A DNA stretch of 64,000 nucleotides from Agromyces cerinus subsp. cerinus (GTDB lineage Bacteria; Actinomycetota; Actinomycetes; Actinomycetales; Microbacteriaceae): assembly GCF_900142065.1 (NCBI RefSeq), contig NZ_FSRJ01000002.1, positions 62,001 to 126,000 of the forward strand. The letters are read 5' to 3'. Positions 1 to 64,000 of the stretch are shown piece after piece. The translations under genes and the position numbers were made by a program. How positions within the stretch are numbered: the stretch's first letter is position 1; each line of letters begins with the position of its first letter. Below the pieces are notes generated by a model. The model worked only from the letters and a program-made list of their open reading frames with translations, was not told where the DNA came from and did no database searches.

Positions 1-2
1 TG

Positions 3-323
3 TGGGGGCTCGTCGACGCGGCCGCCGGGCCGGTGCAGCAGGCATACCTGAACGACATGATCCCGTCGCAGCAGCGCGCCACCGTGCTCTCCTTCGACTC
101 GCTGCTCGGCAGTACGGGCGGCGCGGTGATCCAGCCGGTGCTCGGACGCTCGGCCGACCTGTGGGGCTACCCCGGCTCGCTGCTCGTCAGCGGCGGCATC
201 CAGGCGCTCGCCGTGCCGTTCCTGTGGCTGAGTCGCCGGCAGGGGTCGCCGGCGGATGTCGCGACGGACGAGTCGCCCGAGCGACCCGAGGAGATCACGG
301 AGTCGGGGCCGCCGGTCGGGTAG
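3..323 (+). CDS. MFS transporter, C-terminal fragment
   Basis: This is the 3' end of a gene that begins before the window; about 106 codons are visible. The frame is open from the first base, and the hydrophobic segments (around 'SLLGSTGGAVIQPVLG' and 'SLLVSGGIQALAVPFLWL') look like the last two membrane helices of a major facilitator transporter, followed by a charged cytoplasmic tail rich in Glu and Asp. 'YLNDMIPSQQRATVLSFDSL' resembles the cytoplasmic loop before TM11 of 12-helix MFS drug or sugar exporters. Substrate cannot be judged from this fragment. A GC-rich hairpin follows the stop. Confidence 0.7.
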   Translation, partial: WGLVDAAAGPVQQAYLNDMIPSQQRATVLSFDSLLGSTGGAVIQPVLGRSADLWGYPGSLLVSGGIQALAVPFLWLSRRQGSPADVATDESPERPEEITESGPPVG

Positions 324-353
324 ATCAGGCGCTCATCGGCGATTTCCCGGGTT

Positions 354-373
354 CGCCCCCCGTTCGGGGGGCG
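354..373 (+). terminator. Hairpin terminator after the MFS fragment
   Basis: A perfect 8-bp stem (CGCCCCCC pairing with GGGGGGCG) closes a GTTC tetraloop about 30 bp after the MFS stop. There is no U tract, as is common in high-GC actinobacteria. Confidence 0.6.
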
Positions 374-440
374 TGTACCATGGCTCGGACACGCCCGAGC
401 GGTCGACCGGCCGTTCCCGAATCGCGGCGGGAGGTGCCCG

Positions 441-1112
441 ATGCGGAAGACCGTTGTCTTCAGTGCTGCCGTCGCGGCCCTCTTCGTCGGGTCGATCTTC
501 ATCGGCGTCGCCGCCGCCACGACGGGAGCGCCGGTGCTCTACGACGCGCGCTCGCCGCAGCCCGTCGCGACGGGTTCCGACGGATTCGACGTCGACGCGG
601 GCGAGGCTCAGGGCGGTGAATCGCAGGTTCCGGCCGATGGTGCCGACACCGACGACGCCCCGCTGCCGAGTCCGACCTCTCCGCCGAAGACGTCCCCACG
701 ACCGACTCCTGCGCCGTCCCCGACGCCGGGCCCGACGAACCCGCCGGTTGCCGACCCCGTGCCGACGCCCGAAGAGCAGCAGGCATGGCTCGGCTTCCAG
801 CAGCTGGTGCGCGAGTGCATGGTCGAGGCGGGCCACGAGTACCGCGAGTGGGAATGGTGGACCACCGAACCTCGCGACCCGACGTCGACGGCGCCGGCGA
901 TGCCCGAAGGACTCACCGACGAGGGCGAGGCCGCGTGGCGACTCGCGCTCGAGGGCGACGGCGGCGAGAGCGACGGATGTCTCGGCGAGGCCGTTCGCGA
1001 GGACCAGGCTCACCCGGTCGTGCCCCCGGCCGCAGCGCCGCCGCCTCCGCCTGCCGCGACCGAGGCGCCGGAGGCGCCGACGCCCGACGCCGGAGCGGCA
1101 CCGACCGACTGA
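441..1112 (+). CDS. Secreted or membrane-anchored hypothetical protein, Pro/Thr-rich linker
   Basis: The product has 223 residues. The N-terminus has one hydrophobic helix (about residues 4-26) that could be an uncleaved anchor or a signal peptide. A low-complexity linker rich in Pro, Ser and Thr (about 75-110) leads to a small folded region with two cysteines, C126 in 'VRECMVEAG' and C180 in 'SDGCLGE', that could form a disulphide outside the cell. The C-terminus is again Pro/Ala-rich. The ATG is preceded by GGGAGG at proper spacing. I do not recognise a named family; the arrangement suggests an exported protein of unknown role. Confidence 0.7.
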   Translation: MRKTVVFSAAVAALFVGSIFIGVAAATTGAPVLYDARSPQPVATGSDGFDVDAGEAQGGESQVPADGADTDDAPLPSPTSPPKTSPRPTPAPSPTPGPTNPPVADPVPTPEEQQAWLGFQQLVRECMVEAGHEYREWEWWTTEPRDPTSTAPAMPEGLTDEGEAAWRLALEGDGGESDGCLGEAVREDQAHPVVPPAAAPPPPPAATEAPEAPTPDAGAAPTD

Positions 1113-1180
1113 CGTCGCGTATCGCGCGTCGCGTGAGGCGACCCCGCCCGGCCCGTCGGTGTCGGGCGCCCGGCTCCGGT

Positions 1181-1873
1181 TCAGGCCGACAGCGTCTCGA
1201 CGCGCCCGTTCAGCTCGGCGGCATCCGCTGCCCAGAGTTCGACGACGTCGGCGGCGAGCCGCTCCTCGAGGCCCGCGAGCGCCTGCACGCGGAAGGTGAC
1301 GGCCGCGGCGGTGTCGCCCGCCTTGCCGAAGCCCTGCGCGAGCGAGCGCATCCACGACTCGCTCGCCGCCTTGACGGCGGTGTAGTTCGCGCCGCCGGCG
1401 GTGGGGCGTTCGACGGTCGTCGACGACACGATCGCGATGCGGCCGGCAGGGGAGCCGACGAGGTCGTCCCAGAACGCGCGGCTGACGTAGCGCAGCGCGG
1501 TGAACGAGCGGTCGAGCACGCGGTAGTCCTCTTCGGTCTGGCCGGCGATGCCGCCGCCGCCGCGCCAGCCGCCGACGAGGTGCACGACCCCGTCGACGTC
1601 GCCCACTCGGGCGTGCACGCGCATCGCGAGTTCGAGCACGTCGTCGCCGTCGGTGAGGTCGGCGCGTTCGCCGATGACGCCGGGCAGCTCGGCCTCGAGC
1701 GCCTCGAGACGACCCTCGTCGCTGCCGACGGCGACCACGCGGGCCCCGGCGTCGAGCAGTGCACGGGCGACCGCACGGCCGGAGGCGCTCGTCGCGCCCG
1801 CGATCAGCACGGTGCGGCCGGCGAGGCGGGTGGCGTCGGAGGGGCCGGGGGTGTCGGAGGGCTGGTCGGTCAT
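1181..1873 (-). CDS. SDR family NAD(P)-dependent oxidoreductase
   Basis: A 230-residue classical short-chain dehydrogenase. The Rossmann nucleotide-binding motif appears as 'LIAGATSASGRAVA', which is close to TGxxxGxG but not exact, and the catalytic YxxxK appears as 'YTAVK' with a preceding Ser in 'IVSSTT'. The substrate is unknown. A GTG four codons upstream (at 1885) also opens the frame, but GGAG lies six bases before the ATG at 1873, so I chose that start. The gene lies downstream of DUF6421 on the same strand but is separated from it by a strong hairpin, and it converges with the 441-1112 gene. Confidence 0.8.
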   Translation of the reverse strand: MTDQPSDTPGPSDATRLAGRTVLIAGATSASGRAVARALLDAGARVVAVGSDEGRLEALEAELPGVIGERADLTDGDDVLELAMRVHARVGDVDGVVHLVGGWRGGGGIAGQTEEDYRVLDRSFTALRYVSRAFWDDLVGSPAGRIAIVSSTTVERPTAGGANYTAVKAASESWMRSLAQGFGKAGDTAAAVTFRVQALAGLEERLAADVVELWAADAAELNGRVETLSA

Positions 1874-1912
1874 GTTCGGCTCCACTTCGAGCTCTCGGGA
1901 TCAGGCGAACGG

Positions 1913-1955
1913 ACGCTGCTCAGGACGGAATCCATGATCCGGTCCTGAGCAGCGT
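1913..1955 (-). terminator. 14-bp stem hairpin between DUF6421 and the SDR gene
   Basis: Arms 1913-1926 and 1942-1955 are perfectly complementary over 14 bp, with a 15-base loop. It lies just after the DUF6421 stop and before the SDR start on the minus strand, so it could end DUF6421 transcription or attenuate the SDR gene. Confidence 0.6.
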
Positions 1956-1988
1956 ACGTCGTCCTGACCCTCGGTGCGGGCGCGGGCG

Positions 1989-3464
1989 TCAGGCGTCGGC
2001 GGCCGTGATGCCGACCGTCGACTCGATGACGGGCTTCATCTTCTTGTCGAGGGCCTCGTAGAACATCGACAGCGGGAACTCGTCGTCCATCACGAGGTCG
2101 GTGTAGCCCTTGGGTGGGCCGGCGAGCACCTCGCGGGGCAGGCCCTCGGCCCAGACCGACGCCGGGTTCGGCGTCACGACGCTCGTGACGAGCTCGTAGG
2201 CGGCGAGCCAGTGCACGGTCTTCGGGCGGTCGATCGACTTCCAGTAGAGCTCGTCGATCGCGTCGCCGAGTTCGACGACCGCGTCGGGCACGGCGTCCCA
2301 GTCGAAGCTCAGCGAGACGTCGGTCCAGTCGAGCACGTGCTTCTGGTGCAGCCACGCGAACAGCAGCTGGCCGCCGAGCCCGTCGTAGTTGCGCACGCGC
2401 GAGCCCGTGATCGCGAACCGGAAGATGCGGTCGAAGATCACCGCGTACTGCACGAGCTTGCCGGTCGAGCGCATCTGCTCCTCGACGTCGGTGAGCTCCT
2501 CGCCGGCCGCGAGGCGCGCGTTCAGTGCGCGCTCGATCTTCACCGACTCGCGGAACGCGGTGAGGTCGCACCGCAGCTCCTCGAGCGAGTAGAGGAAGAA
2601 CGGCATGCGCTGCTTGATCATGAACGGGTCGAACGGCAGGTCGCCGCGCATGTGCGTGCGGTCGTGGATGATGTCCCACATGACGAACGTGCGCTCGGCG
2701 AGCTCCTGGTCGTCGAGCAGCGCCGCCGCGTCGGCGGGCAGCTCGAGCTTCGTGATGTCGGATGCCGCGCGCACGACACGGCGGTAGCGCGCCGCTTCGC
2801 GGTCCTGGAAGATCGCGCCCCACGTGAACGTCGGGATCTCGCGCATGGCGACGGTCTCGGGGAACAGCACCGCCGAGTTCGTGTCGTAGCCGGGCGTGAA
2901 GTCGACGAGGCGCAGGCTCACGAAGAGCTTGTTGCCGTAGTCGCCGGCTTCGAGCTCCGCGATGAACTCGGGCCAGATCGTCTCGACGACGAGCGCCTCG
3001 ACGTGACGGTCGGACGAGCCGTTCTGCGTGTACATGGGGAAGACGACGAGGTGGCGGATGCCGTCGATGCGGTGCCGCTGCGGCTGGAACGCCACGAGCG
3101 AGTCGAGGAAGTCGGGCACGCCGAAGCCCTCGGCCTGCCAGCGGCGGAAGTCGACGACGGATGCCGCGAGGTACTCGGCCTCGTGCGGGAACCGCGGCGC
3201 GAGCGCCTCGATCGACTCGACGATCGCGTCGACGAGCGTCGACGCCTGTTCCCTGCTCCCTGAGCCCGTCGAAGGGTCGGATGCCTCGGGCACCGAGCCG
3301 TCCTTCACCTGCAGCGCCTGGAGGGCGGTCGCCGACTCCTTGAGGCGGAGCCACGCGGCATCCGTCTCGACGCCCTCGGCGAGTGCGAGGTCGGCGGCGG
3401 TCACCGCGTCCTCGAGAACCTCGGGTTCGCCGATGATGGCGTCGATCGTGGTGTTGCTCGACAT
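1989..3464 (-). CDS. DUF6421 family protein
   Basis: A 491-residue soluble protein of the actinobacterial DUF6421 family, recognised from its overall sequence, including 'MWDIIHDRTHMRGDLPFDPF' and 'LPREVLAGPPKGYTDLVMDD'. Its function is not established. The His/Asp-rich 'IIHDRTHMRGD' stretch could bind a metal, which is my inference. The ATG at 3464 has GGAGG six bases upstream, which fixes the start although the frame stays open to 3770. Residues about 63-70 are encoded by a copy of a dispersed repeat (3257-3276), giving a Ser/Gly-rich insert. No membrane helices are apparent. Confidence 0.75.
   Translation of the reverse strand: MSSNTTIDAIIGEPEVLEDAVTAADLALAEGVETDAAWLRLKESATALQALQVKDGSVPEASDPSTGSGSREQASTLVDAIVESIEALAPRFPHEAEYLAASVVDFRRWQAEGFGVPDFLDSLVAFQPQRHRIDGIRHLVVFPMYTQNGSSDRHVEALVVETIWPEFIAELEAGDYGNKLFVSLRLVDFTPGYDTNSAVLFPETVAMREIPTFTWGAIFQDREAARYRRVVRAASDITKLELPADAAALLDDQELAERTFVMWDIIHDRTHMRGDLPFDPFMIKQRMPFFLYSLEELRCDLTAFRESVKIERALNARLAAGEELTDVEEQMRSTGKLVQYAVIFDRIFRFAITGSRVRNYDGLGGQLLFAWLHQKHVLDWTDVSLSFDWDAVPDAVVELGDAIDELYWKSIDRPKTVHWLAAYELVTSVVTPNPASVWAEGLPREVLAGPPKGYTDLVMDDEFPLSMFYEALDKKMKPVIESTVGITAADA
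3257..3276. repeat. Dispersed repeat half-element inside DUF6421
   Basis: The sequence CCTGAGCCCGTCGAAGGG matches, on the opposite strand, the GTTTCGACAGGCTCAA half of the large palindromic element at 27095-27182. Here it is read in frame as a short Ser/Gly segment. Confidence 0.5.
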
Positions 3465-3825
3465 GTGAACCTCCGATCCTCGATGAGGGTGCGTGACGTG
3501 ATGGGATGCTGCGCGGCGCGATTCGCCGGGCCCTTCAAGGCTACGAGCCGAAGGTCTGCGATTGGTTGTGCCCCGGCGCGGGATTCTTGCGTGAGCCCCG
3601 AATCTCGCGGCTGAGATCGCTGCCGCGCGCAAGAGCTCTCGTGAGCCCTCGCCGAGGCGCGATGGCATCGGAGCGGGTGCAGCCACTGAGTCGTGCAGGT
3701 GCGGGCACGTGCGCGGAGCGCGCCGATGTCGACGGGCGGTCCAGTGGGGGTCCGGATGTCGCGGCAACACCGCGTTCCTATCGTGAGGGTTATTCAGTTA
3801 TTGAATCGAATGGAAGGACAGGATC
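3465..3825. other. 361-bp divergent intergenic region
   Basis: This lies between the divergent DUF6421 and 3826 lipoprotein genes. I see no convincing ORF. Most of it is GC-rich and unremarkable. Only the last 50 bp is AT-rich, with an ATTCA-5-TGAAT inverted repeat (3792-3806) just before the lipoprotein ribosome-binding site GGAAGGA. That patch is the likely promoter/operator. Confidence 0.5.
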
Positions 3826-4203
3826 ATGAACACCACGAAGACGGGGGCGGCGGCCATCGGTGCAGTGGCGCTCCTCGTCGTACTCACCGCATGCGCCGGT
3901 GTGCGCGCCGACGTCGAGTCGGGGAACGTGCCGCAGTCGCAGCACGAGCTCCAGAAGTCGGCCCGACAGGAGTCCGCCGAGATGCGTGCTGAGCTCCACG
4001 CCGGAGCGACCTCCGTGCAGTCGTTCGCGACCGCCGAGGGGATCCGCAGCGCCAAGCAGACCGAGGCCCGCTCGGTCGCCGGCCCGTCGCCGTCGAGCGT
4101 CGAGGGGATCCGCACTGCGAAGCAGTCGGAGGCTCGGGCCGACGTCGAGTCCCTTCGTCAGCACGAGCTCGAGCACGGCGCGTCATCGGACCGACTCCGG
4201 TGA
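3826..4203 (+). CDS. Putative lipoprotein with internal duplication
   Basis: 125 residues with a lipoprotein signal: a hydrophobic helix ending in the lipobox 'LTAC' (Cys23). The mature part is hydrophilic and internally repeated: 'EGIRSAKQTEAR' and 'EGIRTAKQSEAR' are near copies, as are 'ADVESGNVPQSQHELQ' and 'ADVESLRQHELEH'. The composition suggests an extended helical or disordered protein outside the membrane. No family was recognised. GGAAGGA is well placed before the ATG. A strong hairpin follows the stop. Confidence 0.7.
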   Translation: MNTTKTGAAAIGAVALLVVLTACAGVRADVESGNVPQSQHELQKSARQESAEMRAELHAGATSVQSFATAEGIRSAKQTEARSVAGPSPSSVEGIRTAKQSEARADVESLRQHELEHGASSDRLR

Positions 4204-4215
4204 CCCGCGACGACC

Positions 4216-4249
4216 CGACGGGGCCCCGGCAGATGCCGAGGCCCCGTCG
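4216..4249 (+). terminator. Hairpin terminator after lipoprotein gene
   Basis: CGACGGGGCC (4216-4225) pairs perfectly with GGCCCCGTCG (4240-4249), and the inside is extended by CGGC/GCCG. It lies 13 bp after the stop codon. Confidence 0.7.
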
Positions 4250-4398
4250 CATGCGCGCGGATGCCTCGAACGATGCTGTCGTACGCCACACAACATCTCG
4301 CCCCCGAGGATCGTGCGGTGTTCTGCGCGCAGCGGTGAATCGGAACGTCATGCTGTGACGCACCGAGTCGCGTGCTGAGACATGGGCACTCCTCTCCA

Positions 4399-4428
4399 TT
4401 GACGCCGGCTCTCGGGCGCTGTCAGGAT
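4399..4428 (+). promoter_or_regulatory. Candidate promoter of the DUF4190 gene
   Basis: TTGACG at 4399-4404 is followed after 18 bp by CAGGAT. The -35 is good and the -10 is weak. It sits about 45 bp upstream of the ATG. The rest of the 4250-4473 gap shows nothing else I can support. Confidence 0.35.
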
Positions 4429-4473
4429 GCGATTCGGCAGATCGTCGATCCCTAGAGCAAGGAAACCTCCCAC

Positions 4474-4758
4474 ATGACCACTCCCGCTCCCGCCCCCGTG
4501 TCTGCACCGTCGGCGCCCGCCGAGAAGTGGAACGTCCTCGCGATCGTCGGCTTCGTGCTCTCGCTCCTGGGCACCAACATCGTCGCCATCGTGCTCGGGT
4601 TCATCGCCCTGAGCCAGGTGAAGAAGTCGGGTGAGCGCGGCCGCGGCCTCGCGCTCGCTGCCGTCATCATCGGCTTCGCATCGATCGTGCTCTACATCAT
4701 CATCTTCATCGCGACCTTCGCGTTCGTTGCGGCGACCCCCTCGGTGACGTCCTACTGA
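4474..4758 (+). CDS. DUF4190 domain-containing membrane protein
   Basis: 94 residues: a short Pro/Ala-rich N-terminus followed by two membrane helices (about 22-46 and 58-86) joined by a short basic loop 'LSQVKKSGERGRG'. This is the typical DUF4190 layout, in which a glycine-rich first helix ends in 'GxIALxQVKKxGxRGRGLA'. These proteins are common in actinobacteria and have no assigned function. A bidirectional hairpin separates it from the convergent MFS gene. Confidence 0.8.
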   Translation: MTTPAPAPVSAPSAPAEKWNVLAIVGFVLSLLGTNIVAIVLGFIALSQVKKSGERGRGLALAAVIIGFASIVLYIIIFIATFAFVAATPSVTSY

Positions 4759-4780
4759 GTCGTCGACGAGACCACTCGTA

Positions 4781-4816
4781 CGAAGTCCCCACGCGGCGCT
4801 GCCGGTGGGGACTTCG
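4781..4816. terminator. Bidirectional hairpin terminator
   Basis: CGAAGTCCCCAC (4781-4792) and GTGGGGACTTCG (4805-4816) form a perfect 12-bp stem with a 12-base loop between two convergent genes. Confidence 0.8.
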
Positions 4817-4830
4817 TCGTCTGACGGCCG

Positions 4831-6297
4831 TCAGGGAACGAGTTCGGCCTCGCGGATCGTCGCGCCGGCCGCTGCCGGCGTCGCCCGCCCGGCGGGCAGC
4901 AGCAGGGCGATGAGTGCCGACGCGAGCAGCACGGAGGCCCCGACCACGACGGCCGGCACGGCCCCGACGCTGTAGTCGGTCGGCGTGAGCGAACCGCCGG
5001 CGCCGGTGAAGACCGCCGTCGAGACCGCGATGCCGAGTGCGACGCCCACCTCTCGGAGCATCGAGTTCGTACCGCTCGCCTTCGCGTGGTCGTCGGGCTG
5101 CATCGTCGCGAGCACGGCCGTCGACGACGGGGCGAACACGAGGCCCATGCCGACGCCCGCGAGGATGAACGGTGCCAGGTACGACACGTACGGCGTGTCG
5201 GGTTCGAGCAGCGTGGTCAGCCAGAAGAGCGCGGCCGACAGCGCCGCGAGGCCGGCGACGATGAAGATGCGCGTGCCGACGCGCCCGGCGAACGCCCCGG
5301 CGAGCGGAGCGATGACCATCGGGGCGAGCGTCCACGGCGAGGTCTGCACCGCCGCCTCGAGCGGCGTCGCGCCCTGCACGACCTGCAGGAACTGGATGAG
5401 GATGAAGATCGACCCGAATGCGCCGAAGCTGAAGCCGAACCCCGCGAGGTTCGCGACCGTGAAGCTGCGATCGCGGAAGAGCCGGAGCGGCAGGAGCGGC
5501 GCGGGCGCCTGCGACTCCCAGACGACGAAGCCGACGAGGAGCAGGCCGCCGGCGATGAGGCTGCCGAGCACCTCGAAGCTCGACCAGCCCGCGTCGTTGC
5601 CGCGCACGATGCCGTAGACGATGCCGAGGAGGCCGAGCCCCGACAGTGCGAGGCCGACGATGTCGGCGCGGAGCCGGGCGCCGAAGCTGTTCGACAGCGC
5701 GAGCAGCACGAGTGCGATCGAGACGACGCCGACGGGCACGTTGATCCAGAAGATCGCCTGCCAGGCCCACCCCTCGATGACCGCGCCGCCGACGAGTGGC
5801 CCGGTCGCGACGCCGAGGCCCGCGACGCCGCCCCAGATGCCGATGGCGAGCGGGCGACGTGCCAGCGGAACGGCGCCGGCGAGCAGGGTGAGCGAGAGCG
5901 GCATGATCGCGGCGGCGCCGAAGCCCTGGGCGGCGCGCGCGGCGATGAGCTGGCCGGGGTCGGTGGCGAGGGCCGCGAGCGCCGAGCTCAGCGTGAACAC
6001 CGCGATCCCGATGATGAAGAGGGTGCGTCGCCCGAACCGGTCGCCGAGGGCGACCGCCATCAGGATCGTGCTCGCGAACGCCAGAGTGTACGCGTTCATG
6101 AACCACTGCAGCTCTTCGACGGATGCCCCGAACTCCGAGTGCAGCACGGGCAGTGCGTTGGTCATGACGAGGTTGTCGAGCGTCGCCATGAACATCGGCA
6201 GCGCCGTGGCGAGGAGGACGAGCCAGATCGGTCGTGATCGGCGGGCGCCGGAGGGGCGCGTGGGAGGGCGAACTGCGGCATCGAGAGTGGTGGACAC
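4831..6297 (-). CDS. MFS transporter, DHA2 (EmrB/QacA-like) family
   Basis: 488 residues with about 14 hydrophobic helices. 'ALPMFMATLDNLVMTNALP' matches the DHA2 motif in TM1 (LDxTVVNVALP type), and 'LGDRFGRRTLFIIG' is the MFS loop 2-3 motif. 'GFGAAAIMPLSLTLLAGAVP' and 'GPLVGGAVIEGWAWQAIFWI' fit motif C and the region after it. It probably exports drugs or other small hydrophobic compounds using the proton gradient. GTG at 6297 is preceded by AAGGAG, which fixes the start. The gene diverges from a TetR gene across a palindromic operator, the classical arrangement for TetR-regulated efflux. Confidence 0.85.
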   Translation of the reverse strand: MSTTLDAAVRPPTRPSGARRSRPIWLVLLATALPMFMATLDNLVMTNALPVLHSEFGASVEELQWFMNAYTLAFASTILMAVALGDRFGRRTLFIIGIAVFTLSSALAALATDPGQLIAARAAQGFGAAAIMPLSLTLLAGAVPLARRPLAIGIWGGVAGLGVATGPLVGGAVIEGWAWQAIFWINVPVGVVSIALVLLALSNSFGARLRADIVGLALSGLGLLGIVYGIVRGNDAGWSSFEVLGSLIAGGLLLVGFVVWESQAPAPLLPLRLFRDRSFTVANLAGFGFSFGAFGSIFILIQFLQVVQGATPLEAAVQTSPWTLAPMVIAPLAGAFAGRVGTRIFIVAGLAALSAALFWLTTLLEPDTPYVSYLAPFILAGVGMGLVFAPSSTAVLATMQPDDHAKASGTNSMLREVGVALGIAVSTAVFTGAGGSLTPTDYSVGAVPAVVVGASVLLASALIALLLPAGRATPAAAGATIREAELVP

Positions 6298-6313
6298 GAC
6301 GGCGCTCCTTGTT

Positions 6314-6356
6314 GTTATCGGATGATTACTTCGAACTGTAGTAATCGACTGATAAC
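6314..6356. promoter_or_regulatory. Palindromic operator for the TetR/MFS pair
   Basis: Two 17-bp arms (6314-6330 and 6340-6356) match at 14 of 17 positions around a 9-bp spacer. The core is GTTATCGGATGATTACT. It fills the short AT-rich gap between the divergent MFS and tetR genes and abuts the tetR ATG, so bound TetR would cover both promoters. Confidence 0.75.
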
Positions 6357-6977
6357 ATGTCAACCATGACGGTCGAATCGGTTCCCACGGCTCCGCGCAT
6401 GAAGGCGGCCGACCGCCGCGAGCTCATCCTCGAGGCCGCGACCGCGGTCTTCGGCGCGAAGACCTACGTGGGCACCACGACCGACGAGGTCGCCCGGGCC
6501 GCCGGAGTCAGCCAGCCCTACGTCGTGCGGCTCTTCGGCACGAAGGAGAAGCTCTTCATCGAGGTCATCGATCGCGCGTACGACCGCATGATCGACGTGT
6601 TCCGGGCAGCGCTACCCGGGGCGCCGGAGGCGGTCGGCGACCGCATGGGCACGGCCTACACCGAACTCCTGGTCGAGCGCGGCATGCTGCCGGTCGTCGC
6701 GAACTCCACGGCGCTCGGCGGCGAGCCCCAGATCGGCCGCGTCGCCCGCGCGGGGTTCAGCCGCATCTGGCGTTTCCTGCGTGACGAGGCGGGGTTCACG
6801 CCCGAGCAGGCTCGCGAGTTCATCGCCACCGGCATGCTGATCAACACGATCGTGGGCCTCCGGCTCACCGGCGACTACGGCGACGAGGTCTCGGCCACCG
6901 AGGTGCTGGACGCCTGCTTCCCCGACGCCGTCGAGAAGGTGCGAACTCTGCTGCCCGCCGCCGGCGAGCCCTGGTGA
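6357..6977 (+). CDS. TetR/AcrR family transcriptional regulator
   Basis: 206 residues. The N-terminal helix-turn-helix is clear: 'ELILEAATAVFGAKTYVGTT' then 'TDEVARAAGVSQPYVVRLFG', followed by 'KEKLFIEVID'. The C-terminal helical domain would bind the inducing ligand, which is unknown. It is transcribed away from the MFS exporter and is most likely its repressor. The ATG at 6357 directly follows the palindrome, with no Shine-Dalgarno before it or before the second ATG at 6366, so the mRNA may be leaderless. Confidence 0.88.
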   Translation: MSTMTVESVPTAPRMKAADRRELILEAATAVFGAKTYVGTTTDEVARAAGVSQPYVVRLFGTKEKLFIEVIDRAYDRMIDVFRAALPGAPEAVGDRMGTAYTELLVERGMLPVVANSTALGGEPQIGRVARAGFSRIWRFLRDEAGFTPEQAREFIATGMLINTIVGLRLTGDYGDEVSATEVLDACFPDAVEKVRTLLPAAGEPW

Positions 6978-6992
6978 ACACCGCGCACTGAG

Positions 6993-7018
6993 CGAGCGGA
7001 TGCCGCGGCATCCGCTCG
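6993..7018. terminator. Perfect 26-bp palindrome between convergent genes
   Basis: The sequence from 6993 to 7018 is its own reverse complement, centred on GGATGCCGCGGCATCC. It lies between the convergent tetR and GNAT genes and is a plausible two-way terminator. It also combines both forms of the over-used GGATGCC word. Confidence 0.6.
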
Positions 7019-7022
7019 GTCG

Positions 7023-7487
7023 TCAGAGCACCTTCTGCATGTGGATCGCCGCCGTCTCGTAGCCGAGCGACTCGTAGAGGCGGATCGCGGGCGTGTTGTA
7101 CCCGAACACGTTCAGGCGCAGGTTGACCGCGCCCTGCTCGCGCGCGACGTCTTCGGCGAGTTGCATGACGCGGCTGCCCAGTCCGCGACGGCGGTGCGAC
7201 TCATGGATCGCCACGTCCCAGATGTACCAGTTGGCCGGGTCGCTCATCGGTCCGATCCAGAGCCAGCCGGCGTCGTCGCCGTCGGCCTCGACCGTGAAGA
7301 GCAGGTGTCCGTCGACGAGTCGCCCGTCGGGGAAGTACTGGTCCTCGGACGCACGTCGGCCGACCGCCGCCTGCTCGGCGTTCTCGCCGGCATCCCGTCT
7401 CGCCTGTTCGTACGCCGCCATCGCGACGGGCAGCCAGGCGGCGGTCTCGGCAGCGGTCTTCGGTCGGAGTCGAACGTCGTCGGTCAT
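7023..7487 (-). CDS. GNAT family N-acetyltransferase (A)
   Basis: 154 residues. The acetyl-CoA-binding motif A is 'HESHRRRGLGSRVMQLAED' and motif B is 'LNVFGYNTPAIRLYESLGY'. The central strand reads 'GWLWIGPMSDPANWYIWDVA'. The acceptor substrate is unknown. Its closest relative in the window is the divergent gene at 7577, with which it shares nearly all motifs, so the two probably arose by an inverted duplication. ATG at 7487 is the natural family start although the frame is open further upstream. Confidence 0.82.
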   Translation of the reverse strand: MTDDVRLRPKTAAETAAWLPVAMAAYEQARRDAGENAEQAAVGRRASEDQYFPDGRLVDGHLLFTVEADGDDAGWLWIGPMSDPANWYIWDVAIHESHRRRGLGSRVMQLAEDVAREQGAVNLRLNVFGYNTPAIRLYESLGYETAAIHMQKVL

Positions 7488-7576
7488 GCGCCCATGGTGC
7501 CATGCCGGCGGATTCAGCGGGAGGGTGGCAAGCGCCGGATCGCCGTTGCGGCGACATCGTGTGGCAGGCTTCGCCC

Positions 7577-8047
7577 ATGACCGCCTCGCTCCGACCCCTC
7601 GACCGCGCCCGCCTGCCCGAGTGGATCGACCGAAGTGCCGCCGAGTACGCCCGTGACCTGATCGCGACGGGCCGCTCGGAGCACTGGGCGCAGCAGCATG
7701 CCGCGGAGGGGATGGCCGAGTCGTTCCCCGGCGGCGCACCGACGCCCGGTCACGAGGTCTTCGACGTCGTCGACGACTCCGGCGTCGCGGTCGGCTACCT
7801 CTGGATCGGCCCCGACACGAGCGGCGACGAGGGGTCGTGGTGGATCTGGGACGTGCTCATCGAGCCCGAGCACCGTGGCCGCGGTCTCGGTCGCGAGGCG
7901 ATGCGCCTCGCCGAAGAGCACGCCAGGGCGCAGGGCGCGCACTCGATCGGCCTCAACGTCTTCGCGTTCAACGCCGCAGCCCGCGGGCTCTACGAATCGC
8001 TCGGCTACGAGACCACCTCGATGCGCATGGCCAAGCGCCTCGACTGA
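7577..8047 (+). CDS. GNAT family N-acetyltransferase (B)
   Basis: 156 residues, paralogous to the divergent gene at 7023-7487. Motif A is 'IEPEHRGRGLGREAMRLAEE' and motif B is 'LNVFAFNAAARGLYESLGY', and the same 'YLWIGP...WWIWDV' core is present. The N-terminal half has diverged more, as expected if the acceptor differs. There is no strong Shine-Dalgarno before the ATG. Only about 90 bp separates the two starts, so they may share a control region. Confidence 0.82.
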   Translation: MTASLRPLDRARLPEWIDRSAAEYARDLIATGRSEHWAQQHAAEGMAESFPGGAPTPGHEVFDVVDDSGVAVGYLWIGPDTSGDEGSWWIWDVLIEPEHRGRGLGREAMRLAEEHARAQGAHSIGLNVFAFNAAARGLYESLGYETTSMRMAKRLD

Positions 8048-8088
8048 CCGCGGCGGGCGGATGCCCCGTGGTGGGCGAAAATGGTGGG

Positions 8089-8928
8089 ATGACGAGAACG
8101 GTGCGCGGCGCGAGGGTCCTGATCACCGGCGCGGCCGGAGGCATGGGTCGCATGTACGCCGAGCGGGCCGTGGCCGAGCACGCGGCATCCGTCACCCTCT
8201 GGGACCGCGACGCGGCCGCCCTCGCGCGCACCGTCGACGAGCTCGGCGCGATCTCGCGCGGGCGTACGCGCATCCAGTCGTTCGTCGTCGATGTCGGCGA
8301 CCTCGGCGCGATCGCGAAGACCGCCCAGCGCGTGCGGCGCGAGGTCGGCAACCCCGACGTGCTCATCAACAACGCCGGCATCGTGCGCGGCAACCGCTAC
8401 TTCTGGAACACCGACAACGGCGACGACACCCGAACGACGATGCAGGTGAACGCGCTCGCGCCGATGTACATCGCGCGGGAGTTCCTGCCCGGCATGATCT
8501 CGAACGCCTACCGGGCGGCCCGCATCGTGAACGTCGCGAGCGCCGCCGGCACGCTCGCGAACCCGCGCATGGCGGTGTACGCCGCGTCGAAGGCGGCCCT
8601 CATCGGGTGGAGCGACTCGCTGCGCCTCGAACTCGAGCAGTCCGACCACGGCAACGTGAAGGTGACCACGGTCACGCCGAGCTACATCGCGACCGGTATG
8701 TTCGCCGGTGTCCGCGGCCCGGCGCTCGCACCGGTGCTCGACCCCGAGTACGTCGTCGACCGCGTGTGGCGGGCGATGCTCGAGGGCCGGCCCCTGCTCG
8801 AGCTGCCGAAGAGCGTTCGCCTCTCCCGGGCACTGCGCGGCCTGCTGCCGACGCGCGTGTTCGACCGGGTCGTCGGCGACGGCTTCGGGGTCTACCGCTC
8901 GATGGAGCGGTTCACCGGGCGACGGTGA
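8089..8928 (+). CDS. SDR family NAD(P)-dependent oxidoreductase
   Basis: 279 residues. The motifs of a classical short-chain dehydrogenase are all present: 'LITGAAGGMGR' for cofactor binding, 'NNAG', 'IVNVASAAG' with the catalytic Ser region, and 'YAASK' as YxxxK. Acidic Asp in 'LWDRD' after strand 2 favours NAD(H). The C-terminal extension 'YVVDRVWRAMLEGRPLLELP' is typical of the subgroup acting on hydrophobic alcohols, retinoids or sterols, but the substrate is unknown. It is convergent with an alpha/beta hydrolase. Confidence 0.83.
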   Translation: MTRTVRGARVLITGAAGGMGRMYAERAVAEHAASVTLWDRDAAALARTVDELGAISRGRTRIQSFVVDVGDLGAIAKTAQRVRREVGNPDVLINNAGIVRGNRYFWNTDNGDDTRTTMQVNALAPMYIAREFLPGMISNAYRAARIVNVASAAGTLANPRMAVYAASKAALIGWSDSLRLELEQSDHGNVKVTTVTPSYIATGMFAGVRGPALAPVLDPEYVVDRVWRAMLEGRPLLELPKSVRLSRALRGLLPTRVFDRVVGDGFGVYRSMERFTGRR

Positions 8929-8973
8929 CGACGGCGCCCCAGCGCTCGCGCCGCAGCCCGGGCGCCGAATCGG

Positions 8974-9792
8974 TCAGAACCCGTGCTCGCCCAGCCAGTC
9001 GAGCAGCACGCGCGCGAACTCCTCGGGACGCTCGACGCTCGGCAGGTGCGCCGTGTCGGCGAAGCGAACACCCGTCGCGTTCGGCAGGCGCTCGAGCAGG
9101 TGGTCGTACGCCGCGAGCACCGGGCTGACGTCGTACTCGCCCACCGTCACGAGCGCTGGCATGCGGAGGTCGCCGAGCCGCTCGTACGCCGGCGGTTCGA
9201 GCGGGAGCATGGTGCCGTCGTCGGTCGCGTGGGCGGCGTTCGGGGCGTTCAGCTCGTACGCCCGTCGCACGAACCCGGGGTCGAGCTCGGCCTCGGAGCG
9301 GAGCGGCCCCACCGCCCATACTGCTGCTTCGAGGCGCATGAGCAGTGCCGCATCGACCGCCGGGTCGATCGCCTCGACCTCGTCGAACCGTCGCTGCTCC
9401 TCGTCGGTGAGCGGCAGGTCGGGGGATCCGCCCGGCTCCGAGCCGACGGTCACGACGCCGCGCACGCGGCCGGGGGAGGCGAGGGCGGTGTCGAGCGCGA
9501 TGCGCCCGCCGCGGCTCGCGCCGATCACGGTCGCCTCGGCGATGCCGAGGTGGTCGAGCACCGCGATCGCGTCGGCGTGGTTCGCGAACGGCACCGACTC
9601 GTCGTGGCGCGAGCCTCCGAATCCCCGCGGGTCGTAGCGGGCGACGAAGTGGTCTTCGGCCAGGGCGTCGATCTGTTCGTCCCACATGCGCAGCGTCGCG
9701 ATGCCGGCGGGGATCAGGAGCAGGGCAGGGGCGGAGGCGCGGCCCGCCGACTCGTAGCGGAGTTCGGCACCGGGAACCGTGAGCGTTGGCAT
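8974..9792 (-). CDS. Alpha/beta fold hydrolase
   Basis: 272 residues. The nucleophile elbow is 'IGASRGG' with Ser93, the acid is the Asp of 'GEYDVS', and the histidine is in 'DTAHLPSVERPEEF'. The oxyanion-hole region is 'LIPAGIATLRMWDEQ'. This matches the 3-oxoadipate enol-lactonase/esterase type of soluble hydrolase. The natural substrate is unknown. No signal peptide is present. The 'RYDPRGFGGS' motif is typical of the family. Confidence 0.83.
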   Translation of the reverse strand: MPTLTVPGAELRYESAGRASAPALLLIPAGIATLRMWDEQIDALAEDHFVARYDPRGFGGSRHDESVPFANHADAIAVLDHLGIAEATVIGASRGGRIALDTALASPGRVRGVVTVGSEPGGSPDLPLTDEEQRRFDEVEAIDPAVDAALLMRLEAAVWAVGPLRSEAELDPGFVRRAYELNAPNAAHATDDGTMLPLEPPAYERLGDLRMPALVTVGEYDVSPVLAAYDHLLERLPNATGVRFADTAHLPSVERPEEFARVLLDWLGEHGF

Positions 9793-9839
9793 CCCCCGAT
9801 GCTACGCACTGCGGTCGGCCCCGCCGTCACGGCGGGCGC

Positions 9840-10271
9840 TCAGTCGTCGTCGCCCTGTTCCTGCTTCTTGTCCTTCTTGTCCTTGTTGCCGTTGTTGTTG
9901 CCCGGGCCGCGGTTGTCGTTGTCGTCGTCGTCCGACGGCGTCGGCGTGGGGGTCGGCGTGACGGAATCGGCGACCTCGGCGGCTTCGAGATCGGCCTGCA
10001 CGAGCGCGATCGCCTCGCGAATGTCCGCGGCCTGCTCCTCCCCGATGACGCCGGAGTCGACGGCCGCGGTCACATCGTTGTCGAGCAGGGCGAGGGCGGC
10101 GATCGCGCCGAGGTAGTCGCCGTCGGCAGCCCGTTTCGCGACCTGCACCACCGAGGAGTGGAGACCGGCGCCGACCGCATCGGGCGTCTGGCCGCAGGCG
10201 GCCAGCCCGAACACGAGCGATCCGGCGAGGAGCCCGGCGCCGACGACGGTGCGAAGTCGTACGCGCGTCAT
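9840..10271 (-). CDS. Putative lipoprotein with charged Asp/Asn/Lys tail
   Basis: 143 residues. A lipoprotein signal ends in 'FGLAAC' (Cys26). A short helical domain follows ('VVQVAKRAADGDYLGAIAAL', 'EEQAADIREAIALVQADLE'), then a 'TPTPTPTP' spacer and a highly charged, disordered tail of Asp, Asn, Gly, Lys and Gln. Its start overlaps the kinase stop by ATGA, so it is translated with the Ser/Thr kinase. It may be an extracytoplasmic partner or substrate of that kinase, which is my inference from position alone. Confidence 0.7.
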   Translation of the reverse strand: MTRVRLRTVVGAGLLAGSLVFGLAACGQTPDAVGAGLHSSVVQVAKRAADGDYLGAIAALALLDNDVTAAVDSGVIGEEQAADIREAIALVQADLEAAEVADSVTPTPTPTPSDDDDNDNRGPGNNNGNKDKKDKKQEQGDDD

Positions 10272-11533
10272 CGCGTCACCGCCTCTTCGAGCTGCTCGAG
10301 ATGCACGCCGAGTTCGCCGGGCAGGGCCGGCAGCGTCTCGGTGGGTACGGGCTGCGGCCCGGTGAGGCTCGCGACCACGGGCGGCACGAGCAAGGCGATG
10401 CCGATGACGATGACGACGAGCAGCCCGACGGCGATCGCCGGTCGCACCCAGCGGCGCGAGCGGGTCGGCGCCGGCTCGAAGGCGGACGCCACCGCTCGAG
10501 ACGCGACGGCCCCGTCGGCCTCCTCGGGGGCGCCGAGCACGGCCGTCGTCGCCGTCGTCGCGGTCGACGCGGCCGCGGCGGTGCGCGAGGCCGGCATCAC
10601 CAGGGTCGGGGCATCGGATGCCTCGTGCAGCACGGTCGTGGCGGCATCCGCTCGGTTCGTCTCCGCCGATGCGGGCTCCGGCACGCTCGGCAGCCGGCCG
10701 GCCGCGATCGCGACGTCGAGCGCCGTCGGCCGATCGGATGCCTCGCGGGCGGTCATGCCGCGGAGCAGCTCGACCCACTCGGGGCCGAGCCCTGCCGGGA
10801 TCTCGGGGTCGCCCACGAGGCGTGCCGCCGCCGCTTCGACTGCCGGACCGGGGAAGGCCAGCCGCCCGGTGCGCGCCTCGAGCAGCACGAGCCCGAGCGA
10901 GTAGATGTCGGACGAGGTGCCCGGCGCGCGGCCGCTCACCTGCTCGGGGCTGAGGTAGCCGGGGGTGCCGACGTAGGCGCCGGTGCGGGTGAGGCGCGCA
11001 TCGTCGATGAGGCGGGCGATGCCGAAATCGGCGAGCTTCGCGTCCCAGCTGCGCGTGGGCAGGTGCGAGGGGGCGAGCAGCACGTTCGCCGGCTTCACGT
11101 CGCGGTGCACGATGCCGCGCGCGTGGATCACGTGCAGCGCTTCGGCGAGGTCGGCGGCGAGCCCCGCGGCATCCGCTGCACCGACCGGGCCGTGCTGCAG
11201 GGTTTTGCGCAGGTCCTGGCCGTCGACGAGCTCCATGACGAGGTATTCGCGGTCGATCGCGGCGTCGTGCGCGGCGTCGTAGAGGCGCACGAGCGCGCGA
11301 TGCTCGACGCTCGCGAGCAGCGCCGTCTCGGAGCGGCGGCGTGCCGCGTCGTCGATGCCCTCGGCGGCTTCGGCGAACACCTTCACGGCGACCGAGCGGC
11401 TGAGGCTCAGGTCTTCGCCGCGATAGACGCTCGCCATGCCGCCGCGGCCGATGAGCCCGTCGAGGCGGTATCGGCTGCCGAGCGTCACGCCCGTGAAGGG
11501 GCCGTCGGCGAGGCGGTCGGGGGAGCTGGTCAC
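10268..11533 (-). CDS. Membrane-anchored serine/threonine protein kinase
   Basis: 421 residues. The Hanks-type kinase motifs are all visible: glycine loop 'GRGGMASVYRG', ATP-binding Lys51 in 'VAVKVF', catalytic loop 'HRDVKPANVLL', 'DFGIARL' and 'GTPGYLSPEQ'. A Thr/Ala-rich juxtamembrane stretch with several possible phosphosites precedes one membrane helix near residues 368-392. The outside part is short (about 30 residues) and has no PASTA repeats. The GTG at 11533 lacks a good Shine-Dalgarno, but TACGCT lies seven bases upstream, which would fit a leaderless mRNA. The frame is open to 11965, but the kinase homology starts here. Confidence 0.85.
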   Translation of the reverse strand: MTSSPDRLADGPFTGVTLGSRYRLDGLIGRGGMASVYRGEDLSLSRSVAVKVFAEAAEGIDDAARRRSETALLASVEHRALVRLYDAAHDAAIDREYLVMELVDGQDLRKTLQHGPVGAADAAGLAADLAEALHVIHARGIVHRDVKPANVLLAPSHLPTRSWDAKLADFGIARLIDDARLTRTGAYVGTPGYLSPEQVSGRAPGTSSDIYSLGLVLLEARTGRLAFPGPAVEAAAARLVGDPEIPAGLGPEWVELLRGMTAREASDRPTALDVAIAAGRLPSVPEPASAETNRADAATTVLHEASDAPTLVMPASRTAAAASTATTATTAVLGAPEEADGAVASRAVASAFEPAPTRSRRWVRPAIAVGLLVVIVIGIALLVPPVVASLTGPQPVPTETLPALPGELGVHLEQLEEAVTR

Positions 11534-11630
11534 GCCTTCGAGCGTATCGTCGCAGGCTGGGAGACGGACGAATCGCGCGATGCCGGACATGACCTGGGTA
11601 GGGCATGATTCGACGAATGGAGACGTGGCG

Positions 11631-12359
11631 ATGAACACCACGAACACCGATGGACTGCGCGGGCTCGATGAGGATCCCGATCTCGACCGGTTGCTCGGTG
11701 CGGCGGCTCGCCCCAGCACCGGGCTGACACCCGAGGTGCATTCCCGGCTGGCGGCGATGGCGGAGTCGGCGATGGCGCCGGACCGGCCACCGCATCGGCG
11801 GCGGGCGGCTCTCGCGGCTGCCGTGCTGGCACCGGTGCTGCTGGTCGGGGGAGCGGGTGCGGCGTTCGCCGCGACCATGGTCGATTGGTCGCAGTTCTGG
11901 GGCACGAGCACGAGCACGACCACCGAGTGGCAGGCGTGGGCCGAGGAGCCCGATGCGATCGTCACCTACTCGTTGCCGGGCGGCGGCGCCTGCGAGCTGC
12001 GCCTCGGCGACGTCACCTACAGTCCGGACCCGGATCGCCCCGACGGCGTGGAGGCGGATCCGCGGTCGGCCGATGCGGTGCGCGACTACCTGCGGGCCGG
12101 GGACCTGTTCACCGAAGCCGATGTCGAGAACGCGATCGTCTCGGGCCGGCCCGTCGACGAGAACTTCATCGAGGAGGACGACGGCTCGAGGACCCGATTC
12201 GGGTACGGCACCGAGAACTACGACGCCGACGTCGAGTACAACATGGCCGTCAAGAGCGCGATCCAGGACCGGATGACGGAGTACGTCGAGGGTCGAGGCC
12301 TGCCGATGGTCGGCGTCGGCTGGTTGGGCCAGGAGAAGTGCACCGGGGTCGACGAGTGA
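11631..12359 (+). CDS. Membrane protein coupled to an ECF sigma factor (possible anti-sigma)
   Basis: 242 residues. About 60 cytoplasmic residues, including 'DEDPDLDRLLGAAARPST', precede a basic patch 'RPPHRRRAALAA' and one membrane helix near 67-86. The rest is outside the cell and includes two Cys ('GGACELRL' and 'QEKCTGVDE'). The stop overlaps the sigma-factor start by GTGA, so the two are translationally coupled. That pairing suggests an anti-sigma or sensor role. No zinc-binding anti-sigma motif is visible, so this is inference. GGAG precedes the ATG at 11631. Confidence 0.7.
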   Translation: MNTTNTDGLRGLDEDPDLDRLLGAAARPSTGLTPEVHSRLAAMAESAMAPDRPPHRRRAALAAAVLAPVLLVGGAGAAFAATMVDWSQFWGTSTSTTTEWQAWAEEPDAIVTYSLPGGGACELRLGDVTYSPDPDRPDGVEADPRSADAVRDYLRAGDLFTEADVENAIVSGRPVDENFIEEDDGSRTRFGYGTENYDADVEYNMAVKSAIQDRMTEYVEGRGLPMVGVGWLGQEKCTGVDE

Positions 12360-12862
12360 TCGGCCGCAGCCGGTCGCGCGACGAACGCGACTACGCGGCG
12401 CTCATGGCCGAAGCTTCCCCCGACCTGCTCGCGTACTTCGAACGCCGGGTCGGTGCCGACGGTGCCGACCTGCTCGCGGAGACGATGCTGATCGCCTGGC
12501 GCCGCAGGTCGGAGCTCCCGCGGGAGGTCGAGCCCGCCCGCATGTGGCTGTTCGGCGTCGCGCGGAACGTGCTCCGCAACGCCGCCCGAAGCGAGTTGCG
12601 GCGCGAGCGACTGGGCGGCGCCCTCCGCGAGGTGCTGACGGCCCGCCAGGTCGAGGACCCCGCGGACGTCGTCGCGATGCGGGATCTGCTCGAGCGGCTC
12701 GATCCCGACCTCGCCGAGATCGTCACCCTCGTGCACTGGGACGGCTGGTCGCTCGTCGAGATCGGCCGGCTGCTCGGCATGCCGGCGTCGACCGTGCGGG
12801 GTCGCTACCAGCGAGCGAAGGAGGAGCTCCGCGCGCAGCTCGCGGTGCGAGCGCCGCGCTGA
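12356..12862 (+). CDS. ECF-type RNA polymerase sigma factor
   Basis: 168 residues with the two domains of an extracytoplasmic-function sigma factor. Sigma-2 covers about residues 14-70 ('LLAYFERRVGADGADLLAET' then 'LIAWRRRSELP'), and sigma-4 covers about 112-160, with the helix-turn-helix 'WSLVEIGRLLGMPASTVRGR'. It would direct RNA polymerase to its own regulon in response to the membrane protein encoded just upstream. The GTG start overlaps the TGA of that gene. The order, membrane protein first and sigma second, is the reverse of the common arrangement. Confidence 0.85.
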   Translation: MIGRSRSRDERDYAALMAEASPDLLAYFERRVGADGADLLAETMLIAWRRRSELPREVEPARMWLFGVARNVLRNAARSELRRERLGGALREVLTARQVEDPADVVAMRDLLERLDPDLAEIVTLVHWDGWSLVEIGRLLGMPASTVRGRYQRAKEELRAQLAVRAPR

Positions 12863-12889
12863 CGGGAGCGTCGGGGCGCGGGCGCGTCA

Positions 12890-12916
12890 GGGTGCGGGCG
12901 CCACCGGCGCCGACCC
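12890..12916. terminator. Hairpin between convergent sigma and CDF genes
   Basis: GGCGCC at 12897-12902 pairs with GGCGCC at 12906-12911 around an ACC loop, and is extended outwards by GGGT/ACCC. It lies between two convergent genes. Confidence 0.5.
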
Positions 12917-12922
12917 GCCCGG

Positions 12923-13654
12923 TCAGCAGCAGTCGTCCTGCCCGTCGTGCTCGGCCTCGCGCTCGCCCGTGAGCACCGACACCGGCACCGTGCACGCGTC
13001 GCCGCGCCAGGCCTCGATGCCCTCGCGCACCGCGAATGCGGCGATGACCAGTGCGGCCACCGAGTCGGCCCACGCCCAGCCCAGCAGGCTGTTGAGCAAC
13101 AGGCCTGCGAGCAGCGCCGCCGAGAGGTAGGCGCAGATCAGCGTCTGCTTCGAGTCGGCGACGGCGGAGGCGGAGCCGAGTTCGCGGCCGGTGCGGCGTT
13201 CGAACCACGACAGCAGCGGCATGACGGCGAGGCTCACGGCGGCGAGCACGATGCCGACCGGGGAGTGCTCGGGCTCCGAGGCCCCGAGCAGGGCGCGTGC
13301 CGCGTCGATCGAGACGAACAGCGCCAGGCCGAAGAACGAGACGGCGATGAGGCGCAGGGCGACGCGCTCGCGCCGGTGCGGGTCGGGGGCGGCGAACTGC
13401 CAGGCCACGGCGGCGGCCGAGAGCACCTCGACGATCGAGTCGAGGCCGAAGCCGATGAGGGCGGCCGACGAGGCGACCGAGCCGGCGGCGAGAGCGACGA
13501 TCGCCTCGATCACGTTGTACGTGATGGTCGCCGCGACGATGAGCCGGATGCGTCGCACGAGCACGGAGCGGCGCTCGGGGGAGAGGGCGGCGTCGGCGCG
13601 CCGGCCCGGCGTGCCCGGGGTGCCCGGGCCGGGCGTCAGCGGTACGGAGGTCAT
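12923..13654 (-). CDS. Cation diffusion facilitator family transporter
   Basis: 243 residues with about six hydrophobic segments. 'IGFGLDSIVEVLSAAAV' in the second helix and 'WADSVAALVIAAFAVREGI' in the fifth hold the acidic residues expected of CDF metal-binding sites. The C-terminus ends in 'HDGQDDCC', a likely metal-binding tail. It would export a divalent metal such as Zn or Cd in exchange for protons. The ATG at 13654 overlaps the stop of the ArsR-family regulator by ATGA; the alternative ATG at 13666 would lie inside that gene. Regulation by the upstream metal sensor is very likely. Confidence 0.82.
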   Translation of the reverse strand: MTSVPLTPGPGTPGTPGRRADAALSPERRSVLVRRIRLIVAATITYNVIEAIVALAAGSVASSAALIGFGLDSIVEVLSAAAVAWQFAAPDPHRRERVALRLIAVSFFGLALFVSIDAARALLGASEPEHSPVGIVLAAVSLAVMPLLSWFERRTGRELGSASAVADSKQTLICAYLSAALLAGLLLNSLLGWAWADSVAALVIAAFAVREGIEAWRGDACTVPVSVLTGEREAEHDGQDDCC

Positions 13655-14001
13655 GCGCAGGTGCATCCCTCGCTCGAGCAGCACGCCGGGTCGACGACGA
13701 GCACGAGCCGCAGCAGGTCGCCGAACGCCGGTGCGAGGTACTCGCCGGCGAGCCGGTACGAGGTGCGCCGACCGTCGGGCACCGCCTCGACGAGCCCGCA
13801 GCCGCGCAGGCACGCGAGCTGGTTCGACATCACCTGGCGGGAGACGCCGAGCGACTCGGCGAGGTCCGACGGGTAGGCGGGCGTCTCGCGGAGCGAGAGC
13901 AGGATGCGGGCGCGGGTCTCGTCGGAGAGCGCATGCCCGAGGCGCGCGAGCGCCGCGGTGTGGGTCAGGGTCGCCGTCTCGGCCACGAGGTGCTCGGTCA
14001 C
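13651..14001 (-). CDS. ArsR/SmtB family metal-sensing repressor, CmtR-like
   Basis: 116 residues with a winged helix ('ILLSLRETPAYPSDLAESLG' then 'VSRQVMSNQLACLRGCG'). Cys64 and Cys68 form the C-x3-C pair in the recognition-helix region that CmtR uses for Cd(II)/Pb(II). The C-terminal tail adds Cys107, Cys108, Cys113 and Cys115 ('DPACCSSEGCTCA'), which could supply the third ligand. The wing reads 'AVPDGRRTSYRL'. It should release the operator when metal binds and thereby induce the overlapping CDF exporter. The start is GTG at 14001. Confidence 0.85.
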   Translation of the reverse strand: MTEHLVAETATLTHTAALARLGHALSDETRARILLSLRETPAYPSDLAESLGVSRQVMSNQLACLRGCGLVEAVPDGRRTSYRLAGEYLAPAFGDLLRLVLVVDPACCSSEGCTCA

Positions 14002-14009
14002 GTCGGCGA

Positions 14010-14047
14010 CGATACAGCAGATCGTGTATTCACGAAACCCTGTATCG
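14010..14047. promoter_or_regulatory. Nested palindromic operator of the ArsR-CDF operon
   Basis: CGATACAG (14010-14017) and CTGTATCG (14040-14047) form an outer inverted repeat, and CGTG-TATT-CACG (14023-14034) lies inside. It is an AT-rich island immediately upstream of the arsR GTG, in the position and style of ArsR/SmtB operators (ATAxA...TxTAT). Confidence 0.7.
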
Positions 14048-14100
14048 ACCGGATGGCCCGGCTCGAGCCGTTCGCGTCGCGAACCTGCAGGCCGGTGCCG

Positions 14101-14937
14101 CTAGAAGATCATCGGGCGATCGTCGTCGTCATCGCCGATCGCGAGGTCGACGAGCACCGGCACGTGGTCGCTCGGGGCGTCGCCCTTGCGCTCGTTGCGG
14201 TGGATCGAGGCATCCGTCACGGCCTCGGCGAATGCCGCCGACCCGAGGATGAAGTCGATGCGCAGCCCCTCGTTGCGCGGGAACTTCAGCTGCTTGTAGT
14301 CCCAGTAGGTGTAGCCCTCGGGGATGCGCGGGCGCACGACATCCGTCACGCCGGCGTTCTCGAGCGTGAAGAACGCCTGCCGCTCGGCCGGCGACACATG
14401 GGTCGTCTGCCCCTCGACGACGGCCGGGTCGCCGTTGTCTTCATCGAGCGGTGCGATGTTGAAGTCGCCCATGAGCGCGAACGGCACTTCGGGCCGAGCG
14501 GATGTCTCGGCGCGCGTGTACTCCGTGAGCGCCGCGAGCCAGTCGAGCTTGTACGTGTAGTGCGGGTCGTCGAGCGATCGGCCGTTGGGCACGTAGAGGC
14601 TCCACACCCGCACGCCGTTCACCGTCGCGCCGATCGCGCGTGCCTCCTGCGGCTGGTCGGGGCCCTCGAGCCCCTTGAGGAAGCCCGGCATGCCGGGGAA
14701 GGAGGTCTCGACCTCGCCGATCGGAGAACGGCTCGCGATCGCGACGCCGTTCCACTGGTTCAGCCCGTGGATCGCGACCTCGTAGCCGGCCTCTTCGAAC
14801 GCCTCGATCGGGAACTGCTCGGGCTTGCATTTGATCTCCTGCATCGCGAGCACGTCGACGTCTTCGCGCACCATCCAATCGACGGTGCGCGCCACGCGGG
14901 CGCGGATCGAGTTGACGTTCCAGGTGGCGATGCGCAT
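14101..14937 (-). CDS. xthA: Exodeoxyribonuclease III
   Basis: 278 residues of the exonuclease III/AP endonuclease family. 'ATWNVNSIRAR' and 'LAMQEIKCKPEQFP' near the N-terminus supply the Asn and metal-binding Glu; 'LMGDFNIAPLDEDN' is the catalytic Asp-Asn pair; 'PSDHVPVLVDL' near the C-terminus is the Asp-His. It would cut at abasic sites and trim 3' ends in base excision repair in the cytoplasm. Length and start are normal for the family. Confidence 0.92.
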   Translation of the reverse strand: MRIATWNVNSIRARVARTVDWMVREDVDVLAMQEIKCKPEQFPIEAFEEAGYEVAIHGLNQWNGVAIASRSPIGEVETSFPGMPGFLKGLEGPDQPQEARAIGATVNGVRVWSLYVPNGRSLDDPHYTYKLDWLAALTEYTRAETSARPEVPFALMGDFNIAPLDEDNGDPAVVEGQTTHVSPAERQAFFTLENAGVTDVVRPRIPEGYTYWDYKQLKFPRNEGLRIDFILGSAAFAEAVTDASIHRNERKGDAPSDHVPVLVDLAIGDDDDDRPMIF

Positions 14938-14985
14938 GGTCCCAGCCTATTCGGCGGCACCGACGCGATGCCGCGCCCGGGGGAG

Positions 14986-15540
14986 TCAGGGGCGCAGCCG
15001 CTCCCGCAACGAGGGACGACCGACACGTGGCACCACGATCCAGAACACCGCCAGCAGGATGAGGCTGATTCCGAGCGCGATGAATCCCGCGACCTGGTTC
15101 ACGGCCACGTCGAAGATGAGGCTCGCGACGCCCGCCGTGAGGAACGAGACGACGACGAGCAGCGTCAGCAGGATGCGGTTGGCGATCCGCACGACCCGTT
15201 CCTTCTGGTGATGTCCGGTGAGCTCGCGGTGCAGGATCACGGGCGCGAGACCCAGCATCGTCGCCGTCGCGGCGAGGACGACGAGCACGAGGTAGAGGGC
15301 GAGCTCGTAGCGCTCGAGCTCGGCGAACGTCGGCTGGAACGCAACCGCGAGCAGGAAGCCCGTGATGATCTGCGTGCCGGCCTGCACGGCGCGAAGCTCC
15401 TGCAGGACATCGTTCCACTTGCGGTCGAGACGCTCGCCGTAGGTCTCCCGCCGGATCTCGGCGTGCTCGCCGTGGACGTCGGCAGGATCGGCGCGGGCGG
15501 GTTCCACGTCGTCGGCGGCGGCTTCGGATTCGTGCGCCAT
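14986..15540 (-). CDS. DUF6328 family membrane protein
   Basis: 184 residues. The N-terminus is acidic and cytoplasmic; the conserved '[20 protein letters not shown]' leads to four membrane helices arranged as two pairs, with '[20 protein letters not shown]' between the pairs. This is the standard DUF6328 arrangement in actinobacteria, which has no assigned function. The frame is open further upstream, but the ATG at 15540 matches the family start. It diverges from cofE across only about 50 bp. Confidence 0.78.
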
Positions 15541-15593
15541 GGCCGAATTCTGGCAGCGGCGCCACGGAAGCTGCAAGGATCGAGTCAGTATCC

Positions 15594-16391
15594 ATGGAGC
15601 GGGGGGTGGCCGTGAAGTTCAGCATCGAAGGCATCGGGGGTCTGCCCGAGATCACGAAGGGCGCCGATCTGGCCGCGCTCATCGTCGACGCGACCGATCT
15701 CGCCGACGGCGACATCCTCGTCATCACCTCGAAGATCGTCTCGAAGGCCGAGGGGCGCGTCGTGCAGGCCGCCGATCGCGAACAGGCGATCACCGACGAG
15801 ACGGTGCGCGTCGTGGCGAGCCGCGTCTACGAGGGCGGCGTGACGCGCATCGTCGAGAACCGGCAGGGCATCATCGGCGCGGCGGCGGGCGTCGACGCGT
15901 CGAACGCGCCCGACGGCGAGGTGCTGCTGCTGCCGGTCGATCCGGATGCCTCGGCGCGGGCGCTGGCCACCGGCATCCGTGCACTCACGGGCGCCCGCGT
16001 CGGCGTCATCCTCTCCGACACCCTCGGCCGGCCCTGGCGCGAGGGTCAGACCGATCTCGCGATCGGTGCGGCCGGCATGCACGTCTTCGACGACCTGCGC
16101 GGGTCGACGGATGCCTCGGGCAAGCCGCTCTCGGTGACCATGCCGTGCGTGGCCGACGAGATCGCCGGCGCCGCCGAGCTCGTGAAGGGCAAGTCGTCGG
16201 GCGTGCCCGTCGCAGTCGTGCGCGGCCTCGGGCGCTTCGTGGGCGACCTCGACCTGCCGGGTGCGAGGTCGATCCAGCGCCCGGCCGAGCGCGACCTCTT
16301 CCGCGTCGGCGCCGACGAGGCGTACAACGAGGGGTACCGCGACGGCTTCGACGAGTCGCAGTCCGAGGGGTCGCTGGCCGAAGCGGAGTGA
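15594..16391 (+). CDS. cofE: Coenzyme F420-0:L-glutamate ligase
   Basis: 265 residues of the CofE family (the N-terminal domain of mycobacterial FbiB). It would use GTP to add glutamates to F420-0. Conserved segments include '[18 protein letters not shown]', '[15 protein letters not shown]' and '[21 protein letters not shown]'. The C-terminal FMN-binding FbiB domain is absent, so this is the single-domain form. The ATG at 15594 has no clear Shine-Dalgarno; a GTG six codons later (15612) follows a G-rich run and could be the true start. An LLM enzyme, cofC and fgd follow on the same strand. Confidence 0.9.
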
Positions 16392-16438
16392 ACGGCCCGC
16401 CGGCGCACGAAGCGCCGCCGACCCGCGAAGATGGAGAC

Positions 16439-17437
16439 GTGTCAGCACACATCGGCTATGCCGCCATGCTCGAGCGGTTCCCGCCCGCAGAGGCCGTCGC
16501 GCTCAGCGCGCTCGCCGAGTCCCACGGGTTCCGCGGCGTCATGGCGAGCGACCACTTCCAGCCGTGGGTTCCCGCGCAGGGGGAGTCCTCATTCGTGTGG
16601 AGCGTGCTCGGCGCGATCGGCGAACGCACTCGCGGCGACTTCGGTCCGGGCGTGACGACGCCGGGGTATCGGATGCATCCTGCCGTCGTCGCCCAGGCGA
16701 GCGCGACGCTCGCGTCGATGCATCCGGGTCGTCACTGGCTCGGCCTCGGCTCGGGCGAGGCGCTCAACGAGCACGTCGTCGGTCCGTACTGGCCCGAGGC
16801 GCCCGACCGCATCAACCGCATGTTCGAGGCGGTCGACGTGATCAGGAAGCTCTTCGCCGGCTCGCTCGCGGGCCGCGACGTGCGCCACTCCGGCCAGCAC
16901 TTCAAGCTCGAGGCCACCCGGCTCTGGACGATGCCGGCCGTCGCGCCCGAGATCCTCGTCGCGGCGTCGGGCCCCGTGACCGCCAAGCGCGCGGGGCGCA
17001 CCGTCGACGGCATGATCACGACGGGTGCCCCCACTGAGAAGCTCACGGCCCTGCTCACCCGGTTCCGCGAGGGCGCGCGCGAGGTCGGCCGTGATGCCGC
17101 GCGCATGCCCAAGGTGCTGCAGCTGCACCTCTCGTGGGCGCCCACCGATGAGGAGGCGATGCGCGGCGCGCTCACCGAGTGGCCGAACGGCGGGCTGCGC
17201 ATCCCGCGCGGCGACATCCGCTCGCCCTTCGAGTTCGAGCAGCTCGCCCGCACCGTGCGCCCCGAGGACTTCGCCGGCCGCATGGTCGTCTCGGCCGACC
17301 CCGACGTGCACCGCGCCGACATCCAGCGCCACCTCGACCTCGGCTTCGACCGCATCTACCTGCACAACGCGGGTCGCGACCAGGCCGCCTTCCTCGAGGT
17401 CTTCGGTCGCGACGTGCTGCCCGGGCTCCGGGCATGA
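16439..17437 (+). CDS. LLM class F420-dependent oxidoreductase, G6PDH-like subfamily
   Basis: 332 residues with a luciferase-like (beta/alpha)8 barrel. 'VMASDHFQPW' near the N-terminus is the same F420-contacting Asp-His-Phe signature as in FGD, and 'LGLGSGEALNEHVVG' is the family core. It is clearly a paralogue of fgd but has diverged in the substrate region, so glucose-6-phosphate is not assured and the substrate is unknown. The GTG at 16439 has a purine-rich stretch very close upstream. Its stop overlaps the cofC start by ATGA, which ties its translation to F420 biosynthesis. Confidence 0.83.
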   Translation: MSAHIGYAAMLERFPPAEAVALSALAESHGFRGVMASDHFQPWVPAQGESSFVWSVLGAIGERTRGDFGPGVTTPGYRMHPAVVAQASATLASMHPGRHWLGLGSGEALNEHVVGPYWPEAPDRINRMFEAVDVIRKLFAGSLAGRDVRHSGQHFKLEATRLWTMPAVAPEILVAASGPVTAKRAGRTVDGMITTGAPTEKLTALLTRFREGAREVGRDAARMPKVLQLHLSWAPTDEEAMRGALTEWPNGGLRIPRGDIRSPFEFEQLARTVRPEDFAGRMVVSADPDVHRADIQRHLDLGFDRIYLHNAGRDQAAFLEVFGRDVLPGLRA

Positions 17438-18123
17438 CGAGCGCAGCGGATGCCGCGGGGCGGGCCTCGGCCCCGACCCCCGTCTGGACCGTCGTGATCC
17501 CCGTGAAGGCGCCCGCCGGTGCGAAGACGCGGCTCGCCGCGGCTGTGGCGCCGGCCGAGCGCGAGGCCCTCGCCCGGGCGTTCGCCCTCGACACGATCGC
17601 CGCGGCACTCGCCGCTCGCACGGTCGCCCGCGTCATCGTGGTCGGCGATGACCCCTCGCTCGCCGGCGCGGCCGAGTTCCTGCCCGAACCGGCCGACGCG
17701 CTGCGGGGGCTGACCCGCGCGATCGCGTCCGGCATCGACCACGCCCGGGCGGGCGACGACGGGCCCGGGCTTCGACCCGTGGCCGTGCTGCTCGGCGACC
17801 TGCCGGCCCTCGCGCCCGAAGAACTCGACGCTGCGCTCGCGGCCGCGTCGCGGCATCCGCTCGCCTTCGTGCGCGACGCCGACGGCACCGGCACGACCCT
17901 CGCGACGGCCTCCGCGGGCGTGGGGCTCGCACCGCGGTTCGGCGCCGACTCGGCCGCACGCCATGCCGCCGCCGGGTTCGTCGAGCTCGCGGCATCCGCG
18001 GGCCTCCGGCGCGACGTCGACACGATCGACGCGCTCGCCGACGCGCTCGCCCTCGGGGTCGGGCCGCTGACGCGCCGGGCGACCGCGGGCATTCCGTTGC
18101 GCGGCGGCAGCGTCGCCCCGTAG
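17434..18123 (+). CDS. cofC: 2-phospho-L-lactate (or PEP) guanylyltransferase
   Basis: 229 residues of the CofC/FbiD family. It uses GTP to activate 2-phospholactate or phosphoenolpyruvate, giving the nucleotide substrate for CofD. The family signature 'WTVVIPVKAPAGAKTRLA' near the N-terminus is the nucleotide-binding loop, 'VIVVGDDPSLAGAAEFLPEP' and 'AVLLGDLPALAPEELDAAL' follow, and 'DGTGTTLATA' is the conserved loop for metal and substrate. It overlaps the preceding LLM gene by 4 bp. Confidence 0.88.
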   Translation: MTSAADAAGRASAPTPVWTVVIPVKAPAGAKTRLAAAVAPAEREALARAFALDTIAAALAARTVARVIVVGDDPSLAGAAEFLPEPADALRGLTRAIASGIDHARAGDDGPGLRPVAVLLGDLPALAPEELDAALAAASRHPLAFVRDADGTGTTLATASAGVGLAPRFGADSAARHAAAGFVELAASAGLRRDVDTIDALADALALGVGPLTRRATAGIPLRGGSVAP

Positions 18124-18201
18124 TCGTTGTTCGCGCTGCTTCCCTGAGCCGGCTCCGTCTGTTTCGGCGCCGGGCTTCTCCGATCGTGCGAGGATCGAAG
18201 C

Positions 18202-19221
18202 ATGACGCTCACCCTCGGATACAAGGCCTCAGCCGAGCAGTTCGCCCCGCGCGAGCTCGTGGAGATCGCGGTCGCGGCCGAAGCCAACGGCTTCGAGTCG
18301 GTGTTCACGAGCGACCACTTCCAGCCGTGGCGGCACGATGGCGGGCACGCGCCGTTCTCCCTCACCTGGATGGCCGCCGTCGGTGAGCGCACCTCGACCA
18401 TCAAGATCGGCACGAGCGTCATGACGCCGACGTTCCGCTACAACCCGGCGGTGCTCGCCCAGGCGTTCGCGAGCCTCGGCTGCCTGTACCCGGGGCGCAT
18501 CATCGCGGGCTTCGGCACCGGCGAGGCGCTGAACGAGATCGCCACGGGCTTCCGCGGCGCGGGCGAGCAGGACTGGCCCGAGTTCCGCGAGCGCTTCGCG
18601 CGGCTCCGCGAGTCGGTGCGCCTCATGCGCGCGCTCTGGACCGACGACGAGCAGGTGAGCTTCGAGGGCGAGTACTACTCGACCCACGACGCGTCGATCT
18701 ACGACCGACCGGATGTCCCGGTGCCCGTCTACATCGCCGCCGGCGGTCCGACCGTCGCGAAGTACGCAGGGCGTGCGGGCGACGGCTTCATCTGCACCTC
18801 GGGCAAGGGCATGGAGCTCTACACCGAGCAGCTCATCCCGGCGGTCAAGGAGGGCGTCGCGGCCGGCGGCCGCTCGTACGACGCGCTCGACCGCATGATC
18901 GAGATCAAGGTCTCGTACGACACCGACGCCACGGCCGCGCTCGAGAACACGCGGTTCTGGTCGCCGCTGTCGCTCTCGGCGGAGCAGAAGCACGACATCA
19001 CCGACCCAGTCGAGATGGAGCGGGCCGCCGACGCGCTGCCGATCGAGCAGATCGCCAAGCGCTGGATCGTCGGCAGCGACCCCGACGAGGTCGTCGCCGG
19101 CATCAAGCAGTACGTCGACTGGGGCTTCAACCACCTCGTCTTCCACGCGCCCGGGCACGACCAGGCACGATTCCAGGAGCTCTTCGCGCGCGACCTGGCG
19201 CCGCGCCTGCGCGCGCTCTGA
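18202..19221 (+). CDS. fgd: F420-dependent glucose-6-phosphate dehydrogenase
   Basis: 339 residues, very close to mycobacterial FGD1 along its whole length. It oxidises glucose-6-phosphate to 6-phosphogluconolactone while reducing F420 to F420H2. '[17 protein letters not shown]' holds Asp38-His39, equivalent to the F420-site Asp39/His40 of the M. tuberculosis enzyme. '[13 protein letters not shown]' holds the catalytic Glu, and 'FICTSGKG' the phosphate-binding Lys. '[13 protein letters not shown]' also matches. It would be the main source of F420H2 for the LLM enzymes in this window. It has its own 78-bp leader after cofC. Confidence 0.95.
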
Positions 19222-19245
19222 CGCCCACGGGCGAGGAGACCGGGC

Positions 19246-21051
19246 TCAGGGCGCCGGGTCGACCACCAGCCCAGTGCCGCCGCCGCGCCGAACGGGTTCG
19301 GCGACCGCCGTCATGAGCCCGTCGTCGCCGACCTCGATCGCCGCGACCGCACCGATCTCGGCAGGCGGCCCGAACGTGTGGCCGTACGGCGCGAGTTCGG
19401 CGGCGTAGGCGTCGAGGAACGCCTGCTCGGCCGAGACATTCGCGGTGTTGCGCTGCGACGCCCGCGGTGCCGCGACCGCCTCGGAGAGCGTCATGCCGAG
19501 GTCGATGCGGTTCACGAGCACCTGCGCGACGGTCGTGATGATCGTCGATCCGCCCGGTGAGCCGACCACGTAGCGCACGTCGCCGCCGTCGAGCACGATC
19601 GTGGGCGACATCGACGAGCGCGGGCGCTTGCCGGGCTCGACGGTGTTCGGGTCGGCGGGGTTCGGCACGAAGTTGAAGTCGGTGAGCTCGTTGTTCAGCA
19701 GGAATCCGCGCCCCGGCACGGTCATGCCCGAGCCGCCCGTCTGCTCGATCGTGAGCGTGTACGAGACCGCGTTGCCCCACTGGTCGACGACCGAGAGATG
19801 CGTGGTCGAGATGTTCTCGGTGTCGACGGGGTCGGCGGCGGCGGCGATCTCGCAGCCCGCCGCGTCCAGCGGCGCCGGCGCCACGGGCTTGACCGACGCG
19901 GCATCCGGATCGATCACGCAGGCGCGCGCGTCGGCGAAGTCCTGGCTCAGCAGGGTGTCGGTCGGCACGTCCACGAACGCCGGGTCGCCGACGTAGGCGT
20001 TGCGGTCGGCGAAGGCGTGGGCGGTGGCCTCGAGGTAGAGGTGCAGGGCCTGCGGCGTCGGCTCGCCCGCGAGGTCGTAGTTCTCGAGGATGTTCAGCGA
20101 TTCGCCGACCGTCGTGCCGCCCGACGACGACGGCGCCATGCCGTAGACGTCGAGACCGCGGTACTCCAAGTGCGTGGGATCCTGCTCGAGCACCTCGTAC
20201 TCGGCGAGGTCGTCGGCCGTCAGGTAGCCCGGGTACGCCGGCAGCGTCGCCGCGGGATCGGTCTGCGGGTCCTGCGCGATCGCGGCGATCTCGTCTGCGA
20301 GGGCGCCCTCGTAGAAGACGTCGGTGCCGTGCACCGCGATCTGTCGGAGCGTCTTCGCAAGGTCGGGGTTCCTGAAGGTCGACCCGACCACCGGCGGTGC
20401 GCCGTTCGGCAGGAACAGCTCGGCCGTGGCGGGGAACGCCGCGAATCGCGGCTGGTTGGCGGCCGTCTGCTGGGCGAACGTCTCGTCGACCCGGAACCCG
20501 CGCGTGGCGAGCAGGATCGACGGCTTCAGCATGTCGTGCAGCGACTCGGTGCCGAACCGGTCGAGCGCGGTCTCCCAGGTCGCGAGCGTGCCGGGCACGC
20601 CGACCGACAGGCCCGACGACACGGCGGCGGCGAACGGGTAGGGCTGGCCGGTGGCCGGATCGATGAACGCATCGAGCGGCATCGTCGCCGGCGCGGTCTC
20701 TCGCCCGTCGATCGTGGTGACCTCGCCGCTGGCCGCGTCGAAGTACACGAAGTACCCGCCGCCGCCGATGCCCGCGCTGTAGGGCTCGGTCACGCCGAGC
20801 GCGGAAGCCGTGGCCACGGCGGCGTCGACGGCGTTGCCGCCCTTGCGCAGCACCTCGAGGCCGACGGCGCTCGCCTCGGAGTCGACGGATGACACGGCGC
20901 CGCCGTATCCGCTCGACGTCGATGGTGCCGGCGGTGCAGGGCGGCCCGCGGCCGATGCCGGTGCGGCGACCGCGACGCCGGTGATGGCAAGGGCGGCGCC
21001 GAGCACGAGGCTCAGACCGCGGAAGGCGGAGCGATGAGTGACGTTGACCAT
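19246..21051 (-). CDS. ggt: Gamma-glutamyltransferase, exported
   Basis: 601 residues with a signal peptide (about 1-31, ending 'AAPASAAG'). The proenzyme would cleave itself before Thr416 in 'NISTTHLSVVDQWGNAVSY', the conserved TTH nucleophile motif. 'SSGGTTVGESLNILENYDL' and 'GSPGGSTIITTVAQVLVN' are the substrate-binding motifs. It would transfer or hydrolyse gamma-glutamyl groups, for example from glutathione-like peptides or gamma-glutamyl amino acids, outside the membrane. The ATG at 21051 has a G-rich Shine-Dalgarno. It is convergent with fgd. Confidence 0.9.
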   Translation of the reverse strand: MVNVTHRSAFRGLSLVLGAALAITGVAVAAPASAAGRPAPPAPSTSSGYGGAVSSVDSEASAVGLEVLRKGGNAVDAAVATASALGVTEPYSAGIGGGGYFVYFDAASGEVTTIDGRETAPATMPLDAFIDPATGQPYPFAAAVSSGLSVGVPGTLATWETALDRFGTESLHDMLKPSILLATRGFRVDETFAQQTAANQPRFAAFPATAELFLPNGAPPVVGSTFRNPDLAKTLRQIAVHGTDVFYEGALADEIAAIAQDPQTDPAATLPAYPGYLTADDLAEYEVLEQDPTHLEYRGLDVYGMAPSSSGGTTVGESLNILENYDLAGEPTPQALHLYLEATAHAFADRNAYVGDPAFVDVPTDTLLSQDFADARACVIDPDAASVKPVAPAPLDAAGCEIAAAADPVDTENISTTHLSVVDQWGNAVSYTLTIEQTGGSGMTVPGRGFLLNNELTDFNFVPNPADPNTVEPGKRPRSSMSPTIVLDGGDVRYVVGSPGGSTIITTVAQVLVNRIDLGMTLSEAVAAPRASQRNTANVSAEQAFLDAYAAELAPYGHTFGPPAEIGAVAAIEVGDDGLMTAVAEPVRRGGGTGLVVDPAP

Positions 21052-21204
21052 GAGAACCCCCCGAATTGGGTACATCAGTGACGACTGCCCTCAACGTAGA
21101 CCTTGCGGCGGGGCGGTGGCAATGGCGGCCGCATCGCAGGCGCGGATTCTGAGCGTTGCCCGCCGACCGGTGACGGATGACCCGGCGCGGCGTACCCTGA
21201 GACC

Positions 21205-22416
21205 ATGAGCGTCCCGAGCGCCGGGCCGTCGCGCAAGGCGGTTCGCTGGATTCCGGCCGTCGCCGTGCCGATCGCGATCGCCGTCGGCGTCGTGGTCGTG
21301 CCGATGCAGGCGAACGCCGCAGTGGACCTGCCCGATCTCACGCCCAAGCAGCTCCTGGAGTTCGCCGCCGCGAGCGACGTCACGACGCTGTCGGGCACGA
21401 TCGAGCAGACCTCCGAGCTCGGCCTGCCCGACCTGTCGGCGCTGAAGGGCGACCTCGCCGCGCCGAGCACGGGCGGCGCCGGTTCCGCGGGCGCAGGACT
21501 CGACGACCTGCTCTCGCTCATCACGACCGACCACACGGCCAAGGTCTACGTCGACGGGTCGAACGCTCGACTGCAGGTGCTCGACCGCCTCGCCGAGCGC
21601 GACGTGTACGCGTCGGCGTCGGGTGCGTGGATCTACGACTCGTCGGCGCAGGCGGCCACGCACGTCGTGCTGCCGCCCGATGCCGATCTCGATGCGCTCG
21701 CCACCGCGATGCAGGGCGAAGCGGATGCCGCGAAGGCCCGGCTCGAGGCCGAGCTCGGCGCTGCCCTCCCCACGCCCGAAGCCATGCTCGACCAGGCGCT
21801 CGCACGGCTCGGCGATTCGACCGACGTCTCGGTCGGCACCGACTCCCGGGTGGCCGGTCGCGACGCCTACGAACTCGTGCTCGAACCGGGCGACCCCGAC
21901 ACGCTCGTCGGCGAGGTTTCGATCGCGATCGACGGCGAGAACGGGGTGCCGCTCGCGGCATCCGTCACCGCACGCGGCGCGAGCGAACCGGCGTTCAGCG
22001 TCGCATTCACCGACATCGGCTACACGGCACCGGATGCCTCGGTGTTCGCATTCACCCCGCCCGAGGGCACCGATGTCACCGAGCAGGTGATCCCCGTGCC
22101 GACCGTCGCTGAGCTCGAGCAGTGGCAGGCCGAAGGCGCGACCGGCGCCGCGACCGACCACCCGGCCCCGCCCGTCACCGTGCACGGCGAAGGATGGTCG
22201 GCGGTCGTCGAACTCGAGCCGGCCGCGGCTCAGGGCGCACCGACGGGCGGGGCGGGCGCCGAAGCATCCGCGATGCTCGATGCCATCACGCAGCCCGTCG
22301 CGGGGGGCCGACTGCTCTCGACCTCGCTCGTGAACGTTCTCTTCACCGACGACGGCCGGGTGTTCGCCGGCGCGGTGAGCGCCGACCGGCTGGCGGCCGC
22401 CGCGAGCGAGCGCTGA
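21205..22416 (+). CDS. LolA-like/DUF2092 exported protein
   Basis: 403 residues. One hydrophobic segment (about 17-38) acts as signal peptide or anchor. The rest is a beta-rich domain like the actinobacterial LolA/LppX-type half-barrel: 'LSGTIEQTSELGLPDLSAL', 'VYVDGSNARLQVLDRLAERD', 'ASGAWIYDSSAQAATHVVLP' and 'YTAPDASVFAFTPPEGTDV' follow the usual order. Such proteins hold lipids or act as membrane-stress sensors. It is followed 11 bp later by an ABC exporter on the same strand and probably works with it. Confidence 0.7.
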   Translation: MSVPSAGPSRKAVRWIPAVAVPIAIAVGVVVVPMQANAAVDLPDLTPKQLLEFAAASDVTTLSGTIEQTSELGLPDLSALKGDLAAPSTGGAGSAGAGLDDLLSLITTDHTAKVYVDGSNARLQVLDRLAERDVYASASGAWIYDSSAQAATHVVLPPDADLDALATAMQGEADAAKARLEAELGAALPTPEAMLDQALARLGDSTDVSVGTDSRVAGRDAYELVLEPGDPDTLVGEVSIAIDGENGVPLAASVTARGASEPAFSVAFTDIGYTAPDASVFAFTPPEGTDVTEQVIPVPTVAELEQWQAEGATGAATDHPAPPVTVHGEGWSAVVELEPAAAQGAPTGGAGAEASAMLDAITQPVAGGRLLSTSLVNVLFTDDGRVFAGAVSADRLAAAASER

Positions 22417-22427
22417 CGGGCGCCGGC

Positions 22428-23462
22428 GTGGGCGACCCCGGTGGCCTCGGCGTCTCAGCCGAGTCGGCGGATTCGGCCGGCCTCGCGATCGAGACGCATG
22501 GACTCACGAAGCGCTTCCGCTCGCAGTTGGCCGTCGACGGCCTCGACCTCGCAGTGCCGCACGGCGCCGTGTTCGGGTTCCTCGGTCCGAACGGCTCCGG
22601 CAAGACTACGACGATCCGCATGCTGCTCGGTCTCGTCGCCGCGACCGCCGGTGAGGCGCGCGTGCTCGGGGCCGGCATGCCGCGCCACGTCGACTCGGTG
22701 CTGCCGCGCGTGGGCGCGCTCGTCGAGGGGCCGGCGTTCTCGCCGTACCTCTCGGGCGCCGCGAACCTCGCCCGATTCGACGCCGCCGACCGATGGGCGC
22801 CGAGCCGCACCCGTGCCGCGCGCGTCGCAGACGCCCTCGAGCAGGTCGGCCTCGCGCACGTGGCGCAGAAGAAGGTGCACGCCTACTCGCTCGGCATGAA
22901 GCAGCGTCTCGGGTTGGCGAACGCGCTGCTGATGCCGCGCGAACTGCTCGTGCTCGACGAGCCGACGAACGGGCTCGATCCACAGGGCACCCGCGAAGTG
23001 CGCAGCCTCATCCGCTCGCTCGCCCGCGACGGCACGACGGTGTTCGTCTCGAGCCACTTGCTCGCCGAGGTCGAGCAGGTGTGCTCGCATGTCGGGGTCA
23101 TGAGCGCCGGGCGACTTGTCGCTCAGGGCACGCTCGACGAGTTCCGCGATGCCGGCGAGGCGCGGGCGCTCGTGCGCACGCCCGACGCCGATGCGGCACG
23201 ACGGGTGCTGCAGGGTCTCGGCATGCACGTCGACGGCTCCATCTCCGCCGGTCGAGTCGCCGACGACGGCGGCGTCTCGAGACCAGCGGATGCCTCGGCT
23301 GACGTCGTCGTCACCGCAACGCTCGAGACGACCCCGCCCGAGGCCGTCGTCGCGGCGTTGGTCGCCGACGGAGTGCGGGTGCGCGGGTTCGAGGTCGAGC
23401 GCGCGAGTCTCGAGCAGCGGTTCGTCGAGCTCACGGGGGAGGGCTTCGATGTCGTCCAGTGA
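22428..23462 (+). CDS. ABC transporter ATP-binding protein (export type)
   Basis: 344 residues. The Walker A motif is 'FLGPNGSGKTT', the signature is 'YSLGMKQRLGLANAL', and Walker B is 'LLVLDEPTNGLDPQG' followed by 'SSHLLAEVEQ'. The long C-terminal extension after residue about 240 is typical of CcmA/DrrA-type drug or lipid exporters. GTG at 22428 is the first reasonable start after the LolA-like gene. The 3' end overlaps the permease by 14 bp, so they form one transporter. Confidence 0.85.
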   Translation: MGDPGGLGVSAESADSAGLAIETHGLTKRFRSQLAVDGLDLAVPHGAVFGFLGPNGSGKTTTIRMLLGLVAATAGEARVLGAGMPRHVDSVLPRVGALVEGPAFSPYLSGAANLARFDAADRWAPSRTRAARVADALEQVGLAHVAQKKVHAYSLGMKQRLGLANALLMPRELLVLDEPTNGLDPQGTREVRSLIRSLARDGTTVFVSSHLLAEVEQVCSHVGVMSAGRLVAQGTLDEFRDAGEARALVRTPDADAARRVLQGLGMHVDGSISAGRVADDGGVSRPADASADVVVTATLETTPPEAVVAALVADGVRVRGFEVERASLEQRFVELTGEGFDVVQ

Positions 23463-24396
23463 GGGTGAGCGCGGGCCGGAGGGTCTCGAGACGTCGTCGT
23501 CGGCCACTCGACCGGCGGTGTCGTCGGCGACTCGATCGGCGGACGGACCCGGGCCTCAAGCCGCGCGACCGTCGAAGCTCGGCGGCATCCTCTCCCTCCT
23601 CGCCTCCGAACTGCGCACGCTCTTCCGGCGTCGTCGCACGTGGGCGATGCTCGGCGCGCTCGCGCTCATCCCGATCCTCATCGCCGTCGCCATCCGCATC
23701 GCCGGTGATTCGCCGTCGGGGCGCGGCCCGGCCTTCCTCGACCGCATCACCCAGAACGGACTCTTCGTCGGCGTCACCGCGATCATCGTCGCGATCCCGC
23801 TCTTCCTCCCGCTCACGATCGGTGTCGTCGCGGGCGACTCGATCGCCGGCGAGGCGAGCCACGGCACCCTCCGTTACCTGTTGATCGCGCCCGCCGGACG
23901 CATCCGCCTGCTCGTCGTGAAGTACCTCGCGGCGGCGGCCTTCTGCGCCGCCGCGACGCTGACCGTGGTCGTCGTGGGCACGCTCATCGGGTGGGCGCTG
24001 TTCCCGATCGGCCCGGTGACCCTGCTCTCGGGAACGGAGGTGAGCGTCGGCGAGGGGCTGCTGCGCTTCCTCATGATCGCCGCGTACGTCACGGTGTCGC
24101 TCCTCGGCCTCTCGGCGATCGGCCTGTTCCTCTCGACGCTCACGACGGTGCCGGTCGGTTCGATGGCGGCGACCGCGATCGTCGCCGTGGTCGCGCAGAT
24201 CCTCGGCGCGCTGCCGCAGCTCGAGTGGTTGCATCCGTGGTTGTTCACGAGGTACTGGCTGGACTTCGCCGACCTGCTGCGCGAGCCGCCCGTGTGGGAC
24301 TCCTTCGCGGACAACGCCGTGCTGCAGGCGGGCTACATCGTGGTGTTCGGGCTGCTCGCCGCGGCACGGTTCGTCACGAAGGACGTGCTCTCATGA
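23449..24396 (+). CDS. ABC transporter permease (ABC-2 type)
   Basis: 315 residues. About 45 disordered, Ser/Pro-rich cytoplasmic residues precede six membrane helices in the ABC-2 pattern. 'AGDSIAGEASHGTLRYLLIA' matches the conserved segment after TM2 in this permease class. It pairs with the overlapping ATPase at 22428-23462 and probably exports a lipid or antibiotic-like compound. The ATG at 23449 lies inside the ATPase 3' end and follows a GGGGGAGGG ribosome-binding site. Confidence 0.83.
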   Translation: MSSSEGERGPEGLETSSSATRPAVSSATRSADGPGPQAARPSKLGGILSLLASELRTLFRRRRTWAMLGALALIPILIAVAIRIAGDSPSGRGPAFLDRITQNGLFVGVTAIIVAIPLFLPLTIGVVAGDSIAGEASHGTLRYLLIAPAGRIRLLVVKYLAAAAFCAAATLTVVVVGTLIGWALFPIGPVTLLSGTEVSVGEGLLRFLMIAAYVTVSLLGLSAIGLFLSTLTTVPVGSMAATAIVAVVAQILGALPQLEWLHPWLFTRYWLDFADLLREPPVWDSFADNAVLQAGYIVVFGLLAAARFVTKDVLS

Positions 24397-24409
24397 GGCA
24401 TCCGCTCGC

Positions 24410-24907
24410 TCAGCCCAGGCCCGCCCGGTTCACACTCGGCGGCAGCGCGCAGTAGTCGTAGTAGAAGCGCTTCGGCGCGTCGGGATCGGTGACGTCGACG
24501 ATGACGGCTGCCCCGGAGTGCGGCAGCTCATCGCCCGCGAGCAGCCACAGCGAGAAGTGCCAGATGCCGCGCGCGCCGCCGTCGAGGAGGCCCCGGCCGT
24601 CGACGACGAGCACGGTGTCGTCGGATGCCCCGGGCAGGGTGCCCGCGCGGAACGGGTCGACCGTGTCGGCGCGCAGCACGGCTTCGCCGGCGCCGGCACC
24701 CACGTCGCCGACCGAGACCCGCAGCGTCGGCTGCCCGTGCTCGGCGAGCACTCCGGCCAGGTCGTCGGCGAATCGCGTGGCGACGCCGGCGCCGCCCCCG
24801 TCGACCGCGATGAGCCGGCGACCGTGCGATGCATGGTGCAGGAACTCCTCGGCGATGCCCTCGAGCAGTTCCTCGCGAGGCTGCGCCTCGTAGGCCGTTC
24901 GCGTCAT
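24410..24907 (-). CDS. Uridine-kinase-like protein with degenerate P-loop
   Basis: 165 residues. The fold resembles the uridine kinase/P-loop kinase family: 'RLIAVDGGGAGVATRFADDL' is where Walker A should be, followed by 'VLAEHGQPTLRVSVGDV', and the end 'KRFYYDYCALPP' resembles 'RYxxxxDP' of these kinases. The catalytic Lys-Ser/Thr of GxxGxGK[ST] is missing, so it may not bind ATP normally. It is probably a non-catalytic or altered-specificity member. It is convergent with the ABC exporter. Confidence 0.6.
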   Translation of the reverse strand: MTRTAYEAQPREELLEGIAEEFLHHASHGRRLIAVDGGGAGVATRFADDLAGVLAEHGQPTLRVSVGDVGAGAGEAVLRADTVDPFRAGTLPGASDDTVLVVDGRGLLDGGARGIWHFSLWLLAGDELPHSGAAVIVDVTDPDAPKRFYYDYCALPPSVNRAGLG

Positions 24908-24971
24908 CCCCTCAGGCTACGCGCGCGAGCAGGATTCATGGATCCCCAGGAGATGTCGGGTCGGATGCCGC

Positions 24972-24995
24972 CGGTACTTCGGTACTTCGGTACTC
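24972..24995. repeat. Three tandem copies of CGGTACTT
   Basis: Three adjacent 8-bp units CGGTACTT, the last ending in C, lie about 70 bp upstream of the small membrane protein gene at 25066. Nothing else is evident in the 24908-25065 gap. Confidence 0.7.
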
Positions 24996-25065
24996 CTGTC
25001 GCGGTCGGGCGCCGGCGAGTCGACGGGCTGGGCATTCCGTGCCGTATGCGCTCTAAGCTCGCCGC

Positions 25066-25215
25066 ATGGACTTCTTGGTCGCAGCATTCGGCGTGCTGGT
25101 CATCCTCGGCGGCATCAGCATCATCGGCGCACTGCGTCGGATCGCGGACGCCACCGAGGAGATCGCACAGAACACCCGAGACCGCGCAGACGTCGATGCC
25201 GACGCGCCGCAGTAG
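25066..25215 (+). CDS. Small single-pass membrane protein, 49 aa
   Basis: A 49-residue ORF too short for routine ORF lists. It reads MDFLVAAFGVLVILGG..., one membrane helix (about 3-23), a basic stop-transfer 'RRIADATEEIAQ' that could form a short coiled coil, and an acidic tail. The topology (N-out, positive-inside) is self-consistent and coding bias is good, so I think it is real. There is no strong Shine-Dalgarno. The function is unknown. It is convergent with the F420-0-type ABC ATPase gene. Confidence 0.55.
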   Translation: MDFLVAAFGVLVILGGISIIGALRRIADATEEIAQNTRDRADVDADAPQ

Positions 25216-25239
25216 ACGCTGAGTCCGGCGGGCGGTGCG

Positions 25240-26057
<818 letters not shown>

Positions 26058-26061
<4 letters not shown>

Positions 26062-27194
26062 GAGACCCTCCTCCGCATGAGGAGCACCGCGAACACCGGG
26101 CCGCCGATGAGGGCCGTGATGATGCCGACGGGCAGCTCCCGCGGGTCGAAGAGCGTGCGCGCGGCCGTGTCGGCCCAGACCAGGAACAGCGCGCCCGCAA
26201 GTGCCGACAGGGGCAGCAACGCGCGGTGGCGCGAGCCCACGAGCAGGCGCACACCGTGCGGGAGGATCAGGCCGACGAACCCGATGGACCCGCTGACGGC
26301 GACGAGCGCTCCGGTGAGCAGCGCGGTGCCGCCGAGCAGCAGCACCCGGCTGCGGCCGACGTGCACCCCGAGCGCGGATGCCGCGGCATCACCGAACGCG
26401 AAGGCGTCGAGCGTGCGGGCGCTCGCGATGAGCGGGATGCCGATGGCGACGAGCGCCCCGCCCGCGATCGCGACCGAGACCCAGTCGGTGCCGGCGAGCG
26501 AGCCGAGCAGCCAGTTGAGGATCTCGCGGTAGCTGTCGCCGGTGGCACTCCAGAAGATGACGAGGCTCGTGACGGCGCCGAACATCGACGAGACGGCGAG
26601 TCCGGCGAGCACCGTGCGGGTGGGAGAGAGCCCGCCGCCTGGCCCGCCGGAGCCGCGACCGGCCGCGCCCGCGAGGGCGATGGTCGCAACGAGGGCGGCG
26701 AGTGCGCCGGCGAATGCCGCGAGCGGCAGCAGCAGGCCGACGCCGAGCACGATCACGATCACCGCGCCGACGGAGGCGCCCGACGAGAGGCCGAGCAGGT
26801 ACGGGTCGGCGAGCGGGTTGCGCGTGAGCGCCTGCATGACCGCACCGCACAGCGCGAGTCCGGCGCCGACGGCGGCGGCCGTGAGCACCCGGGGCATCCG
26901 CAGCTCCCAGACGATGCCGTCGCGGAGCGGGCTGAGCGTCGATTCGCCGATGCCGAGGTGCGCCAGCACGCTCGCGACGACGTCGCTCGGAGCGAGTCCG
27001 GCCGGACCGATGGTGACGGCCGCGACGACGGATGCCACGAGCGCCGCGCCGAGCGCGACGGCCCAGAGCGCCGTGCGTGCGCGCCGCCGCTTCGCGGGTT
27101 GAGGAGCGAGCGCAGCGAGCGTCTCGAAACCTCCCCCGGGGGAGGTTTCGACAGGCTCAACCCGCAGAGGCTCCTCAACCCGCCGGAGCGTCAT
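26058..27194 (-). CDS. FecCD-family ABC permease, proposed F420-0 transporter
   Basis: 378 residues with about ten membrane helices. 'RMPRVLTAAAVGAGLALCGA' and 'NPLADPYLLGLSSGASVGAV' are the diagnostic FecCD/BtuC motifs, and 'GSIGFVGLILPHGVRLLVG' is the cytoplasmic coupling region. Residues 5 to about 33 are encoded by an 88-bp dispersed palindromic repeat, so the gene's start region looks rebuilt by repeat insertion; FecCD homology begins only after it. The ATG at 27194 overlaps the binding-protein stop as TGATG; a downstream start is possible but has no obvious ribosome site. Confidence 0.82.
27095..27182. repeat. Complete palindromic dispersed repeat within the permease gene
   Basis: The outer 12-bp inverted repeats CGGGTTGAGGAG (27095-27106) and CTCCTCAACCCG (27171-27182) enclose a perfect 24-bp palindrome at 27126-27149. 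Internal halves match copies at 35328, 36827, 38866 and 3257. The size and symmetry resemble REP/MITE-like elements. Confidence 0.8.
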
Positions 27195-28192
27195 CAGCCG
27201 AGCGTCCCGAGCTGCTCGACGAGCGACGCGACCGCGCCGACGTTGCGCACGCCCGCCTCGGTGGCCGGGAAGTCGACGACGAGGTACCGCTTCGCCTGCA
27301 CGGCGGGCAGTGCCGCCGTCGCGGCGTTCGACTCGAGGTGCGCGATCTTCTGCTCGGCGGTGTTCCACGGCGCGTCGACGAGCACGATGACGTCGGGGTT
27401 CGCGGCGACGATCGCCTCCCAGCCCATGGCGGTCCACGTGTCCTCGACATCGGCGGCGATGTTCTCGAGGCCGGCGGCCTGCATGATCATCTGCGGTGCG
27501 CCGATGCCGGCGCCGACGTACGGCGTCTCGTCGCCCGAGCTGTACCAGAGGGCCGTGAGGCCGTCGGCGTTCGGCTCGATCGCGTCGAGCTCGGCCTGCT
27601 GCTTCGCGACGAGTTCGGCCGCGGCATCCGGAACACCGAAGATGTCGCCAGCCTCCTCGAACTCGCGGAAGACCTCGTCGAAGGTGAGCGGGTTCGGCAT
27701 GTAGCCCTCGCCCTTGCACGCCGCGGGGGCGACATACGTCGCAACGCCGAGCTTCTCGAGCGTCGCGCGGTCGCCGGCGCCCTCGGACGAGAGGTTCGAC
27801 TCCCATCCGGCGAAGACGAGGTCGGGCTCCGCGGCGAGCGTCGCCTCCTGCGACGGCACCTTGTCGGAGAGCACCTCGATGCCCGACGCCGCGTCGGCGT
27901 ATGCCTCGGGCACCGGCCCGTCGCTGAACGCCGAGCCGATGACGCGGTCTTCGAGGCCGAGGGCGAGCAGCAGCTCGAGGGTCGACGACTTGATCGTGAC
28001 GACCTGCTCGGGCGCCGACTCGAACGTCACCTCGGTGCCGCAGTTGTCGATCGTGAGCGGGAATCCCGACGCCGCGGCGTCGTCGGCACCAGCGGATTCG
28101 GCCGGGCCGGCCGTACTGCCGCTCGCGCATCCGGCGAGGAGCAGGAGGGCGGCGACGGGCGCGGCGATGAAGAGGGGACGGAACATGGGCAT
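27194..28192 (-). CDS. ABC substrate-binding lipoprotein, proposed F420-0 binding protein
   Basis: 332 residues. A lipoprotein signal ends in 'LLLLAGC' (Cys22). The rest is a Peripla_BP_2 (BtuF/FhuD) fold: 'LTIDNCGTEVTFESAPEQVV', 'LSDKVPSQEATLAAEPDLV' and 'VDFPATEAGVRNVGAVASLV'. Two extra cysteines occur at 'IDNCGTE' and 'APAACKGEG'. It closely matches my memory of the family named putative F420-0 ABC transporter periplasmic protein (TIGR03868), and position next to cofD supports this. B12 or siderophore binding is the main alternative. Confidence 0.75.
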   Translation of the reverse strand: MPMFRPLFIAAPVAALLLLAGCASGSTAGPAESAGADDAAASGFPLTIDNCGTEVTFESAPEQVVTIKSSTLELLLALGLEDRVIGSAFSDGPVPEAYADAASGIEVLSDKVPSQEATLAAEPDLVFAGWESNLSSEGAGDRATLEKLGVATYVAPAACKGEGYMPNPLTFDEVFREFEEAGDIFGVPDAAAELVAKQQAELDAIEPNADGLTALWYSSGDETPYVGAGIGAPQMIMQAAGLENIAADVEDTWTAMGWEAIVAANPDVIVLVDAPWNTAEQKIAHLESNAATAALPAVQAKRYLVVDFPATEAGVRNVGAVASLVEQLGTLG

Positions 28193-28210
28193 CAGGCCTC
28201 CGGGTGGCGT

Positions 28211-28243
28211 GCGAGTAGGGCACCGACAAGGTCGGGGACTCGC
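28211..28243 (-). promoter_or_regulatory. Nested hairpin in the leader of the ABC importer operon
   Basis: GCGAGT (28211-28216) pairs with ACTCGC (28238-28243); inside, CCGAC pairs with GTCGG around a 3-base loop. It lies in the 109-bp gap between the cofD stop and the binding-protein start and could be a structured leader, attenuator or intercistronic terminator. Confidence 0.4.
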
Positions 28244-28301
28244 AGCCCAATGCCGGGCCGCACACGCCGATCAGATCCAGACCAGCGGGTCGGCCACCAT
28301 C

Positions 28302-29297
28302 CTAGACCGCGAGGTCGAGCGCCGCACCGGCGAGATCGGCCGAGGTGTCGAGGTCGCGCATCCAGAGGGGCACGGATGCCGCGGTGAGCCCGATCGCTGC
28401 GAGCGGCGCAAGCGCCGCGGCATCCGCTTCATCGACGAGCCAGCCGTCGAGCAGGCCGCCCGCCGACCGTGCGCCGTAGTGCCGGCCGACCCCCTCGGCG
28501 CTCGTCTCGACGCCGATGACGGGCAGGCAGGCGTCGGCCATGCCGCGCACGACCTTGCCGCCGATGATCGGCGAGACGCCGACGACGGGCGCCGAGGTCT
28601 CGGCGAGCGCCTCGCGGATGCCGGCCACCGAGAGGATCGTGCCGATCGAGACGACCGGGTTCGAGGGCGCGATGAGCACGACGTCGGCTCCGGCGATCGC
28701 CTCGACGACGCCGGGCGCCGGGCGTGCCGCCTCGATGTTCCGCTGTCGGAACGCGATCGCGGGCAGGGTGGCGCGGTAGCGCGTCCACCACTCCTGGAAG
28801 TGCATCTCGCGCTCGCCGTCGAGCTTGTCGGGGTCGGCGACGAGCACGTCGGTGTCGACCTCGGTGTCGGTCGCGGGAATCAGGTGCACGCCGAGCGGCC
28901 AGCGCTGCTGAAGGCGGTGCGTCACCTCCGACGGCGTCGCACCCTCGCGGAGCCAGGCCGTGCGCGCGAGGTGGGTGCCGAGGTCGAGGTCGCCGAGGGT
29001 GAACCACGGCCAGCCGACGCCCCACTCGCGGAGCTCGGCGGCGACGCGCTCGGTCTCGCCCGCCCGGCCCCAGCCGCGCTCGGTGTCGTTGACGCCCGCG
29101 AGCGAGTAGAGCAGCGAGTCGAAGTCGGGCATGAGGCGCACGCCCGCGAGCCAGATGTCGTCGCCGGTGTTGACGATCACGGTGACGGATGCCTCGGTGC
29201 CCCCGTTGCCGTCTGGCCAGCGCCGCGCGCACTCCTCGCGCACGCCGCGCACGAAGCGCGAGCCTCCGACTCCGCCCGCGAGCACCGTGATCTGCAC
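28302..29297 (-). CDS. cofD: 2-phospho-L-lactate transferase (F420-0 synthase)
   Basis: 331 residues of the CofD/FbiA family. It joins the activated phospholactate (or PEP) unit to Fo to make (dehydro)F420-0. 'ITVLAGGVGGSRFVRGV' at the N-terminus and 'IVNTGDDIWLAGVRLMPDFD' are the family hallmarks, and 'LIAPSNPVVSIGTILSVAGI' and 'SPIIGGKVVRGMADACL' follow. The start is GTG at 29297. It heads the minus-strand group that continues into the ABC importer cassette. A terminator separates it from the DUF4406 gene upstream. Confidence 0.92.
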   Translation of the reverse strand: MQITVLAGGVGGSRFVRGVREECARRWPDGNGGTEASVTVIVNTGDDIWLAGVRLMPDFDSLLYSLAGVNDTERGWGRAGETERVAAELREWGVGWPWFTLGDLDLGTHLARTAWLREGATPSEVTHRLQQRWPLGVHLIPATDTEVDTDVLVADPDKLDGEREMHFQEWWTRYRATLPAIAFRQRNIEAARPAPGVVEAIAGADVVLIAPSNPVVSIGTILSVAGIREALAETSAPVVGVSPIIGGKVVRGMADACLPVIGVETSAEGVGRHYGARSAGGLLDGWLVDEADAAALAPLAAIGLTAASVPLWMRDLDTSADLAGAALDLAV

Positions 29298-29313
29298 CGT
29301 TCAACCCTACGGC

Positions 29314-29344
29314 CGTGTGCGAGCCCGATCCCGACTCGCACACG
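29314..29344 (-). terminator. Hairpin between DUF4406 and cofD
   Basis: CGTGTGCGAG and CTCGCACACG form a perfect 10-bp stem with an 11-base loop, 20 bp beyond the DUF4406 stop and upstream of cofD. Confidence 0.65.
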
Positions 29345-29365
29345 ACTCGTGGGAGCTGCGAGGCG

Positions 29366-29785
29366 TCACGCCGCGGCGTCGGCCGCGAACACCGGGATCT
29401 CGTCGATCGAGCGGTAGACCGGGATGCCCCTGGCCTCCGCGATGCGCACGTCCTGATCGGCGCCGTGCGAGGCGCCCTCGAGGCGCAGCACGGCGTCGCA
29501 GTGCTGCAGCAGGCGGTGCGCGGTCGTGTACATGACGTCGCCCTCGACGGGGCCCGCGCCGGTCGGCATGCTTCCATCGGATGCGCCGGGGCCCGACGCA
29601 TCCGTCGAGGCCACGCGCAGGATCGGCAGCGCGACCCATTCGCCGATCATCGGCACGTGGCCGCGTTCGTAGATCGGCCAGGAGGCCGCTTCGAGGCGTT
29701 CGAGGTTGCGGGCGATGCGGGCGGGGTCGCCGTCGGTGCCCGAGCGGTAGGGGCCGGCGATGAGGATGAGCAGTGGTTTCGACAT
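29366..29785 (-). CDS. DUF4406-like, nucleoside-deoxyribosyltransferase-fold protein
   Basis: 139 residues. 'ILIAGPYRSGTDGDPARIAR' at the N-terminus is the DUF4406/nucleoside 2-deoxyribosyltransferase-type loop, and 'LQHCDAVLRLEGASHGADQD' followed by 'EARGIPVYRSIDEIP' matches the family's C-terminal half. It probably binds a nucleotide or nucleoside; the reaction is unknown. A second ATG four codons upstream (29797) is possible. It diverges from the DeoR gene and may be regulated by it. Confidence 0.65.
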   Translation of the reverse strand: MSKPLLILIAGPYRSGTDGDPARIARNLERLEAASWPIYERGHVPMIGEWVALPILRVASTDASGPGASDGSMPTGAGPVEGDVMYTTAHRLLQHCDAVLRLEGASHGADQDVRIAEARGIPVYRSIDEIPVFAADAAA

Positions 29786-29797
29786 GTCGGTCACCAT

Positions 29798-29835
29798 AAC
29801 GTGCAAGAATGTGTAGAAACAAGGAGGAACGTGCA
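29798..29835. promoter_or_regulatory. Direct repeat AACGTGCA in the DeoR/DUF4406 divergent region
   Basis: AACGTGCA occurs at 29798-29805 and again at 29828-29835, exactly 30 bp apart (about three helical turns), in the short AT-rich gap between the divergent starts. It is a candidate DeoR operator pair. Confidence 0.35.
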
Positions 29836-30593
29836 TGCTGACCGCGCAACGTCGTGAACTGCTGCTCGAACGACTGCACCGCGACGGCCGCATCGTGGCC
29901 GCCGATGCCGCGGCCGACCTGGGCATCTCCGAGGACACCATCCGCCGCGACCTCCGCGAACTCGCGGCGGCGGGCCTCTGCCAGCGCGTGTACGGGGGAG
30001 CGCTGCCGGCGTCGCCGGCCACGTCGCCGTACGACGAGCGCACCCGCATCGAGCCCGAGAGCAAGCACCGCATCGCCGTGGCCGCCGCCGCCCTCATCGA
30101 GCCGGGCGCGACCGTGCTGCTCGACGGCGGCACGAGCACGCTCGCCCTGGTCGGCGCACTGCCGCGTTCGCTGCACGCGACCGTCATCACGCACAGCCCG
30201 ACCATCGCCGTGGCGCTCGCCGAGCACGAGCACATCGAGCTGCAGCTCATCGGCGGCCGGGTCTACCGGCACTCGATGGTCACGTGCGGCGCGATCGCCG
30301 TCGAGGCCTTGCGCGAGGTGAGTGCCGACCTGTTCTTCCTCGGCGTCACCGGCGTGCACGCCGAGGCGGGCCTCACCACCGGCGATTCGGAGGAGGCGGC
30401 GATGAAGCGCGCGCTCGCGCGATCGGCGGCCGAGACCTACGTGCTCGCGAGCACCGAGAAGATCGGCGCGGCCTCGACCTACCGGGTGATGTCGCTCGAC
30501 GAGGTGGCGGGCGTGGTGACCGACGCCGACGCGGCCTCGCCGGCGATGCGCGAACTCGACCGGGCCGGGGTGCGGTTCGTCTCCGCACGCTGA
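29835..30593 (+). CDS. DeoR/GlpR family transcriptional regulator
   Basis: 252 residues. The N-terminal winged helix is textbook DeoR: 'QRRELLLERLHRDGRIVAAD' then 'LGISEDTIRRDLRELAAAGL' and 'RVYGGAL'. The C-terminal sugar-phosphate-sensing domain has 'LLDGGTSTLALVGALP', 'LQLIGGRVYRHSMVTCG' and 'LFFLGVTGVHAEAGLTTGD'. It should repress a sugar or nucleoside gene set until a phosphorylated sugar binds. AAGGAGG precedes the ATG. Its only close divergent neighbour is the DUF4406 gene. Confidence 0.9.
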   Translation: MLTAQRRELLLERLHRDGRIVAADAAADLGISEDTIRRDLRELAAAGLCQRVYGGALPASPATSPYDERTRIEPESKHRIAVAAAALIEPGATVLLDGGTSTLALVGALPRSLHATVITHSPTIAVALAEHEHIELQLIGGRVYRHSMVTCGAIAVEALREVSADLFFLGVTGVHAEAGLTTGDSEEAAMKRALARSAAETYVLASTEKIGAASTYRVMSLDEVAGVVTDADAASPAMRELDRAGVRFVSAR

Positions 30594-30692
30594 TCGTACG
30601 CCGACCGCACGCCCGAGCCGCAGAGGGCTGGCGGTCATCGCCCTCCGGGTACACGATGGGACGGACAGCACCGCACCGGCGCGGGAGGCCAC

Positions 30693-32741
30693 ATGAACTC
30701 GGCATCGACCCCCACCCACCGGACCGTCGCCCTCGTGGGCGCCGCAGGCTCCGGCAAGACGAGCCTGCTCGAAGCGCTGCTGCTGCGGGCCGGCGCGATC
30801 CCGAGGGCGGGCAGCGTCGAGCAGGGCACCACGACCGGCGACCACGAGCCCGAGGAGATCGCGAGAGGCATGACCCTCGGGCTCTCGCTCGCCCATCTGG
30901 GCTGGGCCGCGCCCGACGGCGTCGAGCACACCATGACGCTCGCCGACGCACCGGGGCATCCCGATTTCGTCGGCGGCCTCGACACGGCGCTGGCGGTGGC
31001 GGATGCCGCGTTGCTGACCGTGAGCGCGGTCGACGGCGTGACCGCAGGCACGCGCTTCGCGGCGGCCGCCGCACAGGCGGCCGGGGCGCCGCTCATCGTC
31101 GTCATCACGCAGGAGGACAAGGCTCGGGCCGACTTCCGCCGGGTGCTGGGGGAGCTCCGCGAGCTGTTCGGCGACCGCCTCGTGGCGCTCGAGCTCCCGC
31201 TCGGCGAGGAGCACGACTTCACCGCACTCGCCGACGTGTTGAGCGAGCAGGCCCTCGTCTACGACGGCTCGGGCCATCATCGCGACGAACCGCTGCCCGC
31301 TGCGGTCGAACCCGAGGAGCACCGGCTGCACGTCGAGGTCACCGAGGAGATCGTGTCGCACGACGACGAGCAGCTCGAGGCGTACCTCGACGGGCGCGAG
31401 CCCGCGGCATCCGACCTCGAACGCACGCTCGCACGCGAGGTCGCGGCGGGCCGGGCGATCCCGGTGGTCGTGTGCTCGGCGCTCACCGGCGCCGGCGTCG
31501 ACCGGGTCGCCGACCTCGTGTGCGCGCTTGCGCCGTCGGCGCTCGACCACGACAGCCGCATCGTGATGGGCGGCACCGAGGTCGCCGTGGCGCCGAACCC
31601 CGACGGCGACACGGTGCTGCACGTCTTCCGCACCGTGGCCGACCCGTTCGTCGGGCAGGTGTCGATGTTCAAGGTGCTTTCGGGCGTCGTGCACCCGAGC
31701 GATCGGCTGGTCAATGCCACGACCGGCGCCGACGAGCGCCTGCACGGGCTCTTCCGCCTGCGCGGGGCGGAGCACCTGCCCGCCGATGCGCTGCGGGCCG
31801 GCGAGGTCGGCGCGGTGGCGAAGCTCACCGGTTCGCCGACCGGCACCCTGCTCTGGACTCGCGGGAGCGGCAGCGCCGAGCCCGCGCCGCTGCCGCATCG
31901 CGAGCCGGTGTTCGCGCTGAGCCTCACCCCGGTCACGCAGTCCGACGACGAGAAGCTCATGACCTCCCTCGGTCGCATCGTCGCCGAGGATCCGACGCTC
32001 GTGATCGACCGCACGGGCGGGCACGCGATCCTCCGCGGCCTCGGCGACACGCACCTCGACGTCGCCGTCGAGCGGCTCGCGCGCGTCTTCGGCGTGCACG
32101 TCACGACCGCGCCGGCGCCGATCGCGTACCGCGAGACCATCGCGGGCCGGGCGGAGGTCGAGGGGCGGCTCAAGAAGCAGTCGGGCGGGCACGGCCAGTT
32201 CGCCGTCGTGCAGTTGCGGGTCTCGCCGCTGCCGCTCGGCGGCGGGTTCGAGTTCGTCGACTCGGTCGTCGGCGGCGCCGTGCCGCGCTCCTACATCCCG
32301 GCCGTCGAGAAGGGCGCGCGCGACGCCCTCGCGGCAGGAGGGCCGCAGGGGCATCCGGTCGTCGACGTGCGCGTCGAACTGGTCGACGGCAAGTCGCACT
32401 CGGTCGACTCGTCGGACATGGCGTTCCGCACGGCGGCCTCGATCGGGGCGAAGGCGGCGCTCGCCGAGGCGGGCACGGTGCTGCTCGAGCCTGTGTCGCT
32501 CGTGACCGTCACGGTGCCGAGCGACCTGCAGGGCACGGTGCTCACCGATCTCTCGGGCCGCCGCGGGCGGGTCAGCGCCACCGAGGTCGTCGGCGACGGC
32601 CGCGCCCGCATCGTGGCCAACGTGCCCGAGGCCGAACTCGGCCGCTACGTGCTCGACCTGCGTTCGATCACGGGGGGCCGGGCCGAGCTGTCGATGAGCG
32701 CCGATCACTACGCGAAGGTGCCGAGCAGCGCCAAGGGGTGA
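30693..32741 (+). CDS. Elongation factor G-like GTPase (EF-G2)
   Basis: 682 residues with the full EF-G domain order. The P-loop is 'LVGAAGSGKTSLLEALLLRA' and G3 is 'LADAPGHPDFVGGLD'. G4, NKxD in true EF-G, reads 'VITQEDKARADF', so the guanine-reading Asn and Lys are changed. Domain II begins near 'DTVLHVFRTVADPFVGQVSM', and domain IV has 'RLKKQSGGHGQFAVVQLRV'. It resembles mycobacterial FusA2, whose role is unclear (it is not the main translocase). The ATG is preceded by GGGAGG. Confidence 0.88.
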   Translation: MNSASTPTHRTVALVGAAGSGKTSLLEALLLRAGAIPRAGSVEQGTTTGDHEPEEIARGMTLGLSLAHLGWAAPDGVEHTMTLADAPGHPDFVGGLDTALAVADAALLTVSAVDGVTAGTRFAAAAAQAAGAPLIVVITQEDKARADFRRVLGELRELFGDRLVALELPLGEEHDFTALADVLSEQALVYDGSGHHRDEPLPAAVEPEEHRLHVEVTEEIVSHDDEQLEAYLDGREPAASDLERTLAREVAAGRAIPVVVCSALTGAGVDRVADLVCALAPSALDHDSRIVMGGTEVAVAPNPDGDTVLHVFRTVADPFVGQVSMFKVLSGVVHPSDRLVNATTGADERLHGLFRLRGAEHLPADALRAGEVGAVAKLTGSPTGTLLWTRGSGSAEPAPLPHREPVFALSLTPVTQSDDEKLMTSLGRIVAEDPTLVIDRTGGHAILRGLGDTHLDVAVERLARVFGVHVTTAPAPIAYRETIAGRAEVEGRLKKQSGGHGQFAVVQLRVSPLPLGGGFEFVDSVVGGAVPRSYIPAVEKGARDALAAGGPQGHPVVDVRVELVDGKSHSVDSSDMAFRTAASIGAKAALAEAGTVLLEPVSLVTVTVPSDLQGTVLTDLSGRRGRVSATEVVGDGRARIVANVPEAELGRYVLDLRSITGGRAELSMSADHYAKVPSSAKG

Positions 32742-32796
32742 CGGGTGGCTCACGCACGCCGGCACGCCGAGGATCTCGTGTCGGGGAGGCTCCCGG

Positions 32797-34209
32797 TCAG
32801 TACCCGCCGGCCACGACGTGCTGAGCGGCGGTGGCGAGCGCATCGGCGACCTCGTCGACGCCATCGCGCACCATGCCGACGGTGACCCGCACGTAGTCGC
32901 CGCCGGATCGGGAGCGGCCGTTGCCCGAGCCGTTCCCGCCGGCCGTCGACGCGGCGAGGAACGGTGTGCCCGCCGCGACGCGCACCCCGGCTGCCGCGAG
33001 CTGCACGAGCGCCGAGCGTTCGCTGAGCACCGGCATCCACAGGTTGACGCCGTCGGCCGGGGCGACCGGCACGCCGCGAGCTCGGAGTGCATCGCCGAGT
33101 GCGCGCTGCCGGGTGAAGTACTGCCGCCGCGCCTCGGCGACGGCGTCGAGCGACGTGCCGTCGGTGAGCAGGTCGAGCAGGATCGTCTGCAGCATCCGCG
33201 AGGTCCAGCCGGGGCCGAGCATGCGCCGCGCGGCGATGCGGTCGACGAGGTCGCGCGGCCCGCCGACGGCGGCGATGCGCAGGTCGGGGCCGTGCGACTT
33301 CGAGAAGCTGCGCACGTGCACGACCTGCTCGGGCAGCCACGTGCCGAGCGTCACGTCGCCCGCGGTCGAGATCATGCCCGAGTGGTCGTCTTCGATCACG
33401 ACCACATCGCCCGCGCGTTCGGCCGATCGGATGACGCGCGCCAGCGCCTCGGCGCGGCCGACCGTCATCGACGCCCCGGTGGGATTCTGCGCCCGCGGCT
33501 GCAGCAGCACCGCGACGGGCTGCTGGTGCAGCGCGCGGGCGAGCCCGTCGGGCGTCATGCCGGCTTCGTCGACGGCGACGGGCACCGCCTCGGCGCCGAG
33601 CAGGTCGAGCAGGTCGAGGAACGGCGGGAAGCCGGGGCTCTCGACGACGACCCGGTCGCCGTACCGCACGACCTCGTCGAGCGCGCGCGAGATCGCGTCG
33701 AGGGCGCCGTCGACGACCATGATCGTCTCGGTCTCCGACGGCCAGGAGTCGGCGAGCACCGCCGCGAGCCCCGGGATCACGGGCTCCGCCTGGTAGCTGC
33801 CGGTCTCGGCGCGCGCCGAGACCCGCGAGAGCGCCGGGCCGAGCGCCGGCAGCAGCAGCGGGTCGGGCGTGCCTCGCGAGAGGTCGAGGCGCACGGGATC
33901 GTTCGGGGCGGCCATGCCGCGCATGCGAGGCGCGAGCCAGCCCTGCGAGAGGGGACGCACGAAGCTGCCGGCCCGCCCGCGCGACTCGATGAGTCCGGTT
34001 CGCGAGAGCGCCTGCCAGGCCTGGCTCACGGTGGCGGGGCTGACGCCGAGCTCGCCGGCGAGTTCGCGCACGGTCGGCAGCCGGGTGCCGGCGGCGAGCT
34101 CGCCCGAGTTCACGAGCCGCGCGATCACCCCGGCGATGCCGCGCGGGGTCGTCTCGCCGAACTCCGCGAGCGCGATGAGCTCCGCGCCCTCCAGTCGAAC
34201 CGCAGTCAT
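32797..34209 (-). CDS. MocR-type PLP-dependent GntR family regulator
   Basis: 470 residues. The N-terminal GntR winged helix (about 12-80) has 'LPTVRELAGELGVSPATVSQ' then 'AWQALSRTGLIESRGRAGSF'. The rest is an aminotransferase class I fold with 'QPRAQNPTG' and the PLP-binding Lys in 'RSFSKSHGPDLRIAAVGG'. Such regulators sense an amine or amino-acid-like ligand through PLP. It diverges from the pyrimidine locus, so beta-alanine or beta-aminoisobutyrate is a plausible ligand, by inference. ATG at 34209 matches the family start; another ATG at 34245 is possible. Confidence 0.85.
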   Translation of the reverse strand: MTAVRLEGAELIALAEFGETTPRGIAGVIARLVNSGELAAGTRLPTVRELAGELGVSPATVSQAWQALSRTGLIESRGRAGSFVRPLSQGWLAPRMRGMAAPNDPVRLDLSRGTPDPLLLPALGPALSRVSARAETGSYQAEPVIPGLAAVLADSWPSETETIMVVDGALDAISRALDEVVRYGDRVVVESPGFPPFLDLLDLLGAEAVPVAVDEAGMTPDGLARALHQQPVAVLLQPRAQNPTGASMTVGRAEALARVIRSAERAGDVVVIEDDHSGMISTAGDVTLGTWLPEQVVHVRSFSKSHGPDLRIAAVGGPRDLVDRIAARRMLGPGWTSRMLQTILLDLLTDGTSLDAVAEARRQYFTRQRALGDALRARGVPVAPADGVNLWMPVLSERSALVQLAAAGVRVAAGTPFLAASTAGGNGSGNGRSRSGGDYVRVTVGMVRDGVDEVADALATAAQHVVAGGY

Positions 34210-34472
34210 CCGAGATCCATTCACATGAATACCTGACACGACCATTGCCTCCTCACGACGTGAGGGACAAGATAAGTAACCACAACGTCACAGTGTGAAA
34301 CACAAGAGAAATGTTCACGCCGAACAATAACAGAACGGGTCGCGCACCCGTTCGGAAGCTCCGGACTTGCAGTCCGCAGCACAGCCTCGGCGTCACAGCA
34401 CCACCCGGTGAGCACCTCTGTTCCACGCCCATCGAGTGCACGGCAACGACGCCGACCGACTCAGGAGGCAAC
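34210..34472. promoter_or_regulatory. Divergent control region of the pyrimidine locus
   Basis: 263 bp, unusually AT-rich between about 34255 and 34335. It holds three inverted repeats: ATTCA-CA-TGAAT (34219-34230), CCTCACG-A-CGTGAGG (34251-34265, perfect) and TCACA-G-TGTGA (34288-34298, perfect). These are candidate binding sites for the divergent MocR regulator. AGGAGG before 34473 is the ribosome-binding site of the first catabolic gene. I see no ORF. Confidence 0.6.
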
Positions 34473-35321
34473 ATGACGATCGTCCGAGCGGCCATCACGC
34501 AGACGACCTGGACCGGCGACAAGGAGTCCATGCTCGACAAGCACGAGCAGTTCGCCCGTGATGCGAAGGCGCAGGGCGCCCAGGTCATCTGCTTCCAGGA
34601 GCTCTTCTACGGCCCGTACTTCGGCATCACCGAAGACGTGAAGTACTACGACTACGCCGAGCCGGCCGACGGCCCGATCGTGCAGCGCTTCGCCGCGCTC
34701 GCGAAGGAGCTCGGCATGGTCATGGTGCTGCCGATCTACGAGGAGGAGCAGCCGGGCGTCTACTACAACACCGCGGTTGTCGTCGACGCCGACGGCACGA
34801 TCCTCGGCTCGTACCGCAAGCACCACATCCCGAACCTCGACAAGTTCTGGGAGAAGTTCTACTTCCGCCCCGGCAACCTCGGCTACCCCGTGTTCAACAC
34901 CGCCGTCGGGCCCATCGGCGTCTACATCTGCTACGACCGGCACTTCCCCGAGGGGTGGCGCGAGCTGGGCCTGAACGGTGCGCAGATCGTCTTCAACCCG
35001 AACGCGACGAAGCCCGGCCTCTCGAACCGCCTCTGGGAGATCGAGCAGCCGGCCGCGGCCGCCGCGAACGGCTACTTCGTGGCAGCGGCCAACCGCGTCG
35101 GCCTCGAGGACAACGAGTACGGCGACCTGGCGGTGAACTTCTACGGCAAGAGCCAGTTCTGCGACCCTCAGGGCAACATCGTCGGCGGGTACGGCTCGGA
35201 GACCGACGAGGAGGTCGTCGTGCGCGACCTCGACATGGACATGATCCGGGGCGTCCGCAACGCCTGGCAGTTCTACCGCGACCGCCGGCCCGACTCCTAC
35301 ACCTCCATCCCCAAGCCGTAG
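34473..35321 (+). CDS. Beta-ureidopropionase-like nitrilase-family amidohydrolase
   Basis: 282 residues of the carbon-nitrogen hydrolase superfamily. The catalytic triad is visible: Glu43 in 'ICFQELFYGPYF', Lys116 in 'GSYRKHHIPN' and Cys153 in 'VYICYDRHFPEGW'. It resembles bacterial N-carbamoyl-beta-alanine amidohydrolases, which release beta-alanine, CO2 and ammonia from ureidopropionate, the last ring-opening step of reductive pyrimidine breakdown. The ATG at 34473 follows AGGAGG. It is the first gene of the catabolic run, and dihydropyrimidinase follows after 61 bp. Confidence 0.85.
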   Translation: MTIVRAAITQTTWTGDKESMLDKHEQFARDAKAQGAQVICFQELFYGPYFGITEDVKYYDYAEPADGPIVQRFAALAKELGMVMVLPIYEEEQPGVYYNTAVVVDADGTILGSYRKHHIPNLDKFWEKFYFRPGNLGYPVFNTAVGPIGVYICYDRHFPEGWRELGLNGAQIVFNPNATKPGLSNRLWEIEQPAAAAANGYFVAAANRVGLEDNEYGDLAVNFYGKSQFCDPQGNIVGGYGSETDEEVVVRDLDMDMIRGVRNAWQFYRDRRPDSYTSIPKP

Positions 35322-35327
35322 GTCACC

Positions 35328-35367
35328 GGTTTCGAGACGGCGCCGGAGCGCCTCCTCGACCCGCAGA
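35328..35367. repeat. Dispersed repeat copy upstream of dihydropyrimidinase
   Basis: GGTTTCGAGACG is followed by a variable middle and CTCCTCGACCCGCAG. It shares its ends with the 27095 element and the 36827 copy, and sits just before the ribosome-binding site. Confidence 0.7.
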
Positions 35368-35382
35368 GACGAAGGAGTACCA

Positions 35383-36819
35383 ATGGCCACCACCCTCATC
35401 ACCGGCGGCACCGTCGTGAGCGCCACGGGCCGCGCCGTTGCCGACGTGCTCGTCGACGGCGAGACCATCCGCGCCCTGCTCGAGCCGGGCTCGAGCCTCC
35501 TGGGTACGGATGTCGCGGCATCCGTCGACCGCGTGATCGACGCGACCGGCCGGTACGTCATCCCCGGCGGCATCGACGCCCACACCCACATGCAGCTGCC
35601 GTTCGGCGGCACCGAGGCATCCGACACCTTCGAGACCGGAACCCGCGCGGCCGCGTGGGGCGGCACGACCTCGATCATCGACTTCGCCGTGCAGACCTAC
35701 GGGCAGCGCATCGAAGACGGGCTCGCGGCGTGGCACGAGAAGGCGGCCGGCAACTGCGCGATCGACTACGGCTTCCACCAGATCGTGGGCGACGTGAACG
35801 AGGCGTCGCTCGCGACCCTCCGCCGCCTGCCCGACGAGGGCATCACGAGCTTCAAGATGTTCATGGCCTATCCGGGCGTCTTCTACTCCGACGACGCGCA
35901 GATCCTGAAGGCCATGCAGGTCTCGCGCGACACGGGCATGCTCACGATGATGCACGCCGAGAACGGCCCGGCGATCGACGTGCTCGCGGCCCAGCTCGTG
36001 GAGCAGGGCAGGACCGAGCCGTTCTATCACGGTGTCGCCCGCGCCTGGGAGATGGAGGAGGAGGCCACCCACCGCGCGATCATGCTCGCCAAGCTCACGG
36101 GCGCCCCGCTCTACATCGTGCACGTGTCGGCGAAGCAGGCGGTCGAGCAGCTCGCCTGGGCGCGCGACAAGGGCCAGAACGTCTACGGCGAGACCTGCCC
36201 GCAGTACCTCTACCTGAGTCTCGAAGACCAGCTCGGCGCGAAGGGCGAGCAGTGGGGCTCGTTCGAGGGAGCGAAGTGGGTCTGCTCGACGCCGCTCCGC
36301 TCCCGCGAGGAGGGCCACCAGGACTCGATGTGGCAGGCGCTGCGCACGAACGACCTGCAGATGGTCTCGACCGACCACTGCCCGTTCTGCATGAAGGACC
36401 AGAAGGAGCTCGGCCTCGGCGACTTCCGCAAGATCCCGAACGGCATCGGCTCGATCGAGCACCGCATGGACCTCATGTACCAGGGCGTCGTCACCGGCGA
36501 GATCACGCTCGAGCGGTGGGTCGAGCTCACGAGCACGACGCCCGCCCGCATGTTCGGCCTGTACGGCACGAAGGGCGTGATCCAGCCGGGCGCCGACGCC
36601 GACATCGTCGTCTACGACCCGAACGGGCACACCTCGATCGGGCTCGACAAGACCCACCACATGAACATGGACTACTCCGCATGGGAGGGGTACGAGATCG
36701 ACGGCCACGTCGACACCGTGCTCTCGCGGGGCAAGGTCATCGTCGACGGCGACCAGTACCTCGGCGCCAAGGGCGACGGCCGGTTCCTCAGGCGCGGCCT
36801 GAGCCAGTACCTCATCTAG
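35383..36819 (+). CDS. hydA: Dihydropyrimidinase (hydantoinase family)
   Basis: 478 residues of the cyclic amidohydrolase family. All metal ligands are present: His67 and His69 in 'GIDAHTHMQLPFGG', the lysine to be carboxylated at Lys158 in 'TSFKMFMAYPG', His191 in 'MMHAENG', His247 in 'IVHVSAKQ' and Asp331 in 'VSTDHCPFC'. It would hydrolyse dihydrouracil or dihydrothymine to N-carbamoyl-beta-amino acids (and often hydantoins). GAAGGAG precedes the ATG. Its product is the substrate of the upstream nitrilase, so the two steps are encoded together. Confidence 0.92.
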   Translation: MATTLITGGTVVSATGRAVADVLVDGETIRALLEPGSSLLGTDVAASVDRVIDATGRYVIPGGIDAHTHMQLPFGGTEASDTFETGTRAAAWGGTTSIIDFAVQTYGQRIEDGLAAWHEKAAGNCAIDYGFHQIVGDVNEASLATLRRLPDEGITSFKMFMAYPGVFYSDDAQILKAMQVSRDTGMLTMMHAENGPAIDVLAAQLVEQGRTEPFYHGVARAWEMEEEATHRAIMLAKLTGAPLYIVHVSAKQAVEQLAWARDKGQNVYGETCPQYLYLSLEDQLGAKGEQWGSFEGAKWVCSTPLRSREEGHQDSMWQALRTNDLQMVSTDHCPFCMKDQKELGLGDFRKIPNGIGSIEHRMDLMYQGVVTGEITLERWVELTSTTPARMFGLYGTKGVIQPGADADIVVYDPNGHTSIGLDKTHHMNMDYSAWEGYEIDGHVDTVLSRGKVIVDGDQYLGAKGDGRFLRRGLSQYLI

Positions 36820-36826
36820 CCACCCG

Positions 36827-36865
36827 GTTGCGAGACGGCCGCGAGTGGCCTCCTCGACCCGCAGA
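36827..36865. repeat. Dispersed repeat copy upstream of the LLM gene
   Basis: GGTTGCGAGACG, a variable middle, then CCTCCTCGACCCGCAG. It is the same family and in the same position (just before a ribosome-binding site) as the copy at 35328. Confidence 0.7.
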
Positions 36866-36880
36866 CGAAAGGGAGCACGG

Positions 36881-37897
36881 ATGGACTTCGGAGCGGTCCT
36901 GCAGACCAACCCCCCGGCATCGCGCACCATCCAGCTCGCGAAGCTCGCCGAGAACCACGGGTTCACGCACGTGTGGACCTTCGACTCGCACCTGCTCTGG
37001 CAGGAGCCGTACGTCATCTACAGCCAGATCCTCGCCGAGACCCGCAAGGTCAAGGTCGGGCCGTTCGTCACCAACCCGGCGACGCGCGACTGGACGGTGA
37101 CCGCGTCGATCTTCGCGACTCTGAACGAGATGTACGGCAACCGCACGATCTGCGGCATCGGCCGCGGCGACTCCGCGGTGCGCGTCACCAACGGCAAGCC
37201 CACGACGATCGCCGAGCTCCGCGAGGCGATCCACGTGATCCGAGAGCTCGCGAACTCCCGGCCGGTCGAGTACCACGGCTCGCAGCTCCAGTTCCCGTGG
37301 AGCCACGGCTCGGAGCTCGACATCTGGGTGGCCGCGTACGGTCCGATGGCGCTGAAGCTGACGGGGGAGGTGGGCGACGGATTCATCCTGCAGCTCGCCG
37401 ACGTCGACATCGCCGCCTGGATGATCCAGCACGTGCGCGACGCGGCCGAGGCCGCGGGGCGAGACCCGATGTCGATCAAGTTCTGCGTCGCCGCGCCCAT
37501 GTACATCGGCGACGACTGGGAGCACATGCGCGAGCAGTGCCGCTGGTTCGGCGGAATGGTCGGCAACCACATCGCCGACATCGTCGCGAAGTACGGCGCG
37601 CACGGCGCGGTGCCCGACGCGCTCACCGACTACATCAAGGCCCGCGAGGGCTACGACTACAACGAGCACGGCCGCGCGGGCAACGTGCACACGAGCTTCG
37701 TGCCCGACGAGATCGTCGACCGGTTCTGCGTGCTCGGCACGGCCGAGCAGCACATCGAGAAGCTCGAGCAGCTGAAGGCGCTCGGCGTCGACCAGTTCGC
37801 CGGCTACCTCCAGCACGACAACAAAGAGGAGACGTTGCGGGTCTACGGCGAGACCGTGATCCCGGCGCTCTCCGAGCACCTCACGGCGAAGGCATGA
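36881..37897 (+). CDS. LLM class flavin/F420-dependent oxidoreductase (TIGR03842-like)
   Basis: 338 residues with the luciferase-like barrel: 'FTHVWTFDSHLLWQEPYVIY', 'VKVGPFVTNPATRDWTVTAS', 'GIGRGDSAVRVTNGKPTTI' and 'WVAAYGPMALKLTGEVGDGF'. It looks like the TIGR03842 family, which is annotated as F420-dependent but also found in species without F420 (so FMN use is possible) and recurs beside dihydropyrimidinases. In this operon it is the only redox enzyme that could act on the pyrimidine ring. Its stop overlaps the downstream permease by ATGA. Confidence 0.8.
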   Translation: MDFGAVLQTNPPASRTIQLAKLAENHGFTHVWTFDSHLLWQEPYVIYSQILAETRKVKVGPFVTNPATRDWTVTASIFATLNEMYGNRTICGIGRGDSAVRVTNGKPTTIAELREAIHVIRELANSRPVEYHGSQLQFPWSHGSELDIWVAAYGPMALKLTGEVGDGFILQLADVDIAAWMIQHVRDAAEAAGRDPMSIKFCVAAPMYIGDDWEHMREQCRWFGGMVGNHIADIVAKYGAHGAVPDALTDYIKAREGYDYNEHGRAGNVHTSFVPDEIVDRFCVLGTAEQHIEKLEQLKALGVDQFAGYLQHDNKEETLRVYGETVIPALSEHLTAKA

Positions 37898-38853
37898 TCA
37901 AGGCCGGCGTGCGCGAGACGACGGCGACGGATGCCGCGGCGCCGGCGCCGGGCCGCCGCGCGCCGCGTCGCCCGGGGCGGGCGGGCCGCGAGCTCGGCCG
38001 CTGGGCCTGGGGTCTCGCCGGCATCCTCGTCATCGCGCTCATCTGGGAGAGCTACAAGCTGCTCGGCCCCGCCGACGGCGTGGTGCTCGGCGAGCTGCGA
38101 GTCCTGCCGCGCACGACCGATCTCGCCATGCCTCACATCTGGGACATGGGCACCCGTCTCGCCGAACCCGTCACCCGTGCCGACGACGCGCTGCCGCTCT
38201 GGAGCGTCGTCGCGCTGGCTGCGCTCACAACGCTCGGCATCGCCGCGGCCGGATGGCTTGTGGGCGTCGTCGTGGGCATCGGTCTCGCACTCGTGATGCA
38301 GCGCTGGCGCCTCGCCGAGTGGGGCCTCCTGCCGTGGATCGTGATCAGCCAGACCGTGCCGCTCATCGCGTTCGCGCCGGTCGTGAAGAGCTGGGGGTCC
38401 CGCGTCGAGATCGGCTCGTTCGAGTGGCAGGACTGGATGTCGGTCGCGCTCATCGCGAGCTACCTCGCGTTCTTCCCGATCGCGATCGGCGCGCTCAAGG
38501 GACTGCAGTCGCCCGACCGCATCCACGAGGAGCTCATGCAGACCTACGCGGCGGGATACTGGTCGACACTCGTGAAGCTGCGCTTCCCGGCATCCGTGCC
38601 CTATCTGCTGCCGGCGCTCCGGCTCGGCGCGGCGAACGCCGTGATCGGTGCGGTCGTCGCCGAGGTCTCGACGGGCCTGCAGGGCGGCATCGGTCGCATC
38701 CTCATCCAGTTCGCCGGGCAGGCCTCCGGCGACCCGGCGAAGGCGTGGGCGCCGATCTTCGGCGCGATCGTGCTGGGGCTCGTGGCCGCCGGCTCGATCG
38801 CCCTGCTCGGCGTGATCCTCAAGAACTACCGACGAACGGAGGAGGCCGCATGA
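37894..38853 (+). CDS. ABC transporter permease 1 (SsuC/TauC family)
   Basis: 319 residues, with about six membrane helices after a basic Arg/Pro-rich N-terminus. 'ELMQTYAAGYWSTLVKLRFP' then 'ASVPYLLPALRLGAANAVIG' is the EAA-type loop that contacts the ATPase. It is one of two different permeases in the cluster, presumably forming a heterodimer with the protein at 39725. Likely substrates are pyrimidines or related ureides, judged only from context. Start and stop overlap the neighbours by ATGA. Confidence 0.82.
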   Translation: MIKAGVRETTATDAAAPAPGRRAPRRPGRAGRELGRWAWGLAGILVIALIWESYKLLGPADGVVLGELRVLPRTTDLAMPHIWDMGTRLAEPVTRADDALPLWSVVALAALTTLGIAAAGWLVGVVVGIGLALVMQRWRLAEWGLLPWIVISQTVPLIAFAPVVKSWGSRVEIGSFEWQDWMSVALIASYLAFFPIAIGALKGLQSPDRIHEELMQTYAAGYWSTLVKLRFPASVPYLLPALRLGAANAVIGAVVAEVSTGLQGGIGRILIQFAGQASGDPAKAWAPIFGAIVLGLVAAGSIALLGVILKNYRRTEEAA

Positions 38854-39725
38854 GCGAGCCCCAGGGGTTTCGACCGGCTCAACCCGCAGCAGTGCCGACG
38901 CCCGCGGCCGCGACCGCCGTCGAGGTGCGCGGCGTCGACAAGCGGTTCGAGACCCGAAGCGGTCAGGTGCAGGCGCTGGACGCCATCGATCTCACGGTCG
39001 CCGCGGGCGAGTTCGTCTCGCTGATCGGTCCGAGCGGATGCGGCAAGTCCACGCTCATGCGCCTCATCGCCGACCTCGACGACCCCTCGAGCGGAACGCT
39101 CACGGTCTTCGGCAAGTCCACGCGCCAGGCGCGCCTCGACCAGGAGTACGGCATCGCGTTCCAGTCGGCCGGGCTCCTGCCATGGCGCACGGTCGCCGCG
39201 AACGTGGCACTGCCGCTCGAGCTGCACGGAGTGGCATCCGGGGCCCGCGCGAACCGCGTCGCCGAGCTGCTCGACATGGTCGGGCTGGCCGACTTCGCCG
39301 ACCGCTACCCCGACCAGCTCTCGGGCGGCATGCAGCAGCGCGTGGCGATCGCCCGCTCGCTCGCCGAGCAGCCGCGGCTGCTGCTCATGGACGAGCCGTT
39401 CGGCGCCCTCGACGAGATGACGCGCGAGAAGATGCAGTCCGACCTCGTGCGCATCTCGGCCGAGACCGGCGCCGCCGTCGTGTTCGTGACCCACTCGATC
39501 CCCGAGGCCGTGTTCCTCTCCGATCGCGTCGTCGTGATGTCGCCGCGGCCCGGGCGCATCCGGGAGATCGTGCCGATGCGCCTCGGCGCCGATGCGAAGC
39601 GCGCGGCCCGCACCGATGAGCTCCGCGAGGAGCGCGCGTTCTTCGACATGGTCACCGCCGTGCGCGAGGCGCTGCACGGCGGCGCACCCGTCGGCACCGG
39701 ACCGCGCGGAGTGGAGACGCGCTGA
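38850..39725 (+). CDS. ABC transporter ATP-binding protein (SsuB/TauB family)
   Basis: 291 residues. Walker A is 'LIGPSGCGKSTLMRLIADL', the signature is 'QLSGGMQQRVAIARSLAEQ', and Walker B is 'LLLMDEPFGALDEMTREK'. 'FQSAGLLPWRTVAANV' is the Q-loop of the nitrate/sulfonate/pyrimidine importer class. The first about 13 residues include 'GFRPAQPAAV', encoded by a dispersed-repeat half (38866-38889). It powers the importer with the two flanking permeases. The stop overlaps the next start as TGATG. Confidence 0.85.
   Translation: MSEPQGFRPAQPAAVPTPAAATAVEVRGVDKRFETRSGQVQALDAIDLTVAAGEFVSLIGPSGCGKSTLMRLIADLDDPSSGTLTVFGKSTRQARLDQEYGIAFQSAGLLPWRTVAANVALPLELHGVASGARANRVAELLDMVGLADFADRYPDQLSGGMQQRVAIARSLAEQPRLLLMDEPFGALDEMTREKMQSDLVRISAETGAAVVFVTHSIPEAVFLSDRVVVMSPRPGRIREIVPMRLGADAKRAARTDELREERAFFDMVTAVREALHGGAPVGTGPRGVETR
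38866..38889. repeat. Dispersed repeat half-element in the ATPase N-terminus
   Basis: This 24-bp stretch matches 27144-27167 at 23 of 24 positions (GGTTTCGACMGGCTCAACCC core). It is translated in frame near the start of the ATPase. Confidence 0.75.
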
Positions 39726-40561
39726 TGAGTGCGCCCGCCGCAACGACCCGTACGGCCCGTACGACCCGGCCGGCGCGCATGGGTCCGCGCACCGAGACGA
39801 CGCTGCGCATCATCGCGCCCATCGCGGTGGGGCTCATCGTGCTCGGCACGTGGCAGTTCCTCGTCAGCGTGGTGGGCGTCTCCGACTACCTGCTGCCGAG
39901 TCCGGCCTCGATCATCGAGGAGTTCGTCGCCTACTGGCCTTCGATCGCGCAGGCGATGCTCATCACGGGCACCAACGCGCTGGTCGGCCTCGTCGTCGGC
40001 TCGATCCTCGGCATCCTGCTGGCCGCCGTCGCGGCGCGGTGGCGCCCGATCGACCAGATGAGCGCACCGGTCGTGGCCTCGCTCGCGGTCATCCCGATCG
40101 TCGCCCTCGCCCCCGTGCTCAACTCGATGTTCGGCGCCGACAGCCAGTTCGGCCGTCAGGCGATCGCCGCGATCGCGTCGTTCGTGCCCGTCTTCATCAA
40201 CACGCTGCGGGGGTTCCGGCAGACGACGCCCGTGCACCGCGACCTGATGAAGGCCTACGCGGCGAGCTCCGGCCAGGTGCTGCGAACGCTCACCCTGCCG
40301 ACCGCGCGACCCTTCATCCTCACCGGCATCCGCATCGCCTCGTCGCTGGCCGTGATCTCCGCCCTCGTCGCCGAGTACTTCGGCGGCCCGCGGGGCGGCC
40401 TCGGCGGGCTCATCTCCACCTCTGCCGCATCGAGCGCCTACGCCCGCGCCTGGGCGTATGTGCTGGCATCCATCGCCCTCGGGCTCCTCTTCTATCTGGC
40501 GACGCTCGCGCTCGAGCGACTGTTGCAGCGTCACACACCCCAGGCGCGACGACGCCCCTGA
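39725..40561 (+). CDS. ABC transporter permease 2 (SsuC/TauC family)
   Basis: 278 residues, with six membrane helices after a Thr/Arg-rich N-terminus. 'DLMKAYAASSGQVLRTLTLP' then 'TARPFILTGIRIASSLAVIS' is the EAA-type loop. It is a second, distinct permease of the same transporter; sequence differs clearly from permease 1, suggesting an asymmetric channel. 'YLLPSPASIIEEFVAYWPSI' is typical of this family. The gene starts within the ATPase stop (TGATG). Confidence 0.82.
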   Translation: MSAPAATTRTARTTRPARMGPRTETTLRIIAPIAVGLIVLGTWQFLVSVVGVSDYLLPSPASIIEEFVAYWPSIAQAMLITGTNALVGLVVGSILGILLAAVAARWRPIDQMSAPVVASLAVIPIVALAPVLNSMFGADSQFGRQAIAAIASFVPVFINTLRGFRQTTPVHRDLMKAYAASSGQVLRTLTLPTARPFILTGIRIASSLAVISALVAEYFGGPRGGLGGLISTSAASSAYARAWAYVLASIALGLLFYLATLALERLLQRHTPQARRRP

Positions 40562-40642
40562 CACCGACCCCCGCGGCCTCGCGCCCGGCGGAACCAGCAC
40601 CACCGCACCACCGCACGCACCGAGAACCACGAAAGGACTGAC

Positions 40643-41797
40643 ATGAACCACAGCAGACGTCGCTTCGCGACGATCGGCGGGCTCGCCCTCGCGGCGGCGC
40701 TCGCACTCACCGCATGTTCTGGATCCGGCGGCGGGACCGGGGAGACCGACGGAGGCGGCGACGGCGACCTCACCCCCGTGAAGCTCCAGCTCCAGTGGCT
40801 GCCGCAGGGCCAGTTCGCCGGCTACTTCGCGGCCGTCGACCAGGGCTTCTTCGAGGAGGAGGGCCTGGACGTCGAGATCATCCCCTCGGGCGGCGACATC
40901 GTTCCGCAGGACGCGCTCGCGAACGGCGACGTCGACTACGCGATCGCGTGGGTGCCCAAGGTGCTCGGCTCGATCGAGCAGGGAGCCAATCTCACCGACA
41001 TCGCCCAGATCTTCCAGAGGTCGGGAACGCTGCAGGTCTCGATGGCCGATTCCGGCATCGACTCCGTCGCCGACTTCGAGGGCAAGAAGATCGGCTCGTG
41101 GGGCTTCGGCAACGAGTGGGAGATCTTCGCGGCCATGGCCGCCGAGGGACTCGACGCCACGACCGTGCAGATCATCACGCAGGACTTCAACATGAACGCC
41201 TTCCTGCAGGGCGACATCGACGCGGCCCAGGCGATGACCTACAACGAGTACGCGCAGCTGCTCGAGACGGTGAACCCCGACACGGGCGAGCTCTACCAGC
41301 CCGAGGACTTCAACGTGATCAGCTACGAGGACACCGAGGGCGCCATGCTCCAGGACGCCATCTGGGCGGACACGGCACGGCTCGCCGACGACACCGACTA
41401 CCAGGACACGACGGTCAAGTTCCTGAAGGCCGTCATCAAGGGCTGGGTCTACGCCGCCGAGAACCCCCAGGAGGCGTCGGACATCACGATCGCCGCGGGC
41501 TCCGGCTGGGGCCCGAGCCACGAGCTCTGGATGGTGAACGAGACGAACAAGCTCATCTGGCCGTCACCCGACGGCATCGGCATCATCGACCAGGCCGCAT
41601 GGGACAAGACCGTCGCCGGTGCCCTCGCGGCCGTGAACGAGTCGGGGGCGCACCTCATCACCGAGGAGCCGCCGTCGACCGCGTACACGAACGACTGGAT
41701 CCAGAAGGCGCTCGACGAGCTCGAGGGCGAGGGACTCGACCTCACGGGCGAGGGCTTCGAACCCATCGACGTCACCCTCGAGGAGGGCGGCAACTGA
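40643..41797 (+). CDS. ABC substrate-binding lipoprotein, NMT1/THI5-like
   Basis: 384 residues. A lipoprotein signal with a twin-Arg-like 'SRRRF' ends in 'ALTAC' (Cys25), then a Gly/Asp linker. The NMT1/THI5-like domain starts at 'VKLQLQWLPQGQFAGYFAAV' and 'DQGFFEEEGLDVEIIPSGGD', a hallmark of binding proteins for thiamine-precursor pyrimidines, riboflavin-like or pyrimidine ligands. It probably captures the pyrimidine or cyclic ureide that the operon degrades. It has its own 80-bp leader and is followed by a two-level hairpin. Confidence 0.85.
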   Translation: MNHSRRRFATIGGLALAAALALTACSGSGGGTGETDGGGDGDLTPVKLQLQWLPQGQFAGYFAAVDQGFFEEEGLDVEIIPSGGDIVPQDALANGDVDYAIAWVPKVLGSIEQGANLTDIAQIFQRSGTLQVSMADSGIDSVADFEGKKIGSWGFGNEWEIFAAMAAEGLDATTVQIITQDFNMNAFLQGDIDAAQAMTYNEYAQLLETVNPDTGELYQPEDFNVISYEDTEGAMLQDAIWADTARLADDTDYQDTTVKFLKAVIKGWVYAAENPQEASDITIAAGSGWGPSHELWMVNETNKLIWPSPDGIGIIDQAAWDKTVAGALAAVNESGAHLITEEPPSTAYTNDWIQKALDELEGEGLDLTGEGFEPIDVTLEEGGN

Positions 41798-41802
41798 TCG
41801 GT

Positions 41803-41848
41803 CGGATGCCGCGTGGGCCGGCGCAACCGGCCGGCCGCGCGGCATCCG
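41803..41848 (+). terminator. Two-level hairpin after the binding-protein gene
   Basis: CGGATGCCGCG (41803-41813) pairs with CGCGGCATCCG (41838-41848), and GGCCGG pairs with CCGGCC inside around a 5-base loop. It lies between the binding-protein and aminotransferase genes and could be a partial terminator or protect the 3' end of the upstream mRNA. Confidence 0.65.
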
Positions 41849-41899
41849 CCACCGCACCATCTGCGACCCGTGTCGCACGCGAAGGAAAGGCACCGTGCC

Positions 41900-43228
41900 A
41901 TGACCGACAACCTCACCGAGGGCCTCGACGAGCTCGCTCGCGAACTCGACCGAGACCACGTCTTCCACTCCTGGTCCGCGCAGGCGAACCCGTCGGGTCT
42001 CGTGATCGCGAGCGGTCGCGGCAGTCGGGTGTGGGACCACGCCGGCCGCGAATACCTCGACTTCTCGAGCCAGCTCGTGAACGTCAACATCGGCCACCAG
42101 CACCCGTCGGTCGTGCAGGCGATCAGGGAGCAGGCCGAACTCCTCACCACGGTCGCCCCGTCGACGGTGAACCTCGCGCGAGGCGAGGCCGCCAAGCGCA
42201 TCGTCGCGCGCGCGCCGTCCGGATTCCGCAAGGTCTTCTTCACCAACGGCGGCGCCGATGCCAATGAGAACGCGATCCGCATGGCGCGCCTGCACACCGG
42301 CAGGGACAAGGTGCTCTCGACCTACCGGTCGTACCACGGCAACACGGGTGCGGCGATCGTCTCGACCGGCGACTGGCGTCGCATCCCCAACGAGTTCGCG
42401 CGTGGGCACGTGCACTTCTTCGGCCCGTACCTCTACCGCTCGGAGTTCTGGGCGACGACGCCCGAGCAGGAGTCCGAGCGGGCGCTGCAGCACCTGCGCC
42501 GCGTGATCGAAGCCGAAGGACCGTCGTCGATCGCGGCGATCCTGCTCGAGACGATCCCCGGCACCGCCGGCATCCTCGTGCCGCCGCCCGGGTACCTCTC
42601 CGGCGTGCGGGAGCTCTGCGATCGGCACGGCATCCTGCTGATCCTCGACGAGGTCATGGCGGGGTTCGGCCGCACCGGCCGCTGGTTCGCCTTCGACGGC
42701 TACGACGTGCGGCCCGACCTCATCACCTTCGCCAAGGGCGTGAACTCGGGGTACGTGCCGGTCGGCGGCGTGATCATCTCGGATCCCATCGCCGCGACGT
42801 TCGACGACCGGGTGTTCCCCGGCGGGCTCACCTATTCGGGGCATCCGCTCGCGATGGCCTCGATCGTCGCGGCGCTCGACGCGATGGAGTCGGAGGGCAT
42901 CGTCGACCACGCTCGCGAGATCGGCTCCACGATCATCGGACCGGCGCTCGCCGAGCTCGCCGAACGCCATGCCGCCATCGGCGAGGTGCGCGGCGAGGGC
43001 GTCTTCTGGGCGATCGAGCTCGTCGCCGATCCTGCGACCCGCGAGCCGCTGCCTGCGGCCGCGATCGGCCGCCTCAAGTCCGCGCTCGTCGAGCGCGGGC
43101 TCCTGCCGTTCGTGCAGGACAACCGCATCCACGTCGTGCCGCCGTGCGTCGTCACGGCCGACGAGGTCGCCGACGCGATGGTGATCTACGACGACGTACT
43201 CCGCACCGCACTCGAAGGAGAGGGCTGA
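41900..43228 (+). CDS. Class III aminotransferase, probable beta-alanine/omega-amino acid transaminase
   Basis: 442 residues. The PLP-binding Lys279 is in 'LITFAKGVNSGYVPVGGV', and 'LLILDEVMAGFGRTGRWFAF' holds the conserved Asp and the Arg region. 'VFFTNGGADANENAIRMARL' is the cofactor phosphate loop. It would convert beta-alanine or beta-aminoisobutyrate to malonate or methylmalonate semialdehyde, the step after the nitrilase. The next gene encodes a dehydrogenase for that product. The exact substrate is inferred from context. Confidence 0.85.
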   Translation: MTDNLTEGLDELARELDRDHVFHSWSAQANPSGLVIASGRGSRVWDHAGREYLDFSSQLVNVNIGHQHPSVVQAIREQAELLTTVAPSTVNLARGEAAKRIVARAPSGFRKVFFTNGGADANENAIRMARLHTGRDKVLSTYRSYHGNTGAAIVSTGDWRRIPNEFARGHVHFFGPYLYRSEFWATTPEQESERALQHLRRVIEAEGPSSIAAILLETIPGTAGILVPPPGYLSGVRELCDRHGILLILDEVMAGFGRTGRWFAFDGYDVRPDLITFAKGVNSGYVPVGGVIISDPIAATFDDRVFPGGLTYSGHPLAMASIVAALDAMESEGIVDHAREIGSTIIGPALAELAERHAAIGEVRGEGVFWAIELVADPATREPLPAAAIGRLKSALVERGLLPFVQDNRIHVVPPCVVTADEVADAMVIYDDVLRTALEGEG

Positions 43229-43231
43229 CCC

Positions 43232-44800
43232 ATGAGCCAGACAGACCAGAACGATCGGAGCGCCGCGCAGGCCGCGTCGCTCGCCGAGACCCAGCCGCTC
43301 GACGGCGGACTCGCGAGCATCGAGCACTGGATCGACGGGGCATCCGTCGCCGGCGACGGAGCCCGCAGCGGGCCCGTCTACAACCCGGCGCGCGGCGTCG
43401 AGCAGAAGCGCGTGCGCTTCGCCTCGACCGAGGACGTCGACGTCGCCGTGCAGGCGGCCGCACGCGCGTTCCCGGGGTGGCGCGACACCTCGATCGCCAA
43501 GCGCCAGCAGGTGATGTTCGCGTTCCGCGAGCTGCTCAACGCCCGCAGCGGCGAGCTCGCCGCGATCCTCACGAGCGAGCACGGCAAGGTGCTCTCCGAC
43601 GCCGCCGGCGAGATCGCCCGCGGCCTCGAGGTCGTCGAGCTCGCCTGCGCGATGCCGGGCTACACGAAGGGCGAGTACTCCGAGAACGTGTCGACCGGCA
43701 TCGACGTGTATTCGACGAAGCAGCCCGTGGGTGTCGTCGGCATCATCAGCCCGTTCAACTTCCCGGCGATGGTGCCGCTGTGGTTCTTCCCGCTCGCGAT
43801 CGCGACGGGCAACACGGTCGTGCTGAAGCCCTCCGAGAAGGACCCGTCTGCCGCCATCTGGCTCGCCCGCCTCATGCAGGAGGCGGGCCTGCCCGACGGC
43901 GTGCTGAACGTCGTGCACGGCGACAAGGTCGCCGTCGACGCGCTGCTCGAGCACCCCGTCGTGCGCTCGATCTCGTTCGTCGGCTCGACGCCGATCGCGA
44001 AGTACATCTACGCGACCGCGACTGCGAACGGCAAGCGGGTGCAGGCGCTCGGCGGCGCCAAGAACCACATGCTCGTGCTGCCCGACGCCGACCTCGACCT
44101 CGCGGCCGACGCCGCCGTCAACGCCGGCTTCGGCTCGGCGGGGGAGCGCTGCATGGCCGTCTCGGTCGTGCTCGCGGTCGACTCGGTCGCCGATGAGCTG
44201 GTCGCCAAGATCAGCGAGCGGATGTCGCGGCTCACCACGGGCGACGGCACCCGCGGCTGCGACATGGGGCCGCTCATCACCCGCGAGCACCGCGACAAGG
44301 TCGTCGGCTACCTCGACGTGGCGGCATCCGACGGGGCGACCGTCGTCGTCGACGGGCGCGACACTCCGATCGACGGGGACGACGACGGGTTCTGGCTCGG
44401 CCCGACCCTCGTCGACAAGGTGCCGCTCGATTCATCCGTCTACCGCGACGAGATCTTCGGCCCGGTACTCGGCATCGTTCGCGTCGACGGGTACCAGGAG
44501 GGGCTCGACGTGATCAACGCCTCGCGCTACGGCAACGGCACGGCGATCTTCACGAACGACGGCGGGGCCGCGCGGCGGTTCCAGCGCGAGGTGACGGTCG
44601 GCATGATCGGCATCAACGTGCCGATCCCGGTGCCGGTCGCGTACCACTCGTTCGGCGGCTGGAAAGATTCGCTCTTCGGCGACGCCAAGGCCTACGGCGC
44701 GCGCGGCTTCGACTTCTTCACGCAGGAGAAGGCGGTCACGTCGCGCTGGCTCGACCCGAGCCACGGCGGCCTGAACCTGGGGTTCCCGCAGCACGACTAG
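43232..44800 (+). CDS. mmsA: CoA-acylating methylmalonate/malonate-semialdehyde dehydrogenase
   Basis: 522 residues. The aldehyde dehydrogenase motifs are clear: 'GIISPFNFPAMVPLWFFPLA' for NAD binding and catalytic Cys307 in 'GSAGERCMAVSVV'. 'FGGWKDSLFGDAKAYGARGF' near the C-terminus is typical of the MMSDH group, which uses CoA as acyl acceptor and yields acetyl-CoA or propionyl-CoA with CO2. It ends the catabolic route from uracil or thymine. It begins 3 bp after the aminotransferase stop. Confidence 0.9.
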   Translation: MSQTDQNDRSAAQAASLAETQPLDGGLASIEHWIDGASVAGDGARSGPVYNPARGVEQKRVRFASTEDVDVAVQAAARAFPGWRDTSIAKRQQVMFAFRELLNARSGELAAILTSEHGKVLSDAAGEIARGLEVVELACAMPGYTKGEYSENVSTGIDVYSTKQPVGVVGIISPFNFPAMVPLWFFPLAIATGNTVVLKPSEKDPSAAIWLARLMQEAGLPDGVLNVVHGDKVAVDALLEHPVVRSISFVGSTPIAKYIYATATANGKRVQALGGAKNHMLVLPDADLDLAADAAVNAGFGSAGERCMAVSVVLAVDSVADELVAKISERMSRLTTGDGTRGCDMGPLITREHRDKVVGYLDVAASDGATVVVDGRDTPIDGDDDGFWLGPTLVDKVPLDSSVYRDEIFGPVLGIVRVDGYQEGLDVINASRYGNGTAIFTNDGGAARRFQREVTVGMIGINVPIPVPVAYHSFGGWKDSLFGDAKAYGARGFDFFTQEKAVTSRWLDPSHGGLNLGFPQHD

Positions 44801-44830
44801 TGCGCGCGGGGTGCGGCGCGGGTCGGACGC

Positions 44831-45523
44831 TCAGTGACCGTAGTTCGAACTCGGCGACTCGATGTAGTCGACGACGGCGTCGTCGAGGTATCCGGTGACG
44901 AGGACTCCGATGTCGGGCGAGGCGCCGGTGCCCTCGCCCGGCGGCAGCGCGACGAGGTCGACCCGGAACATGCGCTGCATGCGGCCGGTCTCCTGCACGG
45001 TGTAGTCGACGGGAGCCGTGGCGCCCGCCATGTCGATCGAGTCGAGCGCGTTGCCGACCGAGATGCCCGTGGATGTCGTCACGGGCAGGCCGCCCGCTTC
45101 GGCACCGGTGACGTAGACCACATGGTTCGGCCAGTACGGGGCCTCCTCGACCTGGTCGGTGTCGAGGAGTTGCAGCCCGCCCCATTCGTGGAGGGTCGCG
45201 GGCGGCGTCTCGGAGCCGGGTTCGACGCGGGAGTCCGTGGGCTCGCCGAGATATTCGCTGAGTCCGGAGACCACTTCGCCGGTCGGCTGGTGGTAGTCGA
45301 ACGTCGCGAGTACCGCGTCGGCATCGCCCACCACGGTGATCGACTCCGGCGAGATGACGATGCTCGTGGCGACCTCGGCTGCAGGCGCGGCCGTCGGGAC
45401 GGGCGTCGACGTGCTCGACGCCGACGGTGGCGCGGGGTCCGCCGGCGGCGCGGTGCATGCGGTGACCCCGGCGAGCGTCGCGATGCCGAGACCGAGGAGT
45501 GCACTGAGGCGGAGCGGGCGCAT
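44831..45523 (-). CDS. Putative lipoprotein (paralogue A)
   Basis: 230 residues. The lipobox is 'GVTAC' (Cys23), followed by a Ser/Thr/Pro linker. The folded part shares an ordered set of motifs with the gene at 46601: 'VLATFDYHQPTGEVVSGLSE', 'YLGEPTDSR', 'HEWGGLQLLDTDQ' and 'PNHVVYVTGAEAGGLPV'. No named domain was recognised. It is exposed outside the membrane and of unknown function. It converges with mmsA. Confidence 0.72.
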   Translation of the reverse strand: MRPLRLSALLGLGIATLAGVTACTAPPADPAPPSASSTSTPVPTAAPAAEVATSIVISPESITVVGDADAVLATFDYHQPTGEVVSGLSEYLGEPTDSRVEPGSETPPATLHEWGGLQLLDTDQVEEAPYWPNHVVYVTGAEAGGLPVTTSTGISVGNALDSIDMAGATAPVDYTVQETGRMQRMFRVDLVALPPGEGTGASPDIGVLVTGYLDDAVVDYIESPSSNYGH

Positions 45524-45604
45524 GGCACGACCCTACCGACGGGCGCTCCCCGTCGGGAATCAGGGCAGGCACTGAGACGCAGCAGGGAGGAGGAGAATGG
45601 GGCC

Positions 45605-45778
45605 GTGCACGGAGCGATCCTCCACATCGACGACTGCCCGTCCGACGGCGCGACCGACTCGCTCGCCTGCCGGGTCTCCCCGACTCCGGTGGGCCTCGCC
45701 GGCGTGCCGACCGTCGAGCAGATCGTCGAGGCGCTCCGGGCGCTCGGGGCGCTCCGGGCGCAGGCGAACGCCGGCTAG
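45605..45778 (+). CDS. Small hypothetical protein, 57 aa
   Basis: A 57-residue ORF starting at GTG, preceded by GGGAGGAGGAG. 'HGAILHIDDCPSDGATDSLA' followed by two small helices ('VEQIVEALRALGALRAQANA') does not match a family I know. The last bases overlap the convergent enoyl-CoA hydratase stop. An ATG at 45597 opens a different frame with poorer composition. It may be real but could be chance. Confidence 0.4.
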   Translation: MHGAILHIDDCPSDGATDSLACRVSPTPVGLAGVPTVEQIVEALRALGALRAQANAG

Positions 45779-46575
45779 CTCGGGCGGCTCGATCGACCGA
45801 ATGCCGCGATGCGGGCGCTCGCCTCCGGGGTCTCGAAGGCGGCGCCGATCGTGCGCGCCTCGTCGTCGAGCGCTGACTGGAAGTCGCGGGTGAGCCCAGA
45901 GCGCACCAGGCGCTTCGCCTGGCCGAAGGCACCGGTCGCCCCGTCGATCCAGCTCTGCGCGATCTCCCGCGCTCGCGCCTCGAGCGCATCGGGCGCGACG
46001 ACCTCGGCGACGAGTCCCCAGTCGAGTGCCTCGGCAGCGGTGAGGGTGCGCGAGGTCAGCGTGAGCTCGAGCGCGCGTCGGGTGCCGACGGCCTCGGGCA
46101 GCAGGGTGCTGACGCCGCAGTCGGGCGTGAGCGCGACATCCGCGTACCGGCTCGCGAACGTCGCGTGCTCGGAGGCGACGATGAGGTCGGCGACGAGCAT
46201 GAAGCCGAGCCCTCCGCCGGCGACCGGGCCCTGCACGGCGGCCACGATCGGCTTCGAGCTCTCGCGGAGCGTGCGGTGGCCGTCGTGGATCGCGTCGGCG
46301 AGAGCCGTGATCGTCGCGGCGGCGGACTCCCCGCCGCTCGAGACGGCGGAGGCCGCGAGCTCGGACATCGCCCGCACGTCGCCGCCCGCGCAGAACGCGC
46401 GGCCGTTGGCGTCGAAGAGCACCGCGCCGATGTCGTCGCGCTCGGCGATCTCATGGGCGAGGGCCTGCCAGCGCCCGATCGCCTCGGGGTCGACCGCGTT
46501 CAGCCGGCTCGGGCGGTTGAGGGTGAGGCGGGCGAGCCCACCCTCGACCTCGAACAGGATCGCGTCATCGCTCAT
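45775..46575 (-). CDS. Enoyl-CoA hydratase/isomerase family protein
   Basis: 266 residues of the crotonase fold. 'GRAFCAGGDVRAMSELA' and 'GPVAGGGLGFMLVADLIVAS' supply the oxyanion-hole amides. The position of the second catalytic Glu region reads 'ADVALTPDCGVSTLLPEAVG', so one of the two hydratase glutamates appears to be replaced and the reaction could be isomerase- or hydrolase-like rather than hydration. It is flanked by two paralogous lipoproteins on the same strand. Confidence 0.83.
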   Translation of the reverse strand: MSDDAILFEVEGGLARLTLNRPSRLNAVDPEAIGRWQALAHEIAERDDIGAVLFDANGRAFCAGGDVRAMSELAASAVSSGGESAAATITALADAIHDGHRTLRESSKPIVAAVQGPVAGGGLGFMLVADLIVASEHATFASRYADVALTPDCGVSTLLPEAVGTRRALELTLTSRTLTAAEALDWGLVAEVVAPDALEARAREIAQSWIDGATGAFGQAKRLVRSGLTRDFQSALDDEARTIGAAFETPEASARIAAFGRSSRPS

Positions 46576-46600
46576 GGAGCGGAAGCCTACCCGGTGCTCG

Positions 46601-47299
46601 TCAGACGCCGAAGTTCGCGCTCGGCGCGATCAACTGTTCGATGAGCCCGGTGTCGGTGTAGCTGTGCACGATCACGGCGAAGTTGCGCGGTTCGGTCGGG
46701 GCGGCGGGGTGCGGCGGCAGCTCGATCAGCCCCACTCGGGAGAGCACGACGGTGCGCCCGGTCGTCGGATTCGTGTACTCGCCGGCCGACTCGATTCCGA
46801 CCGTCACGCTCGTGCCGGGGTCGCCCACGTGCAGGCCCGAGGGGGCGCCGACCCCGGCAGCGGTGCCGATCGGCAGTGGTCCGGCCGTCGGGCCCGTGAC
46901 GAAGACCGAGTGGTTGGGGATCTCGGGCGGTGTGCCGGGAGTGTCGGTGTCGTAGAGACGGAGCCCGCCCCACTCGTGGTCGACGCCGGGTGACGACTCG
47001 ATGCTGCCGGGGTTCGGGGTGTCGACGGGCTCGCCGAGGTATTCGGTGAGGCCGGCGACCACCTCGGTGGTGGGCTGGAAGTAGTCGAAGCTCGCGAGCA
47101 CCCCTCCGTCGGCATCGAGCACGCTGATGGTCTCGGCCGTGATGGCGACGGATGCCGCGACCGGTTCCGGTGCCGGCGAGGGCGTCGGCGACGTGCTCGC
47201 GCTCGGCACGGGAGAGGGCGTCGGGGGCGCGGACGCGCACGCGCCGAGCGCGGTCACCGCAGCGAGCGCGACGAGTACGGCCACCATCCGTGTCTTCAT
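46601..47299 (-). CDS. Putative lipoprotein (paralogue B)
   Basis: 232 residues. The lipobox is 'LGAC' (Cys21), followed by a Pro/Ser/Thr linker. The core is homologous to the gene at 44831-45523: 'VLASFDYFQPTTEVVAGLTE', 'YLGEPVDTP', 'HEWGGLRLYDTDTPGTPPEI' and 'PNHSVFVTGPTAGPLPI'. The family is unknown. The ATG at 47299 is the only start compatible with the signal peptide although the frame is open to 48034. Confidence 0.72.
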   Translation of the reverse strand: MKTRMVAVLVALAAVTALGACASAPPTPSPVPSASTSPTPSPAPEPVAASVAITAETISVLDADGGVLASFDYFQPTTEVVAGLTEYLGEPVDTPNPGSIESSPGVDHEWGGLRLYDTDTPGTPPEIPNHSVFVTGPTAGPLPIGTAAGVGAPSGLHVGDPGTSVTVGIESAGEYTNPTTGRTVVLSRVGLIELPPHPAAPTEPRNFAVIVHSYTDTGLIEQLIAPSANFGV

Positions 47300-47330
47300 G
47301 TCGACACGATAGAGCAGCGACGCCCTCGGA

Positions 47331-47352
47331 TGCTCAGTGCATCCACTGAGCA
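47331..47352 (-). terminator. Hairpin terminator after the LysR gene
   Basis: TGCTCAGTG pairs with CACTGAGCA (9 bp) around a CATC loop, just beyond the LysR stop on the minus strand. Confidence 0.65.
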
Positions 47353-47358
47353 GAGCGC

Positions 47359-48276
47359 TCAGACCGCGGCGTGCGCATGTTCGAGCCGCGCGGCGCGCGC
47401 CACGAGCACGTCGAGCACGGTGCGCACGGCGAGGCGCTCCGCGACATCCGGACGCACGAGCGCCACGATCTGCCGAGCGGATGCCACGCCGCGCAGCGGC
47501 TTCAACACGATCGAATCGGGCACGGCGCCGCTCGTGAACCGTGGCACGAACGCGATGCCGAGACCGGCCTCGATGAAGGCCTCGATGATGCGCATGTCGC
47601 TGAAGCGCTGGCTGACCGTGGCCCGCTGCCCGGCCTGCTGCTCGATCGCGTGCAGGATGCGCTCGAAGGGGAACCCGGGCGGCACCCCGAGCCAGGTCTC
47701 GTCGACCAGATCGGCGGGCGTCAGGTGCGCCCGTCCGGCGAGACGGTGGTCGGCCGGAAGACCGATGTCGAGCGGTTCGGTCAACAGCGGCACGGCCTTC
47801 AGGCCGCGGCCGCCCCAGGGCAGCACGCCCGGCATCGTGTGCGCGAGCACGATGTCGAAGTCGGAGGTGAGGTCGGCGAACTCGGCCGCCTCGGGGTCGA
47901 GGTCGGTCGCTCGCACGACGAGGCCGGCGACCTCGGCGAGGTCGGTGAGCACCGCCGGCAGCAGGGTCGCGCCGACTGTGGGGAACGTGACGAGCGAGAC
48001 CTCGCCGCTCGGGTGGTTTCGGAACTCGTCCCACAGGGCGGTGGCGCGTTCGAGGGCGACGGCGACGTCGGCAGCGCTGCGGGCGAGGGCGTGCCCGGCG
48101 CTCGTCAGCACGACGCCGCGGCCGCTGCGCTCGGTGAGGGGCATGCCGGCCTCGCGCTCGAGCACCTTCAGCTGCTGCGACACCGCCGACGGTGTGCGGC
48201 CGGTGGCCTCGGCGACCGCCGTCACGCTGCCGCGTTCGGCGAGTTCTCGAAGCAGGTCCAATCGCCGCACGTCCAT
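47359..48276 (-). CDS. LysR family transcriptional regulator
   Basis: 305 residues. The N-terminal helix-turn-helix is 'LDLLRELAERGSVTAVAEAT' then 'GRTPSAVSQQLKVLEREAGM'. The effector domain contains 'LVTFPTVGATLLPAVLTDLA' and 'FSDMRIIEAFIEAGLGIAFV'. Effector unknown. The ATG at 48276 lies inside a perfect palindrome that is probably its own operator, and there is no Shine-Dalgarno, so the mRNA may be leaderless. The nearest divergent gene encodes a 40-residue membrane protein. Confidence 0.87.
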   Translation of the reverse strand: MDVRRLDLLRELAERGSVTAVAEATGRTPSAVSQQLKVLEREAGMPLTERSGRGVVLTSAGHALARSAADVAVALERATALWDEFRNHPSGEVSLVTFPTVGATLLPAVLTDLAEVAGLVVRATDLDPEAAEFADLTSDFDIVLAHTMPGVLPWGGRGLKAVPLLTEPLDIGLPADHRLAGRAHLTPADLVDETWLGVPPGFPFERILHAIEQQAGQRATVSQRFSDMRIIEAFIEAGLGIAFVPRFTSGAVPDSIVLKPLRGVASARQIVALVRPDVAERLAVRTVLDVLVARAARLEHAHAAV

Positions 48277-48302
48277 GTAGCCAGGCTACATCGTTCTTGT
48301 AG
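48275..48302. promoter_or_regulatory. LysR operator: perfect palindrome plus extra half-site
   Basis: ATGTAGCC-A-GGCTACAT (48275-48291) is perfect and overlaps the LysR start codon. A further TGTAG at 48298-48302 pairs with CTACA at 48286-48290. Three half-sites in a row fit LysR binding and autoregulation. AT-rich promoter DNA follows to about 48350. Confidence 0.65.
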
Positions 48303-48410
48303 AATCGTGAGCTTGTGCTGCACTATTATTCGCGATTCAATTGAGATGTCGAACACGTGCAATGGGGCATCGACTGCTCGATCACCCACTCGTTTTCGAA
48401 AGGAATCACC

Positions 48411-48533
48411 ATGTTCAGCGTCATCGTGCTTCTCACCGTCGTTTCCGTCGCCGCCATCATCGGCTCGATCGTCGTCACCGCTCGTGACGGCTACCGTCGT
48501 CAGCCGCGAGAGACGTTCGCGCGCACCGTCTAG
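48411..48533 (+). CDS. Small single-pass membrane protein, 40 aa
   Basis: A 40-residue ORF with AAAGGA at proper spacing before the ATG. It has one membrane helix (about 2-23, 'VIVLLTVVSVAAIIGSIVVT') and a basic cytoplasmic tail 'ARDGYRRQPRETFARTV'. Two hairpins follow the stop. The ribosome site, terminator and isolated promoter region make it likely to be real. The function is unknown. Confidence 0.65.
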   Translation: MFSVIVLLTVVSVAAIIGSIVVTARDGYRRQPRETFARTV

Positions 48534-48544
48534 GTGCCGCGAAT

Positions 48545-48615
48545 TCCGGGGGTCCGTTCCCCGGAGTGCAGGGCCGCCGCGCGGGGGAGGGACACCCCGC
48601 GGGGCGGCCCTTCTT
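48545..48615 (+). terminator. Two successive hairpins after the 40-aa gene
   Basis: A 7-bp stem (48545-48551 with 48559-48565) is followed by a stem of about 15 of 16 pairs (48571-48586 with 48595-48610) and TTCTT, which is a strong rho-independent terminator. The rest of 48616-48802 holds no feature I can support. Confidence 0.75.
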
Positions 48616-48802
48616 CGTGCCGGATCTTCGTGCGTATCGGGATGCAATGGGGGGATCCCGATGCGCACGGACACGCCCCGCGACACGGTGCGAACACGCC
48701 TGCGACACGGCCGCCGTGTCTCTCGACGACGCCGCCGATCTGCCGCTAGCGTGTGGCCAGGGCCTCGAGCGTGTGCCCGGGGGTACGACGCAAGGGGGAT
48801 CG

Positions 48803-49543
48803 ATGGCGCACGTGGTTGCGACCGGCGCGGGCAAGGCGATGATGGAGCGACGGGCCGATCCGACGCACGAATACATCCTGAGGCTCACCGGCAAGGAGCG
48901 CCCGCGCGTGCTCTTCGTCGGCACGGCGACCGGCGACGACGCCGCGTACGTCGTGAGCTTCTACACGACGTACGACTCCGACCGCTGCGCCCCGCACCAC
49001 CTGCCGCTGTTCCACCGCGCGGTCGACGACCTCGCGGGCTTCGTGAAGGGCTTCGACGTGATCCACGTCGGCGGCGGCAACACGGCGAACATGCTCGACG
49101 TCTGGAAGCGCCAGGGCCTCGACGAGATCATGCGCGAGATGTGGGAGGACCCGAACTCGAACACGGTCTTCACCGGCGGCTCGGCCGGCGGCATCTGCTG
49201 GTTCGAAGGCGGCACGACCGACAGCTACGGGCCCACCCTGCAGGTGCTGCCCGAGGGGCTCGGGTTCCTGCACGGCAGCTTCTGCCCGCACTACGACGCC
49301 GAAGACCAGCGCCAGCCGCTGTTCCACGCCTCGCTGCTCAGCGGTGAGCTCGCGACGGGCTATGCGGTCGGCAACCTGCAGTCGCTGCACTTCGAGGGCT
49401 CCGAGTTCGTCACGGCGATCAGCCCCGTCGAGGACCCGCTCGCGTTGAAAGTCGAGGCGGTCGACGGGCGCATCGTCGAGACGCCGCTCCCGACTCAGGT
49501 GCTGGCGAGTTCCGGCCCCATCGTGAAGGGCCCCTCCTCGTGA
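48803..49543 (+). CDS. Peptidase E-like (S51 family) serine peptidase
   Basis: 246 residues of the S51 family, which includes dipeptidase E (Asp-X dipeptides) and cyanophycinase. The nucleophile is in 'VFTGGSAGGICWFEGGTTDS'; 'VIHVGGGNTANMLDVWKRQG' and 'GFLHGSFCPHYDAEDQRQPL' are the other conserved blocks. Cytoplasmic. The ATG at 48803 follows AAGGGGG. It is followed with a 4-bp GTGA overlap by a C4-dicarboxylate/aspartate transporter, which suggests aspartate release and transport are linked. Confidence 0.83.
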   Translation: MAHVVATGAGKAMMERRADPTHEYILRLTGKERPRVLFVGTATGDDAAYVVSFYTTYDSDRCAPHHLPLFHRAVDDLAGFVKGFDVIHVGGGNTANMLDVWKRQGLDEIMREMWEDPNSNTVFTGGSAGGICWFEGGTTDSYGPTLQVLPEGLGFLHGSFCPHYDAEDQRQPLFHASLLSGELATGYAVGNLQSLHFEGSEFVTAISPVEDPLALKVEAVDGRIVETPLPTQVLASSGPIVKGPSS

Positions 49544-50895
49544 ACGACAACGTCTGGATCCTCGTCGCCGAACTGATCGTCGTCGTCCTCGCGATCTACA
49601 TGGGCACCCGCACGAGCGGGATCGGCCTCGGCGTCTGGGGTCTCGTCGGTGTCGCCGTGCTCGTCTTCGTCTTCGGCGAGGCGCCGGGCGCCGCCCCGGT
49701 CGACGCCGTGTTCATCGTCATCACCGTCATCACCGCGGCATCCGTCATGCAAGCGGCCGGCGGCATCGACTGGATGGTCTCGATCGCGTCGAAGGTCATC
49801 AAGAAGCGACCGAAGTCGGTCGTATTCCTGGCACCGGCGATGTCGTTCCTCTTCACGGTGGGCGCCGGCACCGGCAACATCTTCTACCCCCTGCTGCCCG
49901 TCATCTACGACGTCTCGTACCAGCAGAAGATCCGGCCAGAGCGGGCGCTGTCGGTCTCGGCCGTCGCCTCGCAGGTGGGCATCCTCTGCTCGCCCGTCTC
50001 GGCGGCGACCGCGTCGATGGTCGTGCTGCTCGCCCCGCAGGGCGTCGACCTCGGCAAGCTCCTGCTCATCATGTGGCCGGCCTCGATCGTGGGCCTCGGC
50101 ATCGCGGCGCTCGTCATGGTCAAGCACGGCAAGGAGCTCGAGGACGACCCCGAGTTCCAGCGCCGCCTCGCCGAGCACCTCGTGAAGCCGGCCGTCGTGG
50201 TCGACGCCGACAAGAAGCTCCCGCGCAGCGCCGTGCTCTCGGCCTCGATCTTCCTCACCGGCGTCGGCGTCATCGTGCTCTTCGGCCTCTTCTCGGGCCT
50301 TCGCCCGATCATCGGCACGGATGACTCGGGCGACCCCGTGCGGGTCAGCATCACCGTCATCATCGAGGTCATCATGGGCGTCATCGCGGCGCTCATCTTC
50401 GTCACCTGCAAGGTCAAGGCGGCGGATGTCCCGAAGCAGTCGACGTTCCCGGCCGGCATGGTCGGCGCGATCGCCCTCTTCGGCATCGCGTGGCTCGCCA
50501 ACACCTTCGTCGCCGCGAACAACACGCTCATCGTCGACGGGCTCGGCTCGCTCGTCTCCGGGTCGACGGCGTTCCTCGGGGCGCTGCTCTTCGCGCTCGC
50601 GCTCTTCCTCGTCGCCATGCTCACCACGAGCCAGTCGAGCGCGACCAACGCGATCGTGCCGATCGGCATCACGATCGGCCTGCCCGCACCGCTGCTCGTC
50701 GGGCTCTGGCCCGCGGCGATGGGCATCTACACGCTGCCCGCCAACGGCAGCCAGGTCGCCACGGTCGCATTCGACCAGACCGGCACCACCAAGATGGGCA
50801 AGTTCGTCTTCGACCACTCCTTCCAGCTGCCGAACCTCGTCTACGTCGTCGTCGCGATCCTCGTGGGCGTGGCACTCTCCTTCGTCATCGTCTGA
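49540..50895 (+). CDS. Anaerobic C4-dicarboxylate transporter, Dcu family
   Basis: 451 residues with about ten to twelve membrane helices. 'GAGTGNIFYPLLPVIYDVSY' and 'ERALSVSAVASQVGILCSPV' are diagnostic Dcu motifs, and 'PANGSQVATVAFDQTGTTKM' near the C-terminus matches DcuA/DcuB. It would exchange aspartate, fumarate, malate and succinate. GTG start overlapping peptidase E by 4 bp; stop overlaps thrE as TGATG. Dcu proteins are best known from facultative anaerobes, so presence here is of interest. Confidence 0.87.
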   Translation: MNDNVWILVAELIVVVLAIYMGTRTSGIGLGVWGLVGVAVLVFVFGEAPGAAPVDAVFIVITVITAASVMQAAGGIDWMVSIASKVIKKRPKSVVFLAPAMSFLFTVGAGTGNIFYPLLPVIYDVSYQQKIRPERALSVSAVASQVGILCSPVSAATASMVVLLAPQGVDLGKLLLIMWPASIVGLGIAALVMVKHGKELEDDPEFQRRLAEHLVKPAVVVDADKKLPRSAVLSASIFLTGVGVIVLFGLFSGLRPIIGTDDSGDPVRVSITVIIEVIMGVIAALIFVTCKVKAADVPKQSTFPAGMVGAIALFGIAWLANTFVAANNTLIVDGLGSLVSGSTAFLGALLFALALFLVAMLTTSQSSATNAIVPIGITIGLPAPLLVGLWPAAMGIYTLPANGSQVATVAFDQTGTTKMGKFVFDHSFQLPNLVYVVVAILVGVALSFVIV

Positions 50896-52319
50896 TGGCG
50901 GAGGCGTCCGAGCAGGCACTGCTCCGCAGGTTCCTGCTCGGACTCGCGGAGGGCATGAACGCTGCCGCGGATTCGACCGACAAGATCCGCGACACGCTCG
51001 TCAAGGTGTCGAGCGCGTACGGCCGCGACGACACCGACGTCGTGGTGCTGCCGACCGTGATCCTCATCGAGACGGGCTCGGGCGAGGGGGGCAGGGTCGC
51101 GATCCGATCCTCGCTGAACGCCTCGTTCCGCTTCGACCAGATCGCGGCGCTCTATCGCCTGATCGAGGTCGCCCGTCGGGCCGAGATCACCCCGCTCGAC
51201 GGCATCACGCGACTGAACGAGATCGGTGCGATGAAGCCGACGCACGGCTGGGTCGTGCGCACCTTCGGGCACGCCGTGCTGACCACCGGGCTCGCACTGC
51301 TGCTCGCGCCGACATGGCAGGGCGCCCTCGTCGCCTTCGTGCTCGGCGCGTTCATCGGCGTCGCGAAGCTGGTGCGCTCGCCGACCCTGCAGATCGTGTT
51401 CCCGGTGTTCGCGGCCTTCGCGTGCGCCACCGCGGTGTTCCTCATCGCGCCGTACTTCGCGGTGGGCGACCCGATCAGGCTGCTCATCGCGCCGCTCGCG
51501 ACGTTCCTGCCGGGCGGAGTGCTGACGACCGCCGTGGTCGAACTCGCGGCGGGTCAGATGCTCGCCGGCGCCTCACGGCTCGTGTTCGGTCTCGTGCAGC
51601 TCTCGCTGCTGGCGTTCGGCATCCTCGCGGCGGGCACGCTCGTCGGGGTCGCCAGTTCCTCGTACGTCGCCCTCGACTCCGGCGAGGTCTTCCCCTGGTG
51701 GGTCGCGCTGTTCGGAGTGCTGCTCTTCGCGATCGGCAACTACCTGCACTTCTCCGCGCCACCGCGCACGTTCGGCTGGGTGCTGCTCGTGCTGCTCGTC
51801 GCGTACAGCGGCCAGGTCGTCGGCGGGGCGCTCATCGGCGCATCCGTCAGCGGGTTCATCGGTGCGCTCGCCATGACCCCCGTCGTGCTGTGGGTGGCGA
51901 CGTTGCGGCACGGCGCGCCGTCGCAGCTCACCTTCCTGCCCGCGTTCTGGCTGCTGGTGCCCGGTGCCGCCGGTCTCGTCGGCCTCACCGAGGCGATCGG
52001 CACCACTCGCGGCTACGCCGACTTCGCCGACGCACTCGTCTCGATCATGTCGATCGCGTTGGGCGTGCTCATCGGCACCGCGCTCTATCGCGTCGTGCAT
52101 CAGGGTGCCGAGGAGATCGCCGACTTCCACATCGACGTGCCCGCGGCGCTCGTCGAGGAGGAGACGCCGCCGTTCTGGGCCCGACTCCTGCCGGGCACGC
52201 CCCGCTCGTTCTGGGGCGGTCGCCGCCGCGGTTCCACGCCTGCGGAGCGAGCGGATGCCTCGCCGCCGCCGCAGCTCGCTGAGAAATCCGCCCCTTCCTC
52301 TCAGGCAACCGGGTCGTAG
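50895..52319 (+). CDS. thrE: Threonine/serine exporter ThrE family protein
   Basis: 474 residues. The N-terminal soluble domain (about 1-120) has the ThrE features 'FLLGLAEGMNAAADSTDKIR' and 'VVVLPTVILIETGSG', and about ten membrane helices follow ('TFLPGGVLTTAVVELAAGQM' is typical). It would export threonine/serine or related amino acids using the proton gradient. A disordered C-terminal tail follows. Its stop codon TAG forms part of the probable -10 element of pyrE. Confidence 0.85.
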   Translation: MAEASEQALLRRFLLGLAEGMNAAADSTDKIRDTLVKVSSAYGRDDTDVVVLPTVILIETGSGEGGRVAIRSSLNASFRFDQIAALYRLIEVARRAEITPLDGITRLNEIGAMKPTHGWVVRTFGHAVLTTGLALLLAPTWQGALVAFVLGAFIGVAKLVRSPTLQIVFPVFAAFACATAVFLIAPYFAVGDPIRLLIAPLATFLPGGVLTTAVVELAAGQMLAGASRLVFGLVQLSLLAFGILAAGTLVGVASSSYVALDSGEVFPWWVALFGVLLFAIGNYLHFSAPPRTFGWVLLVLLVAYSGQVVGGALIGASVSGFIGALAMTPVVLWVATLRHGAPSQLTFLPAFWLLVPGAAGLVGLTEAIGTTRGYADFADALVSIMSIALGVLIGTALYRVVHQGAEEIADFHIDVPAALVEEETPPFWARLLPGTPRSFWGGRRRGSTPAERADASPPPQLAEKSAPSSQATGS

Positions 52320-52322
52320 AGT
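52317..52322 (+). promoter_or_regulatory. -10 element (TAGAGT) of leaderless pyrE
   Basis: TAGAGT, which contains the thrE stop codon, lies exactly six bases before the pyrE GTG. No Shine-Dalgarno is present. The spacing is that of a leaderless actinobacterial promoter. No convincing -35 is visible. Confidence 0.55.
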
Positions 52323-52328
52323 ATTCGG

Positions 52329-52900
52329 GTGACCCTCCGAGAGCCTCAGCCCATCGACGCCGTGCGCGCCCAGTTGATCGACTTCATCGCGGCGGACGCC
52401 GTGTTCCACGGGGACTTCACCCTCACCAGTGGCAAGAAGGCGACCTATTACGTCGACCTCCGCAAGGTGAGCCTCGACCACCGCGTGGCTCCGCTCATCG
52501 GGCAGGTCATGATCGACCTCATCAAAGACGTGCCCGACGTGGTCGCCGTCGGCGGCATGACCATGGGCGCCGACCCGATCGCCTCGGCGATCCTGCACCA
52601 GGGCGCGGCGCAGGGCCTCGCCTACGACGCCTTCGTCGTGCGCAAGGAGCCGAAGGACCACGGTCGCGGCAAGCAGGTCGAGGGTCCCGACCTCGCCGGC
52701 AAGCGCGTGATCGTGCTCGAGGACACCTCGACCACCGGCGGTTCGCCGATCAAGGCGATCGAGGCGCTCCGCAAGGTCGGCGCCGAGGTCGTGGCCGTCG
52801 CGGTCGTCGTCGACCGCGCGACCGGTGCCCGCGAGGTCATCGAGGCCGAGGGCGTGCCCTACCTGTACGCCATCGGGTTGGAAGACCTGGGGCTGGCCTG

Positions 52901-52901
<1 letters not shown>
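52329..52901 (+). CDS. pyrE: Orotate phosphoribosyltransferase
   Basis: 190 residues. The PRPP-binding motif is 'RVIVLEDTSTTGGSPIKAIE', and 'FTLTSGKKATYYVDLRKVSL' is the orotate-site loop. It converts orotate and PRPP to OMP in de novo pyrimidine synthesis. The start is GTG with no leader. The stop overlaps the next gene as TGATG, so the giant septum-formation-domain protein is co-translated with it. Confidence 0.92.
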
Positions 52902-56068
<3,167 letters not shown>

Positions 56069-56072
56069 CGAC

Positions 56073-57035
56073 ATGGCATCCGCTGACGGCGACGGCGACC
56101 CGCGTGGCAGGGTCGTCGTCGTCGGTTCGCTGAACGTCGACTCGACGAGCTACGTCGCCTCGTTCCCCGAGCCCGGCGAGACGATCCGGGCGCACGGCTT
56201 CCAGGTGGCGCTCGGCGGCAAGGGGGCGAACCAGGCGGTCGCGGCCCACGTCGCCGGCGTGCCGGTCGAGTTCATCGCGTGCGTCGGCGACGACGCGAGC
56301 GGCGCGTTCGCGCGGGGAACGCTCGAACGGCTGGGGCTTCCGACCGGTGCGCTCCGGCGGGTTCCGGATGCCCCGACCGGCGTCGCCCAGATCACGGTCG
56401 CCGACTCGGGCGAGAACACCGTGATCATCACCGGCGGTGCGAACCTCGCCCTGACCCCGGCCGTCGTCGACGCCGCCCGCGATCGGGTCGCCGCCGCGAC
56501 GGTCGCACTCACGCAGGGCGAGCTCCCGTCGACGACCATCGATCGTCTCGCGGAGGTCGCGACGGCGCTCGGCACCCGCTTCGTGCTGAACCTCGCGCCG
56601 CCGGCGGCGGTCGCCGAGGCGACGCTCGCCGCCGCCGATCCGCTCGTGCTGAACGAGCACGAGGCACGGGCGGTCGGCATCGGCACGGATGCCCCGGCCG
56701 GCGCGGCCCTCGACGAGTGGCGGGTGCTCGCGGCATCCGCTGCCGGCGTCATCGCCCGCTCGGTGGTCGTGACGCTCGGCGCGGCCGGTGCCGTCGCCGC
56801 CGACGCGACCGGTTCGTGGACGGCTGCCGCGCCGCGCGTGACGGCGGTCGACACCACCGGGGCCGGTGACGGGTTCACCGGTACGCTCGCGGCGTGCATC
56901 GCCGAGGGGCGCTCCCTGCCCGAGGCACTCGGCATCGCGGTCGCCGCCGGCGCCCTCGCCGTGCAGACGCGAGGCACGGTCGACTCCTACGCCGCCCGCG
57001 ACGTCGTGCTCGCCGCGGCCCGCATCGCCGACTGA
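56073..57035 (+). CDS. rbsK: Ribokinase (PfkB family)
   Basis: 320 residues. 'VVVVGSLNVDSTSYVASFPE' and 'VALGGKGANQAVAAHVAGV' are the N-terminal PfkB signature, and 'VDTTGAGDGFTGTLAACIAE' near the C-terminus holds the catalytic Asp and anion hole. It would phosphorylate ribose to ribose-5-phosphate. It starts 4 bp after the giant protein and is followed 78 bp later by a nucleoside hydrolase, whose product ribose is its substrate. Confidence 0.88.
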   Translation: MASADGDGDPRGRVVVVGSLNVDSTSYVASFPEPGETIRAHGFQVALGGKGANQAVAAHVAGVPVEFIACVGDDASGAFARGTLERLGLPTGALRRVPDAPTGVAQITVADSGENTVIITGGANLALTPAVVDAARDRVAAATVALTQGELPSTTIDRLAEVATALGTRFVLNLAPPAAVAEATLAAADPLVLNEHEARAVGIGTDAPAGAALDEWRVLAASAAGVIARSVVVTLGAAGAVAADATGSWTAAAPRVTAVDTTGAGDGFTGTLAACIAEGRSLPEALGIAVAAGALAVQTRGTVDSYAARDVVLAAARIAD

Positions 57036-57113
57036 GCGGCCGCGCACGCCGTACCACCACCTGAGCCGGTTACCTCCGACCACCAGCCGACCCGACGAGA
57101 GAACGAGACCCGC

Positions 57114-58046
57114 ATGACCATCCCCGTGATCATCGACTGCGACCCCGGGCACGACGACGTCTTCGCCCTGTGGCTCGCCGCGGGACATCCGGCGCTCGAC
57201 GTCGTCGCCGTCACGACGGTCGGCGGCAACGTGCCGCTCGAATTCACGACCCGGAACGCCCGCATCGCGCTCTCGGTCGCGGGCGTGACCGACGTGCCGG
57301 TCGCGGCGGGAGCGGCCGGCCCGCTCGTGCGACCGTTGCAGACCGCCGAGTGGATTCACGGCGAGAACGGCCTCGGCGGGCCCGAACTGCCCGAGCCGAC
57401 CGTGCCGCTCGACCCGCGCACGGCGACCGAGCTCATCGCCGACGCGCTCACTGCGTCGGCCGAGCCCGTCGCCGTCATCGCGACGGGGCCGATCACCAAC
57501 ATCGCGATCCTGCTGCGCGACCGTCCCGAGCTCGCCGGGTGCATCCGCGAGATCGTCTGGATGGGCGGCTCGACCGAGCGCGGCAACGCGACGCCCTACG
57601 CCGAGTTCAACGCCCTCGTCGACCCCGAGGCGCTCGACCTCGTGGTGCGGAGCGGTGTGCGGTTCACGATGGTCGGCCTGAACGTCACGCACCTGGCGCT
57701 CGTGACGCCGGCCGTGCGCGAGCAGATCGCAGCGATCGGCACCGCCACCGCGGGCTTCGGGGCCGAGCTCTTCGACTTCTTCTGCCGCACGAACGACGAG
57801 CTCTTCGGCATGCCCGACGGGCCGCTGCACGACCCCGTCGCCGTCGCGGTGCTCGCCGACCCGTGCTGCGTCGAGGTGCGCCGCGCCCGTCTCGACGTCG
57901 AACTGCTCGGAACCGAGACGGCCGGCGCGACGAGCGTCGACCTCGACGACATGCTCGCGCGCGAGCCAAACGCGTGGGTCGCGGTCGGACTCGACGTCGA
58001 GCGGTTCTGGGCGGGCGTCGCGGCATCCGTCGCCCGGCTCGCCTAG
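57114..58046 (+). CDS. Nucleoside hydrolase (ribonucleoside N-ribohydrolase)
   Basis: 310 residues. The N-terminal calcium-binding motif 'IIDCDPGHDDVFALWLAA' is intact (Asp8, Asp10, Asp14, Asp15), with 'WIHGENGLGGPELPEP', 'VAVIATGPITNIAILLRDRP' and 'GPLHDPVAVAVLADPCC' as further hallmarks. It hydrolyses nucleosides to base and ribose. Whether it favours purines, uridine/cytidine or is non-specific cannot be told by eye. With ribokinase it forms a nucleoside salvage pair. Confidence 0.88.
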   Translation: MTIPVIIDCDPGHDDVFALWLAAGHPALDVVAVTTVGGNVPLEFTTRNARIALSVAGVTDVPVAAGAAGPLVRPLQTAEWIHGENGLGGPELPEPTVPLDPRTATELIADALTASAEPVAVIATGPITNIAILLRDRPELAGCIREIVWMGGSTERGNATPYAEFNALVDPEALDLVVRSGVRFTMVGLNVTHLALVTPAVREQIAAIGTATAGFGAELFDFFCRTNDELFGMPDGPLHDPVAVAVLADPCCVEVRRARLDVELLGTETAGATSVDLDDMLAREPNAWVAVGLDVERFWAGVAASVARLA

Positions 58047-58052
58047 CCGGAC

Positions 58053-58069
58053 CGGGCGATCCCCGCCCG
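58053..58069 (+). terminator. Hairpin after nucleoside hydrolase
   Basis: CGGGCG and CGCCCG form a 6-bp stem around a 5-base loop just after the stop. Confidence 0.45.
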
Positions 58070-58138
58070 TTCCCGAATCACCCGCGCGGAACGCGACGGC
58101 CAGGCGTAGAGTGACGCCTATCGAGTGAGGGGTCGCCC

Positions 58139-58324
58139 ATGGACTGGACCTTCTGGCTGGGCATCGTCGTCATCGCCGTGCTCTGGGGAGTGACGCAGTG
58201 GGTGTTCTCGCTCAGGAGGCACTCGGAGAAGACCCGCGGCGCGAATCGCGAGGCCGCCGACGCGATGAACGACGTCGAACGCGGCAAGGAGCAGGGCCGC
58301 TACTGGTCGGGCTTCGGCGGCTGA
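58139..58324 (+). CDS. Small single-pass membrane protein, 61 aa
   Basis: 61 residues. One membrane helix (about 4-24, 'TFWLGIVVIAVLWGVTQWVF') is followed by a basic, then charged cytoplasmic tail ending 'GKEQGRYWSGFGG'. GAGGGG precedes the ATG. A hairpin GGCGGC-TGA-GCCGCC overlaps the stop codon. No family recognised. Confidence 0.62.
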   Translation: MDWTFWLGIVVIAVLWGVTQWVFSLRRHSEKTRGANREAADAMNDVERGKEQGRYWSGFGG

Positions 58325-58367
58325 GCCGCCGCACAGCCCGGCGATCCGGGGCCTGACGGCCCGGCGG

Positions 58368-59261
58368 TCAGCCGTCGGCCGCCGGTCGTTGCGCGGCGCT
58401 CGCGAGATGGATCGTGGCGCCCCCGGCCACGCAGACTAGCACGATGCCCGCGATGGTGAGCGGGTCGAGCAGCTGACCGAGCAGCAGCATGCCGATGATC
58501 GCGGCGAGTGCCGGGTCGAAGGAGAACAGCACCGCGACCGTGCGCGCCGAGGTCAGCCGCACGGCGAGCATGTCGCAGCCGAACGCGATCAGGACGCCGA
58601 GCACCGCGGCGACGCCGAGTGGCGCGAGGTCGCCCGTCTCGACCGACGGCAGCGCGGCGATGCCGAACGGTGCCGTCAGCACCGCCGCGACGACGACGGC
58701 GATCGTGAGATCGTGCAGCGGGCGGGACTGCGGACGATCCGCGGGCGTGGTGCGCCCGATGCGTTCGGCGAGCAGGGTGTACGCGGCGAGCGAGACGCCG
58801 GCCACTCCGGCGGCGATGAGGCCGATCGGATTCACCTCGGGCGTCGGGCGGGCGATGAGGGCGACACCGCCGAGCCCGAGCAACGGGAAGATCGCGAGGC
58901 GCGGGCGCCGCACTCCGAGCGCGGCCAGGAGGAAGGGGCCGAGGAACTCGACGGTGATCGCGACTCCGAGCGGCACGAACTCGAGCGCGACGTGGAAGCA
59001 CACGTTCATCGCCGCGATCGAGGTGCCGTAGGCGAGGAGGGCGAGCCATTCGGCCCGGTTCCGGCCGCCCAGTCGCGGTCGGATGATCGCGGCGGCCAGC
59101 ATCGCCGCGATCGCGAAGCGCAGCCCGCTCACGCCGAGCGGGCCCAGTCGATCGAACATGCCGTGCGAGATGACGGCGGACACCTGAACCGAGGTCGAGG
59201 CGATGAGGAGCACGCCGAAGCCGAGCAGGGCACGGCGGAGCGTCGTTCGGGAGGTTTGCAT
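58368..59261 (-). CDS. EamA/DMT superfamily transporter, RhtA-like
   Basis: 297 residues with ten membrane helices in two repeats of five, as in EamA exporters. 'FHVALEFVPLGVAITVEFLG' and 'RTVAVLFSFDPALAAIIGML' are typical of the RhtA threonine/homoserine exporter group. The ATG at 59261 lacks a Shine-Dalgarno; the frame is open further upstream but the extension is not membrane-like. Substrate unknown. Confidence 0.83.
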   Translation of the reverse strand: MQTSRTTLRRALLGFGVLLIASTSVQVSAVISHGMFDRLGPLGVSGLRFAIAAMLAAAIIRPRLGGRNRAEWLALLAYGTSIAAMNVCFHVALEFVPLGVAITVEFLGPFLLAALGVRRPRLAIFPLLGLGGVALIARPTPEVNPIGLIAAGVAGVSLAAYTLLAERIGRTTPADRPQSRPLHDLTIAVVVAAVLTAPFGIAALPSVETGDLAPLGVAAVLGVLIAFGCDMLAVRLTSARTVAVLFSFDPALAAIIGMLLLGQLLDPLTIAGIVLVCVAGGATIHLASAAQRPAADG

Positions 59262-59550
59262 GGTTCGAGCCGCAATCGTCGAGTAGGGATCAACGGGCCC
59301 GGGGTCGCCGGGCGGTGCTCGCTGTGCAGGGGAAACCGGTCGCTCTCGGTGGAGAGCCGGACGCAACCCGTGCGACGCTACGGATCGGTTCGGGGCTCTG
59401 CCTCGGGGTTCGCCCGGGAGTTCTGGTCAGGGCCTGCACTGAGGCCGGGGATCACGGGCTCGCTGCTCATGAGGTGGCGTCGCGACGACCGACACGGTGA
59501 CGCCGACGATCCGAGCGCGGCCGATTCCGGGCGGCTTCTCCCCGCGGTCC

Positions 59551-59985
59551 TCAGCCGGCGGAACCCGCCGACCGGGGGCGCTCGAAGGCGCGACCGTGCA
59601 CTTCGGTCGGCGTGATCCGCACCCAGCGATCCTTCGGCTCGGGCGCCCACGGGGTGATGCCGAGCCGTTCTGCTTCGGCGACCTCGCCCTGACGGTCGAA
59701 CTCCGCGGCGACGCCCTTGACCACGACGCTGAACGCGTCAGTCTCGCTCGCGCCGTCGACCTCGAACGCCACCGAGCCGTGGATCGTCAACTCGAGCAGC
59801 TTCGTGCCGGCAGATGTGCGGAACACGATGGTGCGGCCGTCGACCGCGTGGTTGATGGGGAAGATGTCGATCTGTCCCGCTGCGGTCGCCGCGATGCGAC
59901 CGTACTGCGCATCGGCGATGCGCTGCCAGCATTCGTCCTCCGACAGGTGCCGGGTCGGAGGACGTTCATCGGTTTCGTCGTCCAT
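59551..59985 (-). CDS. Pyridoxamine 5'-phosphate oxidase-like flavin/F420-binding protein
   Basis: 144 residues with the split-barrel fold: 'LSEDECWQRIADAQYGRIAA' then 'IDIFPINHAVDGRTIVFRTS', 'FEVDGASETDAFSVVVKGVA' and 'DRWVRITPTEVHGRAF'. Members bind FMN or F420, or act in stress resistance. In a strain with F420 genes it could be another F420 user, but this cannot be decided by eye. The 59262-59550 gap holds no ORF I can support. Confidence 0.75.
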   Translation of the reverse strand: MDDETDERPPTRHLSEDECWQRIADAQYGRIAATAAGQIDIFPINHAVDGRTIVFRTSAGTKLLELTIHGSVAFEVDGASETDAFSVVVKGVAAEFDRQGEVAEAERLGITPWAPEPKDRWVRITPTEVHGRAFERPRSAGSAG

Positions 59986-60047
59986 GCGTCGAGTGTGTCC
60001 CCGTTCGGCCCCGGCGGCAAGGGCCGAGAGGTCGGTCGGATGCCGCC

Positions 60048-60074
60048 GGCCGCCCGCCGCCCGCCGCCCGCCGA
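60048..60074. repeat. Heptanucleotide tandem repeat
   Basis: About four copies of CCGCCCG lie in the gap between the PNPOx-like start and the HAD phosphatase stop. Confidence 0.6.
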
Positions 60075-60077
60075 AGC

Positions 60078-60875
60078 CTACAGCTCGGTCTCGACCGGCG
60101 CCTTCTCGACGAGGTCGGCGACGCCACCGAGGATCTCGTCGGGCCGGAACGGATACTTCTCGATCTCGGCCTGGTCGCTGATGCCGGTCAGCACGAGGAT
60201 CGTGTGCAGGCCCGCCTCGATGCCCGCGACGATGTCGGTGTCCATGCGGTCGCCGATCATCGCGGTGTTCTCGGAGTGCGCGCCGATCTTGTTGAGCGCC
60301 GAGCGGAACATCATCGGGTTCGGCTTGCCGACCACATAGGGCTCCTTGCCCGTGGCCTTCGTGATGAGGGCGGCGATCGCGCCCGTCGCCGGCAGCGGGC
60401 CGTCGGCCGAGGGGCCGGTCGCGTCGGGGTTGGTCACGATGAACCGCGCGCCGTTGCCGATCAGGCGGATCGCCTTCGTGATCGCCTCGAACGAGTAGTT
60501 GCGGGTCTCACCGACGACGACGAAGTCGGGCGCCGTCTCGGTCATCACGAACCCGGCGTCGTGCAGCGCCGTGAGGATGCCGGCCTCGCCGATGACGAAC
60601 GCGGTGCCGCCCGGCAGCTGCGACTTCAGGAAGTCGGCCGTCGCGAGGGCGCTCGTCCAGATGCGGTCTTCTGGCACGTTCAGGCCCGAGGAACGGAGCC
60701 GCGCCGAGAGGTCGCGCGCGGTGAAGATCGAGTTGTTCGTGAGCACGAGGTAGGGCGTGCCGGCGTCCTCCCACTGCTGCAGCAGCTCGGACGCGCCCGG
60801 CAGCGCGTGGTTCTCGTGCACGAGCACGCCGTCCATGTCGGTCAGCCAGCACTCGACTTCTTCACGTCGTGACAT
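60078..60875 (-). CDS. HAD-IIA family hydrolase (NagD-like phosphatase)
   Basis: 265 residues. The nucleophile motif is 'LTDMDGVLVHENHALPGA' (Asp13, Asp15), motif II is 'YLVLTNNS', and motifs III/IV are 'VVGKPNPMMF' and 'AMIGDRMDTDIVAGIEAG'. The cap domain is of the C2A type. It would dephosphorylate a nucleotide or sugar phosphate in the cytoplasm. Substrate is not predictable. Confidence 0.87.
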   Translation of the reverse strand: MSRREEVECWLTDMDGVLVHENHALPGASELLQQWEDAGTPYLVLTNNSIFTARDLSARLRSSGLNVPEDRIWTSALATADFLKSQLPGGTAFVIGEAGILTALHDAGFVMTETAPDFVVVGETRNYSFEAITKAIRLIGNGARFIVTNPDATGPSADGPLPATGAIAALITKATGKEPYVVGKPNPMMFRSALNKIGAHSENTAMIGDRMDTDIVAGIEAGLHTILVLTGISDQAEIEKYPFRPDEILGGVADLVEKAPVETEL

Positions 60876-61002
60876 GCCTCCAGCCTAGGGCGCGCAGGTC
60901 ACGGCACGATGTCGAGCGGATGTCGCGTAGTCGCGCCTTCCGATCGTGAGAACGGGCTGGCGGGCCGCGGCCACCATCCGCGGGGGCGGGGGCAGGGGCC
61001 GT

Positions 61003-61042
61003 GATCGCCGCGGCGCACCGGTCTCGGCGCGCCGCGGCGATC
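61003..61042 (-). terminator. 14-bp stem hairpin between TPR and HAD genes
   Basis: Arms 61003-61016 and 61029-61042 (GATCGCCGCGGCGC and its complement) pair perfectly over 14 bp with a 12-base loop, 12 bp after the TPR gene stop. It is the strongest intrinsic terminator in the window. Nothing else is evident in 60876-61002. Confidence 0.8.
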
Positions 61043-61053
61043 GACCGGATCGG

Positions 61054-63891
61054 TCAGACCTCTTCGGCGAGGCGTCGGGCCTCGGCCGACTCGGCGAGAC
61101 GACCGAGCGCCTCGAGCGAGTCGGCGAGGGCGATCCGGCCGAGCGCGACGGCGTCGGCCTGCCCGTCGAACCGCTCGATCGCCTGGCTGATGAGCACGAG
61201 TGCCTCGTCGTGACGACCCTCCGACTGCAGCACCCGTCCGGCGAACAGCATCGATCCGCCGGCCGGACGGGTCGCGCCCACCGCTTCGAACAGCTCGGCC
61301 GCGGTCAGCGCGGTCGCGACGGCCTCCTCGGGGCGCGAGAGCGCGGCGAGGCCGCGTGCCCGCGAGTCGACGACGTCGGCCAGCAACCAGTCGGCGCCGT
61401 GCTCGCGGGCGAGCGCCGCGACCTCGTCGAGCCGGTCGAGACCGTTCGGTTCGCCGTGCTCGAGGCTGACCTGGCCGAGCAGGTGCAGCGCATCGGCGAG
61501 CGAGGCGACCGTGTCGGGGTCGCGGCGAGCATCGGCGACGGCGCGCTCGAGCACCTCGATCGCCTCCTCGGCGTACCCGAGTCCGGCGAAGAGTCGGCCG
61601 AGGTCGGCCAGCACGGCGACCGCGCCCGGCCACGCCTCGGCCTCCTCGAACAGCTCTGCGGCGGTGTGCCAGGCGCCGGATGCCGCAGCGAACTCCTCCT
61701 CGCCGCGAAGCGCGGTGCCGAGCAGGTGCAGGGTCTCGGCGCGTGCGGCCGGCGGTGCGCCCGCGGCAACCTCGGCCTCGAAGACGTCCTGCAGCAGCTC
61801 GACGGCCTCGCCGGTGCGCCCGGCGCGCAGGAGCTGCCGGCCGAGGCCGTAGCGCACGCCGACGAGCCCTGGCGACTCCGCCAGCTTGGCGTGCTGCACC
61901 GCGAGGCGGAGCCTCGCGACGGCATCGTCGGGCCGCGCGAGGTCGTCGAGGATCGCGGCGGAGAGCTGGCAGTCCTCGACGACGCGCATCCGCGCGTCGA
62001 TCGCGAGGTCGTGTTCGAGTGCCGCCTCCGATGCCGCCAGCGCGGCCTCGAGGTCGCCGCTGCCGGCGAGCAGTCGCGCGCGGAGCCGGTGCGACTCGGC
62101 GCGGCGGACCCGCGTCGGTTCGGCGGCGATCGCACGGTCGAGGAGGGGGAGGGCGGTCGCGGGCTCCTCGCCCTGGGCCGCGAGGTAGGCCGCGAGCTGG
62201 AATGCCGCGCCGACGAGCATCGGTTCGGGCTCCGGCGCCCGGTCGAGCACGGCGATCGCGGTGTCGGCCGCGGTGCCCGCGCCCTCGAGGTCGCCCGCCT
62301 CGGCGCGCACCGCGGTGATCCGCAGGGCGACCCGGGCCGAGAGGTCGTCGGCGCCCGACTGCAGCGCGACGCCGAGCTCCTGTTCGAGCACCGGCAGGTC
62401 GGACGCCGTGGCCGAGCCGGCGAGCAGGAGGCCGTGGCGTGCGAGCGCATCGGCGACTGCCTCGTCGCCCGCGGCGCGCAACGCGGCGATGCGGGCGGGC
62501 AGCTCCTGCTCGGCATCCTCGAGCCGTGACGCTGCGACGAGCACCGCGAGGCGGATGCCGATGAGTTCGGCCCGGCGGTCGTCGGTGACGGATGCCGCGG
62601 CATCCGACTCGAGCGCGGTGAGCCCGTGCTCGGCTGCGGCCAGTGCCCGGTCGATCTCGCCGAGTGCGGCGAGCTCACGGGCGCGGTCGACCCAGCCGCC
62701 GGCATCGACGGGTTCGGCGGCGGCGGCGGGCACGGGAGCCGCGAACGCCTCGCCGGTGATCGCCACGTCGTAGCGCTCGGTGCGGAGCGCGCGCGTGGCC
62801 TGCAGCCGGTCGGCGAGGTGGCGGTTGCCGTTGCGGCGGTCGAACCCGTCGCCGATGGCGGCGGCCGCGGCCCACGCGGCAGGGCTGAGCTCGGCGGCGG
62901 TCCAGGGGCCCGTGTGCGAGCCGAAGAACGGCTCGAGCTCAGCGGAGTCGGCGCCGCGCACGACGGTGTCGCCGTGGCCGGCATCGACGATGGTGTCGAG
63001 CAGCAGTCCGGTCGCGGCGAGTGCGCTGAACTGCGCGCGCTGGTTGAGCCGGTCGTGCGCGATCCAGGCGATGTGGCGTTCGAGCATGGCGAGGCCGCGC
63101 GCCTCGTTGCCGGTGATCGCACAGAACACCAGGTGGTTCGCGATGATGCCGATGTTGTCGGCGTTGCCGCGGGCGTCGCGGTAGCTGCGCAGGTGGAAGG
63201 ACTTCGCACGGTCGAGACGGCCGGCGCGGAGGTACGGCAGCAACGCGTCGGAGAGGGCGTGCTCCGGCTCCTCGCCGCAGCTGAACCCGCCCTCGACGAT
63301 CTCCTCGTAGAGGGAGATGGCCTCGTCATCGCGTCCGGTCGCAGCGAGGTAGGCCGCGCTCTCGCTGCGCACGCAGGCGTCGCAGTGGCTGTAGTCGTCG
63401 CGCTCGGTGGTGGTCAGCACGCGGTAGGCCTCGGCGGCCTCGTCGAGCCATCCGTTGGCGAACGCCGCACCGAAGCGCGCCATCGCGACCCCGCTCTGGC
63501 CGACGCCGGCGCGTTCGTACCGCGACTGCATGTCGTCGAGCACGCCGCGGATGTCGGCGGCGGGGAATGCGGGGCTCGCCGACAGCGTGCCCGCCATCCA
63601 CTTGTACTGCCAGAGCAGGTCGCCGGCGCTGTCGTCGGGCTTCGCCGGGAAGCGGGCCGCGTCGGCGTCGTGCTTGCCGAGGCACCAGGCGAAGGAGCTG
63701 AGCAGTGTGTCGGTGTCGCCGGTCATGTTGGCCGACGATGCGAGACGCATGCGCGCGCGGTACTCGGAGAACTCGTCGCCCGACTCGACTGCGATCGCGA
63801 TCGCCTGGTCGATCAGCGCACGCTCCTCGGGTCCGAACGGCGTCTGGTCGACCTGCTCGAGCAGTTCGTCGATGCGGATGGATTCGGACAC
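61054..63891 (-). CDS. Large TPR-like helical repeat protein
   Basis: 945 residues, almost entirely helical. From about residue 400 onward there are repeated units of roughly 36-40 residues with the TPR pattern ('ALAASEAALEHDLAIDARMR', 'YAEEAIEVLERAVADARRDP', 'DEALVLISQAIERFDGQADA'). The N-terminal half is less regular. It has no membrane segment or DNA-binding motif and probably acts as a scaffold or sensor. The start is GTG with GGGAG upstream. Family members are common beside carboxylesterases and regulators in actinobacteria; role unknown. Confidence 0.75.
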   Translation of the reverse strand: MSESIRIDELLEQVDQTPFGPEERALIDQAIAIAVESGDEFSEYRARMRLASSANMTGDTDTLLSSFAWCLGKHDADAARFPAKPDDSAGDLLWQYKWMAGTLSASPAFPAADIRGVLDDMQSRYERAGVGQSGVAMARFGAAFANGWLDEAAEAYRVLTTTERDDYSHCDACVRSESAAYLAATGRDDEAISLYEEIVEGGFSCGEEPEHALSDALLPYLRAGRLDRAKSFHLRSYRDARGNADNIGIIANHLVFCAITGNEARGLAMLERHIAWIAHDRLNQRAQFSALAATGLLLDTIVDAGHGDTVVRGADSAELEPFFGSHTGPWTAAELSPAAWAAAAAIGDGFDRRNGNRHLADRLQATRALRTERYDVAITGEAFAAPVPAAAAEPVDAGGWVDRARELAALGEIDRALAAAEHGLTALESDAAASVTDDRRAELIGIRLAVLVAASRLEDAEQELPARIAALRAAGDEAVADALARHGLLLAGSATASDLPVLEQELGVALQSGADDLSARVALRITAVRAEAGDLEGAGTAADTAIAVLDRAPEPEPMLVGAAFQLAAYLAAQGEEPATALPLLDRAIAAEPTRVRRAESHRLRARLLAGSGDLEAALAASEAALEHDLAIDARMRVVEDCQLSAAILDDLARPDDAVARLRLAVQHAKLAESPGLVGVRYGLGRQLLRAGRTGEAVELLQDVFEAEVAAGAPPAARAETLHLLGTALRGEEEFAAASGAWHTAAELFEEAEAWPGAVAVLADLGRLFAGLGYAEEAIEVLERAVADARRDPDTVASLADALHLLGQVSLEHGEPNGLDRLDEVAALAREHGADWLLADVVDSRARGLAALSRPEEAVATALTAAELFEAVGATRPAGGSMLFAGRVLQSEGRHDEALVLISQAIERFDGQADAVALGRIALADSLEALGRLAESAEARRLAEEV

Positions 63892-63915
63892 GGTTCTCCC
63901 TTGGCGGTCGATGAT

Positions 63916-63941
63916 CGGAGGTCTGGGTCGGAGGTCTGGGT
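63916..63941. repeat. 13-bp tandem duplication upstream of the TPR gene
   Basis: CGGAGGTCTGGGT occurs twice head to tail in the short gap upstream of the TPR gene start, between it and the next gene. Confidence 0.7.
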
Positions 63942-63962
63942 CGAAGGCAGGGCGGGCCGGGG

Positions 63963-64000
63963 TCAGCGGGCGAGGCTCAGCGCGACGAGGTCGGTGAGCG
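63963..64000 (-). CDS. C-terminal end of an unknown gene (partial)
   Basis: The last 11 codons and stop of a minus-strand frame, reading ...LTDLVALSLAR, are visible at the window edge. It would be upstream of the TPR gene on the same strand. Too short to identify. Confidence 0.35.
   Translation of the reverse strand, partial: LTDLVALSLAR

Follow-up and report, generated by a model that had tools for sequence, protein, structure and literature searches.

RutA, a uracil oxygenase of the luciferase-like (LLM) superfamily, uses oxygen to open the ring and works without a dihydropyrimidinase (DHPase). A ferredoxin-dependent variant of PydA is also known (PMC7332683); it remains a member of the PydA kind. 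In the gene clusters of uridyl peptide antibiotics, the putative F420/FMN oxidoreductase SSGG-03002/NpsU is needed in vivo for reduction of the uracil C5-C6 bond of mureidomycin; an in vitro assay in the same study found no product (PMC10714638). In uric acid clusters of Chloroflexota, a putative F420 LLM is predicted to stand in for YgfK (PMC12507026).

According to a 2021 review of F420, studies of F420H2-dependent reductases in F420-making bacteria had not gone beyond the Actinobacteria, the reason why Proteobacteria and Chloroflexi make F420 was named as unanswered, and Paracoccus denitrificans had only trace F420 (PMC8498797). Searches of open-licence PMC papers, which take in no preprints and few subscription journals, turned up no description of a dihydropyrimidine dehydrogenase that depends on F420.

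The locus described here lies in a window of 64,000 nucleotides, the whole stretch of DNA that was analysed. Its operon, at positions 34473-44800, most likely encodes reductive breakdown of pyrimidines, with an F420H2-dependent LLM of family TIGR03842 as its first enzyme in place of PreA/PreT (PydA). The operon and its divergent regulator consist of the following genes.

32797..34245, - strand: MocR-type regulator, divergent (GntR and aminotransferase domains)
34473..35321, + strand: CN-hydrolase, likely beta-ureidopropionase (PF00795, 219 bits; start picked from an upstream AGGAGG)
35383..36819, + strand: DHPase / D-hydantoinase (TIGR02033, 542 bits against a cut-off of 393; PDB relatives)
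36881..37897, + strand: LLM oxidoreductase, proposed F420H2-dependent dihydropyrimidine dehydrogenase (TIGR03842, 596 bits, cut-off 295)
37894..38853, + strand: ABC importer permease (PF00528; start overlaps the LLM stop)
38850..39725, + strand: ABC importer ATPase (PF00005; start from sequence)
39725..40561, + strand: second ABC importer permease (PF00528)
40643..41797, + strand: NMT1/THI5-like binding protein (PF09084; PDB 4nmy, 3ix1, THI5)
41813..43228, + strand: class III aminotransferase, start uncertain (NF004718, 747 bits, cut-off 472)
43232..44800, + strand: methylmalonate-semialdehyde dehydrogenase (MMSDH), CoA-acylating (TIGR01722, 681 bits, cut-off 448.5)

All pathway genes, the importer and the MocR regulator lie where the original prediction placed them, with profile scores above the cut-offs for DHPase, LLM and MMSDH. 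The LLM stop codon and the start codon of the first permease share an ATGA at 37894-37897, so the earlier description of the LLM as translationally coupled to the importer fits. With regard to the Pyd pathway, the operon has a DHPase (542 bits, TIGR02033) and no PreA/PydA.

The nearest solved relatives give hints about substrates. For the nitrilase (34473-35321), the best PDB relative is an N-carbamoylputrescine amidohydrolase, followed by beta-ureidopropionases; for the DHPase (35383-36819) they are D-hydantoinase/dihydropyrimidinase, and for the aminotransferase (41813-43228) the best match is a taurine aminotransferase. The sequence does not fix the substrates of these three enzymes. The importer's binding protein matches an unnamed binding protein (4nmy), a methylpyrimidine-binding protein (3ix1) and THI5.

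Judging from the genes, their co-occurrence and the modelled fold, which resembles that of Mer, the NMT1-type importer would bring pyrimidines in, and the LLM would use F420H2 as hydride donor to reduce uracil or thymine at C5=C6, giving dihydrouracil or dihydrothymine. DHPase and then ureidopropionase would yield beta-alanine or beta-aminoisobutyrate, which the aminotransferase and MMSDH would convert to acetyl- or propionyl-CoA. Fgd would reduce the spent F420 again in this host; in many Proteobacteria NpdG would do so with NADPH.

The original prediction saw no PreA at the locus, and none was found in the rest of the genome. The PreA model NF006183 has no match in the host genome, which is marked 100% complete, and the genome's single PF01180 (DHO_dh) gene is a quinone-dependent PyrD; neither search found a PreA elsewhere. 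Among 198 genomes of the host's order, the LLM is present in 50, a DHPase over the cut-off in 54 and PreA in 0. In a phylum set (Actinomycetota, 396 genomes), 84 genomes have the LLM, 3 have PreA and none has both, in searches that scored limited candidates per genome (for PreA across the phylum, 4 each). On these counts the LLM is a candidate first enzyme for pyrimidine breakdown in Actinomycetota. Neither of two control genomes, E. coli and Deinobacterium chartae, has an LLM over the cut-off; both have PreA and DHPase-type matches.

Outside the order, 50 LLM genomes were searched for PreA and 43 are without it; the culturable Paracoccus denitrificans DSM 413, an LLM carrier, has no PreA match. 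The other 7 have both. Thus the earlier suggestion that the LLM may replace dihydropyrimidine dehydrogenase agrees with the missing PreA here, but replacement is not universal. Two DHPases are found in 6 of the 7 genomes with both PreA and LLM, against 8 of the 43 LLM genomes without PreA.

The LLM and DHPase are found together far beyond this host. DHPase is present in all 50 LLM genomes of the order, within 300 bp of the LLM in 46 and on the same strand in 49. A further 80 LLM genomes come from Proteobacteria, Chloroflexi, a haloarchaeon and other Actinomycetota; DHPase was found in 79 of them, and the single genome missed in this count, G239, has a DHPase at its contig end. In Actinomycetota outside the order, the two genes lie within 15 kb of each other in 28 of 30. 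The association exceeds chance, although the p-values for co-occurrence are overstated, since an operon can be transferred as a unit and related genomes do not count as independent cases.

Gene neighbourhoods were also compared at 80 loci, which are the best 80 listed for a query with Paracoccus first and not an even sample. Among these, the LLM is near a DHPase in 37, an aminotransferase in 26 and an MMSDH in 20. Eleven of them have no DHPase of at least 37% identity and no F420 gene in the DNA stretch examined; three of the eleven (L114, L115, L123) have other pathway genes.

Four genomes of the order (G014, G048, G143 and G157) have a DHPase over the cut-off without an LLM. The contig of G014 breaks off within the DHPase. 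For G048 part of the DNA stretch was not available, so this genome carries no weight either way. G143 and G157 have a divergent DHPase operon (38% identity), which in G157 comes with another, Mer-like LLM. Haloarchaeal LLMs resembling the latter were traced to two loci whose genes suggest a purine pathway. Six more genomes of the order have a weaker DHPase-family match below the cut-off, and no LLM.

Genes for making, importing or reducing F420 can be found in the same window.

18202..19221, + strand: Fgd, F420-dependent glucose-6-phosphate dehydrogenase (TIGR03554, 618 bits, cut-off 420)
25240..26061, - strand: putative F420-0 importer, ATPase (TIGR03873, 369 bits, just below the cut-off of 372)
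26058..27197, - strand: putative F420-0 importer, permease (TIGR03869, 493 bits, cut-off 437; C-terminal portion of a longer ORF, with an approximate start)
27194..28192, - strand: putative F420-0 importer, binding protein (TIGR03868, 482 bits, cut-off 392)
28302..29297, - strand: CofD, 2-phospho-L-lactate transferase (TIGR01819, 322 bits, cut-off 257)

The predicted fgd gene is present at 18202-19221, about 15 kb before the operon. The importer cassette (25240-28192) and CofD, missed earlier, are closer. By its genes (importer cassette, CofD and Fgd), the host makes or imports F420. CofH was not found in the host genome, and with the importer and CofD this suggests that the host probably derives its F420 from a deazaflavin precursor taken up from outside.

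In the order, CofD or the F420-0 importer is present in 49 of 50 LLM genomes and in 56 of 148 others, using an importer line of 380 bits that was set once the scores had shown a gap from 383 down to 324 bits; if only curated cut-offs are applied, the first count is 46 rather than 49. Six of the 50 are without CofD. They could be taken as evidence against F420, but the importer permease is present in five of them: its score exceeds the curated cut-off in two and falls short of it, at 406-419 bits, in G091, G117 and G161. The sixth (G185), which shows neither CofD nor importer, is 76% complete. Among the best 80 loci listed, cof or npdG genes are near the LLM in 54, and npdG is directly upstream in 45. 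For instance, plasmids of Paracoccus and Leisingera have annotated runs of cofG-H-D-C-E-npdG-LLM.

The LLM protein itself belongs to TIGR03842 (F420_CPS_4043), with 596 bits against a curated cut-off of 295.45. In a PDB profile search at 1e-8, 11 of its 12 matches are F420 enzymes, with Mer on top and a luciferase last; one match, 9hav, is titled F420-dependent. A Foldseek search with the modelled LLM gives F420 enzymes at ranks 1-15 and a luciferase at rank 16. The modelled fold is closest to the F420-dependent Mer (8qpm, 8qpl, 1z69; TM about 0.8). Identity to ranks 1-7 is 25-27%, and scores of 140 and 135 bits against Mer model cut-offs of 276 and 348.7 place the protein outside the Mer models. 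The host genome has 12 LLM genes by the TIGR03842 model, of which 11 match other families or TIGR03842, none listing RutA; the twelfth, L005, has no family at 1e-20.

The original prediction allowed reduction with F420H2, reduction with FMNH2, or oxygenation of the ring. Because PreA is missing, DHPase accompanies the LLM, F420 genes go with the LLM gene and its model folds most like Mer, the first reading is favoured, and the LLM is most likely an F420H2-dependent dihydropyrimidine dehydrogenase unrelated to PreA. An FMNH2-dependent reductase is disfavoured because the F420 genes would stay unexplained. An FMN-dependent oxygenase that opens the ring with oxygen would share its fold with all FMN oxygenases of the superfamily, RutA among them. 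Such an enzyme needs no DHPase, yet one is found in 50/50 and 79/80 LLM genomes; F420 genes track the LLM, and F420 enzymes outrank luciferases in both the PDB profile and Foldseek searches. RutA-like oxygenation was therefore dropped as a main reading and is very improbable.

It is unlikely, though the best placed of the remaining alternatives, that the LLM is an F420H2-dependent reductase of another N-heterocycle feeding DHPase, such as a hydantoin precursor or an unusual pyrimidine. Hydantoins are also opened by DHPase-family enzymes, the nearest solved relatives of this DHPase are D-hydantoinases, a separate LLM substrate would suit the 7 of 50 genomes that also have PreA, and F420 LLMs are predicted for yanthine in Chloroflexota (PMC12507026). 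However, the downstream aminotransferase and MMSDH suit beta-amino acids from dihydropyrimidines, the importer's binding protein is similar to methylpyrimidine-binding proteins, and 43 of the 50 genomes are without PreA. F420 LLMs also include alcohol dehydrogenases (Adf, 1rhc, is among the profile and fold matches), so the LLM could act later, for instance on the semialdehyde, or be an accessory enzyme. This is only slightly less improbable than oxygenation: the pathway would then have no enzyme for its first step, MMSDH already covers the semialdehyde step, and DHPase is a steadier partner (37 of the best 80 loci) than the aminotransferase (26) or MMSDH (20). Least probable of all is that the first step does not involve the LLM, with dihydropyrimidines taken up or another uracil reductase present. 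The activity of the LLM is a prediction from sequence and model, which leaves room for this, but a tie to DHPase across phyla is hard to square with a bystander.

The preferred reading, F420H2-dependent reduction of pyrimidines, gives a likely function to TIGR03842, listed in NCBIfam so far only as a hypothetical F420 oxidoreductase family. More broadly, it seems rather likely that TIGR03842 is an F420H2-dependent dihydropyrimidine dehydrogenase of separate origin from PreA/PydA, and that the retention of F420, or the import of its precursor, in many Alpha- and Gammaproteobacteria, Chloroflexi and Actinomycetes is due in large part to pyrimidine breakdown. If true, this would help to explain the making or import of F420 by many bacteria of soil and sea. 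The tie between LLM, DHPase and cof genes offers one direct, testable answer to the presence of F420 in Proteobacteria and Chloroflexi.

Compared with known systems, the LLM resembles PreA/PreT (PydA) in its proposed reaction, uracil to dihydrouracil, and in its place before DHPase. It differs in belonging to another superfamily, with no DHO_dh domain and with F420H2 as the proposed donor. Its closest solved relative by profile and modelled fold is Mer, the F420-dependent methylenetetrahydromethanopterin reductase, from which it is separated by low identity (25-27%), scores under the Mer cut-offs and different gene partners. RutA shares its superfamily and is set apart by ring opening with oxygen without DHPase. 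SSGG-03002/NpsU, a putative F420/FMN oxidoreductase, is similar in being needed to reduce uracil at C5-C6, in a biosynthetic role. The F420 LLM of Chloroflexota is likewise a predicted swap for a PreA-like enzyme in the reduction of an N-heterocycle, but it belongs to a purine pathway, has different partners and is known only from prediction.

The operon of the window is probably a new form of the reductive pyrimidine pathway, with a proposed first enzyme, the luciferase-like TIGR03842 protein (LLM), that is unrelated to PreA. The features concerned are the following.

34473-44800, + strand: pyrimidine operon of nine genes (model matches and sequence)
Divergent from the operon: MocR gene
18202-19221: Fgd (profile match)
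25240-29297, - strand: putative F420-0 importer cassette with CofD (profile matches)

All nine genes are found in the predicted order. Dihydropyrimidinase (DHPase), LLM, aminotransferase and methylmalonate-semialdehyde dehydrogenase (MMSDH) all exceed curated NCBIfam cut-offs in a profile search, while the nitrilase and importer genes are assigned from Pfam and PDB matches. The LLM reading frame runs from 36881 to the sequence ATGA, in which its stop and the first permease start overlap. The best PDB matches are D-hydantoinase/dihydropyrimidinase for DHPase, N-carbamoylputrescine amidohydrolase for the nitrilase and taurine aminotransferase for the aminotransferase. Sequence does not fix the substrates of these three enzymes; taken together, the gene set fits conversion of dihydropyrimidine to acetyl- or propionyl-CoA. 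Near-identical elements (CGAGACGG...CTCCTCGACC) lie at 35333 and 36831, one in each spacer flanking DHPase; a search of the whole window and of 34 kb from elsewhere in the same genome found no further copies.

PreA was not found elsewhere in the genome either. In this 4.19 Mb genome, marked 100% complete, the PreA model has no matches, and the single gene with a DHO_dh domain is a quinone-dependent PyrD. The same model detects the controls E. coli and Deinobacterium chartae.

LLM and DHPase occur together. Among 198 genomes of the order, TIGR03842 exceeds its cut-off in 50, DHPase in 54 and PreA in none. DHPase is present in 50/50 LLM genomes, with the two genes at most 300 bp apart in 46 and on the same strand in 49. 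Four genomes have DHPase without LLM (two uninformative, two carrying a divergent operon), and six others, also without LLM, have a weaker DHPase match. Across 396 genomes of the phylum, LLM occurs in 84 and PreA in 3, with no overlap. DHPase was also sought in 80 LLM genomes outside the order: 50 came from 50 of the best 80 contig loci, and the phylum search, with 78 LLM genomes beyond the order, supplied 30. A match at 1e-100 was present in 79 (above cut-off in 78); in the one genome without a hit, DHPase sits at the end of the contig that bears LLM. Among the 30 Actinomycetota, LLM and DHPase are no more than 15 kb apart in 28 genomes, 3 kb in 20 and 300 bp in 9.

The proposal that LLM replaces PreA fits the window's genome and order, but not all genomes. 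PreA exceeds its cut-off in 7 of the 50 genomes from contig loci (three Leisingera, Aquamicrobium, Devosia psychrophila, Limimaricola and a Geminicoccaceae MAG). The 43 without it include Paracoccus denitrificans DSM 413 and five genomes with a weaker match below cut-off. Two DHPases are present in 6/7 genomes with PreA versus 8/43 without (Fisher p 0.0011), and in four of the seven, by coordinates, a distance of 2.4-2.8 kb separates PreA from one DHPase. Since both reductases often come with two DHPases, strict replacement everywhere is argued against, and the same kind of step by PreA and LLM is argued for. Neither PreA nor PreT was seen in the best 80 contig loci at 1e-12.

Fgd, originally proposed to supply F420H2, is present, as are the importer cassette and CofD, which had been missed. 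TIGR03868 and TIGR03869 exceed their cut-offs; TIGR03873, at 369 bits, falls slightly below 372. CofH was not found in the genome by a search that matched, below cut-off, 4 of the 14 genomes given. CofD without CofH next to the importer suggests a cargo of Fo rather than F420-0, and the species may depend on other microbes for its deazaflavin. A second LLM, of the TIGR03557 family (274 bits, cut-off 210), lies near Fgd at about 16450-17437.

CofD exceeds its cut-off in 85/198 genomes of the order, 44/50 with LLM and 41/148 without, and the importer permease reaches at least 380 bits in 26/50 LLM genomes. One or the other is found in 49/50 LLM genomes versus 56/148 others (Fisher p 1.5e-15, kinship ignored), in 46/50 LLM genomes under curated cut-offs alone, and within 30 kb of LLM in 23/50. 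Among the best 80 contig loci, an uneven sample, 54 have a cof or npdG gene close to LLM; in 45 of the 80 npdG is the gene immediately upstream, 34 hold cofG, H, D, E and npdG together, and 8 the importer permease. Eleven have neither DHPase (at least 37%) nor an F420 gene in the DNA stretch examined. In all six Devosia loci among the matches listed, LLM accompanies Fgd, cofE and the importer. An annotated cofG-cofH-cofD-cofC-cofE-npdG-LLM series is present on plasmids in Paracoccus alcaliphilus and Leisingera aquaemixtae.

A structure model of LLM, built from an alignment of 57 family members, has a mean pLDDT of 90.3 and pTM of 0.90. Foldseek ranks Mer first, with F420-bound Mer entries as two of the top three; ranks through 15 are F420 enzymes and rank 16 is luciferase. 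A PDB profile search agrees with this order.

Co-occurrence with DHPase and F420 genes, together with the fold, makes the reading of LLM as an F420H2 reductase well supported, though not proved. F420H2 would come from Fgd in this genome and from NpdG elsewhere, and LLM would use it to add a hydride to uracil or thymine at the C5=C6 bond. The later steps would fall to DHPase, ureidopropionase, aminotransferase and MMSDH.

Related loci were seen in other genomes. One (G157, L036:5402-8715) has a divergent DHPase, and after it come a Mer-like LLM scoring 82 bits to TIGR03842, an IclR-type regulator and an importer; this may be an F420 route that acts on a different ring. On haloarchaeal plasmids, LLMs with about 40% likeness to that of G157 (L159:8968-10002, L160:8965-10002) neighbour threonine-synthase-like, Zn-hydrolase and amidohydrolase genes, L160 additionally having molybdopterin genes and npdG; these loci resemble a reductive purine pathway in an F420 version. 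Alphaproteobacterial MAGs have two (L103:10001-11904) or three (L107:3733-6700) consecutive TIGR03842-like stretches adjoining npdG and cof genes. In another genome (G101), a further TIGR03842 gene, scoring 569 bits, lies on a separate contig (L038:7889-8932), with no pathway genes of the window's operon in the stretch examined around it.

No report of an F420-dependent dihydropyrimidine dehydrogenase was found among open-licence PMC papers. A ferredoxin-dependent PydA has been described (PMC7332683), and a 2021 F420 review counts what F420 does in Proteobacteria and Chloroflexi among the open questions (PMC8498797). In Haloferax volcanii with alanine as nitrogen source, a study reports the luciferase family gene HVO_A0295A up together with DHPase, ureidopropionase, MMSDH and aminotransferase genes (PMC6801745). 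TIGR03842 has no match above cut-off in Haloferax. Reduction of the mureidomycin uracil ring is described as requiring a putative F420/FMN oxidoreductase in vivo, although the in vitro assay failed (PMC10714638). In Chloroflexota uric acid clusters, according to a further paper, an F420 LLM is predicted in the place of YgfK (PMC12507026).
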